Shown here: in pieces, positions 1 through 64,000 of the stretch | How positions within the stretch are numbered: position 1 is the stretch's first letter | How the letters are laid out: the number at the start of each line of letters is the position of its first letter | Assembly (NCBI RefSeq): GCF_963678975.1 | Contig: NC_089274.1 | Coordinates: 21,723,133 to 21,787,132 of the forward strand | Length of the DNA stretch: 64,000 nucleotides | Origin: Dysidea avara | Taxonomy: Eukaryota; Porifera; Demospongiae; Dictyoceratida; Dysideidae | Direction of reading: 5' to 3' | Translations under genes and position numbers: made by a program | Notes under the pieces: model-generated | Database searches by the model: none | The model's input: only the letters and a program-made list of their open reading frames with translations | What the model was told of the DNA's origin: nothing

Positions 1-173
1 AGCTGAATGGCTGTGACCTACCGAGCTGGTTCTCTGTGTGTAGTGTGTGCGTGCGCGCATGTGTATGTGTGTGCATGCATGCATGCAAGCACATGTATGG
101 GGGAAAAGATGGACACACATAATCACACAATAGACATGCTACCAAAACACACTCACATTTGTTCTCATCTCAC

Positions 174-3100
174 CACTAAACTTGATATTATGTCCTCCAG
201 TATGATTCATTCCTTCATTGGTAGCCTTGATCACCATCTCTGTTGTCCTGTATGCCATTTGTGCCTGTGTAGTCAGGTCCCCTTCAGTGTCACTACTTTC
301 TGGCTGATACAATGCCACCATCGGTTGATGTGTACTCTCTTCTACTTCACCACTGAAGCTACTATGTGTGCTGCTATGGTTACTCCCTTCAATATGAGGG
401 GCAGAGTCTCCCTCAGAGAGTGAGAGGTCAGATGGCCTGCCTTTGAGGACCGAGTCTTCAGCTGGCTCAGGGGTGAACAGTTTCCCATCTTCTTCATCTT
501 CTTCATCTTCTTCATGTTTCTTTGGTTTTTTCTTCTTTTTCCGAACGCTAACAGCTTTAAACTGGTCATCTGTTGGAAACATAATAGTGTAAAATTTGCT
601 ATCACTTGCAGGGCATCTTGAATAATCACAACACTTTTGGTTATACAGATTACATGTATGTAGCAGTACACAAGCAAGTGTTCACAATATAAAAAAAGGA
701 ACTCTTGTCACCTCACCTCTGGCAACCACTGGCTCCATTATTTGTGCGGCTTCAGGGGGTGTGTGTGTACCAGTCACATGATTCAATGCCTCACTATCAT
801 AATTGATGGAGAATATGATAGCTGTCAAACCTGTATGAAAATGCATTGTATTTGAGTTGTAAGACAAGAACACCGCAATTGCAAATTGACAATGACAGGT
901 GTACAAGAACAACCACACACAAGCCCTAACAGGGGACACTATAATTTCTGCTATAGGAGAAAGACAAAGTTACTGTACTATTCTCTACAGCTGAATAAAA
1001 CAAAATAGGAAAATCATCTCAAAAGATCTCAACGTGGGAAAGGAAGATCCAAAAGCATGCACCACATCACATTACCTGCAGCCATATTAGTGAGCATTGC
1101 TGAGCGCTCTTCATCCAACAAGTAAGCATGACTCTCATAATGTGACCTGAACAAGTAACACATTGTAGGTAACTTGTAGTGGTACACTCATTACAGCACA
1201 ACTATACCAGTAACATTGTCCAAATTGTAACACGTAACATGTTTTAGGTAACATTCTAACATAAAACTCTCAATAGTGTACCAAACATTAAAAAAAAATG
1301 CCAGGTACTCTGGACCACAAAAGTGATGGATTAGACACATCACTGGGGTGGAAATGAAGTGGGTGCACATGAAAAACAAGTGTACAAGTCTGACCATAGA
1401 TTGATGGTATAGACCCTTATCTGGCCAAGCATCATTGCCTCCATACATTACAACTGGAGCCAGTAAAACTACACACATTTTTAGTTACAGTGAAACTCTA
1501 CTTAGTAGTCATGTTGAGTAGGTCCCTGACCTCACTAATACAATTCAATCACTTCATTAATTAGGCCATATTTTTGGTCCTGACATTTCAAACCAAATAC
1601 ATATATTCAACATTTAAGCATCAAGATAAAGCTTTCACAAATTAAAGACCCCCAATCAGATGTTGCATTTCAAATTCACCTATCGTAAAAATAGATTTTT
1701 CAAAATTCATAGCTCAATTTATTGTGTGCTGATTACCATGTAACACCTTTAATAGTAGCTGCACTCAAGTGGTGCAACAAATTTTGAAAATAAAAGCTTC
1801 AACATCGTTGTCGAGCATCGTGTGGCGGTCAAATTCAAATAGACGCCACATTCATTAAACACCATGACGTTTAACCAAATAAATACAGTACCCCAGGACA
1901 GTTTATGCACTAAGGAATACTTTTGGATCTTAACTGTCAGAACAATCTAAATTTCCAGGATTTATAGTGTAGCTATTACACAGAAGCGATTTGCTTACTT
2001 CAGGAGGGAGACATTGGATAGTATCTGATGAAGGTAGTTCTCTAAACTTCTCTCATTGATGCAGCAGCGTAGCCATGCCCTGCCATAACCAATGTCTGTG
2101 TTGACGTGTTTGAGGGAGTGGTACCGCTCTAGTTCTGATTGGCTCAAATTTGCCTTAACAACTGCCCAAAATCCTAATAAAAATACCAGAAAATTAACTG
2201 TGCTGTGTGAGCATGTGTACATGTATATAGAGTATAGTGTGTGCAGTGTGTTATGGGTGTGCACTGGTCATGTGATATTTTGAGGTCAAGATAGTTATTT
2301 TATCTGCTCCACATTATTAATCATAGCTATAATGACCTCATTTAACCATCAATTAACAATACTAAACCACACATCCAATGAATTACCTAGTTCAGAGTCC
2401 CTTGGTCTTGTATGAGGCATCTTGCGGGATTTCCCTTTGCCAACCCGTCCACAAGGTAACCCATGCATCATGATAGCTTCCCACTCCGCACACAGTGTAG
2501 CAACAGCATCGTCATCTTCTGTTGCCATTTCTTGCTTGCCGCCAAATTTCTTCTGGCACTAAAACAAAATGGAAACACGAGGAACAATTTTCATACAGTG
2601 GACCCTCTCTTAGCAGACATCTTGATCTTTCATACAGGACATTTGCCTACGTAGGACCATATTAAGCATCTTAAACAAGGGCACTTCTTACGAAGGAGAA
2701 AAATCACCTAGCCTAGAAGTGTGGCTCCACTGAAAATCATGTCACTGAGTTTCAATATTTGCATACAACATCACAACTCATATGCAGTAGATGTATATCA
2801 GCCCATGTACTCACTGGCACAGCAAAGACTATCGACATACTTTCTATCACAGCCTAGCTGCAAAATATGTGTAATATGGACATCTTTGAACCAGTCAAAT
2901 AACTCATTTATTAATTTATCAAGTTCTCAGGTACACAGTGTACTTTGGCTAAGTGACTGGATTTTTTATACCAGAATCTGATACTCTTAATATTTCAAGT
3001 GTCCACATTACCAGGTACCACTCACTGTATCACAGATTATAGAGCCCACACATACCCATGACTCTATCACTTGTGAACACACTACAAGCTGCGTTTAAAT

Positions 3101-3279
3101 TGTACAAGGGTATATACGCTTGAATAAACTTCAAAGATTTCATCTTTCTATTTCACTCACTTCTTTGACGGCGCTTAGCAGCCGCTCTTGAAGACCACTC
3201 TTGGTTACAACGCCTGTAAAAACAAAGTACTGTAAGGAAACGATAGGCCGTATGTACGCTTACTGCTGTAATCAGCCAT
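174..3279 (-). CDS. PLEKHM1-like RUN-domain protein, 5' part (partial)
   Basis: I read seven exons on the minus strand: 3279-3264, 3213-3161, 2558-2387, 2173-1999, 1146-1076, 830-717 and 569-174, all with GT-AG borders and matching phases; the gene continues past the left edge. The N-terminus MADYSS leads into a RUN domain: LCAEWEAIMMHGL (exon 3), FWAVVKANL and VNTDIGYGRAWLRCCINE (exon 4), then GLTAIIFSINYDSEALN (exon 6). These align with the RUN domain of PLEKHM1 as I remember it, including the NTDxGxxRAWLR block. Exon 7 begins a basic run (RKKKKKPKK) followed by an acidic, Ser-rich linker, as expected before the PH domains, which would lie outside the window. PLEKHM1 is an endolysosomal adaptor that binds Rab7 and the HOPS complex. 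PLEKHM3 or another RUN adaptor is possible. Its ATG lies 108 bp from the PDSS1 start, so the two share a promoter region. Confidence 0.82.
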
Positions 3280-3387
3280 TTCGATCTGGGCTCGGCTCCG
3301 GGCGCTAAATGTTCAACGATTAGTGCGCTTTAAGTAAGGTGCGTATAAAATTTAGTTGCAAGTCGTCACACGTGGATTCTCCCAACC
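3280..3387. promoter_or_regulatory. Bidirectional intergenic promoter region
   Basis: Only 108 bp separate the start codon of the PLEKHM1-like gene (minus) from that of the PDSS1-like gene (plus). Both promoters must lie here or inside first exons or introns. No clear TATA box is visible; the stretch near 3285-3310 is locally GC-richer than its surroundings. The promoter role is inferred from gene spacing alone. Confidence 0.55.
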
Positions 3388-5645
3388 ATGAGAACAGCTA
3401 AAAGAGGCAGTCAAATTTATTCCTTGCTTGTTAAGTATAGTACTCAAAATACTAGTTGGGTCGCTGAGAGACTAAAAGGGATGCCAAGCAAAATCCACCA
3501 GGTGATGAAATGATGTGAAGCCATTGCTACATTTTGTGTGTCTTTGTAGCAATTATCAAGCGGGGACAAGGAGCTTGAGGAGTGCAGCAAGTATTTGTTT
3601 GATGGAAGAGGCAAGGCAATTCGTCCAACGATAACACTACTAATGGCTGGCGCATGTAGCTACCACTGTGCAGGCAGGTAGCTGCAAACAAGCCCCACCT
3701 ATAAAATATTATATTTACTGTATTTTACAGCTGCAAGATTAGCCCAGCCCAAGAGACCCTAGCAATGGTAACAGAGATGATACACACAGCTAGCATGGCT
3801 CATGATGATGTAATTGACCAGGCTTCAATCAGGAGGGGTAAGCCGGCCATGAGTGAAATATGGGACCGTAAGAAGGTGACCGTGAATCATAAAATTTTGT
3901 CATGGTAATCATTTAAATTCTTGTTAGACTATTCTGGCAGGAGATTTCATCCTATCACGTGGCTCCATGGCACTAGCACAAATTCGCAACACAAGAGTAG
4001 TGGAATTATTATCAACCGTAATTGACAACCTTGTACATGGTGAGTAAGGGATTGTGGGTGCACATCATCAAACTATATGGTGGTTGTTTAGGTGAGCTAA
4101 TGCAGTTGGAATCATGTAGGGATGAGCAGGGAAGATTTAATCACTACCTACAAAAGACCTTCATGAAGACAGCATCATTAATGGCATACTCTTGTCAAGC
4201 TGTAAGTTTGCAGAGATTGACACTGCTTGCATATAATACTTTCCAGTTTCCACTCCATTAACATGTGGGGTATGTATACATTAGTCTGGAAATAGAACAC
4301 CTCCAACTGTTATAAACACTGATACGTCATTAGCTCTATGTCGTAGGAATTGCTTACTTACAAGTATTAATTTTTCACAGGGTACAGATGTTATGAGAAA
4401 TCAAATTATCTGAGAAATATAATAGTGAAATGTCAAATATTTGTCTTTTTGAAAATTAAGTTTAATTGGAAAATTACAATATGGAATATTCCAATGTTAG
4501 TGTATTACTTTCTAGAGACTTTTAGCATGCAAGTTAAGTTCCATGATTGTTAAATTGTTAAACAATTTATCACCCTGATAAAATTTTATTATCTCATTTA
4601 GTTTACCTCAGCCCAGGGTCGTGGAACAGGCTAAATAGTGTGGAAGGGGGCTCACTTTAACAGTGAAACTTACCAAGTTATGTTTGAAACATGCATCAGC
4701 TTGGCAACTTACTTTCATCGTCCTCAGTTATACAAAATCGTAAATGACTGTTCTATTAGAGTATTTTCACAGTACATGTGTATGTTCTATTAGAGTATTC
4801 AACTGAGCTCTATATAAATGTTTGGGCTTCAGTTATCTATCATCTTGCCATTGCCTGGAGGTTAGGGTCCATTGTAGTCTGAAATAATGCTTCCCCCAAT
4901 GACATAATTTGCGAAACACACGTGGCTTAGTAGTGTATGTGCTGCTGTCTTTCTTAGCCATTTGATTAGCAAAATGATTTTTATTGCTCCTACATATATT
5001 ATCCAAAGTACAGCTGGGTTTTATCTTTGTAACCAGTCACAAGGCCCATTGGGATACCACAAAACTGCACAGACGGGATAGTTCTTGGTCACTGTGTGTG
5101 TATCATTTCTACCAGGCAGCCACACTGGCTTCAGAAGATGATGATGATTTACACCAAATAGCTTATCACTATGGTGAGAATGTTGGAATGGCCTTTCAAT
5201 TGATCGACGATCTACTGGACTTCAAGAGCACGTCAAAAGACACGGGAAAACCTACAGCCGTTGACCTAAGACTTGGCCTAGCTACAGCACCAGTACTCTT
5301 TGCAGCTAAACAGGTCTGATAGTAGAGTAGAACCTGTATGGTCCAATAGTATGTTATAAACTCTTGATGATACTTTATGACTGAGACCCTAGCTAATAAC
5401 TCATTGTCTATACTTACACACAGTATCCTGAATTAAACGAGCTGATCGATAGACATTTTACGAGGACAGGAGATGTCGAGATGGCTCAAGACATTGTACA
5501 CAGGAGTGATGGACTAACACTCACACACCAACTGGCAGATGAACACTGTAGCAAAGCAGTGGACTATATACAGAAGATCACTACTTCACCAGAACAACTT
5601 GAACTAATCAAAATTACACAAGACATACTGCATAGAAACAAATGA
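3388..5645 (+). CDS. PDSS1: Decaprenyl-diphosphate synthase subunit 1 (PDSS1-like)
   Basis: Seven exons with consistent phases: 3388-3501, 3550-3677, 3731-3875, 3928-4039, 4092-4201, 5116-5313 and 5424-5645, giving 342 residues. This trans-prenyltransferase builds the polyprenyl tail of coenzyme Q from isopentenyl and allylic diphosphates in mitochondria, normally as a heteromer with PDSS2 (not in this window). The start follows an in-frame, basic, mitochondrial-type N-terminus (MRTAKRGSQIYSLL). Visible motifs are GKAIRP near residue 66, the first Asp-rich motif DDVID at 106-110 followed by RRGKP, KTASLMAYSCQA, and the second Asp-rich motif DDLLD at 234-238, followed by GKPTAVDLRLGLATAPVLFA. 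Both catalytic Asp motifs are intact. Human PDSS1 is about 415 residues, the difference being mostly N-terminal. The first four introns are short (48-53 bp), whereas intron 5 is 914 bp and carries repeat-derived sequence. Confidence 0.93.
4202..5115. other. PDSS1 intron 5 with recurrent-motif copies
   Basis: The only long intron of this gene. It is AT-rich and holds two copies of the dispersed motif (GACTGTTCTATTAGAGTA near 4746-4763, and a truncated copy near 4781-4798). I see no coding exon; the surrounding exon phases join without one. Confidence 0.6.
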
Positions 5646-5677
5646 TTGGTGTTTCCTCAATGAATTATTGTACAACA

Positions 5678-6230
5678 TTAATAGTCATCTATTTCATCAT
5701 AAGTCTTTTTTGCAAGAGTTGGTGCAAATTTAGCTGCACTTTTTGGTCGTTTTTGTTTATTTTGCTCCTCCAACTGTTGAGCTTCCAAGATCTCCTCAAT
5801 GGAGACCTTGGTCAATGACAGCTTGTTTTCTTTTTCATCGTCCTATTAATAGGGCACAGCGGATATTCAACACTGATAGTTGTTCATAACGTACAATTTC
5901 TCCCAGTAAAGATACATTCTCTCCTCTTACTAGAAAAATACCTCGTGGAATGTCTCCGTATTTCTTGTCAACGTATATTCTCTCCGTCGTATCTTGCAAT
6001 AGCAAATTTGCTGTAGAGAGGATTTCTAGTAGTACAGCAAAATGGTGATGCGTTTTATACCGAATTGGTCCACGCTACGCAAGTAGCCTATTAGAGTACG
6101 GCCATCTCTCAGCACCACCAGAAGCTTCTCTACATCATTTAAACATCGAACACGTGGAGAACACTACACTACAATACTTACTATCTACTTCTGTCACTAA
6201 ATTTGCAGTGCCCGGTAGTGGCGCTGACAT
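5678..6230 (-). CDS. LSM1: U6 snRNA-associated Sm-like protein LSm1
   Basis: Four exons on the minus strand, 6230-6182, 6129-6061, 6010-5895 and 5842-5678, encode 132 residues, matching the usual ~133. LSm1 is the defining subunit of the cytoplasmic LSm1-7 ring that binds deadenylated mRNA 3' ends and activates decapping. Sm1 is seen in KKLLVVLRDGRTLIGYLRSV, followed by QFANLLLQDTTERIYVDKKY; Sm2 is seen in GDIPRGIFLVRGENVSLLGEI. The family's C-terminal extension is present (KVSIEEILEAQQLEEQ, ending YDEIDDY). The gene starts 98 bp downstream of the eL18 stop on the same strand and ends 32 bp from the PDSS1 stop on the other strand. The near-GT at 5941 lies inside a readable exon and is not a splice site. 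Confidence 0.95.
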
Positions 6231-6328
6231 GCCAAACGCTCCAAATTATTTCATACATATAAATTCGCACCAAAATGCAATTCATTTTCAAAACATTTTC
6301 AAATATTATTGACATGGGTTCTTCCAAT

Positions 6329-7197
6329 TTACACCTTGTACCCCCTGCTCTTTCTACGTCCTCTGGACCGTTCAAATTTCCTCCCCTTAGAACGTACATA
6401 CGGTCTGCAAGGGAAGCAGTAAAACAATATCACATGCCAAGACCTTCTTACTTTGTTGCGCTGTGTGGGACTCCAGGTGCAAGACCAAAGTGCTTCACAG
6501 CCTCTTGTGCTTTACGTGGGCCTAAAAACGAAAACATTTTAAAACTAATGAAGTGTTCCTTTTTGACGAACTCGTACCCTGCAGAAGAATGGTGTTTTGG
6601 CCTTTGGGTGACCGCAACGCCAACTGATCAAAGGTAATAATCTCTCCACCAGCCTTGAGTATCCTAGCTCTTGCACCTTCTGTGATACGCAATGCACAAA
6701 CCTGTTTTTCACACAGAATAGCAACAAATTCACGTTTCTTTTTAATGCTCACCGTTAACTTGGGTATCTGATATATCCTTAGATCATCAGTGATAGTTCC
6801 TACCACTACCGCTATCTTATTGGCTCGGTCGGCTGGTTTCATCTGACGAATAATTCTTGCCAGTGAAAGGGGAGGCCGGTTGATACGACTCATGAAAAGT
6901 CGTTTCAATATCACTTTGTTGAATGGAGCATCCGTACGCCGAGCCAAGAAGCGGTAAAGCTTTGCAAGTCAATGCATTATTATAAGTTAATTGAACACAA
7001 TAAAAGCACAAGATACCTTCACTAACAGTCTGATGTACACGTCCTCTGAAACAGGCTCGCGACGAATGCGCTTCTTTTTGTGCTTGTGTTCTATATCAAT
7101 CCCCTGTCAAAAAGATGGCAATTCTAACTCAATCCAGCCAAGAATAAATGCTACTTAGTACACGATTGACACGACAAAAAAAGATTCTACTTACCAT
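6329..7197 (-). CDS. RPL18: Large-subunit ribosomal protein eL18
   Basis: Six exons on the minus strand: 7197-7195 (ATG only), 7103-7017, 6959-6753, 6701-6578, 6521-6452 and 6404-6329, giving 188 residues, the same length as the human protein. The first exon carries only the start codon followed by GTAAG, a common arrangement in ribosomal protein genes. Recognisable blocks are [126 protein letters not shown] and the tail [20 protein letters not shown]. It is a component of the 60S subunit. The start lies 159 bp from that of the divergent ankyrin gene. Confidence 0.97.
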
Positions 7198-7356
7198 GCT
7201 GTCCGGTTATCCCCCCCGATTATATCAAGAACGGAACTCCGGTTTTTCAACGATTATAAGTTCCGTGTTACTTTTACATTACGATGCATTACATTCTGCC
7301 CTGTACATATTTCTGAGTCACCGGCTGAGTCATTTATTCTATTCCATAGTCGCAAG
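7198..7356. promoter_or_regulatory. Bidirectional promoter of eL18 and ankyrin gene
   Basis: A 159-bp gap separates two divergent start codons. It contains a run of C residues near 7211-7217 and GATTATATC near 7218, which could serve as core elements on the eL18 side. The assignment rests on spacing and on eL18 being constitutively expressed; no factor site is claimed. Confidence 0.5.
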
Positions 7357-8790
7357 ATGCACAACTCACTCAGGGTAGCGCTATATAGTAGGGCCAGTGA
7401 AGGACAAAGAGAAACGTTTGCTGAATTAGAAGACTACCTGCGTCAAGGGCGGAACCCGAACGCCAGAGATGCCTCGTCTACTTCTCTACTAGAGTTATGT
7501 ATTGATTTTCATTGTAAGTGTGACACACAATCATTACACTGCTGTCATGAAATTAAGATATGATCTCGGATATGATTGTTAACTATACACCAGCATATTT
7601 AGAGTATATCCGCTTCTAGCTCAGTGGGCTCTCTGGTGTAGTAGACCTGTGTACACTAAATGATTGTACCAATGTTCTTAGTCTAAGTGCTATATATGCC
7701 TTGAACATCAACTTGTACATAGCAGAAAAGGAGTCTTGTTTGTCAAGGGGGTGGCACTTAGTCTCGCGTGGCCAGACCACTTTTTCTCTGCATGGCGCTT
7801 ATCAGGTGCTTATAATGCAATTGATAAGCGCCGTGCCGAGAAAAAGTGGTCTGGTCACACGAGACTAGGTGGCACTCCAATATATCCCTGTACTCTGATC
7901 TTTGTCCTTGTTCAAATTCAAAGTCAAAAGTCAAGCTAGAAATTTACAGTAGGACAAGCAGAGCTTGAAAGGTGTATACCACTATCAATACTTTCAGATT
8001 AGCGACATAAATGTAAATTTACATCAAGAGTCATGTGAGGTTTTTTTAGTAAAAGTCAAAGCTTATTTTTCGAGTTTGACCACTATGACTAAGGATGAAG
8101 ATTGGAGTACAGTATATATTGCAGTGCCATCCCCTTGTTTGTTGACAGGGCATGTTTAACTGTAAGTCACTCACCATTTGTATCACCACTTGTAACGTTG
8201 CTGATTTGTTGTATGACTAGTGGTATCATTCAAGTTTGGTGATTTGTGCTACAAAGTGGTACTACAATCTGAGGGCAAGTATGTGCTGTACAACATTTAA
8301 TAATCAATTGCCAAAAAAGTCATGCAATGACATATTCAGTCACACACTAATAAATATATATGCAATGATTTCCAGTGCTTAGGACATTCAAGTCATAGTG
8401 TTATCCAACTGGATTGGCCATAGCAGGTACCAATAATTGTTTGTTATGTCCCGCTATGCCACTAATCATCATGAGATATTATGTTGACTTGTCACAGGGT
8501 CTGGAGACAGTAGCTAACTTCTGTCACTTTATGTGTTTAGATGGTACGTAACATAATATAGGAGTTGACACTGCACTTAATGTGGTGTGCGACGTACATC
8601 CTATTGACGTGACTAGCATGTGCGTACACATGAACTATTGACAGTGTTACCTGACTACTCTGTTACCAGGTTATCCACAAGTGATTCTTGTAAGATGTGG
8701 TTACATTACAGGTTTGAGATATGTGTTTTGGTAGTAGGTACATGCTTGCAGCTTGGTACAAGGAAAATGTGACATACCTATCTAACTAAT

Positions 8791-8849
<59 letters not shown>

Positions 8850-11277
8850 AAAAACTTTTACATAATATTTCCTTTGATGTCTAAATCCAATAGAAACCTG
8901 TGGTAGGGTTACTAAATAGTTAGTAACCTGTGGTTGTTTACTACATTCATCAAACGAAAATCGGCAAGCCAAAAATAAAATGTCCTTACTGTTAGCTTAC
9001 TTTCTGGACAAGACAGTCATCATTAGCATTCAGATAGTCTAGGTGTTCAATATACCCATGTCCAGCACAACGTGCTAGCACCCACAGTTTACTTCTTAAT
9101 AGCAACAAGACAAGCATCATTCTAGCCCAGCACAGTAACTACTTGATACTGGTACTATTGTCACAAAGCTTATAATGTTATGAATGTCACGCCAGTGCAG
9201 TAGTACTGACACGATCAACTCGACTTTAGGATAAATCCCAATGCTAGCATGTACAGTTTGTCACTTTCTCTTAACCTAGGAAAAATTTCGAAATCATATA
9301 AAACAGATCAACATTGTGGCCTCAGTAATTAAGTTTGTGGGTAGCCTCGCCTCGTATCATCCTCAGGTCTCTAAATAGCGTAGAAACCTTGTCAATCCGT
9401 TCTAACCCATCTATCTATCTATCTAACCCACCTACCTATCTATCTATCTGCCTACCTAAGTTATTACCCATGATAATAACACACAGAAAAATTTCAATTA
9501 TTGTAGGCTCTAGGAATAAAGAAGTTATTTTGTTCCGCCTCATATACAAACATATCTGAAATGCAATCCAAGAGTTCATAATGTACTGAAGAGAGTATCC
9601 TACTCTCATATACTCCTGTAGAAGGGCGTATCGTGAAGTTATGATGTAATGACAAGGTGTTGTGACATATGAGCAGCCATAGAAGTACAAGAATTGTTAG
9701 CACTTGCGAGGCACTCAGGAAAGCCATATTCACAAATGACCTGGCAAGAAATGCTGTTCTCTAAACTCATGAATGTACACTTGTAGTCCAGTGAGAAAAT
9801 GCTGAGAGCTCGAGTTAGTTCAGTTGCTAGTGACGTTGTTAAGCACGCATTCAATCGATATTGTTCAATTAATGGCATCACTAAGTATGCAAAGAGAAAT
9901 GAGTGAACACTCAGAAATGTAACGTCATAACTTCACAATACACACTTCTACAGGAGTATATGAGAGTAGGATACTCTCCTCAGTATATACAGTATTATAT
10001 AAAATGAACTCTTGGTAATTCCAATGGGCAAGAGTCACCGAGGAAGCACTGCACAAACAAACTTAATAGCTGGTTACTGTCAGATATATTGACCATTGTC
10101 AGAATTACTGTGACACTGTCATCTTTACTAGTGAATGTAAGAGTAAGGAATTTGCTCCTCCCTTGAGACCTACTGTATCTGTCCATTATATAACAAATTA
10201 TGCTCAGGCATAGGGCCAAGGACATAGTAAAGTACAAGTACTGCAGCTGAAACAAGTTAAGCAAGCTCATGTACTGCCTAGTTCTACAACTCTAGATTTT
10301 TAGCACGTGTGCAGTTAACCCATGATTTCTGGTTGATAACTTGAAGTCCTGGAATGTACATTCTTCAAAATTCAGATTTTGTCTCTTGCACGAAATGTCA
10401 TTGCCATACACAAATGCTTATACATTTGGCGCTTATAAGCTCCTGCCATACAGTATGTATGTTTTCTGAACTTTAAAAGCTTGTTGTAGTTACATAATGT
10501 GTTTTGTAGCTCTGGTGCCATAATGTGTGTCATTTGTTAATCACATGGATCCTTCTGCCAGTAGGTACATATATCAATCAGGATTACAGATTACGGGTTG
10601 CTAATTTACTTTTGTCTCACCATGCTGATCCTAACTCAACTGGTAGAGATGACTGGACAGTTCTCCACTGGTGTGCCAGAGCAGGTGACCTCACACTATT
10701 AAAGCTACTGGTCAGCAGAGGAGGTAAAGTGAACATGAAGTCAACACAAGGCGAGCTAGTGGTTGATGTAGCAGTGGGACGATGGCATCAAGATATCATG
10801 ATCTACTGCGACCAACAGTCTGGTAACCTAAAGCAGATGGCTAGGGCAGCTATACTGAGTCACCTTGGCCGCAAAGCTAGAGCAACAGCTTGGAAACTAC
10901 CTGTGCCATCTCAACTAAAACTGTTTCTTAACTATAATAACCCTTACCCAGGCTACGAGCTTGTTCCTATTCCTGAGATGCCATGGACGGATGAGGACCT
11001 TCAACAGAAGAAGCCAACCAAAACAGATCTTCTGGAGTTTGTAGTGACAAATGCTGATGAGTATTTCTTGACAGACTACAAGTTGCCAACAGAAGTGTCT
11101 GAGTGTGGTAACTCTAGTTGTCACAGTTATCAAGATCTGATCAGTGCCGTGAAGTCACTTTATCTTTACGAGAGTTTTAAGCCTATTTGTTATGAAGAGC
11201 CTCTTGCAAGAACACCTCGAATTGGAGAAAACTGGCCTGAGGCTAAGCAACATATTGCACAGTTGCTCAGATTGTAA
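7357..11277 (+). CDS. Ankyrin-repeat protein (uncharacterised)
   Basis: Two exons, 7357-7513 and about 10562-11277, join in phase to give about 290 residues. The 3-kb intron is far longer than those of neighbouring genes and is full of repeats. Exon 1 encodes an N-terminal helix pair (FAELEDYLRQGRNPNARDAS). Exon 2 begins RVANLLLSHHADPNSTGRDD and continues WTVLHWCARAGDLTLLKLLV, two ankyrin repeats with the usual D/N-W-T-x-LHxxA and LLL patterns; NMKSTQGELVVDVA is a third, degenerate one. The C-terminal ~150 residues, including AAILSHLGRKARATAW and PVPSQLKLFLNYNNPYPGYE, match nothing I recognise. It could act as a binding adaptor; I see no SOCS box, kinase or zinc finger. An alternative acceptor 3 bp downstream of the exon 2 start would remove one codon. 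A polyadenylation-type AATAAA lies near 11763. Confidence 0.72.
7759..7868. mobile_element. 110-bp inverted-repeat MITE with 8-bp target duplication
   Basis: The arms TAGTCTCGCGTGGCCAGACC and GGTCTGGTCACACGAGACTA, continued inward by GGCGCTTAT and ATAAGCGCC, make an almost complete hairpin. The flanks GTGGCACT (7751-7758 and 7869-7876) are identical, an 8-bp target-site duplication of the kind made by hAT-type transposases. It lies in the ankyrin-gene intron. A second, one-ended copy starts at about 47554. Confidence 0.85.
8791..8847. repeat. Tetranucleotide microsatellite (TCTG/TCTA)n
   Basis: Four TGTC units lead into about nine perfect TATC units. A related, less regular TATC/TACC run lies at 9408-9456 in the same intron. 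Confidence 0.95.
9568..10015. mobile_element. Inverted-repeat element of about 450 bp
   Basis: The left end (CCAAGAGTTCAT, then GAGAGTATCCTACTCTCATA, then TACTCCTGTAGAAG) recurs inverted at the right end, giving imperfect terminal inverted repeats of about 80 bp. The interior has no credible coding sequence. It lies inside the ankyrin-gene intron. Short sequences with the same AAGAGTTCATAA end form a 70-bp inverted repeat near 49792-49867. The superfamily is not recognisable. Confidence 0.75.
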
Positions 11278-12508
11278 TGTTTCTTTATTTTTGTGTGGAT
11301 CAAAATACATCAATACAAACTATATCATTGTGTACAAGACAGTTGTTACTGCATGTAACATGTGACCTAAACATGAGGAGTTTGTGCATGAGTTTGTGCA
11401 TGAGTATGTGGGAAAGGGGATTCAACGCATACCTTAAAGCTATCAAATCATGTTGGGATGCATGCATGCAAGCTATCAGTGCGTATCTGATTTTTCTTTC
11501 CTTTGTGGTTGTACTATTTTATTGTATAAATCGTGCCCATGCTGTAAAGTCTATATAATTGCATGTGTTATGAGGGTCTGGGGCATGCCCCCGCAGGAAA
11601 ATGTACTCTTAAATGTGATCTTCATGCGCTGTCACATTTTAATATCTCAATCTGTGCCTAAACTGAGTGAACAAGTGATGCTGTAGCATAATTTAATCAA
11701 TATCTTGTACATGGAGACTTCTCCCCCTTCCTCCAATTGTTTAATGTGAATTGTAGTAATTAAATAAACTATATTTAAAAATTTAATTGATATTTGTATC
11801 ATTTTTGCCCATGCAACAGTGTTGAATGAACAGCATTTCCAACACTAATACCCTGGAACCCTTGATGTGTCCTGTATAGGGTTTGTCCATACAAATGAGA
11901 CTATAAACAAGTGTCCTGCACTGATTTATCATTGAAGTGTCCACAAATTCAGCCTATAGGGATAGTAACTATATATACATTCTGTATTATATTCTTGGCA
12001 CATAACACCAGCCTATAGTAAAATTATGTGGTGCAAGGCACAACTCAGTGCATCCACCACCTGCACAAATGTCAACTTCTATGTTATTTGATCTATGGGT
12101 ACATTGTAAATGCACCTCAGATCCATTGACGGCTATATACACCACAGCTTACACTACACCTCACTACTTCACTCAATGACAACCAACAACTACTTTTGGC
12201 ATTTGAGGCATGTTGTTGCACATTTTCACTGACAATCTACTGGTACAGCTTTTGAGCAGACGTTATAATCACACCTGTGTATAAGAACTGCACATCGGGT
12301 GTAAAAGACATTGATTGTGATACATACATGTATTTATTGACTCACCATGTTACTTCAAGTGACAGTATACAGTAGCAAATAGTGTACACCAAGGCTTAAA
12401 AATTGTCTATAACACAACATGCTTCCAGCTCCATAATTTACACTGCTTGCAGGTGTTAGTGGCAGTGCACCCCCCATAGCCAAATCCTGCATGCAGCATA
12501 GCTATTGG
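11278..12508. other. Intergenic stretch downstream of the ankyrin gene
   Basis: This AT-rich stretch probably holds the 3' UTR of the ankyrin gene up to the AATAAA near 11763. A tandem AGTTTGTGCATG pair lies at 11379-11404. The short open frames here overlap each other and resemble no protein I recognise. Confidence 0.5.
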
Positions 12509-13671
12509 CAGGGGCGGATCTAGAAGGGGGTTTCCAGTGGTATTAAGACTCAGCGCAGAGGGCACAGCCCCCAGACACTAACAAGGTTACAATGCTTAAT
12601 ATTTAATAAAACTTTATACTACACATTATAGTTATTTTACATATCTGATATACTAATGCTCACTATCATCCAATATTCTAGTGAAATAGCTTAGAGCTAG
12701 CTATTCTGCATCCACAGAATTACAAGATAGTTTTATGAGTATATACATAAATTTTATTCAGTTTTGAACTTACTTGCATGGCAAATGTCAGGCTTTTAAA
12801 GTTGTTTATCAGCACCCTACTGCTATGATATCATTATTTTAATGAAATGGTCAGACAAGTTAGCTGCACACCTTCTCAATTCTGTTTGTTCTGTAGTCTT
12901 GGAAGGTTTACTACAACCTTCCTTAAAAATCAGTTGTTGGCCATTGCAAAATAAATTAAGTGATGGGTGTTAATTAGAAATAGCATTTGTAACAGTGGTA
13001 CTTATTATATTTAGTTAACATTGTGGAGTTTTAGTAGTACTAGTTAATATGTTGTAATTGTGATTATCACGTATGCGTGTTGAGTGTAGAGTGGTCATTA
13101 ATAAGATAGAGGTGTCATTGCCTCGTGTCAACTTTAATAACGCCACATTTTTCACTTGGATGTGATTCTTAAGTTTTGCTGCAAGAACGGTGATAGCATC
13201 AGTTAGCAGATGGACATTGGTGAGGAGCGGTGGATCAGGCCAAAAGGTGTGGGCCAACTTTGGCAATGGTGGAGCCTGAATAGCTAGCAGATTTGAATAG
13301 TATTCATCGGGGTCTAGGGGCTTGCATAATTGCCTCCAATAAAAAGCTCACATTTCAGAAGCTCTGATAGAGTATTTTACTATGTTTCTAAAGTAGTCAC
13401 ATACAGTCTTCAAAAGATAATATACAGGTGACTGTTCTATTAGAGTGATTGACTGTTCTATTAGAATATCTCGATCTTTTCGTACAGCCAGTGAAGCATT
13501 GTCCTGTAAAAGTGGGGGGGGGGGGGCATGTTTCTACTGCCTATATGATAATTCATAATATTCTACAGGGTGCTACAGTGAAGAATTAATAGCTGCCAAA
13601 TGGCTGGACAACAGTTCTGAAGTCAGCCCAACACCAAAGGGGTTTCCAGACACTCCAGAAACCCGCCCCTG
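12509..13671. mobile_element. Inverted-repeat element with CAGGGGCGG ends (hAT-like)
   Basis: The left end CAGGGGCGGATCTAG is mirrored by CCCGCCCCTG at the right end, each followed by a GGGGTTTCC block. ATTGG flanks both ends (12504-12508 and 13672-13676), so a 5-bp duplication is readable; an older, eroded 8-bp one is possible. The interior, 1.16 kb, has no transposase. It carries a paired copy of the dispersed motif near 13434-13475. Classed as hAT-like from the CAGGG-type ends only. Confidence 0.6.
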
Positions 13672-13788
13672 ATTGGGAAGTGGCACGTGCAGCACACAAG
13701 CACACCTGTTGAGAATGACTTAACAATATACCAACTGGATATAAAGTCCATTCCTTCAATGCAGAATACAAAGTGTGTCTGACACACC

Positions 13789-13845
13789 AAAATGTTGCAA
13801 TATACACACCAACTTGGGAAGTGGTGTGTATATTGTGACATTCCG
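13789..13845. repeat. Short hairpin with 20-bp arms
   Basis: AATGTTGCAATATACACACC and GGTGTGTATATTGTGACATT face each other across 12 bp. The loop contains TTGGGAAGTGG, also found just after the end of the preceding element at 13673, so this may be a fragment of a related element. Confidence 0.7.
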
Positions 13846-14289
13846 GCATGTCAAACACACTTCATTTTTACAATGTTAGCAGCTCTGCTGCATCTGTTCG
13901 GCAACAGTAATATTTGTTAACTGGTTACACTTGCCAGTAGTAGTGCACTGATCTATAATGGTGATAGTATAAGAGAATGAGACAGCAAGTTGTAGCTATA
14001 GTTCGCTATTAGGAAGCAAGTTATAGTCTAGCATATCTGCATCTACATTGATGAATGCAACAGTAATACTGTGGCCGAATGGTTCACTTAAGCACACTAT
14101 TGAATATGTCACACACCAAGACCCCCTTTGTTTTGCACTAATGAGGTTGCAGAGGCTATAAAATTGAACATATACCCAGGGGATTAATGGCATGATTTAT
14201 GCACATACCTCATACATGAGTATTAAAGTATTATTATGGTTAAATAATTAAAGTTTTCTAAACTGTCTGATTCAATCACATCATCAGGT

Positions 14290-14560
14290 AGACACCTTAT
14301 TCCGGGAAAAAAAGGAATTCTCAATTCTTGACTGAATGGATGAATTTATTCTGACCAAAAGTAGAATATGCAGAGCATAGAAAAGTGTGAGTGATGTCAA
14401 TAATATCATAAACAATTGCAATTTTAAAGAACATGGAGGACCGATTTCTACGTAGTTGGAGAGATGGCCAGTCAAGTTGGCTTAAAAGTGATGACAAACT
14501 AGAATATCTAGAAAAATTACTGAAAACAAATCTGGCCACTCTCCTTTGGACCAGATGGAT
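14290..14560 (-). mobile_element. LINE ORF2 C-terminal fragment
   Basis: Minus-strand reading gives ARFVFSNFSRYSSLSSLLSQ followed by LDWPSLQLRRNRSSMFFK, the block just after the reverse transcriptase palm in CR1/Jockey-type LINEs. The same block is seen at 25050 and 45740 in this window. It is truncated and frameshifted. Confidence 0.75.
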
Positions 14561-14589
14561 GTGACTCTGTGTACATGGAGACCAAATGA

Positions 14590-15660
14590 CAGAACTATTT
14601 ATTTATTTATTACTGCATGTGCTGGACTCAATCAAAGAGTATAACACACAGATAAGGGGAGTCACAGTAATCAAAGTAATATTTAATGATTTAATAATAT
14701 GTCCTTAAAATAGTTTATAGATGGCTGATTAACAATATCTTCTGGAAAATTCCATAGTTTAATAGTGAATGGCAAGAAGGACAATAAGTAAGAGTTAATT
14801 CTGGCTGATTCTGAAACATTGAGAGTGACCTCTAGTATAACACTGAGATGATATTGTTGTTAATGAAATAGATGGTACTTCCATTTGACTATTTAGATTA
14901 TCTTATAGAACGTGACTAGCTATAGTTTACAATAATTATGCATGTCATAATTCTAGAGAGGGCCAGTAGTGATGTGAGCATGGTAGTAACTCTACTTGAG
15001 TAATTCAGTGTACCTTGCAGCACTATACATTTAATCTTTTCTATAGCACAAACATCTCTGAGATTGTAGGTGAGGAGCCCATTATGGGCGAGGCACATTT
15101 TAGTGTGGGTCTATAACAAAGGATTTGTAACAATGAGATTTGAACACCCTCCCGGCTCAGATGGAAAAGCTAAAGCTGAATTAGCCTTATGACAGATGAA
15201 ATTGGGTGGAAATATATTTGGCTTTTAAATCTGATAGCTATAGGGGTTCCTTTTTAGTGTAGAAATGCAAACACTGAATTAGCTTTTCCAGTAATTTTGG
15301 AGATATGATCAGACCAAGATAAGTTGGTTAGGCGGCTGGCCCAGCTGTGTATTTGGCTGACTTTACTGTTACTGTTTGGACTGAACTATATGACTGTTGA
15401 TCTTATACTGTGGTGGGTAGTATAGGTGACCTTTTATTAGGTGCTCACATTTAACAAGGTTAAAGGGCATTATTTTGCCACTTCCATGTCTTTTTGTAAC
15501 AGCTGCTGGTCAGTATATAGACCATAAATATCAAAACACCATCTGCATATTACTTGAGTGTAGAGTCAATGTCAGAAGGTAGGTCATTGATGAAAAACAA
15601 GAGGGGACCAAGTAATGAGCCTTGTGGTAGCTACACCGTACCAGAATCATGGTGCACTGA
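14590..15660 (-). mobile_element. Degraded LINE, 3' half
   Basis: On the minus strand, 15640-15565 reads PQGSLLGPLLFFINDLPSDI, the reverse transcriptase motif downstream of the thumb-side Pro-Gln-Gly. Further down, a remnant of the terminal block (LWNFPEDIV-like) lies near 14760-14700, and AATAAATAAATAA at 14589-14604 is the simple-repeat 3' tail. Several frameshifts separate the pieces. It belongs to an APE-type, CR1/Jockey-like group. Confidence 0.75.
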
Positions 15661-15669
15661 AACTGTTAC

Positions 15670-16058
15670 CAATAACAACCTCAGTGTGTTTACTTCTCTT
15701 ATGCATAAGTATTAGTATTAGTACGTATTAGGTGTACAGGTTAGGAGGCTGGCTTTATGAAAATTATTGCCTATTAATAATTACAACATAAAAGTACAGA
15801 TTATACAACGATAATTAACTAATTAGTAATCATACAAAAAAGTAGACCAGCTACAGTCAAGCAAATTTTCAAAGTCATTCAACAAGGGTGCATGACTACA
15901 TGATGAGGTAGGTTAATGATTGCAATCATTAATGGCTCACAGTAAAAAAATGAAGATCTCTCACTCTTGTAGATGATTGTGGCTTTAATAGTTTGTAATT
16001 GTGACCCCTAGCTAGTTATTGATAAACTCATTAGCTATATACCAAATTTGGAGAAAAT
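15670..16058. other. AT-rich gene-free stretch
   Basis: No gene, RNA or clear repeat boundary can be seen here. Confidence 0.4.
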
Positions 16059-16205
16059 CAGGAAAATATTGTTGTCTGCACCTGCATGACAATCTCAATA
16101 ATTATTTTATTATCAGAATATTGCATTTCTAGTGTACTAGAAATGCAATATTATATAAATACTGAAATTGCCAGATGACAACACTAATATTATCCTGATT
16201 TTCTA
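16059..16205. mobile_element. Palindromic MITE of about 145 bp
   Basis: An outer inverted pair (ATCAGGAAAATATTGTTGTC against GACAACACTAATATTATCCTGAT, imperfect) encloses a near-perfect inner palindrome, GAATATTGCATTTCTAG and CTAGAAATGCAATATT at 16117-16153. No target duplication is evident. Confidence 0.6.
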
Positions 16206-16236
16206 ATGCTAAGTCATATATTAATATGGCCCGCCC

Positions 16237-16762
16237 CAGTGTTGGGCAAGTTACTTTGTAAAAGTAACTAGTTACATATTACATATTACTTGCTACAGAA
16301 CTATTTAGTTACAGCCACATATTACCCAAAAAATAAAGTAACTATAATAATATTACATATTATATTACTTTGTGTCCACAGCCTTAAGCTGTCACGTGTG
16401 AAACTACCACCTTATCACGTGACATGATTTCGTTGTTGCATGGCAATGTACAAATCTTGGTTATAAGTAAGAAGCTGGTGAATAAGCTTCATTCAGTAGG
16501 CTTCAATACTTCGTTGTGGCTAGGCATTACTCAGTGGATTACTAACGAGATTAGTAACTTCGTTACTTGTAGTAATAATATTACGTAATATTAGACTCGT
16601 TACAGTAACTATATTACTCAGGTAACACGTTACATTTGTAAGTAAAGTAACTTGAGTTATATTACCTGTTTTTATAGCGTATTTCGTTATATTACTTAGG
16701 TACCACAAAAGTAATAATATTACGTAACGCGTTACATAAGTAACGAGTTACTCCCAACACTG
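16237..16762. mobile_element. Non-autonomous hAT-like element, copy 1
   Basis: The ends CAGTGTTGGGCAAGTTACTT and CCCAACACTG are inverted repeats, with many GTTACTTxxAAAAGTAA-like subterminal repeats inside. The flanks GCCCGCCC (16229-16236 and 16763-16770) are identical 8-bp target-site duplications, typical of hAT transposition. The 526-bp interior is non-coding. A full second copy in the opposite orientation lies at 55278-55797. Confidence 0.9.
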
Positions 16763-17133
16763 GCCCGCCCTACAACTTTTCAGTGATGCTGAACAGCAGC
16801 GGTCTTTTCACTGCTGCACCACGTTGTCTTAAATTTGCATTCCCATATGTTAGCGATATATTATTTTCCTTTTTTATCATAACGACATGTCCCTTCTTCT
16901 ACAGACAAAGTTGGCCCATGTATTGCTGGTTAGTAATTCTGATGGATCTAGCTACGTAGCTAATTTTGTAGAAGTTGATAAATCATTATCATATCCCCAC
17001 GTGATGAGCTTATTAAAAAAAAAATAGTATTCAACTTAATAGACTTACAGGATTCGCTTAAAGGCGTAAGTCTTATGTGACATAATTCTATAACTTCTAA
17101 AACCACAATCGAAACTTTTGTAAAGGCATTGCA

Positions 17134-17649
17134 ATGTTGCCGACGCTTGCTCGTTTGTATTTCTGGGGTGTACATGGGATGTTTGGTGAAGTAATCTTCA
17201 CTGCGACGTGGGAGTACATCGTTACAGGAGGTCTGCATCTCAAAGGGTTTTCTTCCTTGTGGTCGTTTGTTAATTACGGATTTGGCACGCTTCTAGCTGA
17301 GGCGCTACACGAGTTCTTAGTGGCGCTCAACATACCATTTATCATTCGACTGTTTCTATACGTGCTGGTCGCGTACTTATGGGAGTTTTCAGCTGGACTG
17401 ATCTTACATCAGTTTGAAGCATGTCCATGGGATTATACTGAGTTTGAGTACAACTTGATGGGGTTGATAACGCTGGAGTACGCCCCTGCTTGGCTGGCAG
17501 CTGCTGCCTACTTTGAACTATTGTATGGTTATATGAAGGGAATTGATCAGCGACCATCGTGGAAGAAGCAGGTTACCTACTATCACTACTCCCATCCATT
17601 ACTCAGGAAGATTGGGATAACACCATTAGGATATGATAAAGACAGCTAA
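17134..17649 (+). CDS. Transmembrane protein 229 family (TMEM229-like)
   Basis: A single-exon gene of 171 residues, close to the usual length of TMEM229B (~167). The N-terminus LARLYFWGVHGMFGEVIFTA carries the family's GVHGxxxEVxFTA block, followed by WSFVNYGFGTLLAEALHEFL. Hydrophobic segments near residues 5-25, 43-62, 70-92 and 112-132 suggest four membrane passes. GMPWDYT-type family sequence appears as ACPWDYTEFEYNLMGLITLE, near residue 97. The function of this family is poorly known; a multi-pass membrane location is all I would infer. The ATG sits in ...GCAATGTTGCCG with no upstream in-frame extension needed. AATAAATTG at 17732 is a likely polyadenylation signal. Confidence 0.85.
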   Translation: MLPTLARLYFWGVHGMFGEVIFTATWEYIVTGGLHLKGFSSLWSFVNYGFGTLLAEALHEFLVALNIPFIIRLFLYVLVAYLWEFSAGLILHQFEACPWDYTEFEYNLMGLITLEYAPAWLAAAAYFELLYGYMKGIDQRPSWKKQVTYYHYSHPLLRKIGITPLGYDKDS

Positions 17650-17796
17650 CTAAGATTGATGTTATTATTATTATTTGTTTACTGTACAGAAACCTCCATA
17701 TGGAGTATATAGTACAACAGATTAAATTAAGAATAAATTGTAGTGATTGTACTTAGCTATAATTAATACATTGTTTAAATGTGTTTAAGGTAGGTG

Positions 17797-18134
17797 CATG
17801 GCCGCCCAGAGAAATTAAGGGGCCCAGGGCAAAGAGTTAAAGTGGGGCCCTTGTAAGGTGAAGACCAAAAAAAAAAAAAAAAAGGTCACAACCTGCTGGC
17901 AATGACAATAACTACCCATCACCAACCATATCTCCTTATCTATAAGCTTGCTACACTGCTCATCTGAAGAATACTGTGACTGCTCTATTAGAGTATTTAG
18001 ATCTGACTGCTCTATTAGAGTATATCGATCTTTTAAACAGGTATTCATGGGGCCTTATGGGGCCCCTTTCAGGCTGGGGCCCGGGGCAAAATTCCCCAGT
18101 TGCCCCCCCCCCCCCCCCCCTGTGGGCGGCCCTG
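17797..18134. mobile_element. Non-autonomous hAT-like element of 338 bp
   Basis: The ends CATGGCCGCCC and GGGCGGCCCTG are inverted, with GGGGCCC blocks just inside both. GGTAGGTG at 17789-17796 and 18135-18142 is an exact 8-bp target duplication. The interior contains two head-to-tail copies of the dispersed motif (17977-18024), homopolymer runs of A and C, and no gene. Confidence 0.88.
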
Positions 18135-18142
18135 GGTAGGTG

Positions 18143-18345
18143 ATTCCACAGTACTGCTAGATAGGTTATTCCATAATTTAATTGTAGAGGGGTAATAAGA
18201 GTAAAGGTAAGAATCAATTCTGGAGTGTGGCTGCAAAAATCGTTGATCGTGACCTCGTGTTTGGCTTGCTGTTGGGATTAAATAGGTTCCATTATCGATG
18301 TTAACTATATTTTATTATCCAATTTTACAAGTTGAGCCGGATCCT
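18143..18345 (-). mobile_element. Probable LINE 3'-end remnant
   Basis: GGTTATTCCATAATTTAATT resembles the terminal xxLWNxLP-coding block of the LINE fragments at 14750 and 50697 read on the minus strand. It is short and eroded, so the call is tentative. Confidence 0.4.
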
Positions 18346-18350
18346 GAAAA

Positions 18351-18905
18351 ACAGCTAAAAATTAAACGCTGTGCCTAGAGTCACGGCAATCACGTGAATA
18401 AAAAAAAAACTTAGACAAAAAAACCTAAGAAAACGAAAAAAAAAAAGTTCGGCTAAAGCGAGGATCGAACCCAGGACGTCCCATACTCTAGCCCAGCGCT
18501 CTACCAGTGTATCACTGCGGTTCCAACTACCCTATTCCCTTAGTTTGTACCTTATATATGTCATTCATGAAGAAGCCTATATAAATAACACCAGTAAAGA
18601 AGAAACTAAACCTGAACCCTTACCCTAACCCTAACTCTAAAGTACAAGGCGCATCCCCTAAAGTCGAATGCTCGGGGCATACTACCAGGCGCATCCCCTA
18701 AAGTTGAATGCTCGGGGAATACTACTAGGCGCGTGCCCTAAAGTCGAATGCTCGGGGAATACTAGACTCTGCCAACCCTAGCTCGCCTCAAACACAACAA
18801 AAACTTACCTTCATACAACTACTGTGTGAATTCTGGTTGACTGCGCCGTGACTTTAGCACCAGTCACGGTGCCGTGACTCTAGGCACAGCGAAAATTAAA
18901 AGTGA
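18351..18905. mobile_element. Composite inverted-repeat element with tRNA-like core
   Basis: CGCTGTGCCTAGAGTCACGG near 18368 recurs inverted near 18886, each flanked outward by an AAATTAA-type sequence. Inside lie a tRNA-like segment (about 18450-18530, minus), a short CCCTAA-type run (18611-18632) and three tandem 40-bp units (18648-18768; each has GGCGCATCCCCTAAAGTCGA followed by ATGCTCGGGG). No coding sequence is visible, and no target duplication can be read. Confidence 0.7.
18450..18530 (-). ncRNA. tRNA-derived segment (SINE head or pseudo-tRNA)
   Basis: Read on the minus strand, ACACTGGTAGAGCGCTGG resembles an A box and CTGGGTTCGATCCTCGC a B box of an RNA polymerase III promoter, separated by about 35 bp. 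Acceptor and T-stem pairing are poor, so this is a tRNA-derived repeat head, not a working tRNA. Confidence 0.55.
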
Positions 18906-19438
18906 ATTATTTCTCAAGACATTTAACATTTCAGCCAACCAGATGATAAGTAGTGACAACGAAGTTGTCAACTACAGATTTGCACAGTTTGGCTCCATTA
19001 CAAGTTAGGGAAAGGGCTGTAATGGACACTGCATTTTATGGCTTCCCCATAGGAAATGTATGGTGAAAATTTTGCTCGGCCATAAATATTATGTCATACA
19101 TTTAAACAAAAAGATTTTGAAATATTTTAGCAGGTCAAGCAGTGCTACAAATGAGCCAAATTTCAAGATCGTGTATTATTGCATTCGTGAGTTATTAAAT
19201 GTTTTTGAGGATCCAGCTCAACGCATACATACTATAGATTATGTATTGTTACTGTAAGATTTAACAGTGCAACTCGGAAAATTCAGTGCTGTGGGTGTCA
19301 ACAAATCAATTAGACAATTTTAGCAATGATTAACCAGAAAATCATACTAAATTCCCTGCACGAGTTACAAAACCTAACACAATAGACAGACAAACAGCAT
19401 TGTCATTACACCATGTGTAACAACATCTGGTCCATGGT
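18906..19438. other. Intergenic, downstream of the kinase gene
   Basis: AT-rich sequence that includes the likely 3' UTR of the minus-strand kinase. No supported coding sequence. Confidence 0.4.
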
Positions 19439-23760
<4,322 letters not shown>

Positions 23761-23782
23761 AACGGCACTCAATATGGATATA

Positions 23783-23817
23783 GATGGGATGGGATGGGGT
23801 GGGGTGGGGTGGGGCAG
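23783..23817 (+). promoter_or_regulatory. G-rich tract just upstream of the kinase start
   Basis: Six G-runs of three or four (GATGGGATGGGATGGGGTGG continuing as GGTGGGGTGGGG) lie 23-57 bp upstream of the kinase ATG. The plus strand is G-rich, so the transcript would carry the C-rich complement. The spacing meets the usual G-quadruplex pattern; a regulatory role is inference. Confidence 0.5.
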
Positions 23818-24200
23818 TCGCGTCAAAACAGAATTAATTATTATATGGGCGCGTCCCTTTATAGACCTTATGCACTGAATTAATTTCATAGCGCTTACAA
23901 CCCGTTGCGAAGGGAGTTGTCCGCCAATGTTCGCCATTTGCAGTACCAAAACCATATTAACACCACAGTTCTCCGCCAAATTCGCCATTTGCAGTACTAT
24001 AGCTATGGTAACATTATAGCAACCATTGTGATCACTCAGGTTTAACTTTATCGGCTCCATATGAGCAGCAAGCCATTATGAAAGGATACTGATGTCTGCA
24101 TAGATGGTTATGGTATATATATGATGTCTGCGATATCTATGGAATGGGAGAATGGGAACTGTGTGCTGTAGGCTTCGGTAGGCTTAAATTCTGCAAGGTC
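23818..24200. other. Upstream region of the kinase with a tandem repeat
   Basis: An imperfect direct repeat of about 52 bp (TTCGCCATTTGCAGTAC at 23931-23947 and 23984-24000, each after a TCCGCCAA block) lies upstream of the kinase start. Otherwise nothing is supported. Confidence 0.55.
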
Positions 24201-24214
24201 ACATCACGTGATCT

Positions 24215-24345
24215 ATCACGCTGCAGGTGGTCCCCCGCCGCAAGTGGTCCGGCCGGACCAACTACCGCGCCTCAAGTAGTCCGGCCGGACCATGTAAAGT
24301 TGCTGCAGATGGTCCGCCCTGCTGCAGCTGGTCCCCCCAATGAAA
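24215..24345. repeat. GC-rich palindromic array (TGGTCCGGCCGGACCA units)
   Basis: Units built on AAGTGGTCCGGCCGGACCAA alternate with GCTGCA-containing spacers. Complete palindromes are at about 24244-24261 and 24285-24302; half-units are at 24228, 24307 and 24327. The same motif recurs at 28440-28519 and 32564-32640, flanking the complete LINE. Confidence 0.8.
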
Positions 24346-24639
24346 TCTCCACTATCAGCTTCCCAGTCAGTACTAGTTCAATGTCTTGATCAAAAACGCA
24401 CTGACCTCCACGAAATACGCAGTGAAGCGAAATTTGAGTAATGCATGACCAATATTCTTAAACATATAATTCTGAGCATTGCATTGCTTTGCATTTGCAC
24501 GTGGTTCTTAATTCGTGTAATTCGTTGTGGGCACTAGTGTCCCCTTTGATCCCCCTTTTCAAAAATATAAACAAAACATACTCTAATAGAGCAGTCAGTC
24601 AAGCAGAACAGTCACCAATATGACATGGCTTGATTATGA

Positions 24640-25440
24640 TTATTATTATTACTGAGCAGTCAGCCCTGCTGGTGTGCTCAGATTTGCCCGAATACATGTA
24701 ACACAATTACAATAATGATTGTAGTCCAGTTCTAAAAATGTCAGCATCTGCAACTTCAACAAGATCTACTGGTAAGGAGTTCCAATCATTAATTGTTCTT
24801 GAAAAATAACTATTTTGGTGTGCTGTGGTAGATACATGTGGTAAGATGTAGTGCAGTGGATGGTACTGTCTCGTAGATCGTGATGTTGGTAGGTAGCTAG
24901 TATGGAGGAATTGTAAGTGATATTTGTTGGTAAAAAATTTTGTGTAAAGTTTGTAGTCTAGATAATTTGCGGCGAGTCTGGAGAGTTGGCCATGAAAGCT
25001 GATTTAACATTGAGGTGACAGAACTAAGTCTACCATAATCATTCATTACCCAGCGTGCTGCTCTTCGTTGTATTTTTTCTAGTTCTACAATATCTCCAGT
25101 TTGGTGAGGGTCCCAGACGTCAGATGCATATTCTAGTTGTGGCCTGACCATTGTTAGATAAGCAGATTCTTTAACTTGTTCTGAACATTTGTTTAAGTTA
25201 CGTTTCAGGAAATTAAGTGTTTTAGATGCTTTAGTAACAATACTAGAAATGTGTGGTGACCAAGATAGTGATGTATTAAGGATTACTCCCAAGTAAGTAT
25301 GTTGATCAGATAGATTTAAGATGTGATTATTGAGGGTGTAGACGTGATTGAATGGTGTCAAGGATCTTGTACAACGTATGACAGTACATTTACTAGGCTT
25401 ATTGTCATGTAGTCACCCACATGCAGTTGCCAGCAGTATG
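24640..25440 (-). mobile_element. Truncated LINE, 3' part of ORF2
   Basis: From 25361 to 24897 the minus strand encodes the region downstream of the reverse transcriptase palm: LSDQHTYLGVILNTSLSWSP, VRPQLEYASDVWDP, IQRRAARWVMNDYGRLSSVT and LSWPTLQTRRKLSRL. Blocks of this kind are typical of CR1/Jockey-like LINEs. The element ends at an AATAATAATAA-type tail (24640-24652) and lacks endonuclease and palm, so it is 5'-truncated. Confidence 0.88.
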
Positions 25441-28260
25441 TGACAAGATAACACTAAGATGCATCTCTGGAAGAGGCTACAAATAAAGCTTCTGGGAACC
25501 TCCATCACTTTGGTGTAACTTGCAATGCTCAATTTACCATCTCCACTTTCATGACACACCAACTGAACAGTTGGCTATAGTTTTCTCAGTTCTATAATAA
25601 AACATGATTTAATCTCTATACTCTGATTTAGTCTGGAGTATGGGTTAGACAGTTATTCTACCAATGGTGAAAACCATTAATTCACTTGGAAAAAAAAGCT
25701 TGGACAGTGATCAGGAACTACTATTAGCTGCATGTTTCACACCTCATACACAGCTTCAATAGCTACAGACAATAATTTTTGAACATGCCGGCATGTACTA
25801 AAATGTCAGTTTCATCAAAAATGGTATATACAGGCAGGCTTTAAACTCTCCATTAATGATACTAGAACTAATGCAGTATATGGTGACCTTAAGTGGTTCT
25901 TACAAGCCAATAAGTTAGTAAACTTAAAGTGTGACACATAATAGTTTAATTGAGTCACCACACACAATGGTACTTTTTTATTGTTCTATATTCCAGCCAT
26001 ATCTTATACCTTATTTACTTGGTTAAACACTGCAGCATTTATTATCTCAGTTTCAAAAATCAATGTGGTGGCTATTCAAACTTGACCACCTCTCAATGTT
26101 CAAAAACAATGTTGAATTTTGAGTATAATAGGTTGGATGTTTGAGTACTGCTCAAAAGCATAGTAGGCTAAATTAGCTCAAACCTAGCAGAGAATAACCA
26201 AAGCTAATGCAAAAGGCTGCATGTCTTTCTGGCAATGAGCCTAAGCAGCATGCATGTATAAACACAACTTGGCTAGTTGAAAATAAGAAATCATTTGTTC
26301 AGTTATGTAGATTCTCCATTTTAAAATCTGTTATTCACAACTTGATGTGCTTTTAAGTTACTTGGAGCAACTGATTGTGACAACCAGCAAGGATTAACAT
26401 TTTAGGACTTACAAAATCAGATACAATTACAGTAGATACTGTATACTCAGTAATGTTACTTAGCATTTATCAACAGACTTGTGTGTGTGGAGTCAGTAGA
26501 GGTTACTGATAAAGACAAGCTGAATGAGTTGTACAAGAAATTTTTGGAACAAAAAGGTGGAATTGGAATTTTACTTTATTTCTATTTCAAACTATTGTGA
26601 TGAGTCAGTGCTAGTACTTTCACGATTTCCATTTCTTGAATCCTACACGTAGTTAAGATTCATACCAGCATTGACAAAATTTGCATTTAGTGGATTCTCT
26701 ATAATATCCACTGTTTTACCTATAAATGTGAGAAAGCATCATTGTTATGACCAGACCAACCACCCTCATGCACTGTTGGCCAGTGTTACAGTAGGGGATC
26801 AATAGCCAATCAAGCTAAATAATTACCAAATCTGAAAACTCCACTTGATGTCCATGCAACTATTTACTTTACTGTATATTTCACCATTTTACACAGGGTC
26901 ATGGGTGTCACATGGTTATATAGGAAAGGGTTCACCATGCTCACAACAACACTTCACAAAAGCACTGACACAATTCATCATGAAGATTGTAATGGCCACT
27001 CAAAGTTGTAGGACTCTAAAAGAGTATACATGTAATATAAAATAATATTATTAATTAAGTTTGAGTAAGTTAGTTATTGATCACATGATCATTACAAACA
27101 ACTATCCTTGAAAACAATATCTGGTATCTCTTTTGCTTGATATTATGAAATTCTCTTCTTATGCATTATACTCCTTGGATATGGTCAATAGCTGTAAAGA
27201 GCTCAAGTAATTTAATTATAGATGGTAAAATTGTAGTTACAGTTTACAACTGCTACATAGCTGTTGATTCAGATGGCACTGACCTTCTTGGTGACTTAAT
27301 GACTACAATATCAGCACATCATGGACTGCATTATAGTGTTGTGCATGAGATCAGTGAAGGTGTTACTGTACTTCTATGAAAATCCAACTTCTAATTTAAT
27401 CATGCTTCATATCAATGACATAAGATTACCTTTCCAAGAACCTCTTATAATTGCATTTATGTGATGTGTATTAAGCCATTGTACTTTTCATCATCATCTA
27501 TATAGCACTGTAGCTGTAATGCATGGATGTGGTACATTATGTGCTCAGGCATCACAGCTGATAAACCTCCATGCAGTAGCCTTTTGCTGTGCCAGTGGAT
27601 TGTGCCAGTCAACCTCAATACTGTGAACACTAATAGTTAACTACTAATAATAGTATCAGCTAAAGTTTTGTTATTATGTCATTTAAATGTAATTTATCTT
27701 GTCGGCATTAAGCTGCAAGTTTAATTGTACAGTGAACCTCTTTATTATGGACACTGTGGGACACAGAATTTTTGGCCACTTTTTGCTATAATATAGAGGT
27801 TTTCCTTTTTCAGAGGTAAAAATGTATTGACCAGACCATTTGAGACCAAAATGTTTGTCCTTATTGTGGAGGTTTTTTCTATTGTGTCCTTAATTCGGGG
27901 AGTTTGTTAAGAGAGGTTCCACTGTATGTACTATAGCTAGCTATAGTGTTTTTACCCCTAATGCATGTTTACAGCAGCTGATCCAGGGTTTATCAAAGGG
28001 GGTGCACCAGTATATGGAGTAGGGATCTGTGCCCCCCAGAAGCTAAAGCTTTTTGTAAGACAAAATTACGTTGAATGGTTTAGATCATACTGCTTTTTAT
28101 GTGGACTACATTGATCAAGAGTGGTATAGGGACATTAAGTGACAATCGTGCCAGCAGATTATTATTATTATAGACCTAAAGAATGGCATACACAAGATCG
28201 CATGCATTTCATTTGCAAGATATTCTTAGCAGGCTAAATGTACCAATGCAACTGTAGATG
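25441..28260. other. Gene-poor stretch
   Basis: No complete gene is supported. A possible isolated exon on the plus strand, about 26473-26560, follows a CAG acceptor and precedes GTGGAA; it would read VCVESVEVTDKDKLNELYKK, with no recognisable partner exons. A 200-bp inverted-repeat element with ends ACAGTGAACCTCTTTATTAT and TTAAGAGAGGTTCCACTGTA lies at about 27729-27929; remnants with similar ends occur at 2597, 21110 and 53170-53310. Confidence 0.5.
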
Positions 28261-28519
28261 TTAGGTGACTGTTCTATTAGAGTATCTCGATCTTGTCCAC
28301 GTACGCATACTAGTAATTATAAGGCCACTTCGAAGACCACAGTGGAACGGCCGGGAAGCTAGGTCGGCACAGTGGGGCACTTTGTGCCTAGCCCCACGAC
28401 TTCTCAAAAATCTATGATCGAGTCTATGATAAAGCCAGTGGGGGACAACTTATGGCAGAGGGGGGCCAACTGTGGCGGCGTAAGTTGTCCGGGGGGGACA
28501 AGTTGCAGTGCTGCAAGTA
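28260..28519. repeat. Palindromic-array repeat, left half (split by the LINE)
   Basis: A copy of the dispersed motif (28267-28295) is followed by GC-rich sequence with GTTGTCCGGGGGGGACAAGT (28483-28502) and GCAGTGCTGCAAGTA. This is the same type of array as at 24215-24345. It stops at AAGTA, where the LINE begins, and resumes at 32564. Confidence 0.7.
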
Positions 28520-28698
28520 AAATTATACGTGGTTATGTGATTGTGGCTTATGATTTTACTGCTTTCTTATATCAATCTTTATAACCTTTGCCTACCCCGT
28601 ATTTACCGTTGGTGTTTCTTACTTTACCTTGGAGAGTGCTTAAGTGTGGTGACTGCGGTTGTTCTTCGCGTTTGTTCGACGGCGGGCATTAATTAGAA

Positions 28699-29601
28699 AT
28701 GTCGGAAGAACAAACTGGAACTTCTCAACCAGAGAAGCGGCGTAGACCTGAAGACGATGATAACAATTGTCCCTCCTGTGCGGAGGATGTTTTGGATAAC
28801 GGAGTGCAGTGTCAGTGGTGTGGTTCCTGGGAGCACTTTAAGTGTGCTAGAATGAGTAAAGGTGAATATGATATGTTGTCCTTAAACTCCCCTCGTATCA
28901 TGTTTTTTTGTTGTCAATGTCAGCCTAAGGTTAATAGTGCTTTTGAATTTTTTGACAAAATGTTTGCCAGGCAGGACTTGTTTGATAGGAGGCTCCAAAG
29001 AATAGAACACAAACTCGATGGATTGTCTGAAGGAGTCTGTGAAGTTCAAGAGGGTAATGAGATGTCCACTGATGCCAATGAGGATAATAGTGTGTTGCCA
29101 AAACCTGGCCTTCTACCTAGAGTTGAATCGTTGTCTGTTGGTGGTATTTCATCTGCTGTGGCATCTGTTCTGAATGAAGAAAAAGATAAAGAAAAGAGGA
29201 AGTTGAATGTTATTCTTCACAATGTTACCGAACCCACTGCTGATGACGGTCAGTCTAGGAAGAAGGAAGATATTGATCATGTTTCTAGTATTTTTCACAA
29301 ATCATTGGGTGTGCCTGCTCAAATCACTAATGCTGTAAGGTTGGGTAAAAGAGGCGACAAGCCTCGTTTGCTGAAGATCTCAGTTGACTCATTAAAGTCT
29401 AAGGCTTCGATTCTTCGAAATTGTACCAAGTTGAGAGGTAAGGACGTCCCTAAACATCTGTCCAAAGTTTTTATCACTCCTGATATGACCCCCAAAGAGA
29501 GGGAATGCAATAAGTCTTTGAGAAATCAGCTTGCTGATCTTAACAAGAATGGAAAGAACTATAGGATAAAAAACGGCAAGATAGTGCGGAAGAACAACTG
29601 A
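28699..29601 (+). CDS. LINE ORF1 protein (PHD-like finger, RNA-binding)
   Basis: 300 residues. Residues 24-72 hold CPSC, CQWC, a His in WEHFKC, and CCQC, a PHD/zf-like Cys-His pattern (C-x2-C-x9-C-x2-C-x4-H-x2-C...C-x-C). Residues near 95-115 (FDRRLQRIEHKLDGLSEGV) look like a short coiled coil. The C-terminal third (KRKLNVILHNVTEP, VRLGKRGDKPRLLKISVDS, PKERECNKSLRNQL) resembles the RRM-plus-C-terminal domain of LINE ORF1 proteins. It would bind element RNA to form the ribonucleoprotein. No internal stop is present. The ORF2 frame is open across the ORF1 stop. Confidence 0.88.
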   Translation: MSEEQTGTSQPEKRRRPEDDDNNCPSCAEDVLDNGVQCQWCGSWEHFKCARMSKGEYDMLSLNSPRIMFFCCQCQPKVNSAFEFFDKMFARQDLFDRRLQRIEHKLDGLSEGVCEVQEGNEMSTDANEDNSVLPKPGLLPRVESLSVGGISSAVASVLNEEKDKEKRKLNVILHNVTEPTADDGQSRKKEDIDHVSSIFHKSLGVPAQITNAVRLGKRGDKPRLLKISVDSLKSKASILRNCTKLRGKDVPKHLSKVFITPDMTPKERECNKSLRNQLADLNKNGKNYRIKNGKIVRKNN

Positions 29602-29657
29602 GTTGTTCTATCCGCACTGATAATCATGAGAAGATTCGGAATGTGTCTAGCTATACC

Positions 29658-32504
29658 ATGTCTGCTATTACTTGTCTTTTTACCAACACTCAAAGTATTA
29701 TGAATAAGTTTCCTGAACTACAAGCAGTTGTGTATGATCATTCTCCACTGATTATTGGAATAGCAGAGTCTTGGTGTACCAGTTCCATTGGCGATGCTGA
29801 ACTCTGCTTAAATGGTTACAACCTTTTCCGTGACGATCGACCATCTGGAGTTGGCGGTGGAGTTGTGCTTTATGTACATTCTTCACTGTCAGCTATTCCA
29901 TGTAAAGTTTTATCTGATGTAGGTTTTGAGAATTCCTTGTGGTGTTTAGTTACACTTTCCTCCGCTGAAGTTCTCCTTGTTGGTGTCGTTTATAGAGCTC
30001 CATCTTCATCTAACATAAATAATCAAAAACTATTATCTATCATTGGTAGACTTTACGAGCTAGTCAACTTTACCCACCTTTTAATTATGGGTGACTTTAA
30101 TTTTCCAACTATCAATTGGGCTGAAAGCTATTGTGCTGGTAGTGATAGTTCTGCAGCATCCACATTTTTTGACACTGTTCAAGACAGTTTTTTAGTCCAG
30201 CATGTTGCCAGTAGTACACGTCACAGACAGGGCCAACAGCCTTCACTTTTGGATTTAATATTTACCCTTGACCCAAACTCTATTGATGAAGTCACACATC
30301 TATCCCCTCTAGGTAGTAGTGACCATGTTTGTTTACTGTGGAAATTTAAGTGTTTTGATGATTTGCCTTCCAAAAAGAGTGTCCCTATGTACAATTACAG
30401 AAAAGGTAATTACGGGGCTATGAATGATTACTTTGGGAGTATCAACTGGTCTGAAGTTCTGTCTGGCAATGTTCATGATGATTGGCATGTGTTTAAGGTG
30501 ACAGTTCAAGATGCCATAGCTAAATACATCCCGACTTCCATTCCTAAAAATAATAAACCTACTCCTTGGTGGTCCAAAAACCTCTCTAAAGCCATTAAAG
30601 CTAAGCAACTTTCCTTTACCAAATATAAACATTCCAAATCAAGATCTGATTATGCCACCTATGCAGCAAAACGCAATGATGTCAAATGTAAGATACGATC
30701 TGCTAGAAATTCTTATGAACGGTCCCTGTTAGACAAGCTTCGTTCTAATCCAAAAGCGCTGTACAGTTACATTAAGTCTAAACAGAAGATTAGACCTAGT
30801 ATTGGCCCATTGATAAAGAGTGATGGTTCTCTCACTGCTGATGACCAGGAGGTGACTGAAACCCTAAACCAATTCTTTGAGTCAACATTTACCAAAGAAA
30901 ATTTATCTAGCTTGCCTGTTCCCTCCTTTGTGTCTGAAGATAGTATTTGTGATATTGACATAACAGAGTCAACAGTTCTTCAGAAGCTACTTGAGCTCAA
31001 GGTTAACAAAGCTCCTGGCCCAGATGGTATACATTCTTACGTCTTAAAAGCTTGTGCTAACACACTTTATGTACCTTTAACCATTCTGTATTCTCAATCC
31101 TTATCTAGTGGTGTCCTCCCTGATGAGTGGAAACAGGCACACGTTGTTCCTGTTTTTAAAAAGGGTCAAAGAAACCAAGCTTCCAACTACAGGCCAATTA
31201 GTTTGACATCTTTAGTTGTTAAGATCCTGGAGTCTATTATACATTCTGAATTGGTAACCTTTCTTGATGGGCAAGGCATACTTAATGGTGAGCAACACGG
31301 TTTTGTTAACAGGAAGTCCTGTTTTACTAACTTGTTATCAACTTTTGAAGAGTGGACTTCTGCTTTGGATCAAGGATTTGGCATTGATGTCATATTTCTA
31401 GACTACAGTAAGGCATTTGATTCTGTACCTCATCATAGATTGATCTCCAAGTTGGAAGCATTTGGTGTTCGTGGTAATTTGTCTTTGTGGCTATCAAACT
31501 TTCTTTCCAACCGCTTCCAGAGAGTTGTGTTGAATGGTCACTTGTCGTCTTGGGCTCAGGTGGTGAGTGGAGTCCCCCAGGGGTCTGTTTTAGGGCCCTT
31601 GTTGTTTATATTATATGTTAATGACATCCCAGACCTTATTGAAAGTAATGTAAGAATGTTTGCTGATGATACAAAAATTTATTCTGTTATTCAGAGCTTT
31701 GACGATCACCTTAGGCTGCAAAGTGATGTTGACCGATTGTTGCAGTGGTCTCACACATGGTTGCTTCGGTTCAATATAGCTAAATGTAAGCTGATGCGGA
31801 TTGGTAACTCTGCTCCATTCACCTACTCTATGCTGGACAGTTCCACCAACTTACCCTTTGAAATCACAGAAGTGCAAGAAGAAAAAGATCTTGGTATTTG
31901 GTGCACTGAAGACTTGAAACCATCTCTACAGTGTCGTAAGGCTGCAGCAAAAGCTATGCAAGTTCTTGGTTTGCTAAGAAGGTCCTTCAAACTTTTTTCT
32001 GTTGACTTGTTGACTTTTTTGTACAAAATGTATGTCAGACCTCACTTGGAGTATTGCATCCAGGTCTGGAGCCCTTACTTGGCGAAAGATATTGATCTCC
32101 TAGAGAAAGTACAGAGACGTGCCACCAAGTTATTACCTAGTTTATTTGATTTACCATACGAAACTCGTCTAGAGAGACTTGGTTTATATTCACTGTATTG
32201 TAGACGTCAAAGGGGAGATCTAATTGAGACCTACAAGATATTGAATGATTACTATGACATCAACCCTACCTCATTTTTCACTTTGAGTAATACGGATACC
32301 ACCAGAGGTCACCACCGTAAACTCTTTAAATTTCGATCTCGGCTGCTAGTGAGGCATAATTTTTTCACCAACAGAGTAGTTAATTTGTGGAATTCTCTTC
32401 CAGCAGATGTTATTTCTGCACCAACCGTGGCATTGTTTAAGAAGAATCTTGATGATTTATGGAGAACAACAAGATATGGGCACTCTCAAAGGCCTGCGGC
32501 CTAG
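29658..32504 (+). CDS. LINE ORF2 protein: APE endonuclease and reverse transcriptase
   Basis: 948 residues from the first ATG; the frame is open upstream through the end of ORF1, so re-initiation or coupling is possible. Endonuclease blocks: LFTNTQSIMNK, IAESWCTS, LLIMGDFNFPTINW (about 140-155) and GSSDHVCLLW (about 219). Reverse transcriptase blocks: NKAPGPDGIHSYVLK, WKQAHVVPVFKKG, NYRPISLTSLVVKILES, GFVNRKSCFTNLL, FLDYSKAFDSVPH, VSGVPQGSVLGPLLFILYVN and the catalytic MFADDTKIYS (FADD near 668-671). A C-terminal region follows with VRPHLEYCIQVWSPYLAKD, VQRRATKLLPSL and VVNLWNSLPADV. The enzyme nicks target DNA and copies its RNA from the nick. All catalytic motifs are intact. Confidence 0.95.
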   Translation: MSAITCLFTNTQSIMNKFPELQAVVYDHSPLIIGIAESWCTSSIGDAELCLNGYNLFRDDRPSGVGGGVVLYVHSSLSAIPCKVLSDVGFENSLWCLVTLSSAEVLLVGVVYRAPSSSNINNQKLLSIIGRLYELVNFTHLLIMGDFNFPTINWAESYCAGSDSSAASTFFDTVQDSFLVQHVASSTRHRQGQQPSLLDLIFTLDPNSIDEVTHLSPLGSSDHVCLLWKFKCFDDLPSKKSVPMYNYRKGNYGAMNDYFGSINWSEVLSGNVHDDWHVFKVTVQDAIAKYIPTSIPKNNKPTPWWSKNLSKAIKAKQLSFTKYKHSKSRSDYATYAAKRNDVKCKIRSARNSYERSLLDKLRSNPKALYSYIKSKQKIRPSIGPLIKSDGSLTADDQEVTETLNQFFESTFTKENLSSLPVPSFVSEDSICDIDITESTVLQKLLELKVNKAPGPDGIHSYVLKACANTLYVPLTILYSQSLSSGVLPDEWKQAHVVPVFKKGQRNQASNYRPISLTSLVVKILESIIHSELVTFLDGQGILNGEQHGFVNRKSCFTNLLSTFEEWTSALDQGFGIDVIFLDYSKAFDSVPHHRLISKLEAFGVRGNLSLWLSNFLSNRFQRVVLNGHLSSWAQVVSGVPQGSVLGPLLFILYVNDIPDLIESNVRMFADDTKIYSVIQSFDDHLRLQSDVDRLLQWSHTWLLRFNIAKCKLMRIGNSAPFTYSMLDSSTNLPFEITEVQEEKDLGIWCTEDLKPSLQCRKAAAKAMQVLGLLRRSFKLFSVDLLTFLYKMYVRPHLEYCIQVWSPYLAKDIDLLEKVQRRATKLLPSLFDLPYETRLERLGLYSLYCRRQRGDLIETYKILNDYYDINPTSFFTLSNTDTTRGHHRKLFKFRSRLLVRHNFFTNRVVNLWNSLPADVISAPTVALFKKNLDDLWRTTRYGHSQRPAA

Positions 32505-32563
32505 CTTGACAGTCTTGTACTGCCAAGCAATTTTTGTCCATTAATAATAATAATAATAATAAA

Positions 32564-32660
32564 AAGTAGTCCGGGGGGACCAAGTATGGTTGCTGCAACT
32601 GGTCCGGGGGGACCGATTTTGGGGGAACCGGTTGTAGCATGACAGATCCCACGTGACTGG
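32564..32660. repeat. Palindromic-array repeat, right half
   Basis: AAGTAGTCCGGGGGGACCAA and, after a GTTGCTGCAA spacer, CTGGTCCGGGGGGACC repeat the 24215-24345 pattern. It continues the array interrupted at 28519. Confidence 0.75.
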
Positions 32661-33774
32661 CAGATGGGGCTCTTACGTGGTTGCTTTGCACAGCAACTGA
32701 TTACGAGCACACAGGCCGAATGCTGAATTGAGTTGCCTCAGCATTTGTTTCCTTCCCTCCATACGTGGGGGTGCTAAACCCCCCTGTGCGTCAAATGCAC
32801 ACCAGAATTCCCCAGATCCCTACATTGTGCTAATTTAAGCCTACAGCACAGCTCATTGTCACACTAACACTTCTGCAAGCCTGTAGAGCTTGTCCAGTTT
32901 ATAATAGTGGAGGTAGAAACAAAAGTAAATAGGGAGGGATCTATGGCAAGCTATCAGTAACAAAATTTATCATGTTTTCAATCTAAAAATGTATATCTCA
33001 ACACGTACATATGTACATCTCAACATGTACACTTTAAAATGTACATCTAATAACATCTTAACGTTGCATTGTAGCTGAAAAGTACATCTATATATATGTA
33101 CATCTCAACACGTATTATGTACATCTCAACATGTACACTTTAAAATGTACATCTAAATACGTACGTATGCTTTAATATGTATACATCTCAACACGTAGCT
33201 ACGCATTAAAAAGCACATGTACGTTACAGTACATTAGTATGCAGTAGCTACCAGAAAATTCTGTGTACCTGGTCTAGTGCGCATGCTCACTGTCCATATT
33301 TCTGTGTATGCGGAAGAGCACGTGGTGACGTTAATATGTTGTCAAGGTAATGTCTAACAAGTCAGCTGAAGAAAAGGCAATGAAAGAGAAACAATTGATC
33401 TCTACTAATATTGAATTGTGGTCTTCCTAGGTTTCCGGTTGACACTGGTGTTGTGCGGTAGCTCAAAGATCCATCAAGATAAGAGTCTACTATGTCCTGG
33501 TACTCTTCTTATTTATAGTACAATACCCTCAAACATCCTACAAGATCATTCAACATGGAACAATAGCCATCTAGAGTGGAATCCTCCCCTAAACGACCAT
33601 GAACGGTAGTGCAGGCAATGATTATTATTTTTTTGATTTGTCAAAAGAGACCGTAGGGTGACACCAAAAGGCAGAGCCTGTACAAGGGTGTTTCCCTAGA
33701 AGATACAAAACTAAAAACGGAAGGGACAAATACAGAGAAAATACAGCTACAAAAACCAAGAAAGAACACACATG

Positions 33775-34003
33775 AAGTTTCTCCATTACCAGCCTACCAT
33801 AGATTGTTTAAGTATTCCTTTTTTCCACGCACCATTCCTGAATGGAACCAATTGCCTTCAGATATTGTTCATGCCGATCAATTAGATAGTTTCAGAACTT
33901 TGCTGAACAGATACTATAATTCATATTTGTAATTGTACTTGTAAATTAGCTTCATGCCCCAGGTGGGCTCTGCTAATCAAATATATAATAATAATAATAA
34001 AAT
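33775..34003 (+). mobile_element. LINE 3'-end fragment, plus strand
   Basis: Reads LPAYHRLFKYSFFPRTIPEW followed by NQLPSDIV and a stop, then a 3' UTR ending in TAATAATAATAATAAA. It is the terminal ORF2 block of a CR1/Jockey-like LINE, cut off on its 5' side. Confidence 0.7.
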
Positions 34004-34009
34004 AATAAT

Positions 34010-35480
34010 AATAACATATACATATAAATTAATTACAACAAAACAGCTTATACACAGCTTGGCGAAACTTAGACGAGCTGAGATCAAATACATCACACGG
34101 TAGAGTGTTCCATAAAAAAGTGTTCACAAAGAAAGAGTGTCTATGAGAATTGATAGAAGACTGTAGTGGAACAAGGGAGAGAGGATGCGCTCAAGTACAA
34201 GACGTATTGAAATTACAGTAATTTGATAGCTTCAAAGAATCGTATCTACCATTTAGGATGTCATAAAACATAGCCATGCTCAAATAATTCCTTCGAGATG
34301 ACAGTGTTGGCCAGTGTAATTACCTCTTGTAGACAAGCATTAGAAGATTTATTCTAGCACTTATGTAATGGTGACCAACAACCTCCACAGGCCAGGGGCG
34401 GAGGAAGTAGTTGATATGAGGGGGGCTGACCAGGGATGGATCCAGACTTATGGTAAAAAAATGAACTGAAGCACTACATTGTCTCTGGATTGATAAGGTG
34501 AGACCAACAAAAAAAAAAAAGGTTGTAACCAGCTGACAATAACTCCCCACCTCACCAGCTACGAATTTATACCGATAAACTACATAAAAATCCTTACATA
34601 GCTCACTACACACTGCTCTAATACTGTGATTGCTTTATTAGAGTGACTGTTCTATTAGAGTATCTCGATCTTGATCACGGTTTTCAGCCCCACTCCAAGA
34701 AGGATAATTTCGCGTGATGTCATTCTGAGGGGAGGTTTCAGCCCCCTAGCCCCCCCCCCCCTTTTCCGCCGCCTATGCCACAGGCCCAACGTGCAGCACA
34801 TCGTTGGACAGATTCCACTGTGGACTTATTAGAGACAGTGTGAGGATTCCACACGGTGCAAGCGTACTCTAGTGAAGGTCGTACTAAAGACTTATAAGCC
34901 ATGCATTTGGCCTCAGTTGTAGCACCCCATAAAGTGTGACGTAGAAAATTCAAAGACTTGCTGGCTTTGGCTGCAACATACTTGCAGTGGTGTGACCATG
35001 ACAAATTTGATTGAAAGAAAACTCCCAAATATTTACCAGAGGACTTCCAGTATAGAAGAGAGCGGTTTATGAAATAAATCATAAGATATTTTCTTGCCGG
35101 TGGTGTTTATTTGAAATAAGAAAAGCTTCACATTTGGATGCATTCAATTGAAGTTGCCACTTGTCTGCCAATCACAAATGCGATCAAGGTCCTCTTGTAA
35201 CAATTTACAGTCAGATTCACACTTAATTTTCCTTTACAAGGTGACATCATCTGCATAGAGTTTTAATTTAGAGTGCTTGACAACACTGTGCAAATCATCA
35301 ATATATAGTAAAAACAAGGGGCCTAAAACAGACCCTTGAGGAACTCCTGATTTAACACTTAACCAATCCAAAAAAGCACCATTCTAGTTCCATTAACAGT
35401 TTGGTTATTTCATCAAAAAAGAAGTGACCACTTCCATATTCTAGCCGACCACACTGTGCTCATTAATTAGGACCTACGAA
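34010..35480 (-). mobile_element. LINE fragment split by a hAT-like element
   Basis: Minus-strand blocks include YLGVFFQSNLSWSHHCKYVA, VRPSLEYACTVWNPHTVSN and VQRCAARWA, with more upstream reverse transcriptase remnants (GVPQGSVLGPLFLLYIDDLH-like, frameshifted) near 35350-35280. The order matches the C-terminal half of a CR1/Jockey-like ORF2. It is interrupted by the 34393-34777 element. Confidence 0.75.
34393..34777. mobile_element. Non-autonomous hAT-like element of 385 bp
   Basis: The ends CAGGGGCGGAGGAAG and CCGCCGCCTATG are inverted and imperfect. CCACAGGC at 34385-34392 and 34778-34785 is an exact 8-bp target duplication. Near 34627-34675 it carries a pair of the dispersed motif. It is inserted in the minus-strand LINE fragment, so it is younger than that LINE. 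Confidence 0.87.
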
Positions 35481-35711
35481 AACAATGTGTGCGCTAATTA
35501 TATAGGAACTAATTTCTTGTGAGATTGGTGCACGCGCTAGTACATTTTTTTAAAGTGTACGTGTTAAGATGTACATATGTACGTATTGAGATGTACATAT
35601 GTACGTGTTGAGATGTACATATATATGTGTTGAGATGTACATATGTACGTGTTGAGATGTACATTTTTAGATTGAAAACATGATAAATTTTGTTACTGAT
35701 AGCTTGCCATA

Positions 35712-36560
35712 CGCCCGCTTATCTGTACAGAGCAGACAGCTGTCGCCTTAAGTTAGCACCTTTTAACCTCCGGTTAAACTTGTATTAGAACTCAAAATGG
35801 CGTCTGAAGGGCCACCACCATGGCAAATATGGACCCTTGTATGGCTTCGTGTGACATCAGAGGGCGCTTACTGTTCTAAATGAATACCGCAGTACCGTAC
35901 GCAAGGAAATTTTGACGTCAAAAAAATTTTCACAATTGTGCAAATTTGACGAATTAAAAGTTGACGAAATGTTTGGACTTGCCTAAGCGCCTTCAAAATG
36001 TGTTTACTAAAGACTGGTTTTACATGCTTTTGCACAGCACAAAGTACAGAGGCGCTTAATCAGTTAAAGTTTGACCATAGATAATAGACACCCCATACAA
36101 CAGACAACAGACCATCATTAATTCTTGCATCATACATGTGACTGTTTTATTAGAATGGTCATGATCTCAATCTTTTGTGCTATACGCAAAAGTTAGAAGG
36201 CACCTGCTCCCTCAGCCCTCACCCACTGTTCCACACTGCATGCTATTTGGTATAGTTTGACCACTAATGGAATACACATGTGTTGTCTGGGACCGACATT
36301 ACATTATGCAAATATCACTTTTAGAGGCATGCTGCAAGGTGGGTCCTTTCTGACTACAGCTATCACAATAGTGTCAGGGCTATGCTGGAACAGCTTAATT
36401 GGTTACCATTAGGAAGCAACAAAGCTTTTAACAAATAAAGTATGGCATGATTGGCATGGCTTATCTCTACCTGATCACTATCACTTCACCACTACACATA
36501 CTAGACAACATCACCAATTCCACTTGATGGTACCATTTACAAGCACCACTAGCTACATAT
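35712..36560. other. Gene-free stretch with a one-ended MITE copy
   Basis: TACCGTACGCAAGGAAATTT at 35893 is the end of the MITE found whole at 42902-43104; the other end is missing. A copy of the dispersed motif (with TTTTATTAGAAT) is near 36138. No gene is seen. Confidence 0.55.
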
Positions 36561-36599
36561 AGAAGTCATAAGTGAATGTTTGTAATGTATTCATTTATA

Positions 36600-37085
36600 C
36601 TGTAAAAGCATGTGTACTTGTCAAGGACACATGCGACATGTGCCAGACTAATGCCCAATGGGATAAAGTATCCAGATCCCTTTGCAGTGAGACAGAGTCC
36701 TGAATAACTCGATACAATAGGCAATCATTGGCAAAAAGTTTTATATTACTTGTGGAGCCAATACGGTATCCTGAGGTACTCCAGATGCTACAGGGACATA
36801 ATTAGATGATTCCCCATCAAGTAAGACTCGTCTGCATACTGTGAGCCACTTTTCAATCCAGTGGATGGCTTGACTGTCTATATGATAAAACTCTAGCTTT
36901 TTAAATAGGCAACAGTACAGTGCGGTATGGTATTGAATGCCTTTGAAAAGTCTACTGAACTTGTAGATTATAATCCATATGCTGAAATCTACTGAACTTG
37001 TAGATTATAATCCATATACCGAAAAGTTTCAGCAGGTCTTCCAAGTCACAAAAGTAACCTGTTCTAAAACCATGTAGCACATCAC
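36600..37085 (-). mobile_element. LINE reverse transcriptase fragment
   Basis: Minus-strand reading gives KAFNTIPHCTVACLFKKLEF, HIDSQAIHWIEKWLTVCRR and VASGVPQ-like blocks, all frame-broken. A 34-bp tandem duplication (CTACTGAACTTGTAGATTAT unit) lies at 36951-37020. It ends about 125 bp upstream of the first CmcI-like gene. Confidence 0.7.
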
Positions 37086-37207
37086 TATTATCTATGGTAT
37101 CTATAGCCGTAATGCGCAGGTGCTTATTTTATGAGGCGCTTGCACGACGTAGGTGTGTCTCTCCAGAATTGGCTCTGCGCGTGAAATAATCAATCTTTCG
37201 AGCCAAA

Positions 37208-38098
37208 ATGTTGCGTGCTACCATTTTACCTTCTGGTACAGCTGTGAGAGTGCTGCGATCGTGGGTGAGATTTCCTAGATCACTGTCGTTTTGTCGTAAG
37301 TACTCGTCGGGAGATGATATTAGTCAGGTGGCACAGTACCCGCGAGCAATTCAAGAGGGCAACACGAAGCTACAGCAGCTACTGACTAGTCCAACTCGTT
37401 ACCAAAAAATCACTGAGAGAGAGGACCGCAGCGATATACCAATATCTGTTTACAACGACAGCATATGTCTTGGAAAGTACATCACTCTCTATCGTGATGC
37501 TGTTATCATAAAAAACCCGCAGGAGCTGAGCGTGTATCATCAGTTCTTTTATCACGTGAGGCCAAGTACAGTGATAGAGTTGGGAACATTCAGTGGAGCA
37601 AGTGCAGTTTGGTATGCTGACACTGCCACAATACTAGGTCTTGACTGTCACGTGTACTCACTGGACATTGATCACACGTTGATTCATGACACCATCAAGA
37701 AGACAAAGCCAGACAATGTCACTTTCATCCTTGGTGACTGCAACAAAATAGAGGAGGCTTTTCCGTCATCCATGTTGCAAACCCTGCCCCATCCCTGGCT
37801 GGTTATTGAGGATGCACATCACAATAGTATCAACGTGTTGAAGTATATTAACAGTTTCATGAAAGCTGGTGACTACATTGTCGTGGAAGATACTGACCCT
37901 CGTGCACCGTCCAAGACAGGTTTGCACTTCACGTTCACTGCAGAGGAATGTGAACCAAGTGGACCTGAAAAATTAAACATGTTGAAAACATTTGTAAAGG
38001 AACACGGTTGTGACTATCTGGTTGACAGCTTCTTTACTGATTTCTATGCTTACAATTGTACCTGGCATTGGCACGGATTTCTTAGGAGAATGCAGTGA
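37208..38098 (+). CDS. CmcI-like class I methyltransferase, copy 1
   Basis: Intronless, 296 residues. The core resembles the CmcI / rhamnosyl O-methyltransferase group (cephalosporin hydroxylase family): VIELGTFSGASAVWYADTA is the SAM-binding motif I, VYSLDIDH is motif II, and HPWLVIEDAHHNSINVLKYI with GDYIVVEDTDP matches the CmcI stretch HPLIFIDDAHANTFNIMKW...GDYFIIEDM as I recall it, including acidic metal-binding positions. It probably transfers a methyl group from SAM to an unknown small substrate. The N-terminus (MLRATILPSGTAVRVLRSWV, then RFPRSLSFCRKYSS) is basic, hydroxylated and lacks acids, suggesting mitochondrial import. The tail SFFTDFYAYNCTWHWHGFLR is shared with copy 2. The family is known mainly from bacteria, so transfer is possible but unproven. 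Confidence 0.8.
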   Translation: MLRATILPSGTAVRVLRSWVRFPRSLSFCRKYSSGDDISQVAQYPRAIQEGNTKLQQLLTSPTRYQKITEREDRSDIPISVYNDSICLGKYITLYRDAVIIKNPQELSVYHQFFYHVRPSTVIELGTFSGASAVWYADTATILGLDCHVYSLDIDHTLIHDTIKKTKPDNVTFILGDCNKIEEAFPSSMLQTLPHPWLVIEDAHHNSINVLKYINSFMKAGDYIVVEDTDPRAPSKTGLHFTFTAEECEPSGPEKLNMLKTFVKEHGCDYLVDSFFTDFYAYNCTWHWHGFLRRMQ

Positions 38099-38537
38099 AC
38101 ATGCAATAGCTATTTTGTGTGTTATAACATAATGCATAGCCATATTTCAGCATGCAGGCAGTGAGGGTGTTAATTAATTAATATCTGTTGAATGATTAAT
38201 TTAACCTCATGGTAATAGGCATGATGATTAGTAATTGTAGTATGATTATGCGTCTTGTATGTTAAGTTCACGTGTATATGTTTGCAGCTTGGTGTACCAG
38301 TTAGGATTCTCTAGCCAGGTGCAATAAGTATTGTGAATTTGAAAATTTTGTGGCTAGTGTAATATAATATACATGTCCACCAAGAAAACGACAAAACCTA
38401 TAGTGCGACTTGTCTTCATGAATAATGTCAAGGTAGTGGCTTGTGGAAGCACTTCAACGGCTTACATAACGTGATGTACATTACGTAATCCATATTTGGT
38501 GCCTCTCCACGCCCCGTTTTACACCATCTTCCTCGTC
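38099..38537. other. Spacer between the two methyltransferase genes
   Basis: It holds the 3' UTR of copy 1 and the promoter and 5' UTR of copy 2. No repeat or further gene is seen. Confidence 0.5.
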
Positions 38538-39449
38538 ATGTTTCACCTTGCAGCAGTGACCAGCAACCTTCATGCACTGTATAGACCATCGACGATCTCA
38601 AGCAGTCGACTGTTGTTCAACAATATCCGTGCAAGCAGTTCTACCACGTCGAACAATACTCACAAGGGATTTTTTGACGATGATTATCGTCTACTCCTTA
38701 ACCTGTCAGAAGAGAAGCTCTCGAAAGCTTTAGCAAGTCCTACCAGGTTTCAGTCGATTGAAGAAAGAGAAGACCGCAGTGATATTCCGACATCGTTTAT
38801 TTATTATGAATTCTTGAGGAAATATGTGACCAAGTATCGCGGAGCATTTATGTTGAAGACCTTCTTTGACACAGCAGTCTACTACCAGTTGTTCAATCAC
38901 GTGAAGCCCAAAACGGTAATAGAGATGGGCTCATTTACTGGTGCTTCAGCGATGTGGTATGCTGATGCTGCTAAATCACTGGGTTACGACTGTCAGGTAC
39001 ACTCCATTGAGATAGACCATTCTTTACTAAGTGAAGAAATCAAACAACAAAAACCTGATCATGTCAATTTCATCGAAGGTGATGCAAACAGAATTGAAGA
39101 AATTTTGCCGTCTTCAGTATTGCAACCTCTTCCTCACCCATGGTTAGTTATAGAGGACTCTCATGAGAACATAACTAACGTTCTGACATATTTGAACCAG
39201 TTCATGATAGCTGGAGACTATGCAATAATTGAGGATACCAATCCTTATATACCAGCAGTTGTTGATGTGCACAAAGTTGTAGATGAACAATTCCGGCCTT
39301 GGGGCACCCATAAGCTGGATACCCTGAAGGCATTCTTGAAAGGGCCAGTTGGAAAACATTTCAAAATTGATTCTTTTTTTACAGACTTCTACGGATATAA
39401 CTGCACTTGGCACTGGCATGGCTTCCTGAGAAAATTTACCACAAACTAG
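38538..39449 (+). CDS. CmcI-like class I methyltransferase, copy 2
   Basis: Intronless, 303 residues from the first ATG. It lies 439 bp downstream of copy 1 in the same orientation. It has the same order of motifs: FQSIEEREDRSDIPTSF, VIEMGSFTGASAMWYADAA (SAM motif I), VHSIEIDH, HPWLVIEDSHENITNVLTYL, GDYAIIEDTNP and SFFTDFYGYNCTWHWHGFLR. The N-terminus differs from copy 1: MFHLAAVTSNLHALYRPSTI is hydrophobic with few charges, suggesting a different location, perhaps secretory. The two copies are a tandem duplication; identity looks roughly one half over the core, so it is not recent. A reading start further upstream would need a non-ATG codon (TTG at 38496). The substrate is unknown. Confidence 0.78.
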   Translation: MFHLAAVTSNLHALYRPSTISSSRLLFNNIRASSSTTSNNTHKGFFDDDYRLLLNLSEEKLSKALASPTRFQSIEEREDRSDIPTSFIYYEFLRKYVTKYRGAFMLKTFFDTAVYYQLFNHVKPKTVIEMGSFTGASAMWYADAAKSLGYDCQVHSIEIDHSLLSEEIKQQKPDHVNFIEGDANRIEEILPSSVLQPLPHPWLVIEDSHENITNVLTYLNQFMIAGDYAIIEDTNPYIPAVVDVHKVVDEQFRPWGTHKLDTLKAFLKGPVGKHFKIDSFFTDFYGYNCTWHWHGFLRKFTTN

Positions 39450-39850
39450 AATAAATGAAAGATGGTATTGTATCATTTTTACATTCTTTATACTATATGT
39501 AGTCACAATATTGCACATGTGTTGGTGTTTGTTCTCAGACTGATGGGGGTGTGGAAATTATGATTAGCTATGCTTTGTGTAATCATCAATTTTGATAGTA
39601 CTAATGGTTTTAGACAGGCTCCTATCTCTAATGAGCCAATAAATCTTACATGCATGCACATATGCATCCAAAACATATAACTATAATATGTTTCTTGACT
39701 TTACTTGTCCAGAGGTGGGGGCTCATGTCCCCTGAGCCCCACCTTTGGGTCATCTAGTAATATAGCAGATGTAACAATGCAGTTTTGACTACTATTATCA
39801 TTAATTTTAACAAATGATTACCCATGTATGCATAAAAATAAATGTTCAAG

Positions 39851-42800
39851 TCAATGGGAGCTTTCCAACATTGTCAGCTTACTCATCCAATCCTCACGGT
39901 TATGGTGCATTCCACAGACACTACGGTAACCTTTGATTAGTGCATCTCTTGCATGAAACATTCTCCAGTTATTCACTACCACCATTGTACTGGGCCGTAA
40001 GTCACATTTGTAAGCAAACTGGTCGCTGTAGAGTAGCTGGTGTAGATGTCGTAACGCTGAGTACATTTTCATCATTGCTTCATCAGCATTACATGACAAT
40101 GCCTTTGTAGCCTCTGATAGTGATTTCTCATCCAGTGGTTTGCGATCAATGTGGTTTAGAGCAATTGCAGTTAATTCACCATCATCATCGAGGGTAAAGG
40201 TGTTTTTGCGGATTCCATATGTAGCATCTTTGAATAGAATTTTATAGGGAACAGAAACCTTGCAGAGTAGAGTGTAATACTGAGGATTGTGTTGCTTGAT
40301 GTACGAGGCCAAGCTGAATGCATCAACTATTTTGCTGCCTGCACCTTCAGCGTTCTCATATGCCAGTACGTGAACCCACGTTAACCCTATACAAAAATAA
40401 CTATACATGCACCAGGAAAAAACACCTACATGCATATAGTAGCTGAAAATTTATAAATTTATACACAGATCATATGAACGTGTCATGTATGAACTCCAGA
40501 TTATTAACAAGCTAGGCTCATTCATTGTATCTATATATAATTGATTCTTGTGGGTAGATTGTTAGTTGTAAGCTGTATCCATGCATAAGAAAATGAGTTC
40601 AGAGTGTAGTTACGACAGCATAGAGCTGCATTACAGTGCTCCTATCCATCCTATAACCAATAATATCTGTCTTGTACCAGAAAATAAGCAGTAAGGACAT
40701 TTGTTGTTTTGGTTAATTGTCAAAACCTTCTAACAGAGACAGAATAATTATACTAGCTTCAGATGACGTGGTCTCTTTACTACCCTGAAACCAATTAGCT
40801 CAGTCTGTGGCCTCAAAAATTAATTTTGTGAGTAGGAAAATTATGATAGCATAATTTCAAGCATAATAGAGAAGCAAAAGCATCTAGCATTATGCCAGCA
40901 TGACGGTTTTCAACAATTTTGATCAAAATGCACAATGCATGCAACTCAAAATTACTAATGACCACGCTACACATTCAAACATTTCACTGTTTTGTGACTG
41001 ATTATTTACTAAATAAGACTGAGATACTCTAATAAAGGAGCCATTTAAGGTGGTTCAGTACAGTTTTCATAAGCAATCACATTAGTAGTGAGGCTTAATT
41101 ATAATCACTATTGTGGTTGACCACCAGTTCCTATCATTTGCAAATAACATAGTTAGACAAGCACAGATCATCTAACGAGATTGCAGCACTATTATTACAA
41201 GCCTCAATACAAAATGAACTAGTCACCATTTTTTCTTTCTTTTCAAGATACCGTATGGCCTAAATATTTTGAGGTTAGTTTTTTGAGGTTGAGCAATGTT
41301 GCTAAAAGTAAATTTTTCGTGAATTTGCAAAACACTCCCAAAATGTATTACACTATACGGAGGTCATATTTCAAGAATAAAATTTTCACTGTTAACCCCC
41401 AAAACCACGAAATCAGTGAAAATTTTCCCTCTCGAAATATTTAGGCTATATGATACAACTATCAAATTTTAGATAGGTAAGCAGTAGTTGCAATTAAGTG
41501 GAAGCCGATTTTGAATACTTGCTTTTCTGCCTGCTAGTGGCAAATTGAAAAAAAAAAATGTTACAAATCTTTGTGTGACATGGGTAGAATTAACACGTGA
41601 ACTAAAGAGGAAAGTAGTTCCACACAATGGTAGATAATCAGGTAAATAAGTGCTAAACTTGAAACTCATGCTACACACATACCAGGGAGCTCCTGTTTGT
41701 TGTAAAGAGTAGAGAACAAAATGCTTCATTGATTTCTGTTAGTACAAGGCACTTTATGGTGATAGCTTGCTTGTTTCATGCCCTGCAAATTTCATGGTGA
41801 AACCCTCCTTAATTTTACACAGCATCCAGGAAATACTGATATGCTTTCAAATAAACATTCAGCTCTTGAATAATTTTTCAATAAATAGGCTTATGAGCAT
41901 TACTCTAAAGCATAATAGGTCATTTTTCAATAAATCAATGGCTCAAACCTAAGCAGTGGCATTGCCTTAGACCTGGGCAAGCCCGGGAATCAAGCTACTT
42001 TGCTCTACCATTAGCTAGACGTGGGCTGAATCCACTGGTGAAAAGTTAGTTTATAATGTTTAAGAATAGCTACACAACTAACTTTGCCACTGTTTTGTTT
42101 TCTAGCAGCAAACAGAGATCAAAGGGTTTTATGAGTAACTTAATTGTGGTACGACTAATAGGAGGCAATAAATGAAAGAGATCATGTGACTATAATTCCA
42201 CAGGCAGCATCGTGACAAGGACTGAAGACTGAGGATTCGCACTGAACTTACCATTAGTCAGTGTTGAAGTACTGTATAGCCTAAACATTTCGAGGGGGGA
42301 AATTTTTGCTGATTTCGTGGTTTTGGGGCTTATCAGCAAAAATTTTAGCCTTGAAATATTTAGACCTCCATATAGTCTAATACATTTTGGGAGTGTTTGC
42401 AAATCTGCAAAATTTTTATTTTTAGCAACATTGCTCAACCTCAAAATATTTGCCCCTCGAAATATTAAGGTTATACGGTATAGTCGAAACTAGCAAAATA
42501 TTTGAGACATGAGGGCCCTGCATGGCAACGCCCGCCCCTTCAAAGGGTCTGGTGAACATAGTATACAGTACTTGTGCAACCAGAATTCAAATGTGTTTCA
42601 AATTGCACGTGACATAATATATTACGTAATCAGGCTATTGTACTTTGGCGAAGAAAGCATGAAACTTCATACTTCTCAACATAAGTCTTTATGGCAGGTG
42701 TATCTCGGAGTCTCACTTGGAGAGTATCAGCTGCTTTCCAACTATTCCAAATTTGGTCGCCATGGCTATTGTGTTATTCATGGCACAAACTGCATGGTTT

Positions 42801-45800
42801 ATGTCACAAGTGCTTATTTAAACTGGATACTGCAATTTGATTGGCTCTACCACTATAGTGGTAGTAGCACAAGTACCATATACTATGGTCACCAGACCCT
42901 TACCGTACGCAAGGAAATTTAGATGTCAGAAAAATTTGACGAATTGATTTAATTCATCAAATGTCTATAAGTGCCTTTAAAAGTACAGGTTAAATCTGGT
43001 TTTGTCTACAATTTCTTGATTTTCGTCAACATTTTATTCGTCAAATCTACTGAAGTGTGAATTCATCAAATTTTTCTTACGTCAAAATTTCCTTGCGTAC
43101 AGTACTCTAAAAGCAAAGGGGACGGGCACTGCCAGACTAGACCCATCTAGCTGCTGGATACTGGAGTGGATGCTGCTTAGAGTGATAGTTTACATGGTAT
43201 GGAGTACTTGTTCAGTCAGCATTTGTTTTCTTTTCTTCTTGCAGACTGACAACTTCAGTTCAAAGTCATCATGTCAAAGAATACTATAATGGTTTCTTCC
43301 TAGTCAAGTACAATAACACTGTTGTATTATACATATGTATTAAGAAGACCAATAGTAGCTAGCATTAGCAATGAGTAAGGCATTAGTTGCCTTGTACACA
43401 GTAGAGAAATAAGATAGTGATGCACAACATTTTAAAATGCTACTGTATATTACTGCCCATACAGTGTATGAAGATAAGTGCGTGTTGCATGGCTAAATGG
43501 CTTGCCTGCAAAAAGTCTGGCTACACCACTGAACCTAAGCCTTACCATATCATCCTCAGGTCTCTAAATTGTGCATAAATCTTGCTGGTGTGTTTAAACT
43601 ACTGTAGTGATAAGCACTATTATATGTATATGTACACATTACACTTACACACTTACATATGTGACCAGCTGAATGAAAACCAGCCATTTTCCCCGAAATT
43701 CTATTTTTTGCTATAAAAACATATCTGGGAATACATGTGCTACATAAAAAATTCACGCATGTTTCAATTACTTCGGTACACACTGAAACAAAGCTCAAAT
43801 CAATAATACCTATACATCACTGGACTTACCTATTCATGGAAAGTAAGAAAATCTTTGTTTTATGTTTTATAGCAAAAGGCACATGAGTAATGGGTGCTTA
43901 TTTATGATGTGGTAGAAAAAAGTCTACCATTGTTGTTTCTTTGTTGGAATGGTCTTTTTTGTCCACATGGAACAGCACAGGGAAAGGACTACACCTTGAC
44001 AGATTTGCCAGTTCATAGTGAAAAAATTGAGCCAAGTCCCATCTTTGAGTTACAAGATTAGTTGAATAAACATCTACAGTTTATTTGCATTATTGTTGCT
44101 GTACAAATCAATTTATTACTGTTCCAACTGTCTAGCGCTATAACTCTAAGACTATTCATCTTAAAGACTTTGACTGTCCACTCCTTTGTTAGTATAGATA
44201 ACAGAGAAACAATAAAATAAAATTCGAAAAATGACAGGTTTTTGCTCAACCAGTCACATAATTATGTTAGATGTAAATATTTATCAAAGACAAACCTGGT
44301 GGCTCAAAGAACACTGGATCATCAGTATGTGGTAGGACTCTTCCTTTACCAAAGGAGACATGACTAAATCACAAACAAAAATAGTAATTGTTATATTACA
44401 TTACCTGCAGGTATATAAAATTTCATAACTTCATATGTATGTGACCAGATTCTGCAAAAACGGTTTCATGTTGGCAATAAAGTAACTAATACCACTATCA
44501 GTATCATGAGTGCTCCACTTGCATGGTGGAATGGGCTGATGATTGAAGATTAAAGGCAAATATTATACTTACTCCATAGTAGCAACTAAAAAATAATATG
44601 AAAATCAATATAGGAAATACTTTTGGCCTGGTGTACGAGCCCATCCATCTTTTTACCAATGTCACAAGTCATCATGTGTCCCCAGAAAAGGCAACTCGTA
44701 TAAGCAGTCTAATGTAATCTGAGGCCTGGGAGCCAATGAAATTTCACAGTATAAGCAATCATCATCACCGGTATAAGAAAATTTTAGCCAATGAAATTTC
44801 ACAGTAGTGAATTTAAATACATAGCAATCATCATCACCGGTATAAGACAATTTTAGAAATTCTAGGATGGTACAGTATACATGTTGCTACATACCATATT
44901 TACTCGATTTGTGCCCCAGGAATACTATTATTTTTTGCCCAAAAATAAGGATAAAACCTTTCGAATAGTGTCACACTGCGGTATTATTCGAGGGTGCGCT
45001 ACTAATATTTTAAACCTGCCACTACTATAGCTATTCCACAATATAGTTTTATAAACCAATCACAGCACATTGCTACTTACTTCTGTACAGGACCTTTCTT
45101 TCACTCAAGTCCTTGTAGCACAACCATGTCATGCCTCATGCTATGTGGTTAATTTACTAACTAATATCCGGAATTTTGATTATGTGACAGCCGTTTAAGT
45201 TTTACCAGGACAATGCCTTCCTTAAATCAAGATGGAGATTAATACTAAAGGTATGAGAGCACTAGTAAAGGATAATTTACAAACCTATAGTGGGGTACTA
45301 TTCGAGGGTGTGGAAACAAGGATAAAGACCTTCAAATAGTACTGCACTGCGGTACTATTTGAGGGTGCGGCACAAATAGAATAAATATGGCATTTTTAAA
45401 AAGATGCAAAATATGACTACTCTACAAGACTGACTGCTCTACTAGAGAACCTTAACCTTTTGTTTCTGAAGTAGTGAGTGCGTATGGCATTAAGGTAATG
45501 TTTAGCTGACTACCAACTGCTACAAGTACTTAGCTATCAGAATTGCCACCCCCTCCCTCTCCCCTCCATGCTCTCTCATGGTCTCCCCATGTGGATACAT
45601 GATTACTTTGATAAGCATTAGTGTTCAATAGCAAATTAGTCAAAACTAGGAGAATACGCCAACGCCAACCCTGTCTGGTCCCCTCACATCAGAAGAAACA
45701 TTGATAAGCTTGAACAAGTACAGAGGTAATTTGCCAGATTCGTTATGGCTGACTTCTCGCGTTTCAGCAGCGTAACCAACATGCTCATTGACCTTAACAT

Positions 45801-46937
45801 TCCCAGTTTAGAACACCGCAGACAAGTATCCAGTATCACCCTCCTCTACAAAATTGTTCATAATCTCATTGATATATCTCTAATCCTTGTCACTTCGAAC
45901 ACCAGAGGACACGACCAAAGATTTCATCATATCTATGCAAGGACCAATCAGTACAGTAACTCATTCTTTCCTAGATCAATAAGACTGTGGAATACACTTC
46001 CACCTGATCTAATCCAACAACAATGATTACAAATTTACAAACTGAAACTATTATTACTTCCCCCTACCAATTAGTAATCCCATAGTCAATCATATTGTAA
46101 AACATTTTGTATGCAATATATGCATGTTTCATATGTGCGTTAATCCTCAAACTGAGGCTGCACATTTTTTTGGAAAATAAATAAAATAGTTAATGTATAT
46201 ATGAAACATCACCAATCTCTTTCTGAAAAAACACAGTTCTATCCACACAAACGACTTACGTACTCTTTTTTATGTGAAGTGGTCTCCATGTACCATTGCT
46301 GGCCATAGTATGAATTTTTAAAAGGACCAACTCTGTCTCCTGCTGCCGTCATGGACTCTTTAGTCACTGGAGCATCCAGTATAAAGCAAAATCCATACTT
46401 GTAGATGGCTCTCAACATTGTTAACAGACTGTTATCATTTGTCATCATGTTGTTGTAGTTCACTTGTGGTGGATCAACCATCGTTTTGTGGTCCCATAGT
46501 GTTATCTCCTTGATCTTGTCTTCTCCTGGCTTAGCAGGCTTATTGACGTTGTTGTGACAGTAACTGTTAGCCAACAACCACTCATACGAGTATTGTGAAC
46601 GATGTCCATCCCTCCATTCCACTTCTACTGCTGCGGCACTGTCCTCAACCTCCACACTAGTTGGGGTAGCATCCTCCAAAGTGTCCAGTAGTCGCTGGTT
46701 ATATCCTGGATGTCTACACTTTGTACAGAGACAACTATCCCTCAGCCAGTCAAAGTGATATTTGCTCCAAGAGTCTTTCTCTTTGCTCCAATTAACTAAA
46801 ATCGAGTTCTCTCTTTTATCTACGTCATCAACAGCTAGAGTGGTCACAGCTGATAAAGTTCGTGAAGTAATATCACGGAGAACTTTAAGTTGACACAGTA
46901 GTACGTTCGGTGATGCTCTTCGCATACACGACAGCAT
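39851..46937 (-). CDS. Gamma-butyrobetaine dioxygenase-like (BBOX1-like), copy A
   Basis: Three exons on the minus strand, 46937-46264, 44363-44296 and 40386-39851, give 425 residues; an in-frame ATG at 47006 would add 23. The family uses Fe(II), oxygen and 2-oxoglutarate to hydroxylate gamma-butyrobetaine (last step of carnitine synthesis) or trimethyllysine. The N-terminal domain has WLRDSCLCTKCRHP, matching the zinc-binding Cys cluster of BBOX1. The dioxygenase domain supplies HTD (237-239) in GRVLPHTDDPV and a distal His near 392 in VNNWRMFHARDAL, completing the iron triad; GMHHNREDWMSKL ends the fold. The exon 1 donor used is GA|GTACGT, which joins in phase and keeps the same residue spacing as copy B. 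Intron 2 is 3.9 kb and repeat-filled. It could instead be a TMLHE-type enzyme; substrate cannot be read from sequence. Confidence 0.85.
41249..41454. mobile_element. MITE with TACCGTATGGCC ends, copy 1
   Basis: TACCGTATGGCCTAAATATT at the left is mirrored by AATATTTAGGCTATATGATA at the right. The interior includes AACACTCCCAAAATGTATTA and CCCCAAAACCACGAAATCAG. The second copy (42270-42480) is inverted. Confidence 0.8.
42270..42480. mobile_element. MITE with TACTGTATAGCC ends, copy 2 (inverted)
   Basis: Same element as 41249-41454 in the other orientation: it runs from TACTGTATAGCCTAAACATT to AATATTAAGGTTATACGGTA, with TAATACATTTTGGGAGTGTT inside. The two copies are 815 bp apart and could fold together in the transcript. 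Confidence 0.8.
42902..43104. mobile_element. MITE with TACCGTACGCAAGGAAATTT ends
   Basis: TACCGTACGCAAGGAAATTT at the left and AAATTTCCTTGCGTACAGTA at the right are near-perfect inverted ends; ATTTGACGAAT-type repeats fill the subtermini. A one-ended copy lies at 35893. Confidence 0.85.
43669..44259. mobile_element. Inverted-repeat element with ATGTGACC ends
   Basis: ATGTGACCAGCTGAATGAAA, then AACCAGCCATTTTC, is mirrored by AAAATGACAGGTTTTTGCTC then AACCAGTCACAT. It is about 590 bp long and non-coding. A partial end recurs near 44449 (ATGTGACCAGATTCTGCAAA). Confidence 0.7.
44731..44858. repeat. Two tandem copies of a 70-bp unit
   Basis: Both units contain GCCAATGAAATTTCACAGTA and CAATCATCATCACCGGTATA. 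They lie in BBOX1-like A intron 1. Confidence 0.85.
44894..45390. mobile_element. Inverted-repeat element with CCATATTTACTC ends
   Basis: CCATATTTACTCGATTTGTG at the left and CACAAATAGAATAAATATGG at the right are inverted. ACTATTCGAGGGTG recurs inside both halves. It is about 500 bp, non-coding, in BBOX1-like A intron 1. Confidence 0.8.
45630..46200 (+). mobile_element. LINE ORF2 3'-end fragment
   Basis: Plus-strand reading gives VWSPHIRRNIDKLEQVQR, then after one stop FARFVMADFSRFSSVTNML, LNIPSLEHRRQVSSITLLYK and RSIRLWNTLPPDLIQQQ, the terminal ORF2 region of a CR1/Jockey-like LINE. It is 5'-truncated and interrupted by a stop. A tail of AATAAATAAAAT-type sequence lies near 46180. Confidence 0.85.
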
Positions 46938-47078
46938 CGCGAAACGTTTTATTAGAACTTGTTTTAACTTTAGTTGGATGTAAATTTCGCGATGTTCGCC
47001 GGCCATGCCGGTTACCCTGGTGCAGCAGGGTGTACATATGGCTGTATTAACAAAAATAGGCTGTTAAATCGGGCCCCT

Positions 47079-47345
47079 TTTTATTATTATTATTATTATT
47101 AGCGCTTTACAGTGACCAGCGCTGAAGGTCCGACAGACAGCAACATGCGCTGCAGCCTTAGGATTACCTAACCTACAAGGACTTAGACCTAGTGACTTCA
47201 CTTACTGACTGAATAAGGTGTAACAGAAAAGGGGCCAAAGAAAGGAAAAAAATCCCTCCAACCCCAGGATTCGAACTGCAGGTCACCCAATGTCTAGTCG
47301 GGGCCACACTCAGTCTTCCTCCAGGAGGGATGGATTTTCTTCCTT
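47079..47345 (-). mobile_element. tRNA-derived SINE with (TAA)n tail
   Basis: On the minus strand a B-box-like GCAGTTCGAATCCTGGGG follows GGAAGACTGAGTGTGGCCCC, consistent with a tRNA-derived head. The body ends CTGGTCACTGTAAAGCGCTA followed by (ATA)n at 47082-47101. Two more copies of the last 25 bp of the body with short tails lie in the same orientation at 47358-47411. Confidence 0.65.
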
Positions 47346-47408
47346 AAACCTAAAGTATTTATTATTAGCGCTTTACAGTGACCAGATTATTAGCGCTTTA
47401 CAGTGACC

Positions 47409-47538
47409 AGAGCTGTATGTAAGCAAATTAGGCAAATTCGGCTCGATTTAAAACAATCCGGCTCGATTTAAAACAATCCGGCTCGATTTAAAACAATCCG
47501 GCTAGGGGTATTGTTATCTAAATTACATACAGCTCAGT
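47409..47538. repeat. Three tandem 24-bp units within a short inverted repeat
   Basis: GGCTCGATTTAAAACAATCC occurs three times (47440-47505 region). AGAGCTGTATGTAA on the left and TTACATACAGCTC on the right bracket the array. Confidence 0.8.
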
Positions 47539-47553
47539 AGCTGCCCCTTCGAT

Positions 47554-47595
47554 TAGTCTCGCGTGCCACTCTTCGCGCGGCGCTTATAATTACCG
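47554..47595. mobile_element. One-ended MITE copy (same family as 7759-7868)
   Basis: TAGTCTCGCGTGCCACTCTT then GCGCGGCGCTTATAA matches the left arm of the 110-bp MITE. The other arm is missing and reverse-transcriptase-like sequence follows directly. Confidence 0.6.
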
Positions 47596-48367
47596 ACACC
47601 CTGCTTGCCTCTTTGTTGATGGTGATGTTCTCTACTCTGAGGAAGGGACAACTCAAGGTGACCCACTTGCAATGCCATTTTATGCTCTAGCCACTGTACC
47701 TTTAATTCAGAAACTCACTGTACCTGTCACTCAGGTGTGGTAAGATGATGATGCTGCTGCCTGTGGTAAAATTTCTGCTCTTCGTATGTGGTGGGACCAA
47801 GTTTCCTCACTGGGCCCTAGCTTTGGTTACTTCCCTAATGCAAAGAAGACATGGCTTGTTACTAAGACTCAGTTTTGCTCTGTTGGTAAGGAATTGTTTC
47901 ATGACACAGCTGTAAATGTTACATCCGATGGCAGGCCTCACCTTGGTGCCCCAGTTGGCACCTCTGAGTATGTGGAAAGATTTACTTTTGATAAGATTAG
48001 CCAGTGGGTTTCTGAAGTTAATACACTCTCCTCCATCGCTATCTCCCAACCTCATGCTGCTTATACATGTTTTACTCATGGACTATTTAGCCGTTGGCTG
48101 TATGTAACACGTACAGTCCCTGATACATCTTCTAGTTTCCAGTCACTCGAGAAAGCCTTATTGACAAAGTTTATTCCAGCCTTGACTGCCCTTGACCCTC
48201 CTGGTGCTCTTCAACGTTCACTCTTTGCCCTTCCAACTAGATTTGGTGGTCTAGGCATTGTTGCACCTGATTCTTTATCATCTATTGAGTTTTCTGCTTC
48301 AATGTATGTCAGCTATTATAGTACAGTGGAAAAAGCAGTAAGCCACGAAATAAGATTTATTGGTTAA
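47590..48367 (+). mobile_element. Broken reverse-transcriptase-like fragment
   Basis: The region reads [20 protein letters not shown], then DDAAACGKISALRMWWDQVS and LGPSFGYFPNAKKTWLV, a reverse-transcriptase palm of a group distinct from the CR1/Jockey-like LINEs elsewhere in the window. It is incomplete at both ends and broken. The family is uncertain, so it is treated as a fossil retroelement piece. Confidence 0.6.
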
Positions 48368-48549
48368 GTTGGTGCTGTAACTGTTTCTTGTGAGTAATGT
48401 CATTGTGGCAAAGTATTGGTAACAGATCAGTATCTGCCATTTCCACCTAAAATGTATTTGGTATCAGATCAGTAGTAAGAAAAGTGATATTACTACACTA
48501 CATACTGTATGTAGAACTTTGGACAGTCTTATTATATCAATAACACCTC

Positions 48550-50526
48550 TCACTTCAAGAGCTTTTTAACACATCCTGTGGCTGGGCATCCTTCTTTTCT
48601 TCCTTTCTGCAAATGAGTTCTTGGTTTCTTATCATACACATGATCAGTGCATTCTTCCTGCACAAAAATGTACAAAACTAGCTAATCATGTTAGTACAGT
48701 TAAGGTATTAATTAGCATACTTCTTTGACATGATACTTTTTTGGTTGACCACGTTGACACTGGAGCTCTTGCGAACTGATCACAATAAATGGAGTGCCAT
48801 CGGCTGGTATTGTGCCATAACTCCAAAGTAATCTAGATGACTCACCTCGGTTCTTGTGCTGTTTTTCAAAGTTGTCAACATGACTAAAACAACAATGGTA
48901 AATGGCCATTCAATATATGCCACACTGGAACCATAGATAGGTGACAAAAATCAAATTCCGGCGTTGTGATCCCCAATCTATCATACTTATATCTATACAC
49001 ATGACTCACACTTTAGAAACATATGAGGTATACTTAACCCACATGCTCATGCAATCAAATATAAGTCACAAAGCTCACACAGACAAATTACCACCTATAA
49101 TTACAAAGATGTGTCTTTAGCTTTGAATACAAACAGTGTGGTTAACTACATAGTTATGGAATGTGTATGCACAAATATTTTACTATCACCATACTGTAGG
49201 TCATTTAGAGTAGCGTAGAGGATTTGTGGCACAGAGGAAAATGCTTATGATAAACTGTGACCATGCAGTGCACATTGTATGTATTAAGCGAACTGAAGGC
49301 TATTCAAACAATATGGAATTTCTCTATTACACCAGTTGTTAGCTATTACACATTTTAATCTGGAAATCAATTTGGAATGGGTAGGCTGTACAACCAGGTT
49401 AAGACGGTTCCAATACTGTGTATGAAGTGAACCCAATTTAGACAGGGGAAATAGCTCTGCCAAAAGAAGGACTGTTTTCAGCTGTGTGTCAACAAACAGT
49501 AATAATATCATGATGTCATAAACATAATGTGACAATGCGACATCAGATCTCCGACAATTAGTGAATCCCATATCATATGCATATCATGGTTATATATACA
49601 AATTGGTTACATATGTAGTAGAGGGTGCAATGCGCCTTCTACTACCTAAGAAGCCAGTTTTCACAATTCTGTTAGTTTAAAGTTAGGGTTTGACCATTAA
49701 ATTCTATTTGTAATATCGGCTATATTACCATTAGATTTAACTATATCTAAGATTCAGGGTTTCAGCAGCTAGCAGCACTGGTACAGTGGTTAGAACTGAC
49801 CAAGAGTTCATAATATAAAGTAGTAAGAGATTGAGTACCTTAATATTGTATATTATAAACTCTTGAACTGACGCATTACAAAAAATGACAAGATTGAGTA
49901 CAGAAATCTACTACTTGCTTTTTCTAAAGGCATCAGCTTCCCATGATCATGAATGTCTTTGCAGTAATGTGCCTATCATTTGGAACCCCCCTGTATGGGA
50001 TTCACTATATGGGATTAACTTACAAATTATGCCCAAGTAGTGGGGCTTTTAACGCAACTGTTTAAAATTTTAAGAACAATTGAATTACATGTACTGTATT
50101 ACTACGTATGCATAGCCCCTCTGAGCACCATGACATCACTTTGTACATACTTCGTGCATGCTTGTCATAAAGTGGCAGAATACTTAAGGGGTTGGTAAGG
50201 AATTGAATAAGTGCTTGTTCCCCAGTTGTGGGGCTTTCGCTCTTGCAAAATTGTCAAATCCCTACATAGCCGGTACTGGGAGCTAGGGGGGGGGGGGGCT
50301 TAACATTGATAGGAGCATCAACACACACACACACAAAATACAATGCAATATAAAGTCCTTAACAGTTAAATAGTCGCAGCTAGCTACATGCTGAATTGTT
50401 ACTGACTTAGTTTAGCTGTTCCATTAAACATTTACCTCTTCACATAATCCGTCAGACATGCCCGCCCATGCAGATCAAGTACTTTGTCAATGTCAACCTC
50501 CGATAGGAATCCATTGATGAAACCAT
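48550..50526 (-). CDS. Unrecognised gene between the BBOX1-like copies (3' part)
   Basis: Three exons on the minus strand join in phase: about 50526-50436, 48883-48721 and 48657-48550, ending in TGA. The first reads NGFLSEVDIDKVLDLHGRAC then LTDYVK; the second HVDNFEKQHKNRGESSRLLW, GTIPADGTPFIVISSQELQC and QRGQPKKYHVKE; the third EECTDHVYDKKPRTHLQKGR then KEGCPATGCVKKLLK. The intact frames over three exons and clean GT-AG sites argue for a real gene. The last exon is Cys- and Lys-rich. I recognise no domain. The 5' end is not found; a LINE tail at 50540-50600 lies directly upstream of the first exon seen and may have cut the gene. It could be a fragment of a domesticated transposon protein. 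Confidence 0.5.
48884..50435. other. Intron of the unrecognised gene
   Basis: Contains a 70-bp inverted repeat (CAAGAGTTCATAATATAAAG at 49792 with TATATTATAAACTCTTGA at 49850) and a segment at 49537-49571 (GACATCAGATCTCCGACAAT) that recurs at 50882-50921. A homopolymer G run is at 50287-50297. Confidence 0.5.
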
Positions 50527-50539
50527 CTTTTACGTGCAC

Positions 50540-50850
50540 ATCATTTATTATTATATTATATTTATATTATATTTATATTATATTTATTACTGTGCAGCAA
50601 TCAAAAGATTATAACGCACAGGTGTGATCATAAAAGTTACTTAAGTTATTACAAAACTCATTAGGGGTAGAGGAATTACATCAGCAGGGAGTTGGTTCCA
50701 TAATTTGATGGTTGATGGGATTTGTATGCATCAATTAGAGTCATTGGTTGGTGATTTAAGAACGACAAGCCCCAAGCAGGAAGAGTTGCGGGAAGGGTTG
50801 ACCTCGTGGTTGACATACACCGAATCGCGTGGTACCGCACGTGATTGGTG
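50540..50850 (-). mobile_element. LINE 3'-end remnant
   Basis: A minus-strand tail made of ATAATATAAAT units (50545-50600) follows CTGCACAGTAATAAA, and GTTGGTTCCATAATTTGATG at 50691 fits the terminal ORF2 xxLWNxLP block. It is about 300 bp and eroded. Confidence 0.55.
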
Positions 50851-51169
50851 GCGGATATCGATCACAGTGGTTTTGACGTCATGACATCAGATCTCCGACG
50901 ATTAGTGAAACCCGTATTGGGAAAGTCCCCCGACTATTTCCGCCATTTTATTTGGTGACGTCATTTAGGATAGAGGTCATTTGCCGGCCACCAAGTGCAA
51001 ATCGCGCACGTGCCTCTGAGACACAGTAATAGCTATAGAAAATACTCACGCGAGGTTACTTCCGCCACCGTTTTACCTTTTTCCTGTAGCTTGGACACAC
51101 CCGATTAGCCTATATACTGAGTTTAGCTACCCTTCGTCTGGATAGCTTTAAACGGAAGGTACTACTACG

Positions 51170-54100
51170 ATGCTTTCTTTCGCTCGCAAAATGCTGCTCA
51201 GTCGGCTGGCATTGCCTGCAATCAGGGTTTCCTATCCGTTAAGAACACAAGCCACAATGTCCGCCGCAGCCGTAAACATCAAAGGAGAGAACTCAATTAT
51301 GGTGAATTGGAACAAGAAGAAAGACTCTTGGAGCAAATATCACTTTGACTGGCTGAGGGATAATTGCCCCTGTACAAAGTGTAGACATCCAGGATATAAC
51401 CAGCGACTACTGAACACTTTGGAGGATGCTACCCCAACTAGTGTGGAGGTTGAGGACAGTGGCACAGCAGTAGAGGTGAAATGGAGGGATGGACATCGTT
51501 CACAATACTTGTATGAGTGGTTGTTGGCTAACAGTTACTGTCACAACAACATCAGTAAGCCTGCTAAGCCAGGAGAAGACAAGATCAAGGAGATAACACT
51601 ATGGGACCACAAGATGATGGTTGATCCACCACAAGTGAACTACAATGACATGATGACAAATGATGACAGTCTGTTAACAATGCTGAGGGGTCTCCACCAA
51701 TATGGGTTCTGTTTTGTGCTCGGTGCACCGCCCACAGAAGAGTCGATGAAAGAAGCAGCAAACCGAGTTGGCCCATTTAAAAATGGGTACTTCGGTGGCC
51801 AGCAGTGGGTCATGAAATCTGATATTCTCACAATTGAGTTAGTCCCATCTATATAGATTTGAATGGGTTGATGGACCATGTATTGTTGACTTAATGTTTC
51901 ACCTGCATTGCTATATGTCTCACTGCCTAAATTTGGTCACATCATGCAAGTTGTCACCATTATTCCATCATCTCAATGATTGTATGGAAGTAATAGACCA
52001 ACTTGCTTACATATAGCTAGGCACAGAGGAAGGAAGGCTAAATGGGTACACAATGTCAGGGGAGGGGACTTTAAACCCCTTCAATTTTAATAGTGAGATA
52101 GCTGTAATAGAGCATTTAGCTAACTCTAATAAAACAGTCAGGTGTCTGTAAAATTGTAATGAACAATGAGTTGTCTGCCCACATTGGTTTAGGTTACCTA
52201 TGATCTGAAACATATAAAATGACTTTAGACCAGAAAGCACCAGGATCTGCCACTTATAACACTATTATATCTAAATGCTGAGTTGGCTTATCTTAGCATG
52301 TGATCTTAGTACGGGTCATTCCATACCAAGTCAACAAAAAAAAATCCGGCCCCCTTTTGATTTTCGTGAAATTTGGCACAAACATGGACCCTATCAAGAA
52401 ACTTTCTTACACCAAAATTTGGCTCATTTTATTGGTCTCCCTTTAAGTTATGACCACTCAAAGTTTCTGCTGAAAATTTTATGAAGCTTACACGTCTTCA
52501 ATAAAATGGCCATAACTTTGCTTGTGATTCACATAGAACCTTCTGGGTTAGAGTTTTGAAATCCTTATTAAATTCTCTTTCAAGTGATATATATAATTGC
52601 TCAAAGGAAAAGGTCAAACCACAAAAATGTAGATTTTTCCTTTGATCTTCATTTTCAAAAATATATTCTTTAATTAAATTTATTTTTGGTTTACATGTTG
52701 CTCTAATACCTATCATTCATCACTGTGAGTTTACAGTTGGGACCAATAGTAGATCATGAGTTATAAGTGTTAATGTGTAGCCTTGTAATTACTGTTGTTT
52801 GTATGGTTCAAGTATGCAAAGATGCAATACCAATTGTAAGTAACTTTATATAATACTATGTCACAATCATTAATACATTGTTGGTTTGTAAGTAATGTTA
52901 ATTTGTTTATGTTTTGTAAGAAAACCCAGTAAAAGCTTATACTTAAATACACATATTCAAGTAATTTACCAATGATCAAGCTCGTATATATTGTTTCTGA
53001 TTATGACGCCAAGTCTATTATACAGTAGTGAAATATTGAACTTGATGACATTTTCACTAGCTACAGTAACTGCTACTGCTACTGTTAGCATTTAATGCTG
53101 ATTGTTGATATGCAAGTATGTATTTTGATACACAAATGTAGCTATGGTGAAAACTATCTAAGCCAGTCAGGGCCAATTTTTTTGGCCTTAATATTCAGGT
53201 GGCTATTTATATAGTTTGATGTGTATAAATGTCTTACTAGAACAATTTAAAGTTGGCCCTTAATAGAAAGGTGGTCTTTTGTTACAGGTGGCCACTAAGA
53301 CAAGTTCCACTGTAATTTGAAACACTTACAAATAAAACATGATGTTATGTAGCTGCATTCTTTGTTCTTAACACAGACATGAATGTTTTAGTATTGTAAT
53401 CTACTAGAGATTTTCTAAAAAGTAGTAATGAATGACTGATGCAGTATTAACAGTCTTTTCAACTTATACCTTCAAAAATTCAATTGTGTACTGATATCAA
53501 TGCATCAGATTTCATTGCATATCAAAGGTACATGTGAATGATTGTAGAGACTGTCATGCAATATGCACCACTTTCAGTCTCAAGTTTTACTATAATGCTC
53601 TGATTTAACTTTGAAGTTAATTGCCTTGACCCTTTCTTTAATTGATTGTTAATGTATTTCGCTTAAAGCTATAGATATGTATCAGTGTGCAATTGCTGTA
53701 GTGAACCTTTCTACAATGTAATTTCTATGGAACATTTCTATGATTCTAATTATAGAAGAACTATATACATTGCTATTTTTATCATGATACAGTTGATGTA
53801 TGGAGTTAAAGTCAGGTATCTTAGGGCCAAAATTTCTGGGCCTTAATGTGCAGGTAGCTGCTTAATACATTTGCATAAGTGTATAGCAACAATTTAAAAT
53901 TGGCCCTTATGGAGTAGTGGCCTTTCTATACAGGTGGTAACTTTCCACTCTATTCCATCAAATTTCTGACGAGTAAGTGGTTTTAAAAGTGTACATTTTT
54001 CCAGCAAAGGCATTGTTTATAGGTACAAGTATATAAAGTTGGCCTGTAAGTGGTCAGTAGTAGGCTTGCTCTTTCAAAGTATGATTCAAAAGTGATATAC

Positions 54101-57100
54101 AGTGTAATATACCTTAGCGGCTACCTTAAAGGCCACCTTTTTATAAGAGCCAATTTAAAATAGGATATTTCTACTCTAGTGCAACTATATGAAGCAGCTA
54201 TCTAGGTATTAATACCAAGCAGCTTTGGATATCACTAAGACATGGCATTTCAATTCCACTTTACATGTACATATGTATGAATAACTGTCGTTTGCATCCA
54301 TTATACACACATATAAGATTGCATGGAAACTATCATCATAATCTGTGGCTGAGTATTATTATTATTATACAGTAAGTAAAATTGAAAGAATAGATTGGAA
54401 TATCATTCGTTGTACAGTAAATCCCTTATAAATATAGCTACCCCTATAATAAGACCACCTTGTTATAGTGACCACCTCTATTTTATAGGACACTGAACTT
54501 ACAAGAAAAACATAATCAGTGATTCCTTTATTAGGCAGCCTTATTATTGCTCCAACTTTCTTAGCTTTAAAAGTGGCTCTGTTAATATGGTTTCACTGTA
54601 GTGAGCCCTTGTCAATACTATTTTAATACATAAATGATATTTAACATACCAATATAAGGCTACTTGCAATTGGTATTAGAAATTACACTCAGCAGTGATT
54701 ACAAGGCTACACATTAACACTTATAACTCATGATCTACTATTGGTCCCAACTTTAAACTCACAGTGATGAATGATAGGTATTAGAGCAACATGTAAACCA
54801 AAAATAAATTTAATTAAAGAATATATATTTTTGAAAATGAAGATCAAAGGAAAAAGCTACATTTTTGTGGTTTGATCTTTTCCTTTGAGCAATTATAAAA
54901 TGTTATATATCACTTGAAAGAGAATTTAATAAAGATTTCAAAACTCTAAACTAGAAATTTCTACATCAATCACAAGCAAAGTTACGGCCATTTTATTGAA
55001 GACATGTAAGCAAAATAAAATTTTCAGCAGAAACTTTGAGTGGTCATAACTTAAAGGGAGACCAATGAAATGAGCTAAATTTTGGTGTGAGAAAGTTTCT
55101 TGATAGGGTCCATGTTTGTGCCAAGTTTCATGAAAATCGAAAGAGGGCCGGATTTTTTTTTGTTGATTTGGTATAGAATGACCCGTACCTTAAGCATCTT
55201 ATGGTATACTAAATATATAATTAGCAATCTAATACATTGATGAAATTGGCACATACAAATGAAACTATTTGTACCTGCAGTGTTGGGAGTAACGCGTTAC
55301 TTATGTAACGTGTTATGTAATATTATTACTTTTGTGGTAAGTAAGTAATATAACGAAATACGCTATAAAAACAGGTAATATAACTCAAGTTACTTTACTT
55401 ACAAATGTAATGTGTTACCTAAGTAATATAGTTACTGTAACAAATCTAATATTACGTAATATTATTACTACAAGTAATAAAGTTACTAATCTCGTTAGTA
55501 ATCCACTGAGTATATAACGCCTAGCCACAATGAAGTAATTAAACCTACTGAATGAAGCTTATTCACCAGCTTCTTACTTATAACCAAGATTTACACATTG
55601 TTCAACAACGCAATCATGTCACGTGATAATGTGGTAGTTTCACACGTGACAGCTTAAGGCTGCAAGGTAATATAATATGTAACATTATTATAGTTACTTT
55701 TTTTTATGGGTAATATGTAACCGTAACTAAATAGTTCAGTTACAAGTAATATGTAATATGTAGCTAGTTACTTTTAAAAGTAACTTGCCCAACACTGTGT
55801 ATCTGAAAGTTAACATCTGCTTGAAACATAGCAGCTGGATAAAATTAAATTGATTACAGTGATGGTTTTATAATATTAATCAGTATACATTTGTCGAAAA
55901 TAAATTAAATTTATTATTGTGCATGTACCCATCAGCCTGTGCTCTTCTCTTTTTAGGCATGTGTCATTTGGTACAGGAAAAGTACTGCCTCACACTGATG
56001 ATCCTGTTTACTTTGAACCACCAGGTGTGTTATTTGTACACTGTTAAAATTCAGGTGTAACCAAAGCACCTTTAGGGGTGTCCAGTTGCATGTTTAAAAA
56101 CAACTCCCTTCATGTGTTAGAACTCCCTTCATGTGTTAGAAAAGGGTGCTGTGATGACACTTGGAGGGTGTGAAAGAAGAGTGCTAAGGTGCTGCAAGAA
56201 ATATAACGCCATAGTGTAAAAGTGCTACAGGGGGTGTAAATCCAGGGTGTGTGGTGGGGCACTGTTAATTTCCGACACTTTCAAAGGGTGTTCCCATTAC
56301 ACCTCATCAATGAAATGTAGTTGCATTGATTATCAATGTCGTCTATATTCAGAAGTGCAGCACTTCATGCATAGTAAACAAGTTTCCTTTAGCACAATGG
56401 GAAAGCGTTTATGCAACTATTGTTTGGAAAACCAATCCACATTAGTGACTGGATTTGACAAAACAAGGCTTCCACACACATCCACTTTTATGACTTTGAA
56501 GTACCATTATGACAACTCAATCATTATGTAGGAATATGCCGTTAGTTTCAAGCTTTGACCTGGTATATTGTACTATGCTATGGAAGGACTTTGTGCAAAT
56601 TTTAAGCCAATAGCTTGCTGAGTATATAGTCAAGTTACAGCTGGTTATAGTCAGAAAATTGGATGTGTGTGGAAGCCTAGCTTGTTTTGTCAAATTCGGT
56701 CACATATTTATTTAATTTAATAATTATTTAGAAGTTTTAATTTGAGATAAATGGTTTAGATTTAAAACTATTGTAACTTTCCAAGGCACACATATGAAAT
56801 TTACACCAGAGATGCATCAATTTATTACCTTTCAGATACCTGTAGAGTTCCTGCCAAATAAGAAAGAAAATCAGATGACTTTAATGAGCTAGCTAGCTCA
56901 CTACAATAAAATTCATATTTGTACATATGTGATGAGCTGTAAATGTGATATGCATGAGATGTACTTAGTTGGGGTAAGTAAAAATTATGTAGGGGATAAT
57001 AGTTCACATTTGCTATTTAATGATGCAAATGTGAACTATCATCTCCTACACATCACATACACTACAGGAGTTCACACTATGTACAATATTTTTAGAGCAT

Positions 57101-60100
57101 ATCCCATACACATGACACTTTTTATTGTAGAATTACGGCTGCTCACAAAGGGGTGGAAGGGGAGTGGGAAATATAGACCATAATTGAAATCCAGACATGC
57201 ATGAGGTTACAGAGCTGTTCTGGCTCCTTAGTGCCTGGTATATATGCAGCAAAATCTATTATCAACACAGAATATTATGTTGGACAACTAAAATAGGCCA
57301 TCCACCAATTCTTGTCAACCCAAGATGGTCAACCTTACCAAGGCCAGAAATTGCCATTAAGCTTTTCACACCACCTGCACCATTAAAGCCAGCCTCAAGT
57401 AGTTTGAGCTCAATACCATGAACTAGTATGATAGTGTGGCTACCCTCTGGTGGCATTTGATTTTGTCTGATGTGCAATTTGTATCAGTTTTGTAAAATCT
57501 GATACTGTTAATAGCTACAATTATATTCACTTTATAAACTGCAGGCATTTATCTTGCATGATAATTCAGGGCATGTGCTGTTGTCATGAGGGCCGATAAA
57601 TCACTTGGCCCATAAATAAATTGCATTCAAGTGTTTCTGCCTCACTTCTAAGAGTGCTAGTAATTGTATGCGATTACAGTCATAATATTAAACCCTATCA
57701 TGAAGTGTTAGACTCTGTTTGGGGTTTCCAATGAACAATTAAGGGTGTCAACACCCAATAAGTGTGACTATAAACTTCTTAAGGCGGTTTCAGGGGTGCT
57801 GCAACAACACCCCCTTGATTTTTAGAAAATTATAGGTGTCATGGTAGCACCTAAATTTTTACAGTGTATATAGTTATGAAAATGAATTAACTACAGTCAT
57901 CATTATCATCAGTGATCAATGCACCAAGTTGCAGAATACAGTACATTTATTAAAGATTTTGCTGATAACCAATATCGGCTAATATTTTAAGCCAATAAAT
58001 GTAGCCACTACTATGTGTTGCTGCATACTTATCTTTTAATCATAAAGGACTAATTTAGTTTGTTTATAGAGGCAGACAATAGCTGGTAGCACATTTAATA
58101 GCAATGCAGAAGAATATGCATTTGTAAACATTGTTTGGCACACACAAGCTATACTAGTACTGCTTTTGTCTATCATGGTACTGATGTGATACTGATCCAA
58201 TTATCGTTGCAACACTACATTTATCTATTAAATATCAATTGTCTGGGAAGTAGAGACAATTTCCTCGGTACACTGCATGTGGTTTGCTTATGATGAAACA
58301 GCACAAGAGAAGTTTTTAGTTTACACACAACAAACTATCATCTTAACTATGTGTACAGCATCAGAGTTTTGGTTTTTTGTTGTGTCATATCAATTAATTG
58401 TTACACAGCTATAAATACTGAGATGGCTTACGTGACTATTAAAAGTGCTGAATCATGGTGTTGAGTGCAGTCGGTTTTTATCAAAAAGCTTTGAAGTGGC
58501 AATATCACATAATTGTAAGTTTAAGTAAACACATTTATTACACAAACAATAGCCATTGTCCACTATCACATGTTTGTGGTAAAAAGTAAACCAAATGTGC
58601 GCTCATAGTTTACCATTTATCATAAAAGGCTTGACCATAGTATTGATTGCCGATTAATTGCCGGATTATTATTATTAAACTAGCTATCACTAATAACACT
58701 GCTTGGACATATTCAATGTATAATAGATCTGTATTGAGTGCTTGATGCAGCATTCAGTGTTCACAACCACAGTTGGGTAGGTCTATTCATTCATACCAAA
58801 TGAACACAGACAGGGGAACATAAGCACTGCAAAGAATCTTCATGATAATATGTTTGTTATAAGATTACTGGGCTCGGTGTACACATCACTTCTCATTAAA
58901 TGCATACTGTATTCAATAGTTATACCATGGTCTTGAGGGATTTGCCTGATATATATGCCCGGGCCAGCCTGAGGGCCGCAGGCCCGAGGGTGTGAGCATT
59001 TATATCAGGCAAATTCCAAGTAGCCATGGTATAAGTAATACAAGTACACAGAATAGGGACCATAGCTCATCGATAAAAAGTACTGAAACAAGTTGGAGTA
59101 GTGCATGATATTAAATCACAGTAAAACAATAAGAAGTGTAAAATCCCTACTGTGCATTTCCGTTATGGTATCTTGAACACAGTAGGGATATAACACTTCT
59201 TATTGTTTTACTGTGATTTAATATCATGCACTACTCCAGCTTGTTTCAGTACTTTTTATCAATGTGCTATGCTCCCTACTCCAGCTAAAAATTACAATTT
59301 TTTGTGTACTTGTTTGTTAACTTTTTTTGTACTACGAAATAATTATTATGACTGGTGAACCCACGAATACTGCATCTGAAATGGCGCCGAGCACCCCAAT
59401 TATCGTTTGAAAAGTGAAGTATCCATTACGCTTCGTTGTCAGCTATGTTTAACCCGTTACACAGCATTTCGAATCAAGAACTGTTCAAAAAGCACCTCTG
59501 CAATCCATGTATACCAAAAGAAATGGTGCTGCATGCTCCAGTTATATCAATTATCATCTGAAAAGTGAAGTATCCATTACACTTTGTTTTCGGCTATGTT
59601 CACAGCAGTACAAATCAAGAACTGTTTGAAAAGTACCTCTGTCATCAAAATAGCCACTATGACAAATACGGATGATTTCCATTACAAAAGGAAGCCATCA
59701 CGTGCTATTGTCAAATCAACACTTTTTGCTGTCAGCAAAGATGAATGGGACACAAAGGAGGACACTGGTACATATAAGTCCAAAGAATGCATTGTATGTA
59801 CTGCCAAGTATGCCAAAAGCCAAAAGTATGCCAAAAGGCACCTGTTGGGCCAAAACGACGTTGAACAGTGAAAAAATCAAGCCCGTAGCCTTAGCTGTTA
59901 TCAAGTTATGCTTGTCTGAAGGCATCAGTCAGTCAGTCAGGCAGTCAGTAGAAAGTTCTGTAGCAACTAGTTGAAAGTGTTTCGGGTCCACCTAAAAGCT
60001 TGTTTGGGCTTAGTTTTACCTAACCAATACTGCGTCATCGTCGTCAGGGAAAATTGAGGCTGTTTTTTGTGATATCTTGTGGGCCACACCTACTCCTTTG

Positions 60101-62973
60101 TGGTATACAGTATGATAGTACTGTATGATATACCACTTGGGCATGCTCACCTAATAGGTAAAGAGACAAACCTACATTCACCACATTACTTTTATACAAA
60201 GGTATCTAGATATCGATTGTGGGTTTAAATTTTGGGCTGTGGTATTCACAAAAAAGAAATGATCATGGGTTTTGCTGGTTTTAGTGGTACCATTTCTAGC
60301 CAAGTAACCCAGTTAAGGTCTAAAATAGTCTAATGTGCTAAAGTAAGTGCTGATGAGAATGTCTGTCATCTTGTCACATGGTTGAAATGTGCTCATATAG
60401 AAAACCATCTCCAACACTCCACTAACAATTATTTAGTGGTGTAGTAGCTGAACTGTGTCATTAAATTATTTTTCCTTGAGAGAATGATTGGCCAGCTAAG
60501 CCTATATGCTAAACTCAAACCCACAATGTAAAACTTTAAGCAGCTCAGTATAAAGAATCAAAGGGAACTGATGTTTTGTAGTTGCCTCAGCATCAAAAGC
60601 ATTGCGGTCAGGGCTATATCATGATATTGCCCTAACCACAGGGTGATATCAAGATATCGCCCTATGGTCAGGGCAATGTGTGAAATATAACCCTGTGGTT
60701 TCCTTTGATCTTAAGTGTCAAAGTGGTATATCAGTACATAGTCTATGATCAGGAGTGGCAGATATAGAAATTTTCAGAGGGGGTTTCAGGTTCAGGAAAT
60801 TCAATAACTATGATTCCACACTGTCCAGCGTGGGGTGAATTTTAAGCTCAGTGGCCTATAGCTACATAGATTTATGGCGTAAACTGGCTAGCAATGAATC
60901 AGTAAAAAAACATCATTTCACAGTTGAATCTTACCAATCCAGGCCTTCGCAGAAAGTTCTGATGCAAAACCACTTGTACTCATTTAAACTATAATTATTT
61001 TTAGAGGCACTTAACACCCTTAAATGTTGCAATGGCATTTTCATTGATTTCATAGGCAAAACTATAAAGTTTGGCTAGTAGAAAAGAGTCCCAATATAAT
61101 ACACTATGTATATATAACCCTTGGTGATTTTATCACTCACACAAATCATAAATAAATTTGGGGCGCACGTTATTTTTCAGAGGGGGTTTCAGCTGAAACC
61201 ATCGCAACCCCCCTGTATCCGCCACTGATCAGTGTATGTTAATGAGAAGTATTGTTTGTACCGGTGTGGTGCATGTATGTTACACACCCTGTGTGGGATA
61301 TTGTATGTGCTCAATAGTACTGTATATTAGGAGATACCTTCATGGTACATTAGTTAGATATAATCAAGCCAAAAGTGCCTTCAGTGTAACCCAAAATGTT
61401 TCCTTTATTCAGTGCAATTTTCTGCTGTGACTGATGGCAGACTGACAGACTGATGCCTTCAGACCAGCATAACTCTATAACAACTAAAGTTACAGGCTTG
61501 ATTTTTTCACTATTAAGTGTTGTTTCAACCCAACAGATGCCTTTCAGCAGGCCGCAGTACGTACAATGCATGCATTTACCTTTGTGTCCTATTTTTCCCA
61601 ATTAAGGTGTTGATTTGCAGTAGTGAAAAATGGCTTTCCTGTAGCTGACTACTATTTTGACGAGAATCATCTGTATTTTCTTAGTCAGTGGATTGATTGC
61701 AGAGGTGCTTCTTGAACTGTTCTTTTATAAAGTTGTGTAACGAGCTGAAAACACCTGACAATGAATGAAGAGTAATGGCCACTTCACTTTCAGTAATTGA
61801 TGGTTGGGGTGCACATTCAGATGCAATGTCCAGCACTATTCTTTATTTTGATGTGGTATTTGTGTGTTCACCAGTCATAATTATGTTACCAAAAAAGTTA
61901 ACAAACAGGAAAAATAGGAATTATAAATTCAAAAAGTAGTAAAACAACGGGGTCCCGGGGTTGCCTACACCTGCTAGTATACTAGTGGAGATTGAACCCC
62001 TAAGTCAGTATAGACTGAAGTAGAGCCACTAGCATATCAGCAGGTGTAGATGACCCCTTGTTTTACTACTTTTCCTATGGTTCTTAATAAAACATAAACC
62101 TGATTCCTTTTTTTCCTTGCACTTGTAAATAGCTAGTATAGTCCAAGTGTTATAGTTGGATTTCAGGCAGATTAATATATCACCACTCTTCCCTAGCTTA
62201 CACAGGACCTGAAGCTATATTGATGCTGCCCTCGAATAGCAGTTGACTTTGAATTGTAGCCAGTACGTACCATCCACAGGTTCTTGCAATGTAAAAATAC
62301 TAGTAGTCACAACACCCATATAAATATAAATTATGATGAACACTTCCCAGGTTCTTAATAAACTGTTTCTCCTGCATTATATGTATAAAATAATTCTCTA
62401 ATGATGTCATTGGATCACCTTATATTTTATGTAGGCATGACATGGCTTCATGTACTAGCCTATGAGAATGCTGAAGGTGCGGGCACTAGAATCATGGATG
62501 CATTCAACATAGCCTACCATGTAAAGCAGCACAACCCCGAATACTATGCCTTACTGAGCAGGGTTCCCATCCCATATGAAATCATGCTCAAAGATTGTAC
62601 GTACAGAAAGCACAGGAAAACCTTCATTCTTGATGACGATGATGAGCTACTTGCAGTGTCACTAAACCACATTGATCGCCGACCGCTAGATGAGAAATCA
62701 CTAGCAGAAGCCAGAAAGGTGTTGTCGTGTGGTACTGATGAGGCAATGAAGAAAATGTACGGAGCATTACGTTATCTACACGAGGTGATGTATAGTAACC
62801 AGTATGCTTATACATGTGATTTGCGACCTGGTGTGCTGGCAGCAGTGAATAACTGGCGAGTCTTTCACTCAAGGGATGCTTTGATCAAAGGTTACCGCAA
62901 GGTCTGTGGAATGCATCATAATCGTGAAGACTGGATGAGCAAGCTCTTAACACTAGAACGACTCAAGAACTGA
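51170..62973 (+). CDS. Gamma-butyrobetaine dioxygenase-like (BBOX1-like), copy B
   Basis: Three exons, 51170-51837, 55957-56024 and 62435-62973, encode 424 residues; phases and exon lengths match copy A almost exactly. The N-terminus MLSFARKMLLSRLALPAIRV is Arg-rich and amphipathic, a mitochondrial-type leader. The zinc cluster is NCPCTKC (Cys66, Cys68, Cys71). The iron triad is His235-Thr-Asp237 in KVLPHTDDPV and His390 in VNNWRVFHSRDAL. The end reads GMHHNREDWMSKLLTLERLKN. The exon 1 donor is GA|GTTAGT, weaker than the consensus, but it keeps the residue spacing of copy A exactly (16 residues from the conserved Trp to the Gly of HVSFG). Introns are 4.1 and 6.4 kb, swollen by transposons. 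Activity on gamma-butyrobetaine or a related trimethylamine is inferred from the family. Confidence 0.87.
51318..51684 (+). other. Tract nearly identical to BBOX1-like copy A (46443-46800, inverted)
   Basis: By eye about 16 differences in ~366 bp separate this tract from the matching part of copy A, whereas sequence on both sides (leader, second half of exon 1 and exon 3) diverges much more. Boundaries fall near AAAGACTCTTGG at the left and CTGTTAACAATG at the right. A gene-conversion tract is the simplest reading. Confidence 0.7.
52309..55188. mobile_element. 2.88-kb element with ~490-bp terminal inverted repeats
   Basis: The left arm (52309-52795) and right arm (54695-55188) are near-mirror images over almost 500 bp, starting GTACGGGTCATTCCATACCA and ending TGACCCGTAC. 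CTTA flanks both ends (52305-52308 and 55189-55192), a 4-bp target duplication. The 1.9-kb interior has no coding sequence I can support and contains repeats of GGCCAATTTTTTTGGCCTTA type. It lies in intron 1 of BBOX1-like B. Superfamily unknown; a foldback-like non-autonomous DNA transposon. Confidence 0.88.
55278..55797. mobile_element. Non-autonomous hAT-like element, copy 2 (inverted)
   Basis: Same element as 16237-16762 in the opposite orientation: CAGTGTTGGGAGTAACGCGT at the left, TTGCCCAACACTG at the right, and the central TCACACGTGACAGCTTAAGG shared with copy 1. Flanks TGTACCTG (55270-55277) and TGTATCTG (55798-55805) are an 8-bp duplication with one mismatch, so this insertion is likely older than copy 1. 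Confidence 0.9.
56039..57866. mobile_element. 1.83-kb inverted-repeat element flanked by TA
   Basis: CACTGTTAAAATTCAGGTGT at the left and ACACCTATAATT...GGTAGCACC...AAATTTTTACAGTG at the right form inverted ends of about 35 bp. TA borders both ends (56037-56038, 57867-57868), as in Tc1/mariner-type insertions. Recurrent AGGGTGT/ACACCC blocks fill both subtermini. It contains a 25-bp-arm hairpin at 56986-57050 (TGTAGGGGATAATAGTTCAC) and no transposase. It starts 14 bp after BBOX1-like B exon 2. Confidence 0.72.
57869..58918. other. BBOX1-like B intron 2, unassigned part
   Basis: AT-rich sequence with nothing supported beyond short simple repeats. Confidence 0.4.
58920..59034. mobile_element. 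Palindromic MITE around CCATGGTATA ends
   Basis: TTATACCATGG at the left and CCATGGTATAA at the right enclose GGATTTGCCTGATATATATG facing CATTTATATCAGGCAAATTCC, with a GC-rich loop (GCCCGGGCCAGCC...GGGCC). Confidence 0.78.
59053..59280. mobile_element. Near-perfect hairpin element with ~100-bp arms
   Basis: The left arm (AGTGCATGATATTAAATCAC, AGTAAAACAATAAGAAGTGT) is repeated inverted on the right with few mismatches, meeting around a ~25-bp loop at about 59152-59176. High arm similarity suggests recent spread or ongoing arm conversion. Confidence 0.85.
59390..59645. repeat. Two tandem copies of a ~130-bp unit
   Basis: AAAAGTGAAGTATCCATTAC followed by a GTTxTCxGCTATGTT block and AATCAAGAACTGTT occurs in both units (from about 59410 and about 59560). 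Confidence 0.8.
59587..61740. mobile_element. Old 2.1-kb element with diverged inverted arms
   Basis: The region 59587-59965 recurs inverted at about 61380-61740, e.g. GTGAAAAAATCAAGCCCGTA against TACAGGCTTGATTTTTTCAC, plus shared GAAGGCATCAGTC and AGCACCTCTG blocks, at an identity I judge near 70%. Weakly coding-like frames occur in the left arm but none is conserved in the right. It hosts a later inverted-repeat insertion (60750-61227). Confidence 0.6.
60750..61227. mobile_element. hAT-like inverted-repeat element of ~480 bp
   Basis: CAGGAGTGGCAGATATAG at the left mirrors CTGTATCCGCCACTG at the right, and TCAGAGGGGGTTTCAG occurs near both ends. The ends resemble the CAGGGGCGGAT type at 12509. 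No matching 8-bp flanks are readable. Confidence 0.6.
61932..62073. mobile_element. Palindromic MITE with AAAAGTAGTAAAACAA ends
   Basis: AAAAGTAGTAAAACAACGGG at the left and CCCTTGTTTTACTACTTTT at the right, with CCTACACCTGCTAGTATACT facing ACTAGCATATCAGCAGGTGT inside. It is about 140 bp. Confidence 0.85.
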
Positions 62974-64000
62974 CTATACTAAGTACTTTGACAATCAATG
63001 CTAGAAAATTTGTTTTCTGCTTAGATTTAGCTATCGCATAATATTATAGGCATGTGTTGGATATTACAGGTGTATAACATATCTATAGATCTAAGTAGCT
63101 GTATGAATGTCCATTATGAAACATAGACAATGCTAGTGTCTGGTGTGCAGGTGTATGATATTTCATTTACAGAGAATTTAACTAGGATGTGGGAGTCAGC
63201 AACTCTATTTAGAATAGGTGTTTAAACAACTGATAAATAGTTTTATATTCTTCACTGTTTTAATACAGTATATGATAGAGTATCTCAATCTCTAAAATTT
63301 ATGTAGAGAGGCTCTAGCTCACCTATAGTTTCCACATTAACAGGTTCCACTGTAAATACCTGTACCAGTTTCATGATATAGAGTACTGAATACAAATACT
63401 TTTCCCCTATACAAAGTTGCTTCTATGAGTCCTATCACACAATAAAGAGGAACTAGCTATGCCAGTGATCTCACATATACTACTATCTCATCGTGATTAG
63501 CTTACAATTCGTATGTAGTGTTTGGAATTTAACTACACTATACATGCAGAGTTTTGTAGAGACATCTCAGAGATTATAGAAATGAATGACAGGTTGTATG
63601 ACATTGTGAGTATTGGGCTGTGGGGTATATGTTTATAGCATAATATATAGTGTGCACAAGGACACAGTACAGACACACATAAATATGGCCCAAACAGAAT
63701 AAAATGTGTACACAATGGTAAAGTTCATATACCATACAAGTATTGAAAGGACACTGAAAACTGCTAAAAGGAAATGCTTCATAGCTGTTGTACTGTAGTA
63801 TGAAGTTTGCCATATGTACAGTAATCCATTGATGTGTTGCATTATACAGCACTACAAAGTACTTGTGTATGTGGATCCATTCTGACATTAGGATCCTCCT
63901 GCATGCTTAACTAAACACAGCTATAAATGAAATCTCATGAAGCTTTAAATAAAACAATAGCAACTATTCTGTGTCATTTACAGCTGAGGTTGACAACTAC
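62974..64000. other. Region downstream of BBOX1-like copy B
   Basis: AT-rich sequence to the right edge, including the 3' UTR of copy B. No gene, RNA or well-delimited repeat is supported; short open frames overlap on the minus strand without recognisable features. Confidence 0.45.

Follow-up and report, generated by a model that had tools for sequence, protein, structure and literature searches.

How can two genes that have diverged far along most of their length be so alike across part of a single exon? The question is raised by a pair of genes in a 64,000-nucleotide stretch of Dysidea avara DNA (the window; positions below count from its first letter), for which a sequence-only reading had proposed a partial gene conversion between inverted BBOX1-like paralogues.

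Two intact oxygenase genes lie head to head

Gene A (minus strand) and gene B (plus strand) stand head to head, and both are intact three-exon genes for oxygenases of the GBBH_N+TauD type, with like phases and GT-AG splice sites throughout. Exon 1 of A (46264–46937, minus), which is modelled with a GT donor, encodes a leader, the GBBH-like_N zinc domain, a linker and the start of the TauD fold, the domains having been assigned by searching the spliced protein against Pfam (PF06155 and PF02668). Its exon 2 (44296–44363, minus) carries the HTD iron-binding motif and its exon 3 (39851–40386, minus) the remainder of the TauD catalytic domain. The corresponding exons of B are modelled on the plus strand at 51170–51837 (with Pfam on the spliced protein), 55957–56024 (HTD motif) and 62435–62973. 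The range first singled out, 46264–51837, is exactly the span from one first exon to the other, both included. The start codons are separated by a 4.2-kb spacer (46938–51169), in which self-comparison found no inverted A/B match. Open frames in the spacer resemble part of a reverse transcriptase when judged by eye, and a Pfam search of its 207-aa frame (47744–48367) returned no domain. The window also holds a tandem methyltransferase pair with 68% identity over 336 bp, which is uninformative for the conversion question.

Both proteins pass the curated Pfam cut-offs for GBBH-like_N and TauD (22.8 and 27 bits), with scores of 55.2/83.5 for A and 60.3/88.0 for B, and gamma-butyrobetaine dioxygenase (PDB 3n6w) is matched over nearly its full length (E 6.3e-32). 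The combination of a GBBH_N zinc domain with a TauD fold is that of Fe(II)/2-oxoglutarate oxygenases of the carnitine-pathway type, the trimethyllysine dioxygenase (TMLHE) and gamma-butyrobetaine dioxygenase (BBOX1) families (TIGR02410, TIGR02409; PDB 3n6w, 3ms5, 4bg1). Unlike members of these families, however, B falls under both equivalog cut-offs (221.4 bits against 268.3 for TIGR02410, the best of three models; 175.2 against 414.75 for TIGR02409), and the genome holds at least 10 intact paralogues with a common exon structure. The label "BBOX1-like" is therefore approximate: the domains fit, but B scores higher as a trimethyllysine dioxygenase. In an alignment of seven of the ten proteins, A and B included, the invariant residues (B numbering) are H235, D237 and H390, which we take to be the iron triad (HxD...H), and C66, C68, C71 and H109, presumably the zinc ligands (CxCxxC...H).

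A tract within exon 1 stands out at silent sites

Exon-1 alignment, a codon table, a synonymous-codon scan and likelihood breakpoints together delimit a putative conversion tract of 121 codons (363 bp) at 46778–46416 in A (minus strand) and 51320–51682 in B (plus strand). The likelihood breakpoints alone give 365 bp, with an uncertainty of about two codons at the start and about four at the end. These limits agree with the sequence-only reading to 2 bp for B, whereas its coordinates for A were off by 22–27 bp. The two copies of the tract differ by 16 single-base changes, of which 12 are nonsynonymous and 4 silent; both the count and the replacements (N/S, P/L, N/D, G/A, T/A, K/E, L/S, I/V, S/N, M/T, D/N and D/N) are those read from the sequence initially. 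Of the amino-acid changes, four appear derived in A and another four in B, the last four being not polarisable; two of the 12 adjoin zinc-type cysteines (A reads RDSCLC, B RDNCPC). An antisense open frame of 64 aa spans the tract in both copies.

The remainder of the two genes is, as had been claimed, far more diverged. In the adjoining alignment columns 60–240 outside the tract 47/157 bases differ, and blastn matched exon 2 at 82% identity along 79 bp and exon 3 at 74%. Silent divergence (pS) is 0.62 from column 226, in the last part of exon 1, through to the end; by bins, it is 0–0.18 in columns 76–200 versus 0.43–0.99 in the remaining bins. Among synonymous-informative codons, 96/100 match in the tract versus 51% outside it, a result equalled in none of 1,000,000 shuffles.

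Three head-to-head pairs carry such tracts

We scanned all 45 pairs of the family using only codons whose amino acid is unchanged, with correction for 45 tests; limited in this way, the scan cannot obtain a tract signal from protein constraint alone. Tracts survived correction in 3/45 pairs, and these are the three pairs of head-to-head neighbours: A/B, C7m/C7p (74/77 matching synonymous codons; reached in 0 of 1,000,000 shuffles) and C5m/C5p (117/126; 4 shuffles). Start-to-start distances are 3.8 kb for the C7 pair and 48 kb for the C5 pair. The three tracts measure 258–439 bp and lie wholly within exon 1, with both ends of each inside the exon, at positions that differ between pairs. In none of the other 42 pairs did a tract pass the correction for 45 tests, although 7 reached an uncorrected p < 0.05 (about two expected), the lowest being 0.007. 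The partial conversion proposed for A and B is thus upheld, by a significant tract and by its likeness to those of two further head-to-head pairs.

Among the uncorrected signals, those of A-C3p and A-C5p (p 0.016 and 0.033) come from a short stretch of matching synonymous codons in columns 129–141, inside the tract region, and may reflect local constraint on silent sites. Dispersed close relatives showed no trough of pS in columns 76–225, with values of 0.48–0.80 for C7m-C8 and 0.14–0.58 for C5p-C3p. In another TauD family, the inverted pair C13 (7.30 and 7.40 Mb) gave two alignment blocks of 75% identity each and lacked the sign of a tract, so inversion by itself is insufficient. A control in direct orientation was sought, and the C10 relatives proved to be a diverged subfamily; the same-strand neighbour upstream of C8 matched, within 4 kb of sequence, only C8 from exon 3 on. 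As all three near pairs are inverted, orientation and nearness are confounded.

Direction of transfer

For the C7 pair the trees differ between partitions. Flanking sequence joins C7m with C8 (99/99) and rejects C7m+C7p (p-AU 0.009), whereas tract sequence joins C7m with C7p (94/89), the rival C7m+C8 having a p-AU of 0.14. The C7p-C8 distance is 0.403 in flanking sequence but 0.187 inside the tract (Fisher 8e-11); that of C7m-C8 is steady (0.182 and 0.187). These outgroup distances identify C7m as the donor and C7p as the recipient. For the C5 pair the groupings are not told apart by either tree (p-AU 0.24 and 0.44), so this case rests on the silent-site scan and on distances. C5m-C3p drops from 0.274 in the flanks to 0.135 in the tract (2e-8) and C5p-C3p from 0.188 to 0.144 (0.06); C5p was likely the donor to C5m, less firmly than in the C7 case. 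A groups with B as its sister in tract and flank trees alike, and a change of topology is accordingly not expected for the two. Their tract distances to C12 (0.288/0.288), C5p (0.303/0.314) and C3p (0.328/0.339) do not separate the copies, and no donor is indicated. In all three pairs the partners are intact with the same exons, and a donor can be told from a recipient in C7 and, with less confidence, in C5. The molecular route would be non-reciprocal, of the double-strand-break-repair type, with presumably one conversion event per pair.

Sequence change after the transfer

The A/B tract had been thought weakly constrained or under diversifying change. Its dN/dS is 0.73, 0.91 or 1.10 for an assumed kappa of 1, 2 or 4, estimates of low power with 16 changes, and does not differ from 1 (P 0.39–0.66 for as few and 0.56–0.81 for as many nonsynonymous changes). 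The ratio of 12 nonsynonymous to 4 silent changes is no different from the 6 to 3 of the C7 tract and the 15 to 11 of the C5 tract (Fisher 0.67 and 0.33). The tract may be weakly constrained. Diversifying selection on the converted tract, which might be read from 12/16 changes altering the protein and from the two replacements beside zinc-type cysteines, is very improbable given the dN/dS range, the neutral probabilities of as many or more nonsynonymous changes and the similar C7 and C5 tracts. GC-biased conversion was also considered and rejected: GC at fourfold sites in the tract columns is 0.29 in A and 0.24 in B versus 0.26–0.43 in the other eight copies, and hence not raised.

Weighing gene conversion against its alternatives

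We consider it very probable, judging from the assembled sequence, that an old inverted duplication was followed much later by conversion of about 0.36 kb of exon 1 in A/B, and that the same happened independently in C7 and C5. A and B would have arisen by the duplication and diverged far at silent sites (pS 0.62); much later, a break in one copy would have been repaired on the other as template, overwriting the middle of exon 1, where the linker and the greater part of the zinc domain are encoded. The transfer would have ended inside the exon, at sequence already diverged between the copies, and the 16 substitutions would have accumulated afterwards. The confinement to exon 1 probably reflects that first exons are closest in head-to-head pairs and offer the longest near-identical stretch, introns and later exons being too diverged.

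Likeness without transfer, preserved because strong purifying selection acts on the tract's DNA (to maintain the protein, splice enhancers or the antisense frame), is extremely improbable. The exon-1 core is somewhat more conserved than columns 253–471 (exons 2 and 3) in 37/42 other pairs (mean identity 0.613 versus 0.561), and the antisense frame in both copies and the runs at columns 129–141 point the same way. Selection at the sequence level, however, is expected in unpaired copies also, and in the other 42 pairs the synonymous-only scan found nothing comparable, with C7m-C8 keeping its high pS across columns 76–225. Duplication or shuffling of exon 1 as a unit into the neighbour, by partial duplication or intron recombination, would confine high similarity to one exon; it is a very doubtful account, as the tract ends within exon 1 between flanks that are homologous but diverged, and both genes retain three exons with the same phases and splice sites. 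There is equally little chance that reads of one copy were misassembled into exon 1 of the other: the copies are close and alike, and the tract is known from the assembly alone, but such an artefact predicts near identity, and the tracts differ at 16 sites in A/B and, depending on tract limits, at 7–9 in C7 and 24–26 in C5. It would moreover have to recur at three loci with the reading frame intact each time, and derived-looking states occur on both sides in A/B.

A different possibility, which accepts conversion, is that selection favours it: paired enzymes would retain a common zinc and linker domain, for instance so as to form mixed dimers, despite divergence of their leaders and catalytic domains. 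The same domain is hit in three pairs, and a similar role has been proposed for mosaic conversion (PMC2720389). We regard this as unlikely, although less so than the foregoing: 12 amino-acid against 4 silent changes after the transfer in A/B fit strong selection for sameness poorly, and nearness with local identity accounts equally well for the location.

Precedents and implications

Inverted duplicates with restricted tracts have been described before, and the general process of conversion is well known. Closely linked inverted Dlx paralogues of Capitella teleta carry a 150-bp conversion tract (PMC3199776); as here, the tract is short and lies in the most conserved part of genes otherwise diverged, but that single pair stands tail to tail and its tract extends into an intron, whereas ours are three head-to-head pairs with tracts in exon 1 only. 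The same paper names the Drosophila Hsp70, amylase and trypsin genes as linked inverted duplicates held alike by conversion, as here. Mosaic concerted evolution is described for BMP8A/B (an inverted pair), DDX19A/B and TUBG1/2, whose tracts include introns and are said to last over 100 My (PMC2720389), whereas those reported here are exonic and dated by silent divergence only. The consulted part of an account of cnidarian TauD genes (PMC12225738) holds nothing bearing on A/B conversion, and our literature search found no earlier report of this case among the entries listed, a result that does not establish that none exists. As a process, mosaic conversion between inverted duplicates is already known; what is new is that it is seen three times over, in the same exon of a single family.

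Trees built from exon 1 of these oxygenases can consequently mislead. With three inverted pairs alongside four intact members that stand unpaired, the family offers a natural experiment, if a small one, on what permits conversion, be it nearness, orientation or local identity. More tentatively, and with the balance against it, exon 1 could be a recurrent conversion island, in which the zinc and linker part is re-homogenised whenever a head-to-head pair forms while leader and catalytic domain diverge. If so, conversion would yield paired enzymes with a common N-terminal module and differing catalytic domains, perhaps able to form mixed dimers.

A family of GBBH/TMLH-like oxygenases

The genome analysed, eukaryotic judging from its spliced genes, comprises 550.8 Mb in 108 contigs, with the window at C3:21723133-21787132. 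Its two oxygenase genes, A (minus strand) and B (plus strand), are transcribed away from each other, with exons modelled at 46937-46264, 44363-44296 and 40386-39851 for A and at 51170-51837, 55957-56024 and 62435-62973 for B; every modelled intron is GT-AG and the exon phases are concordant. Both spliced proteins exceed the Pfam cut-offs for GBBH-like_N and TauD, and the HxD...H and CxCxxC...H residues, which we take to be iron and zinc ligands, respectively, are invariant in an alignment of 7 of the 10 family proteins. Each of 7 scanned proteins matched three NCBIfam models (trimethyllysine dioxygenase, with the best E-value, gamma-butyrobetaine dioxygenase and TmpA), for which B scored 221.4, 175.2 and 170.2 bits, under the respective cut-offs of 268.3, 414.75 and 400. 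B has relatives of solved structure in gamma-butyrobetaine dioxygenase (E 6.3e-32), DfmD and TmpA. Family members are GBBH/TMLH-family oxygenases.

Intron 1 of B carries a ~500-bp inverted repeat (window 52309-52803 and 54684-55188, 92% identity), perhaps a mobile element. Two tandem CmcI-type O-methyltransferase-like frames (PF04989; window 37190-38098 and 38475-39449) adjoin A on its far side; none was found near other family members within the stretches read there.

Searching with GBBH-like_N and TauD profiles (best-scoring candidates only, plus gene models; counts are lower bounds) yielded at least 10 intact paralogues with a common three-exon structure, beyond which lie a diverged group on contig C10 and some TauD matches outside the family. 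Of these ten, six lie in three neighbouring head-to-head pairs, with start-to-start distances of 4.2 kb (A/B), 3.8 kb (C7m/C7p) and 48 kb (C5m/C5p); C12, C3p, C8 and C13, named by contig, make up the rest. Exon 1 of C8 (C8:27251288-27250492) contains a 36-codon in-frame tandem repeat of the zinc-domain start, giving this paralogue two CxCxxC motifs. About 9 kb upstream on the same strand (C8:27258501-27262500) lies a partial relative with exon-3 pieces 90–93% identical to C8, in different frames; the 4 kb read contained nothing matching exon 1. The C10 group includes a same-strand array (13.73-13.75 Mb) with patchy identity (70–99%) along its copies.

Conversion tracts in the neighbouring pairs

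The scan of all 45 pairs scored only codons for the same degenerate amino acid (same or different) and compared the best-matching segment of each pair with 20,000 shuffles. Three pairs passed correction for 45 tests, and these were the three neighbours: A/B (codon-alignment columns 77-202; 96/100 matching inside, 51% outside), C7m/C7p (130-219; 74/77, 47%) and C5m/C5p (69-223; 117/126, 64%). Their scores were reached in 0, 0 and 4 of 1,000,000 further shuffles, respectively. The tracts (365, 258 and 439 bp) differ in their ends and all lie within exon 1.

None of the other 42 pairs passed correction; seven had uncorrected p < 0.05, about five above chance expectation (lowest 0.007, corrected 0.33), with no signal on the scale of the three tracts. 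As A-C3p and A-C5p are among the seven, at columns 129-141, some local silent constraint is possible there. Across columns 76-225, close dispersed relatives lack the trough in silent divergence (pS 0.48-0.80 for C7m-C8, 0.14-0.58 for C5p-C3p). No conversion tract was seen in a C13 TauD-type pair of another family, oppositely oriented and ~100 kb apart (7.30 and 7.40 Mb), which aligns in two blocks of 75% each.

In the codon alignment, the A/B tract spans 121 codons (363 bp; A 46778-46416, B 51320-51682). Its breakpoints are sharp: by likelihood (365 bp), the start is uncertain by ~2 codons and the end by ~4. In 25-codon bins, pS is 0-0.18 in columns 76-200 and 0.43-0.99 in the remaining bins; over all columns from 226 (late in exon 1) onwards it is 0.62 (dS ~1.3).

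Direction of transfer

In the C7 flanking coding sequence, C7m grouped with C8 (99/99) and C7m + C7p was rejected (p-AU 0.009); in the tract, C7m grouped with C7p (94/89), the alternative not being rejected (p-AU 0.14). Between flanks and tract, the C7p-C8 distance falls from 0.403 to 0.187 and C7m-C8 is unchanged, which identifies C7m as the donor. For C5, the trees themselves separate no grouping; C5m-C3p drops from 0.274 to 0.135, compared with a smaller shift for C5p-C3p (0.188 to 0.144, p 0.06), making C5p the probable donor. For A and B, which are sister copies in each partition, the topology would not be expected to change.

Changes after transfer

Within their tract, A and B differ at 16 sites, 12 nonsynonymous and 4 silent, the same list as in the sequence-only reading. 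Compared by eye with the other eight paralogues, the 12 fall into three groups of four: changes that look derived in A (both of those in RDSCLC among them), changes that look derived in B, and changes that are unpolarisable. The sequence-only reading had also proposed weakly constrained or diversifying change, of which the latter is not supported: dN/dS is 0.73, 0.91 or 1.10 (kappa 1, 2 or 4), compatible with 1, and the C7 (6N/3S) and C5 (15N/11S) tracts do not differ significantly from A/B. Weak constraint and small numbers would therefore give the high share of amino-acid changes. Transitions account for 15 of the 16 differences, versus 113:77 in the flanks (Fisher 0.006) and 23:12 in the C7 and C5 tracts together (Fisher 0.04).

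Mechanism and known systems

The simplest account would be non-reciprocal repair of one copy from its neighbour. The first exons are the nearest parts of two head-to-head genes. Among the 42 non-neighbour pairs, mean identity is 0.613 in the exon-1 core versus 0.561 over exons 2 and 3 (columns 253-471), with the core ahead in 37/42, and the mean longest exact run is 17 versus 12 bases. The tracts may thus lie in exon 1 because the first exons are nearest and their core most alike; nearness and orientation cannot be separated as causes in these three pairs.

Precedents for partial conversion between linked inverted duplicates include Capitella Dlx (PMC3199776), mosaic concerted evolution of mammalian pairs (PMC2720389) and worm paralogues in either orientation (PMC3966223). 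The family is a new, well-replicated case of the already described partial conversion in linked duplicates.
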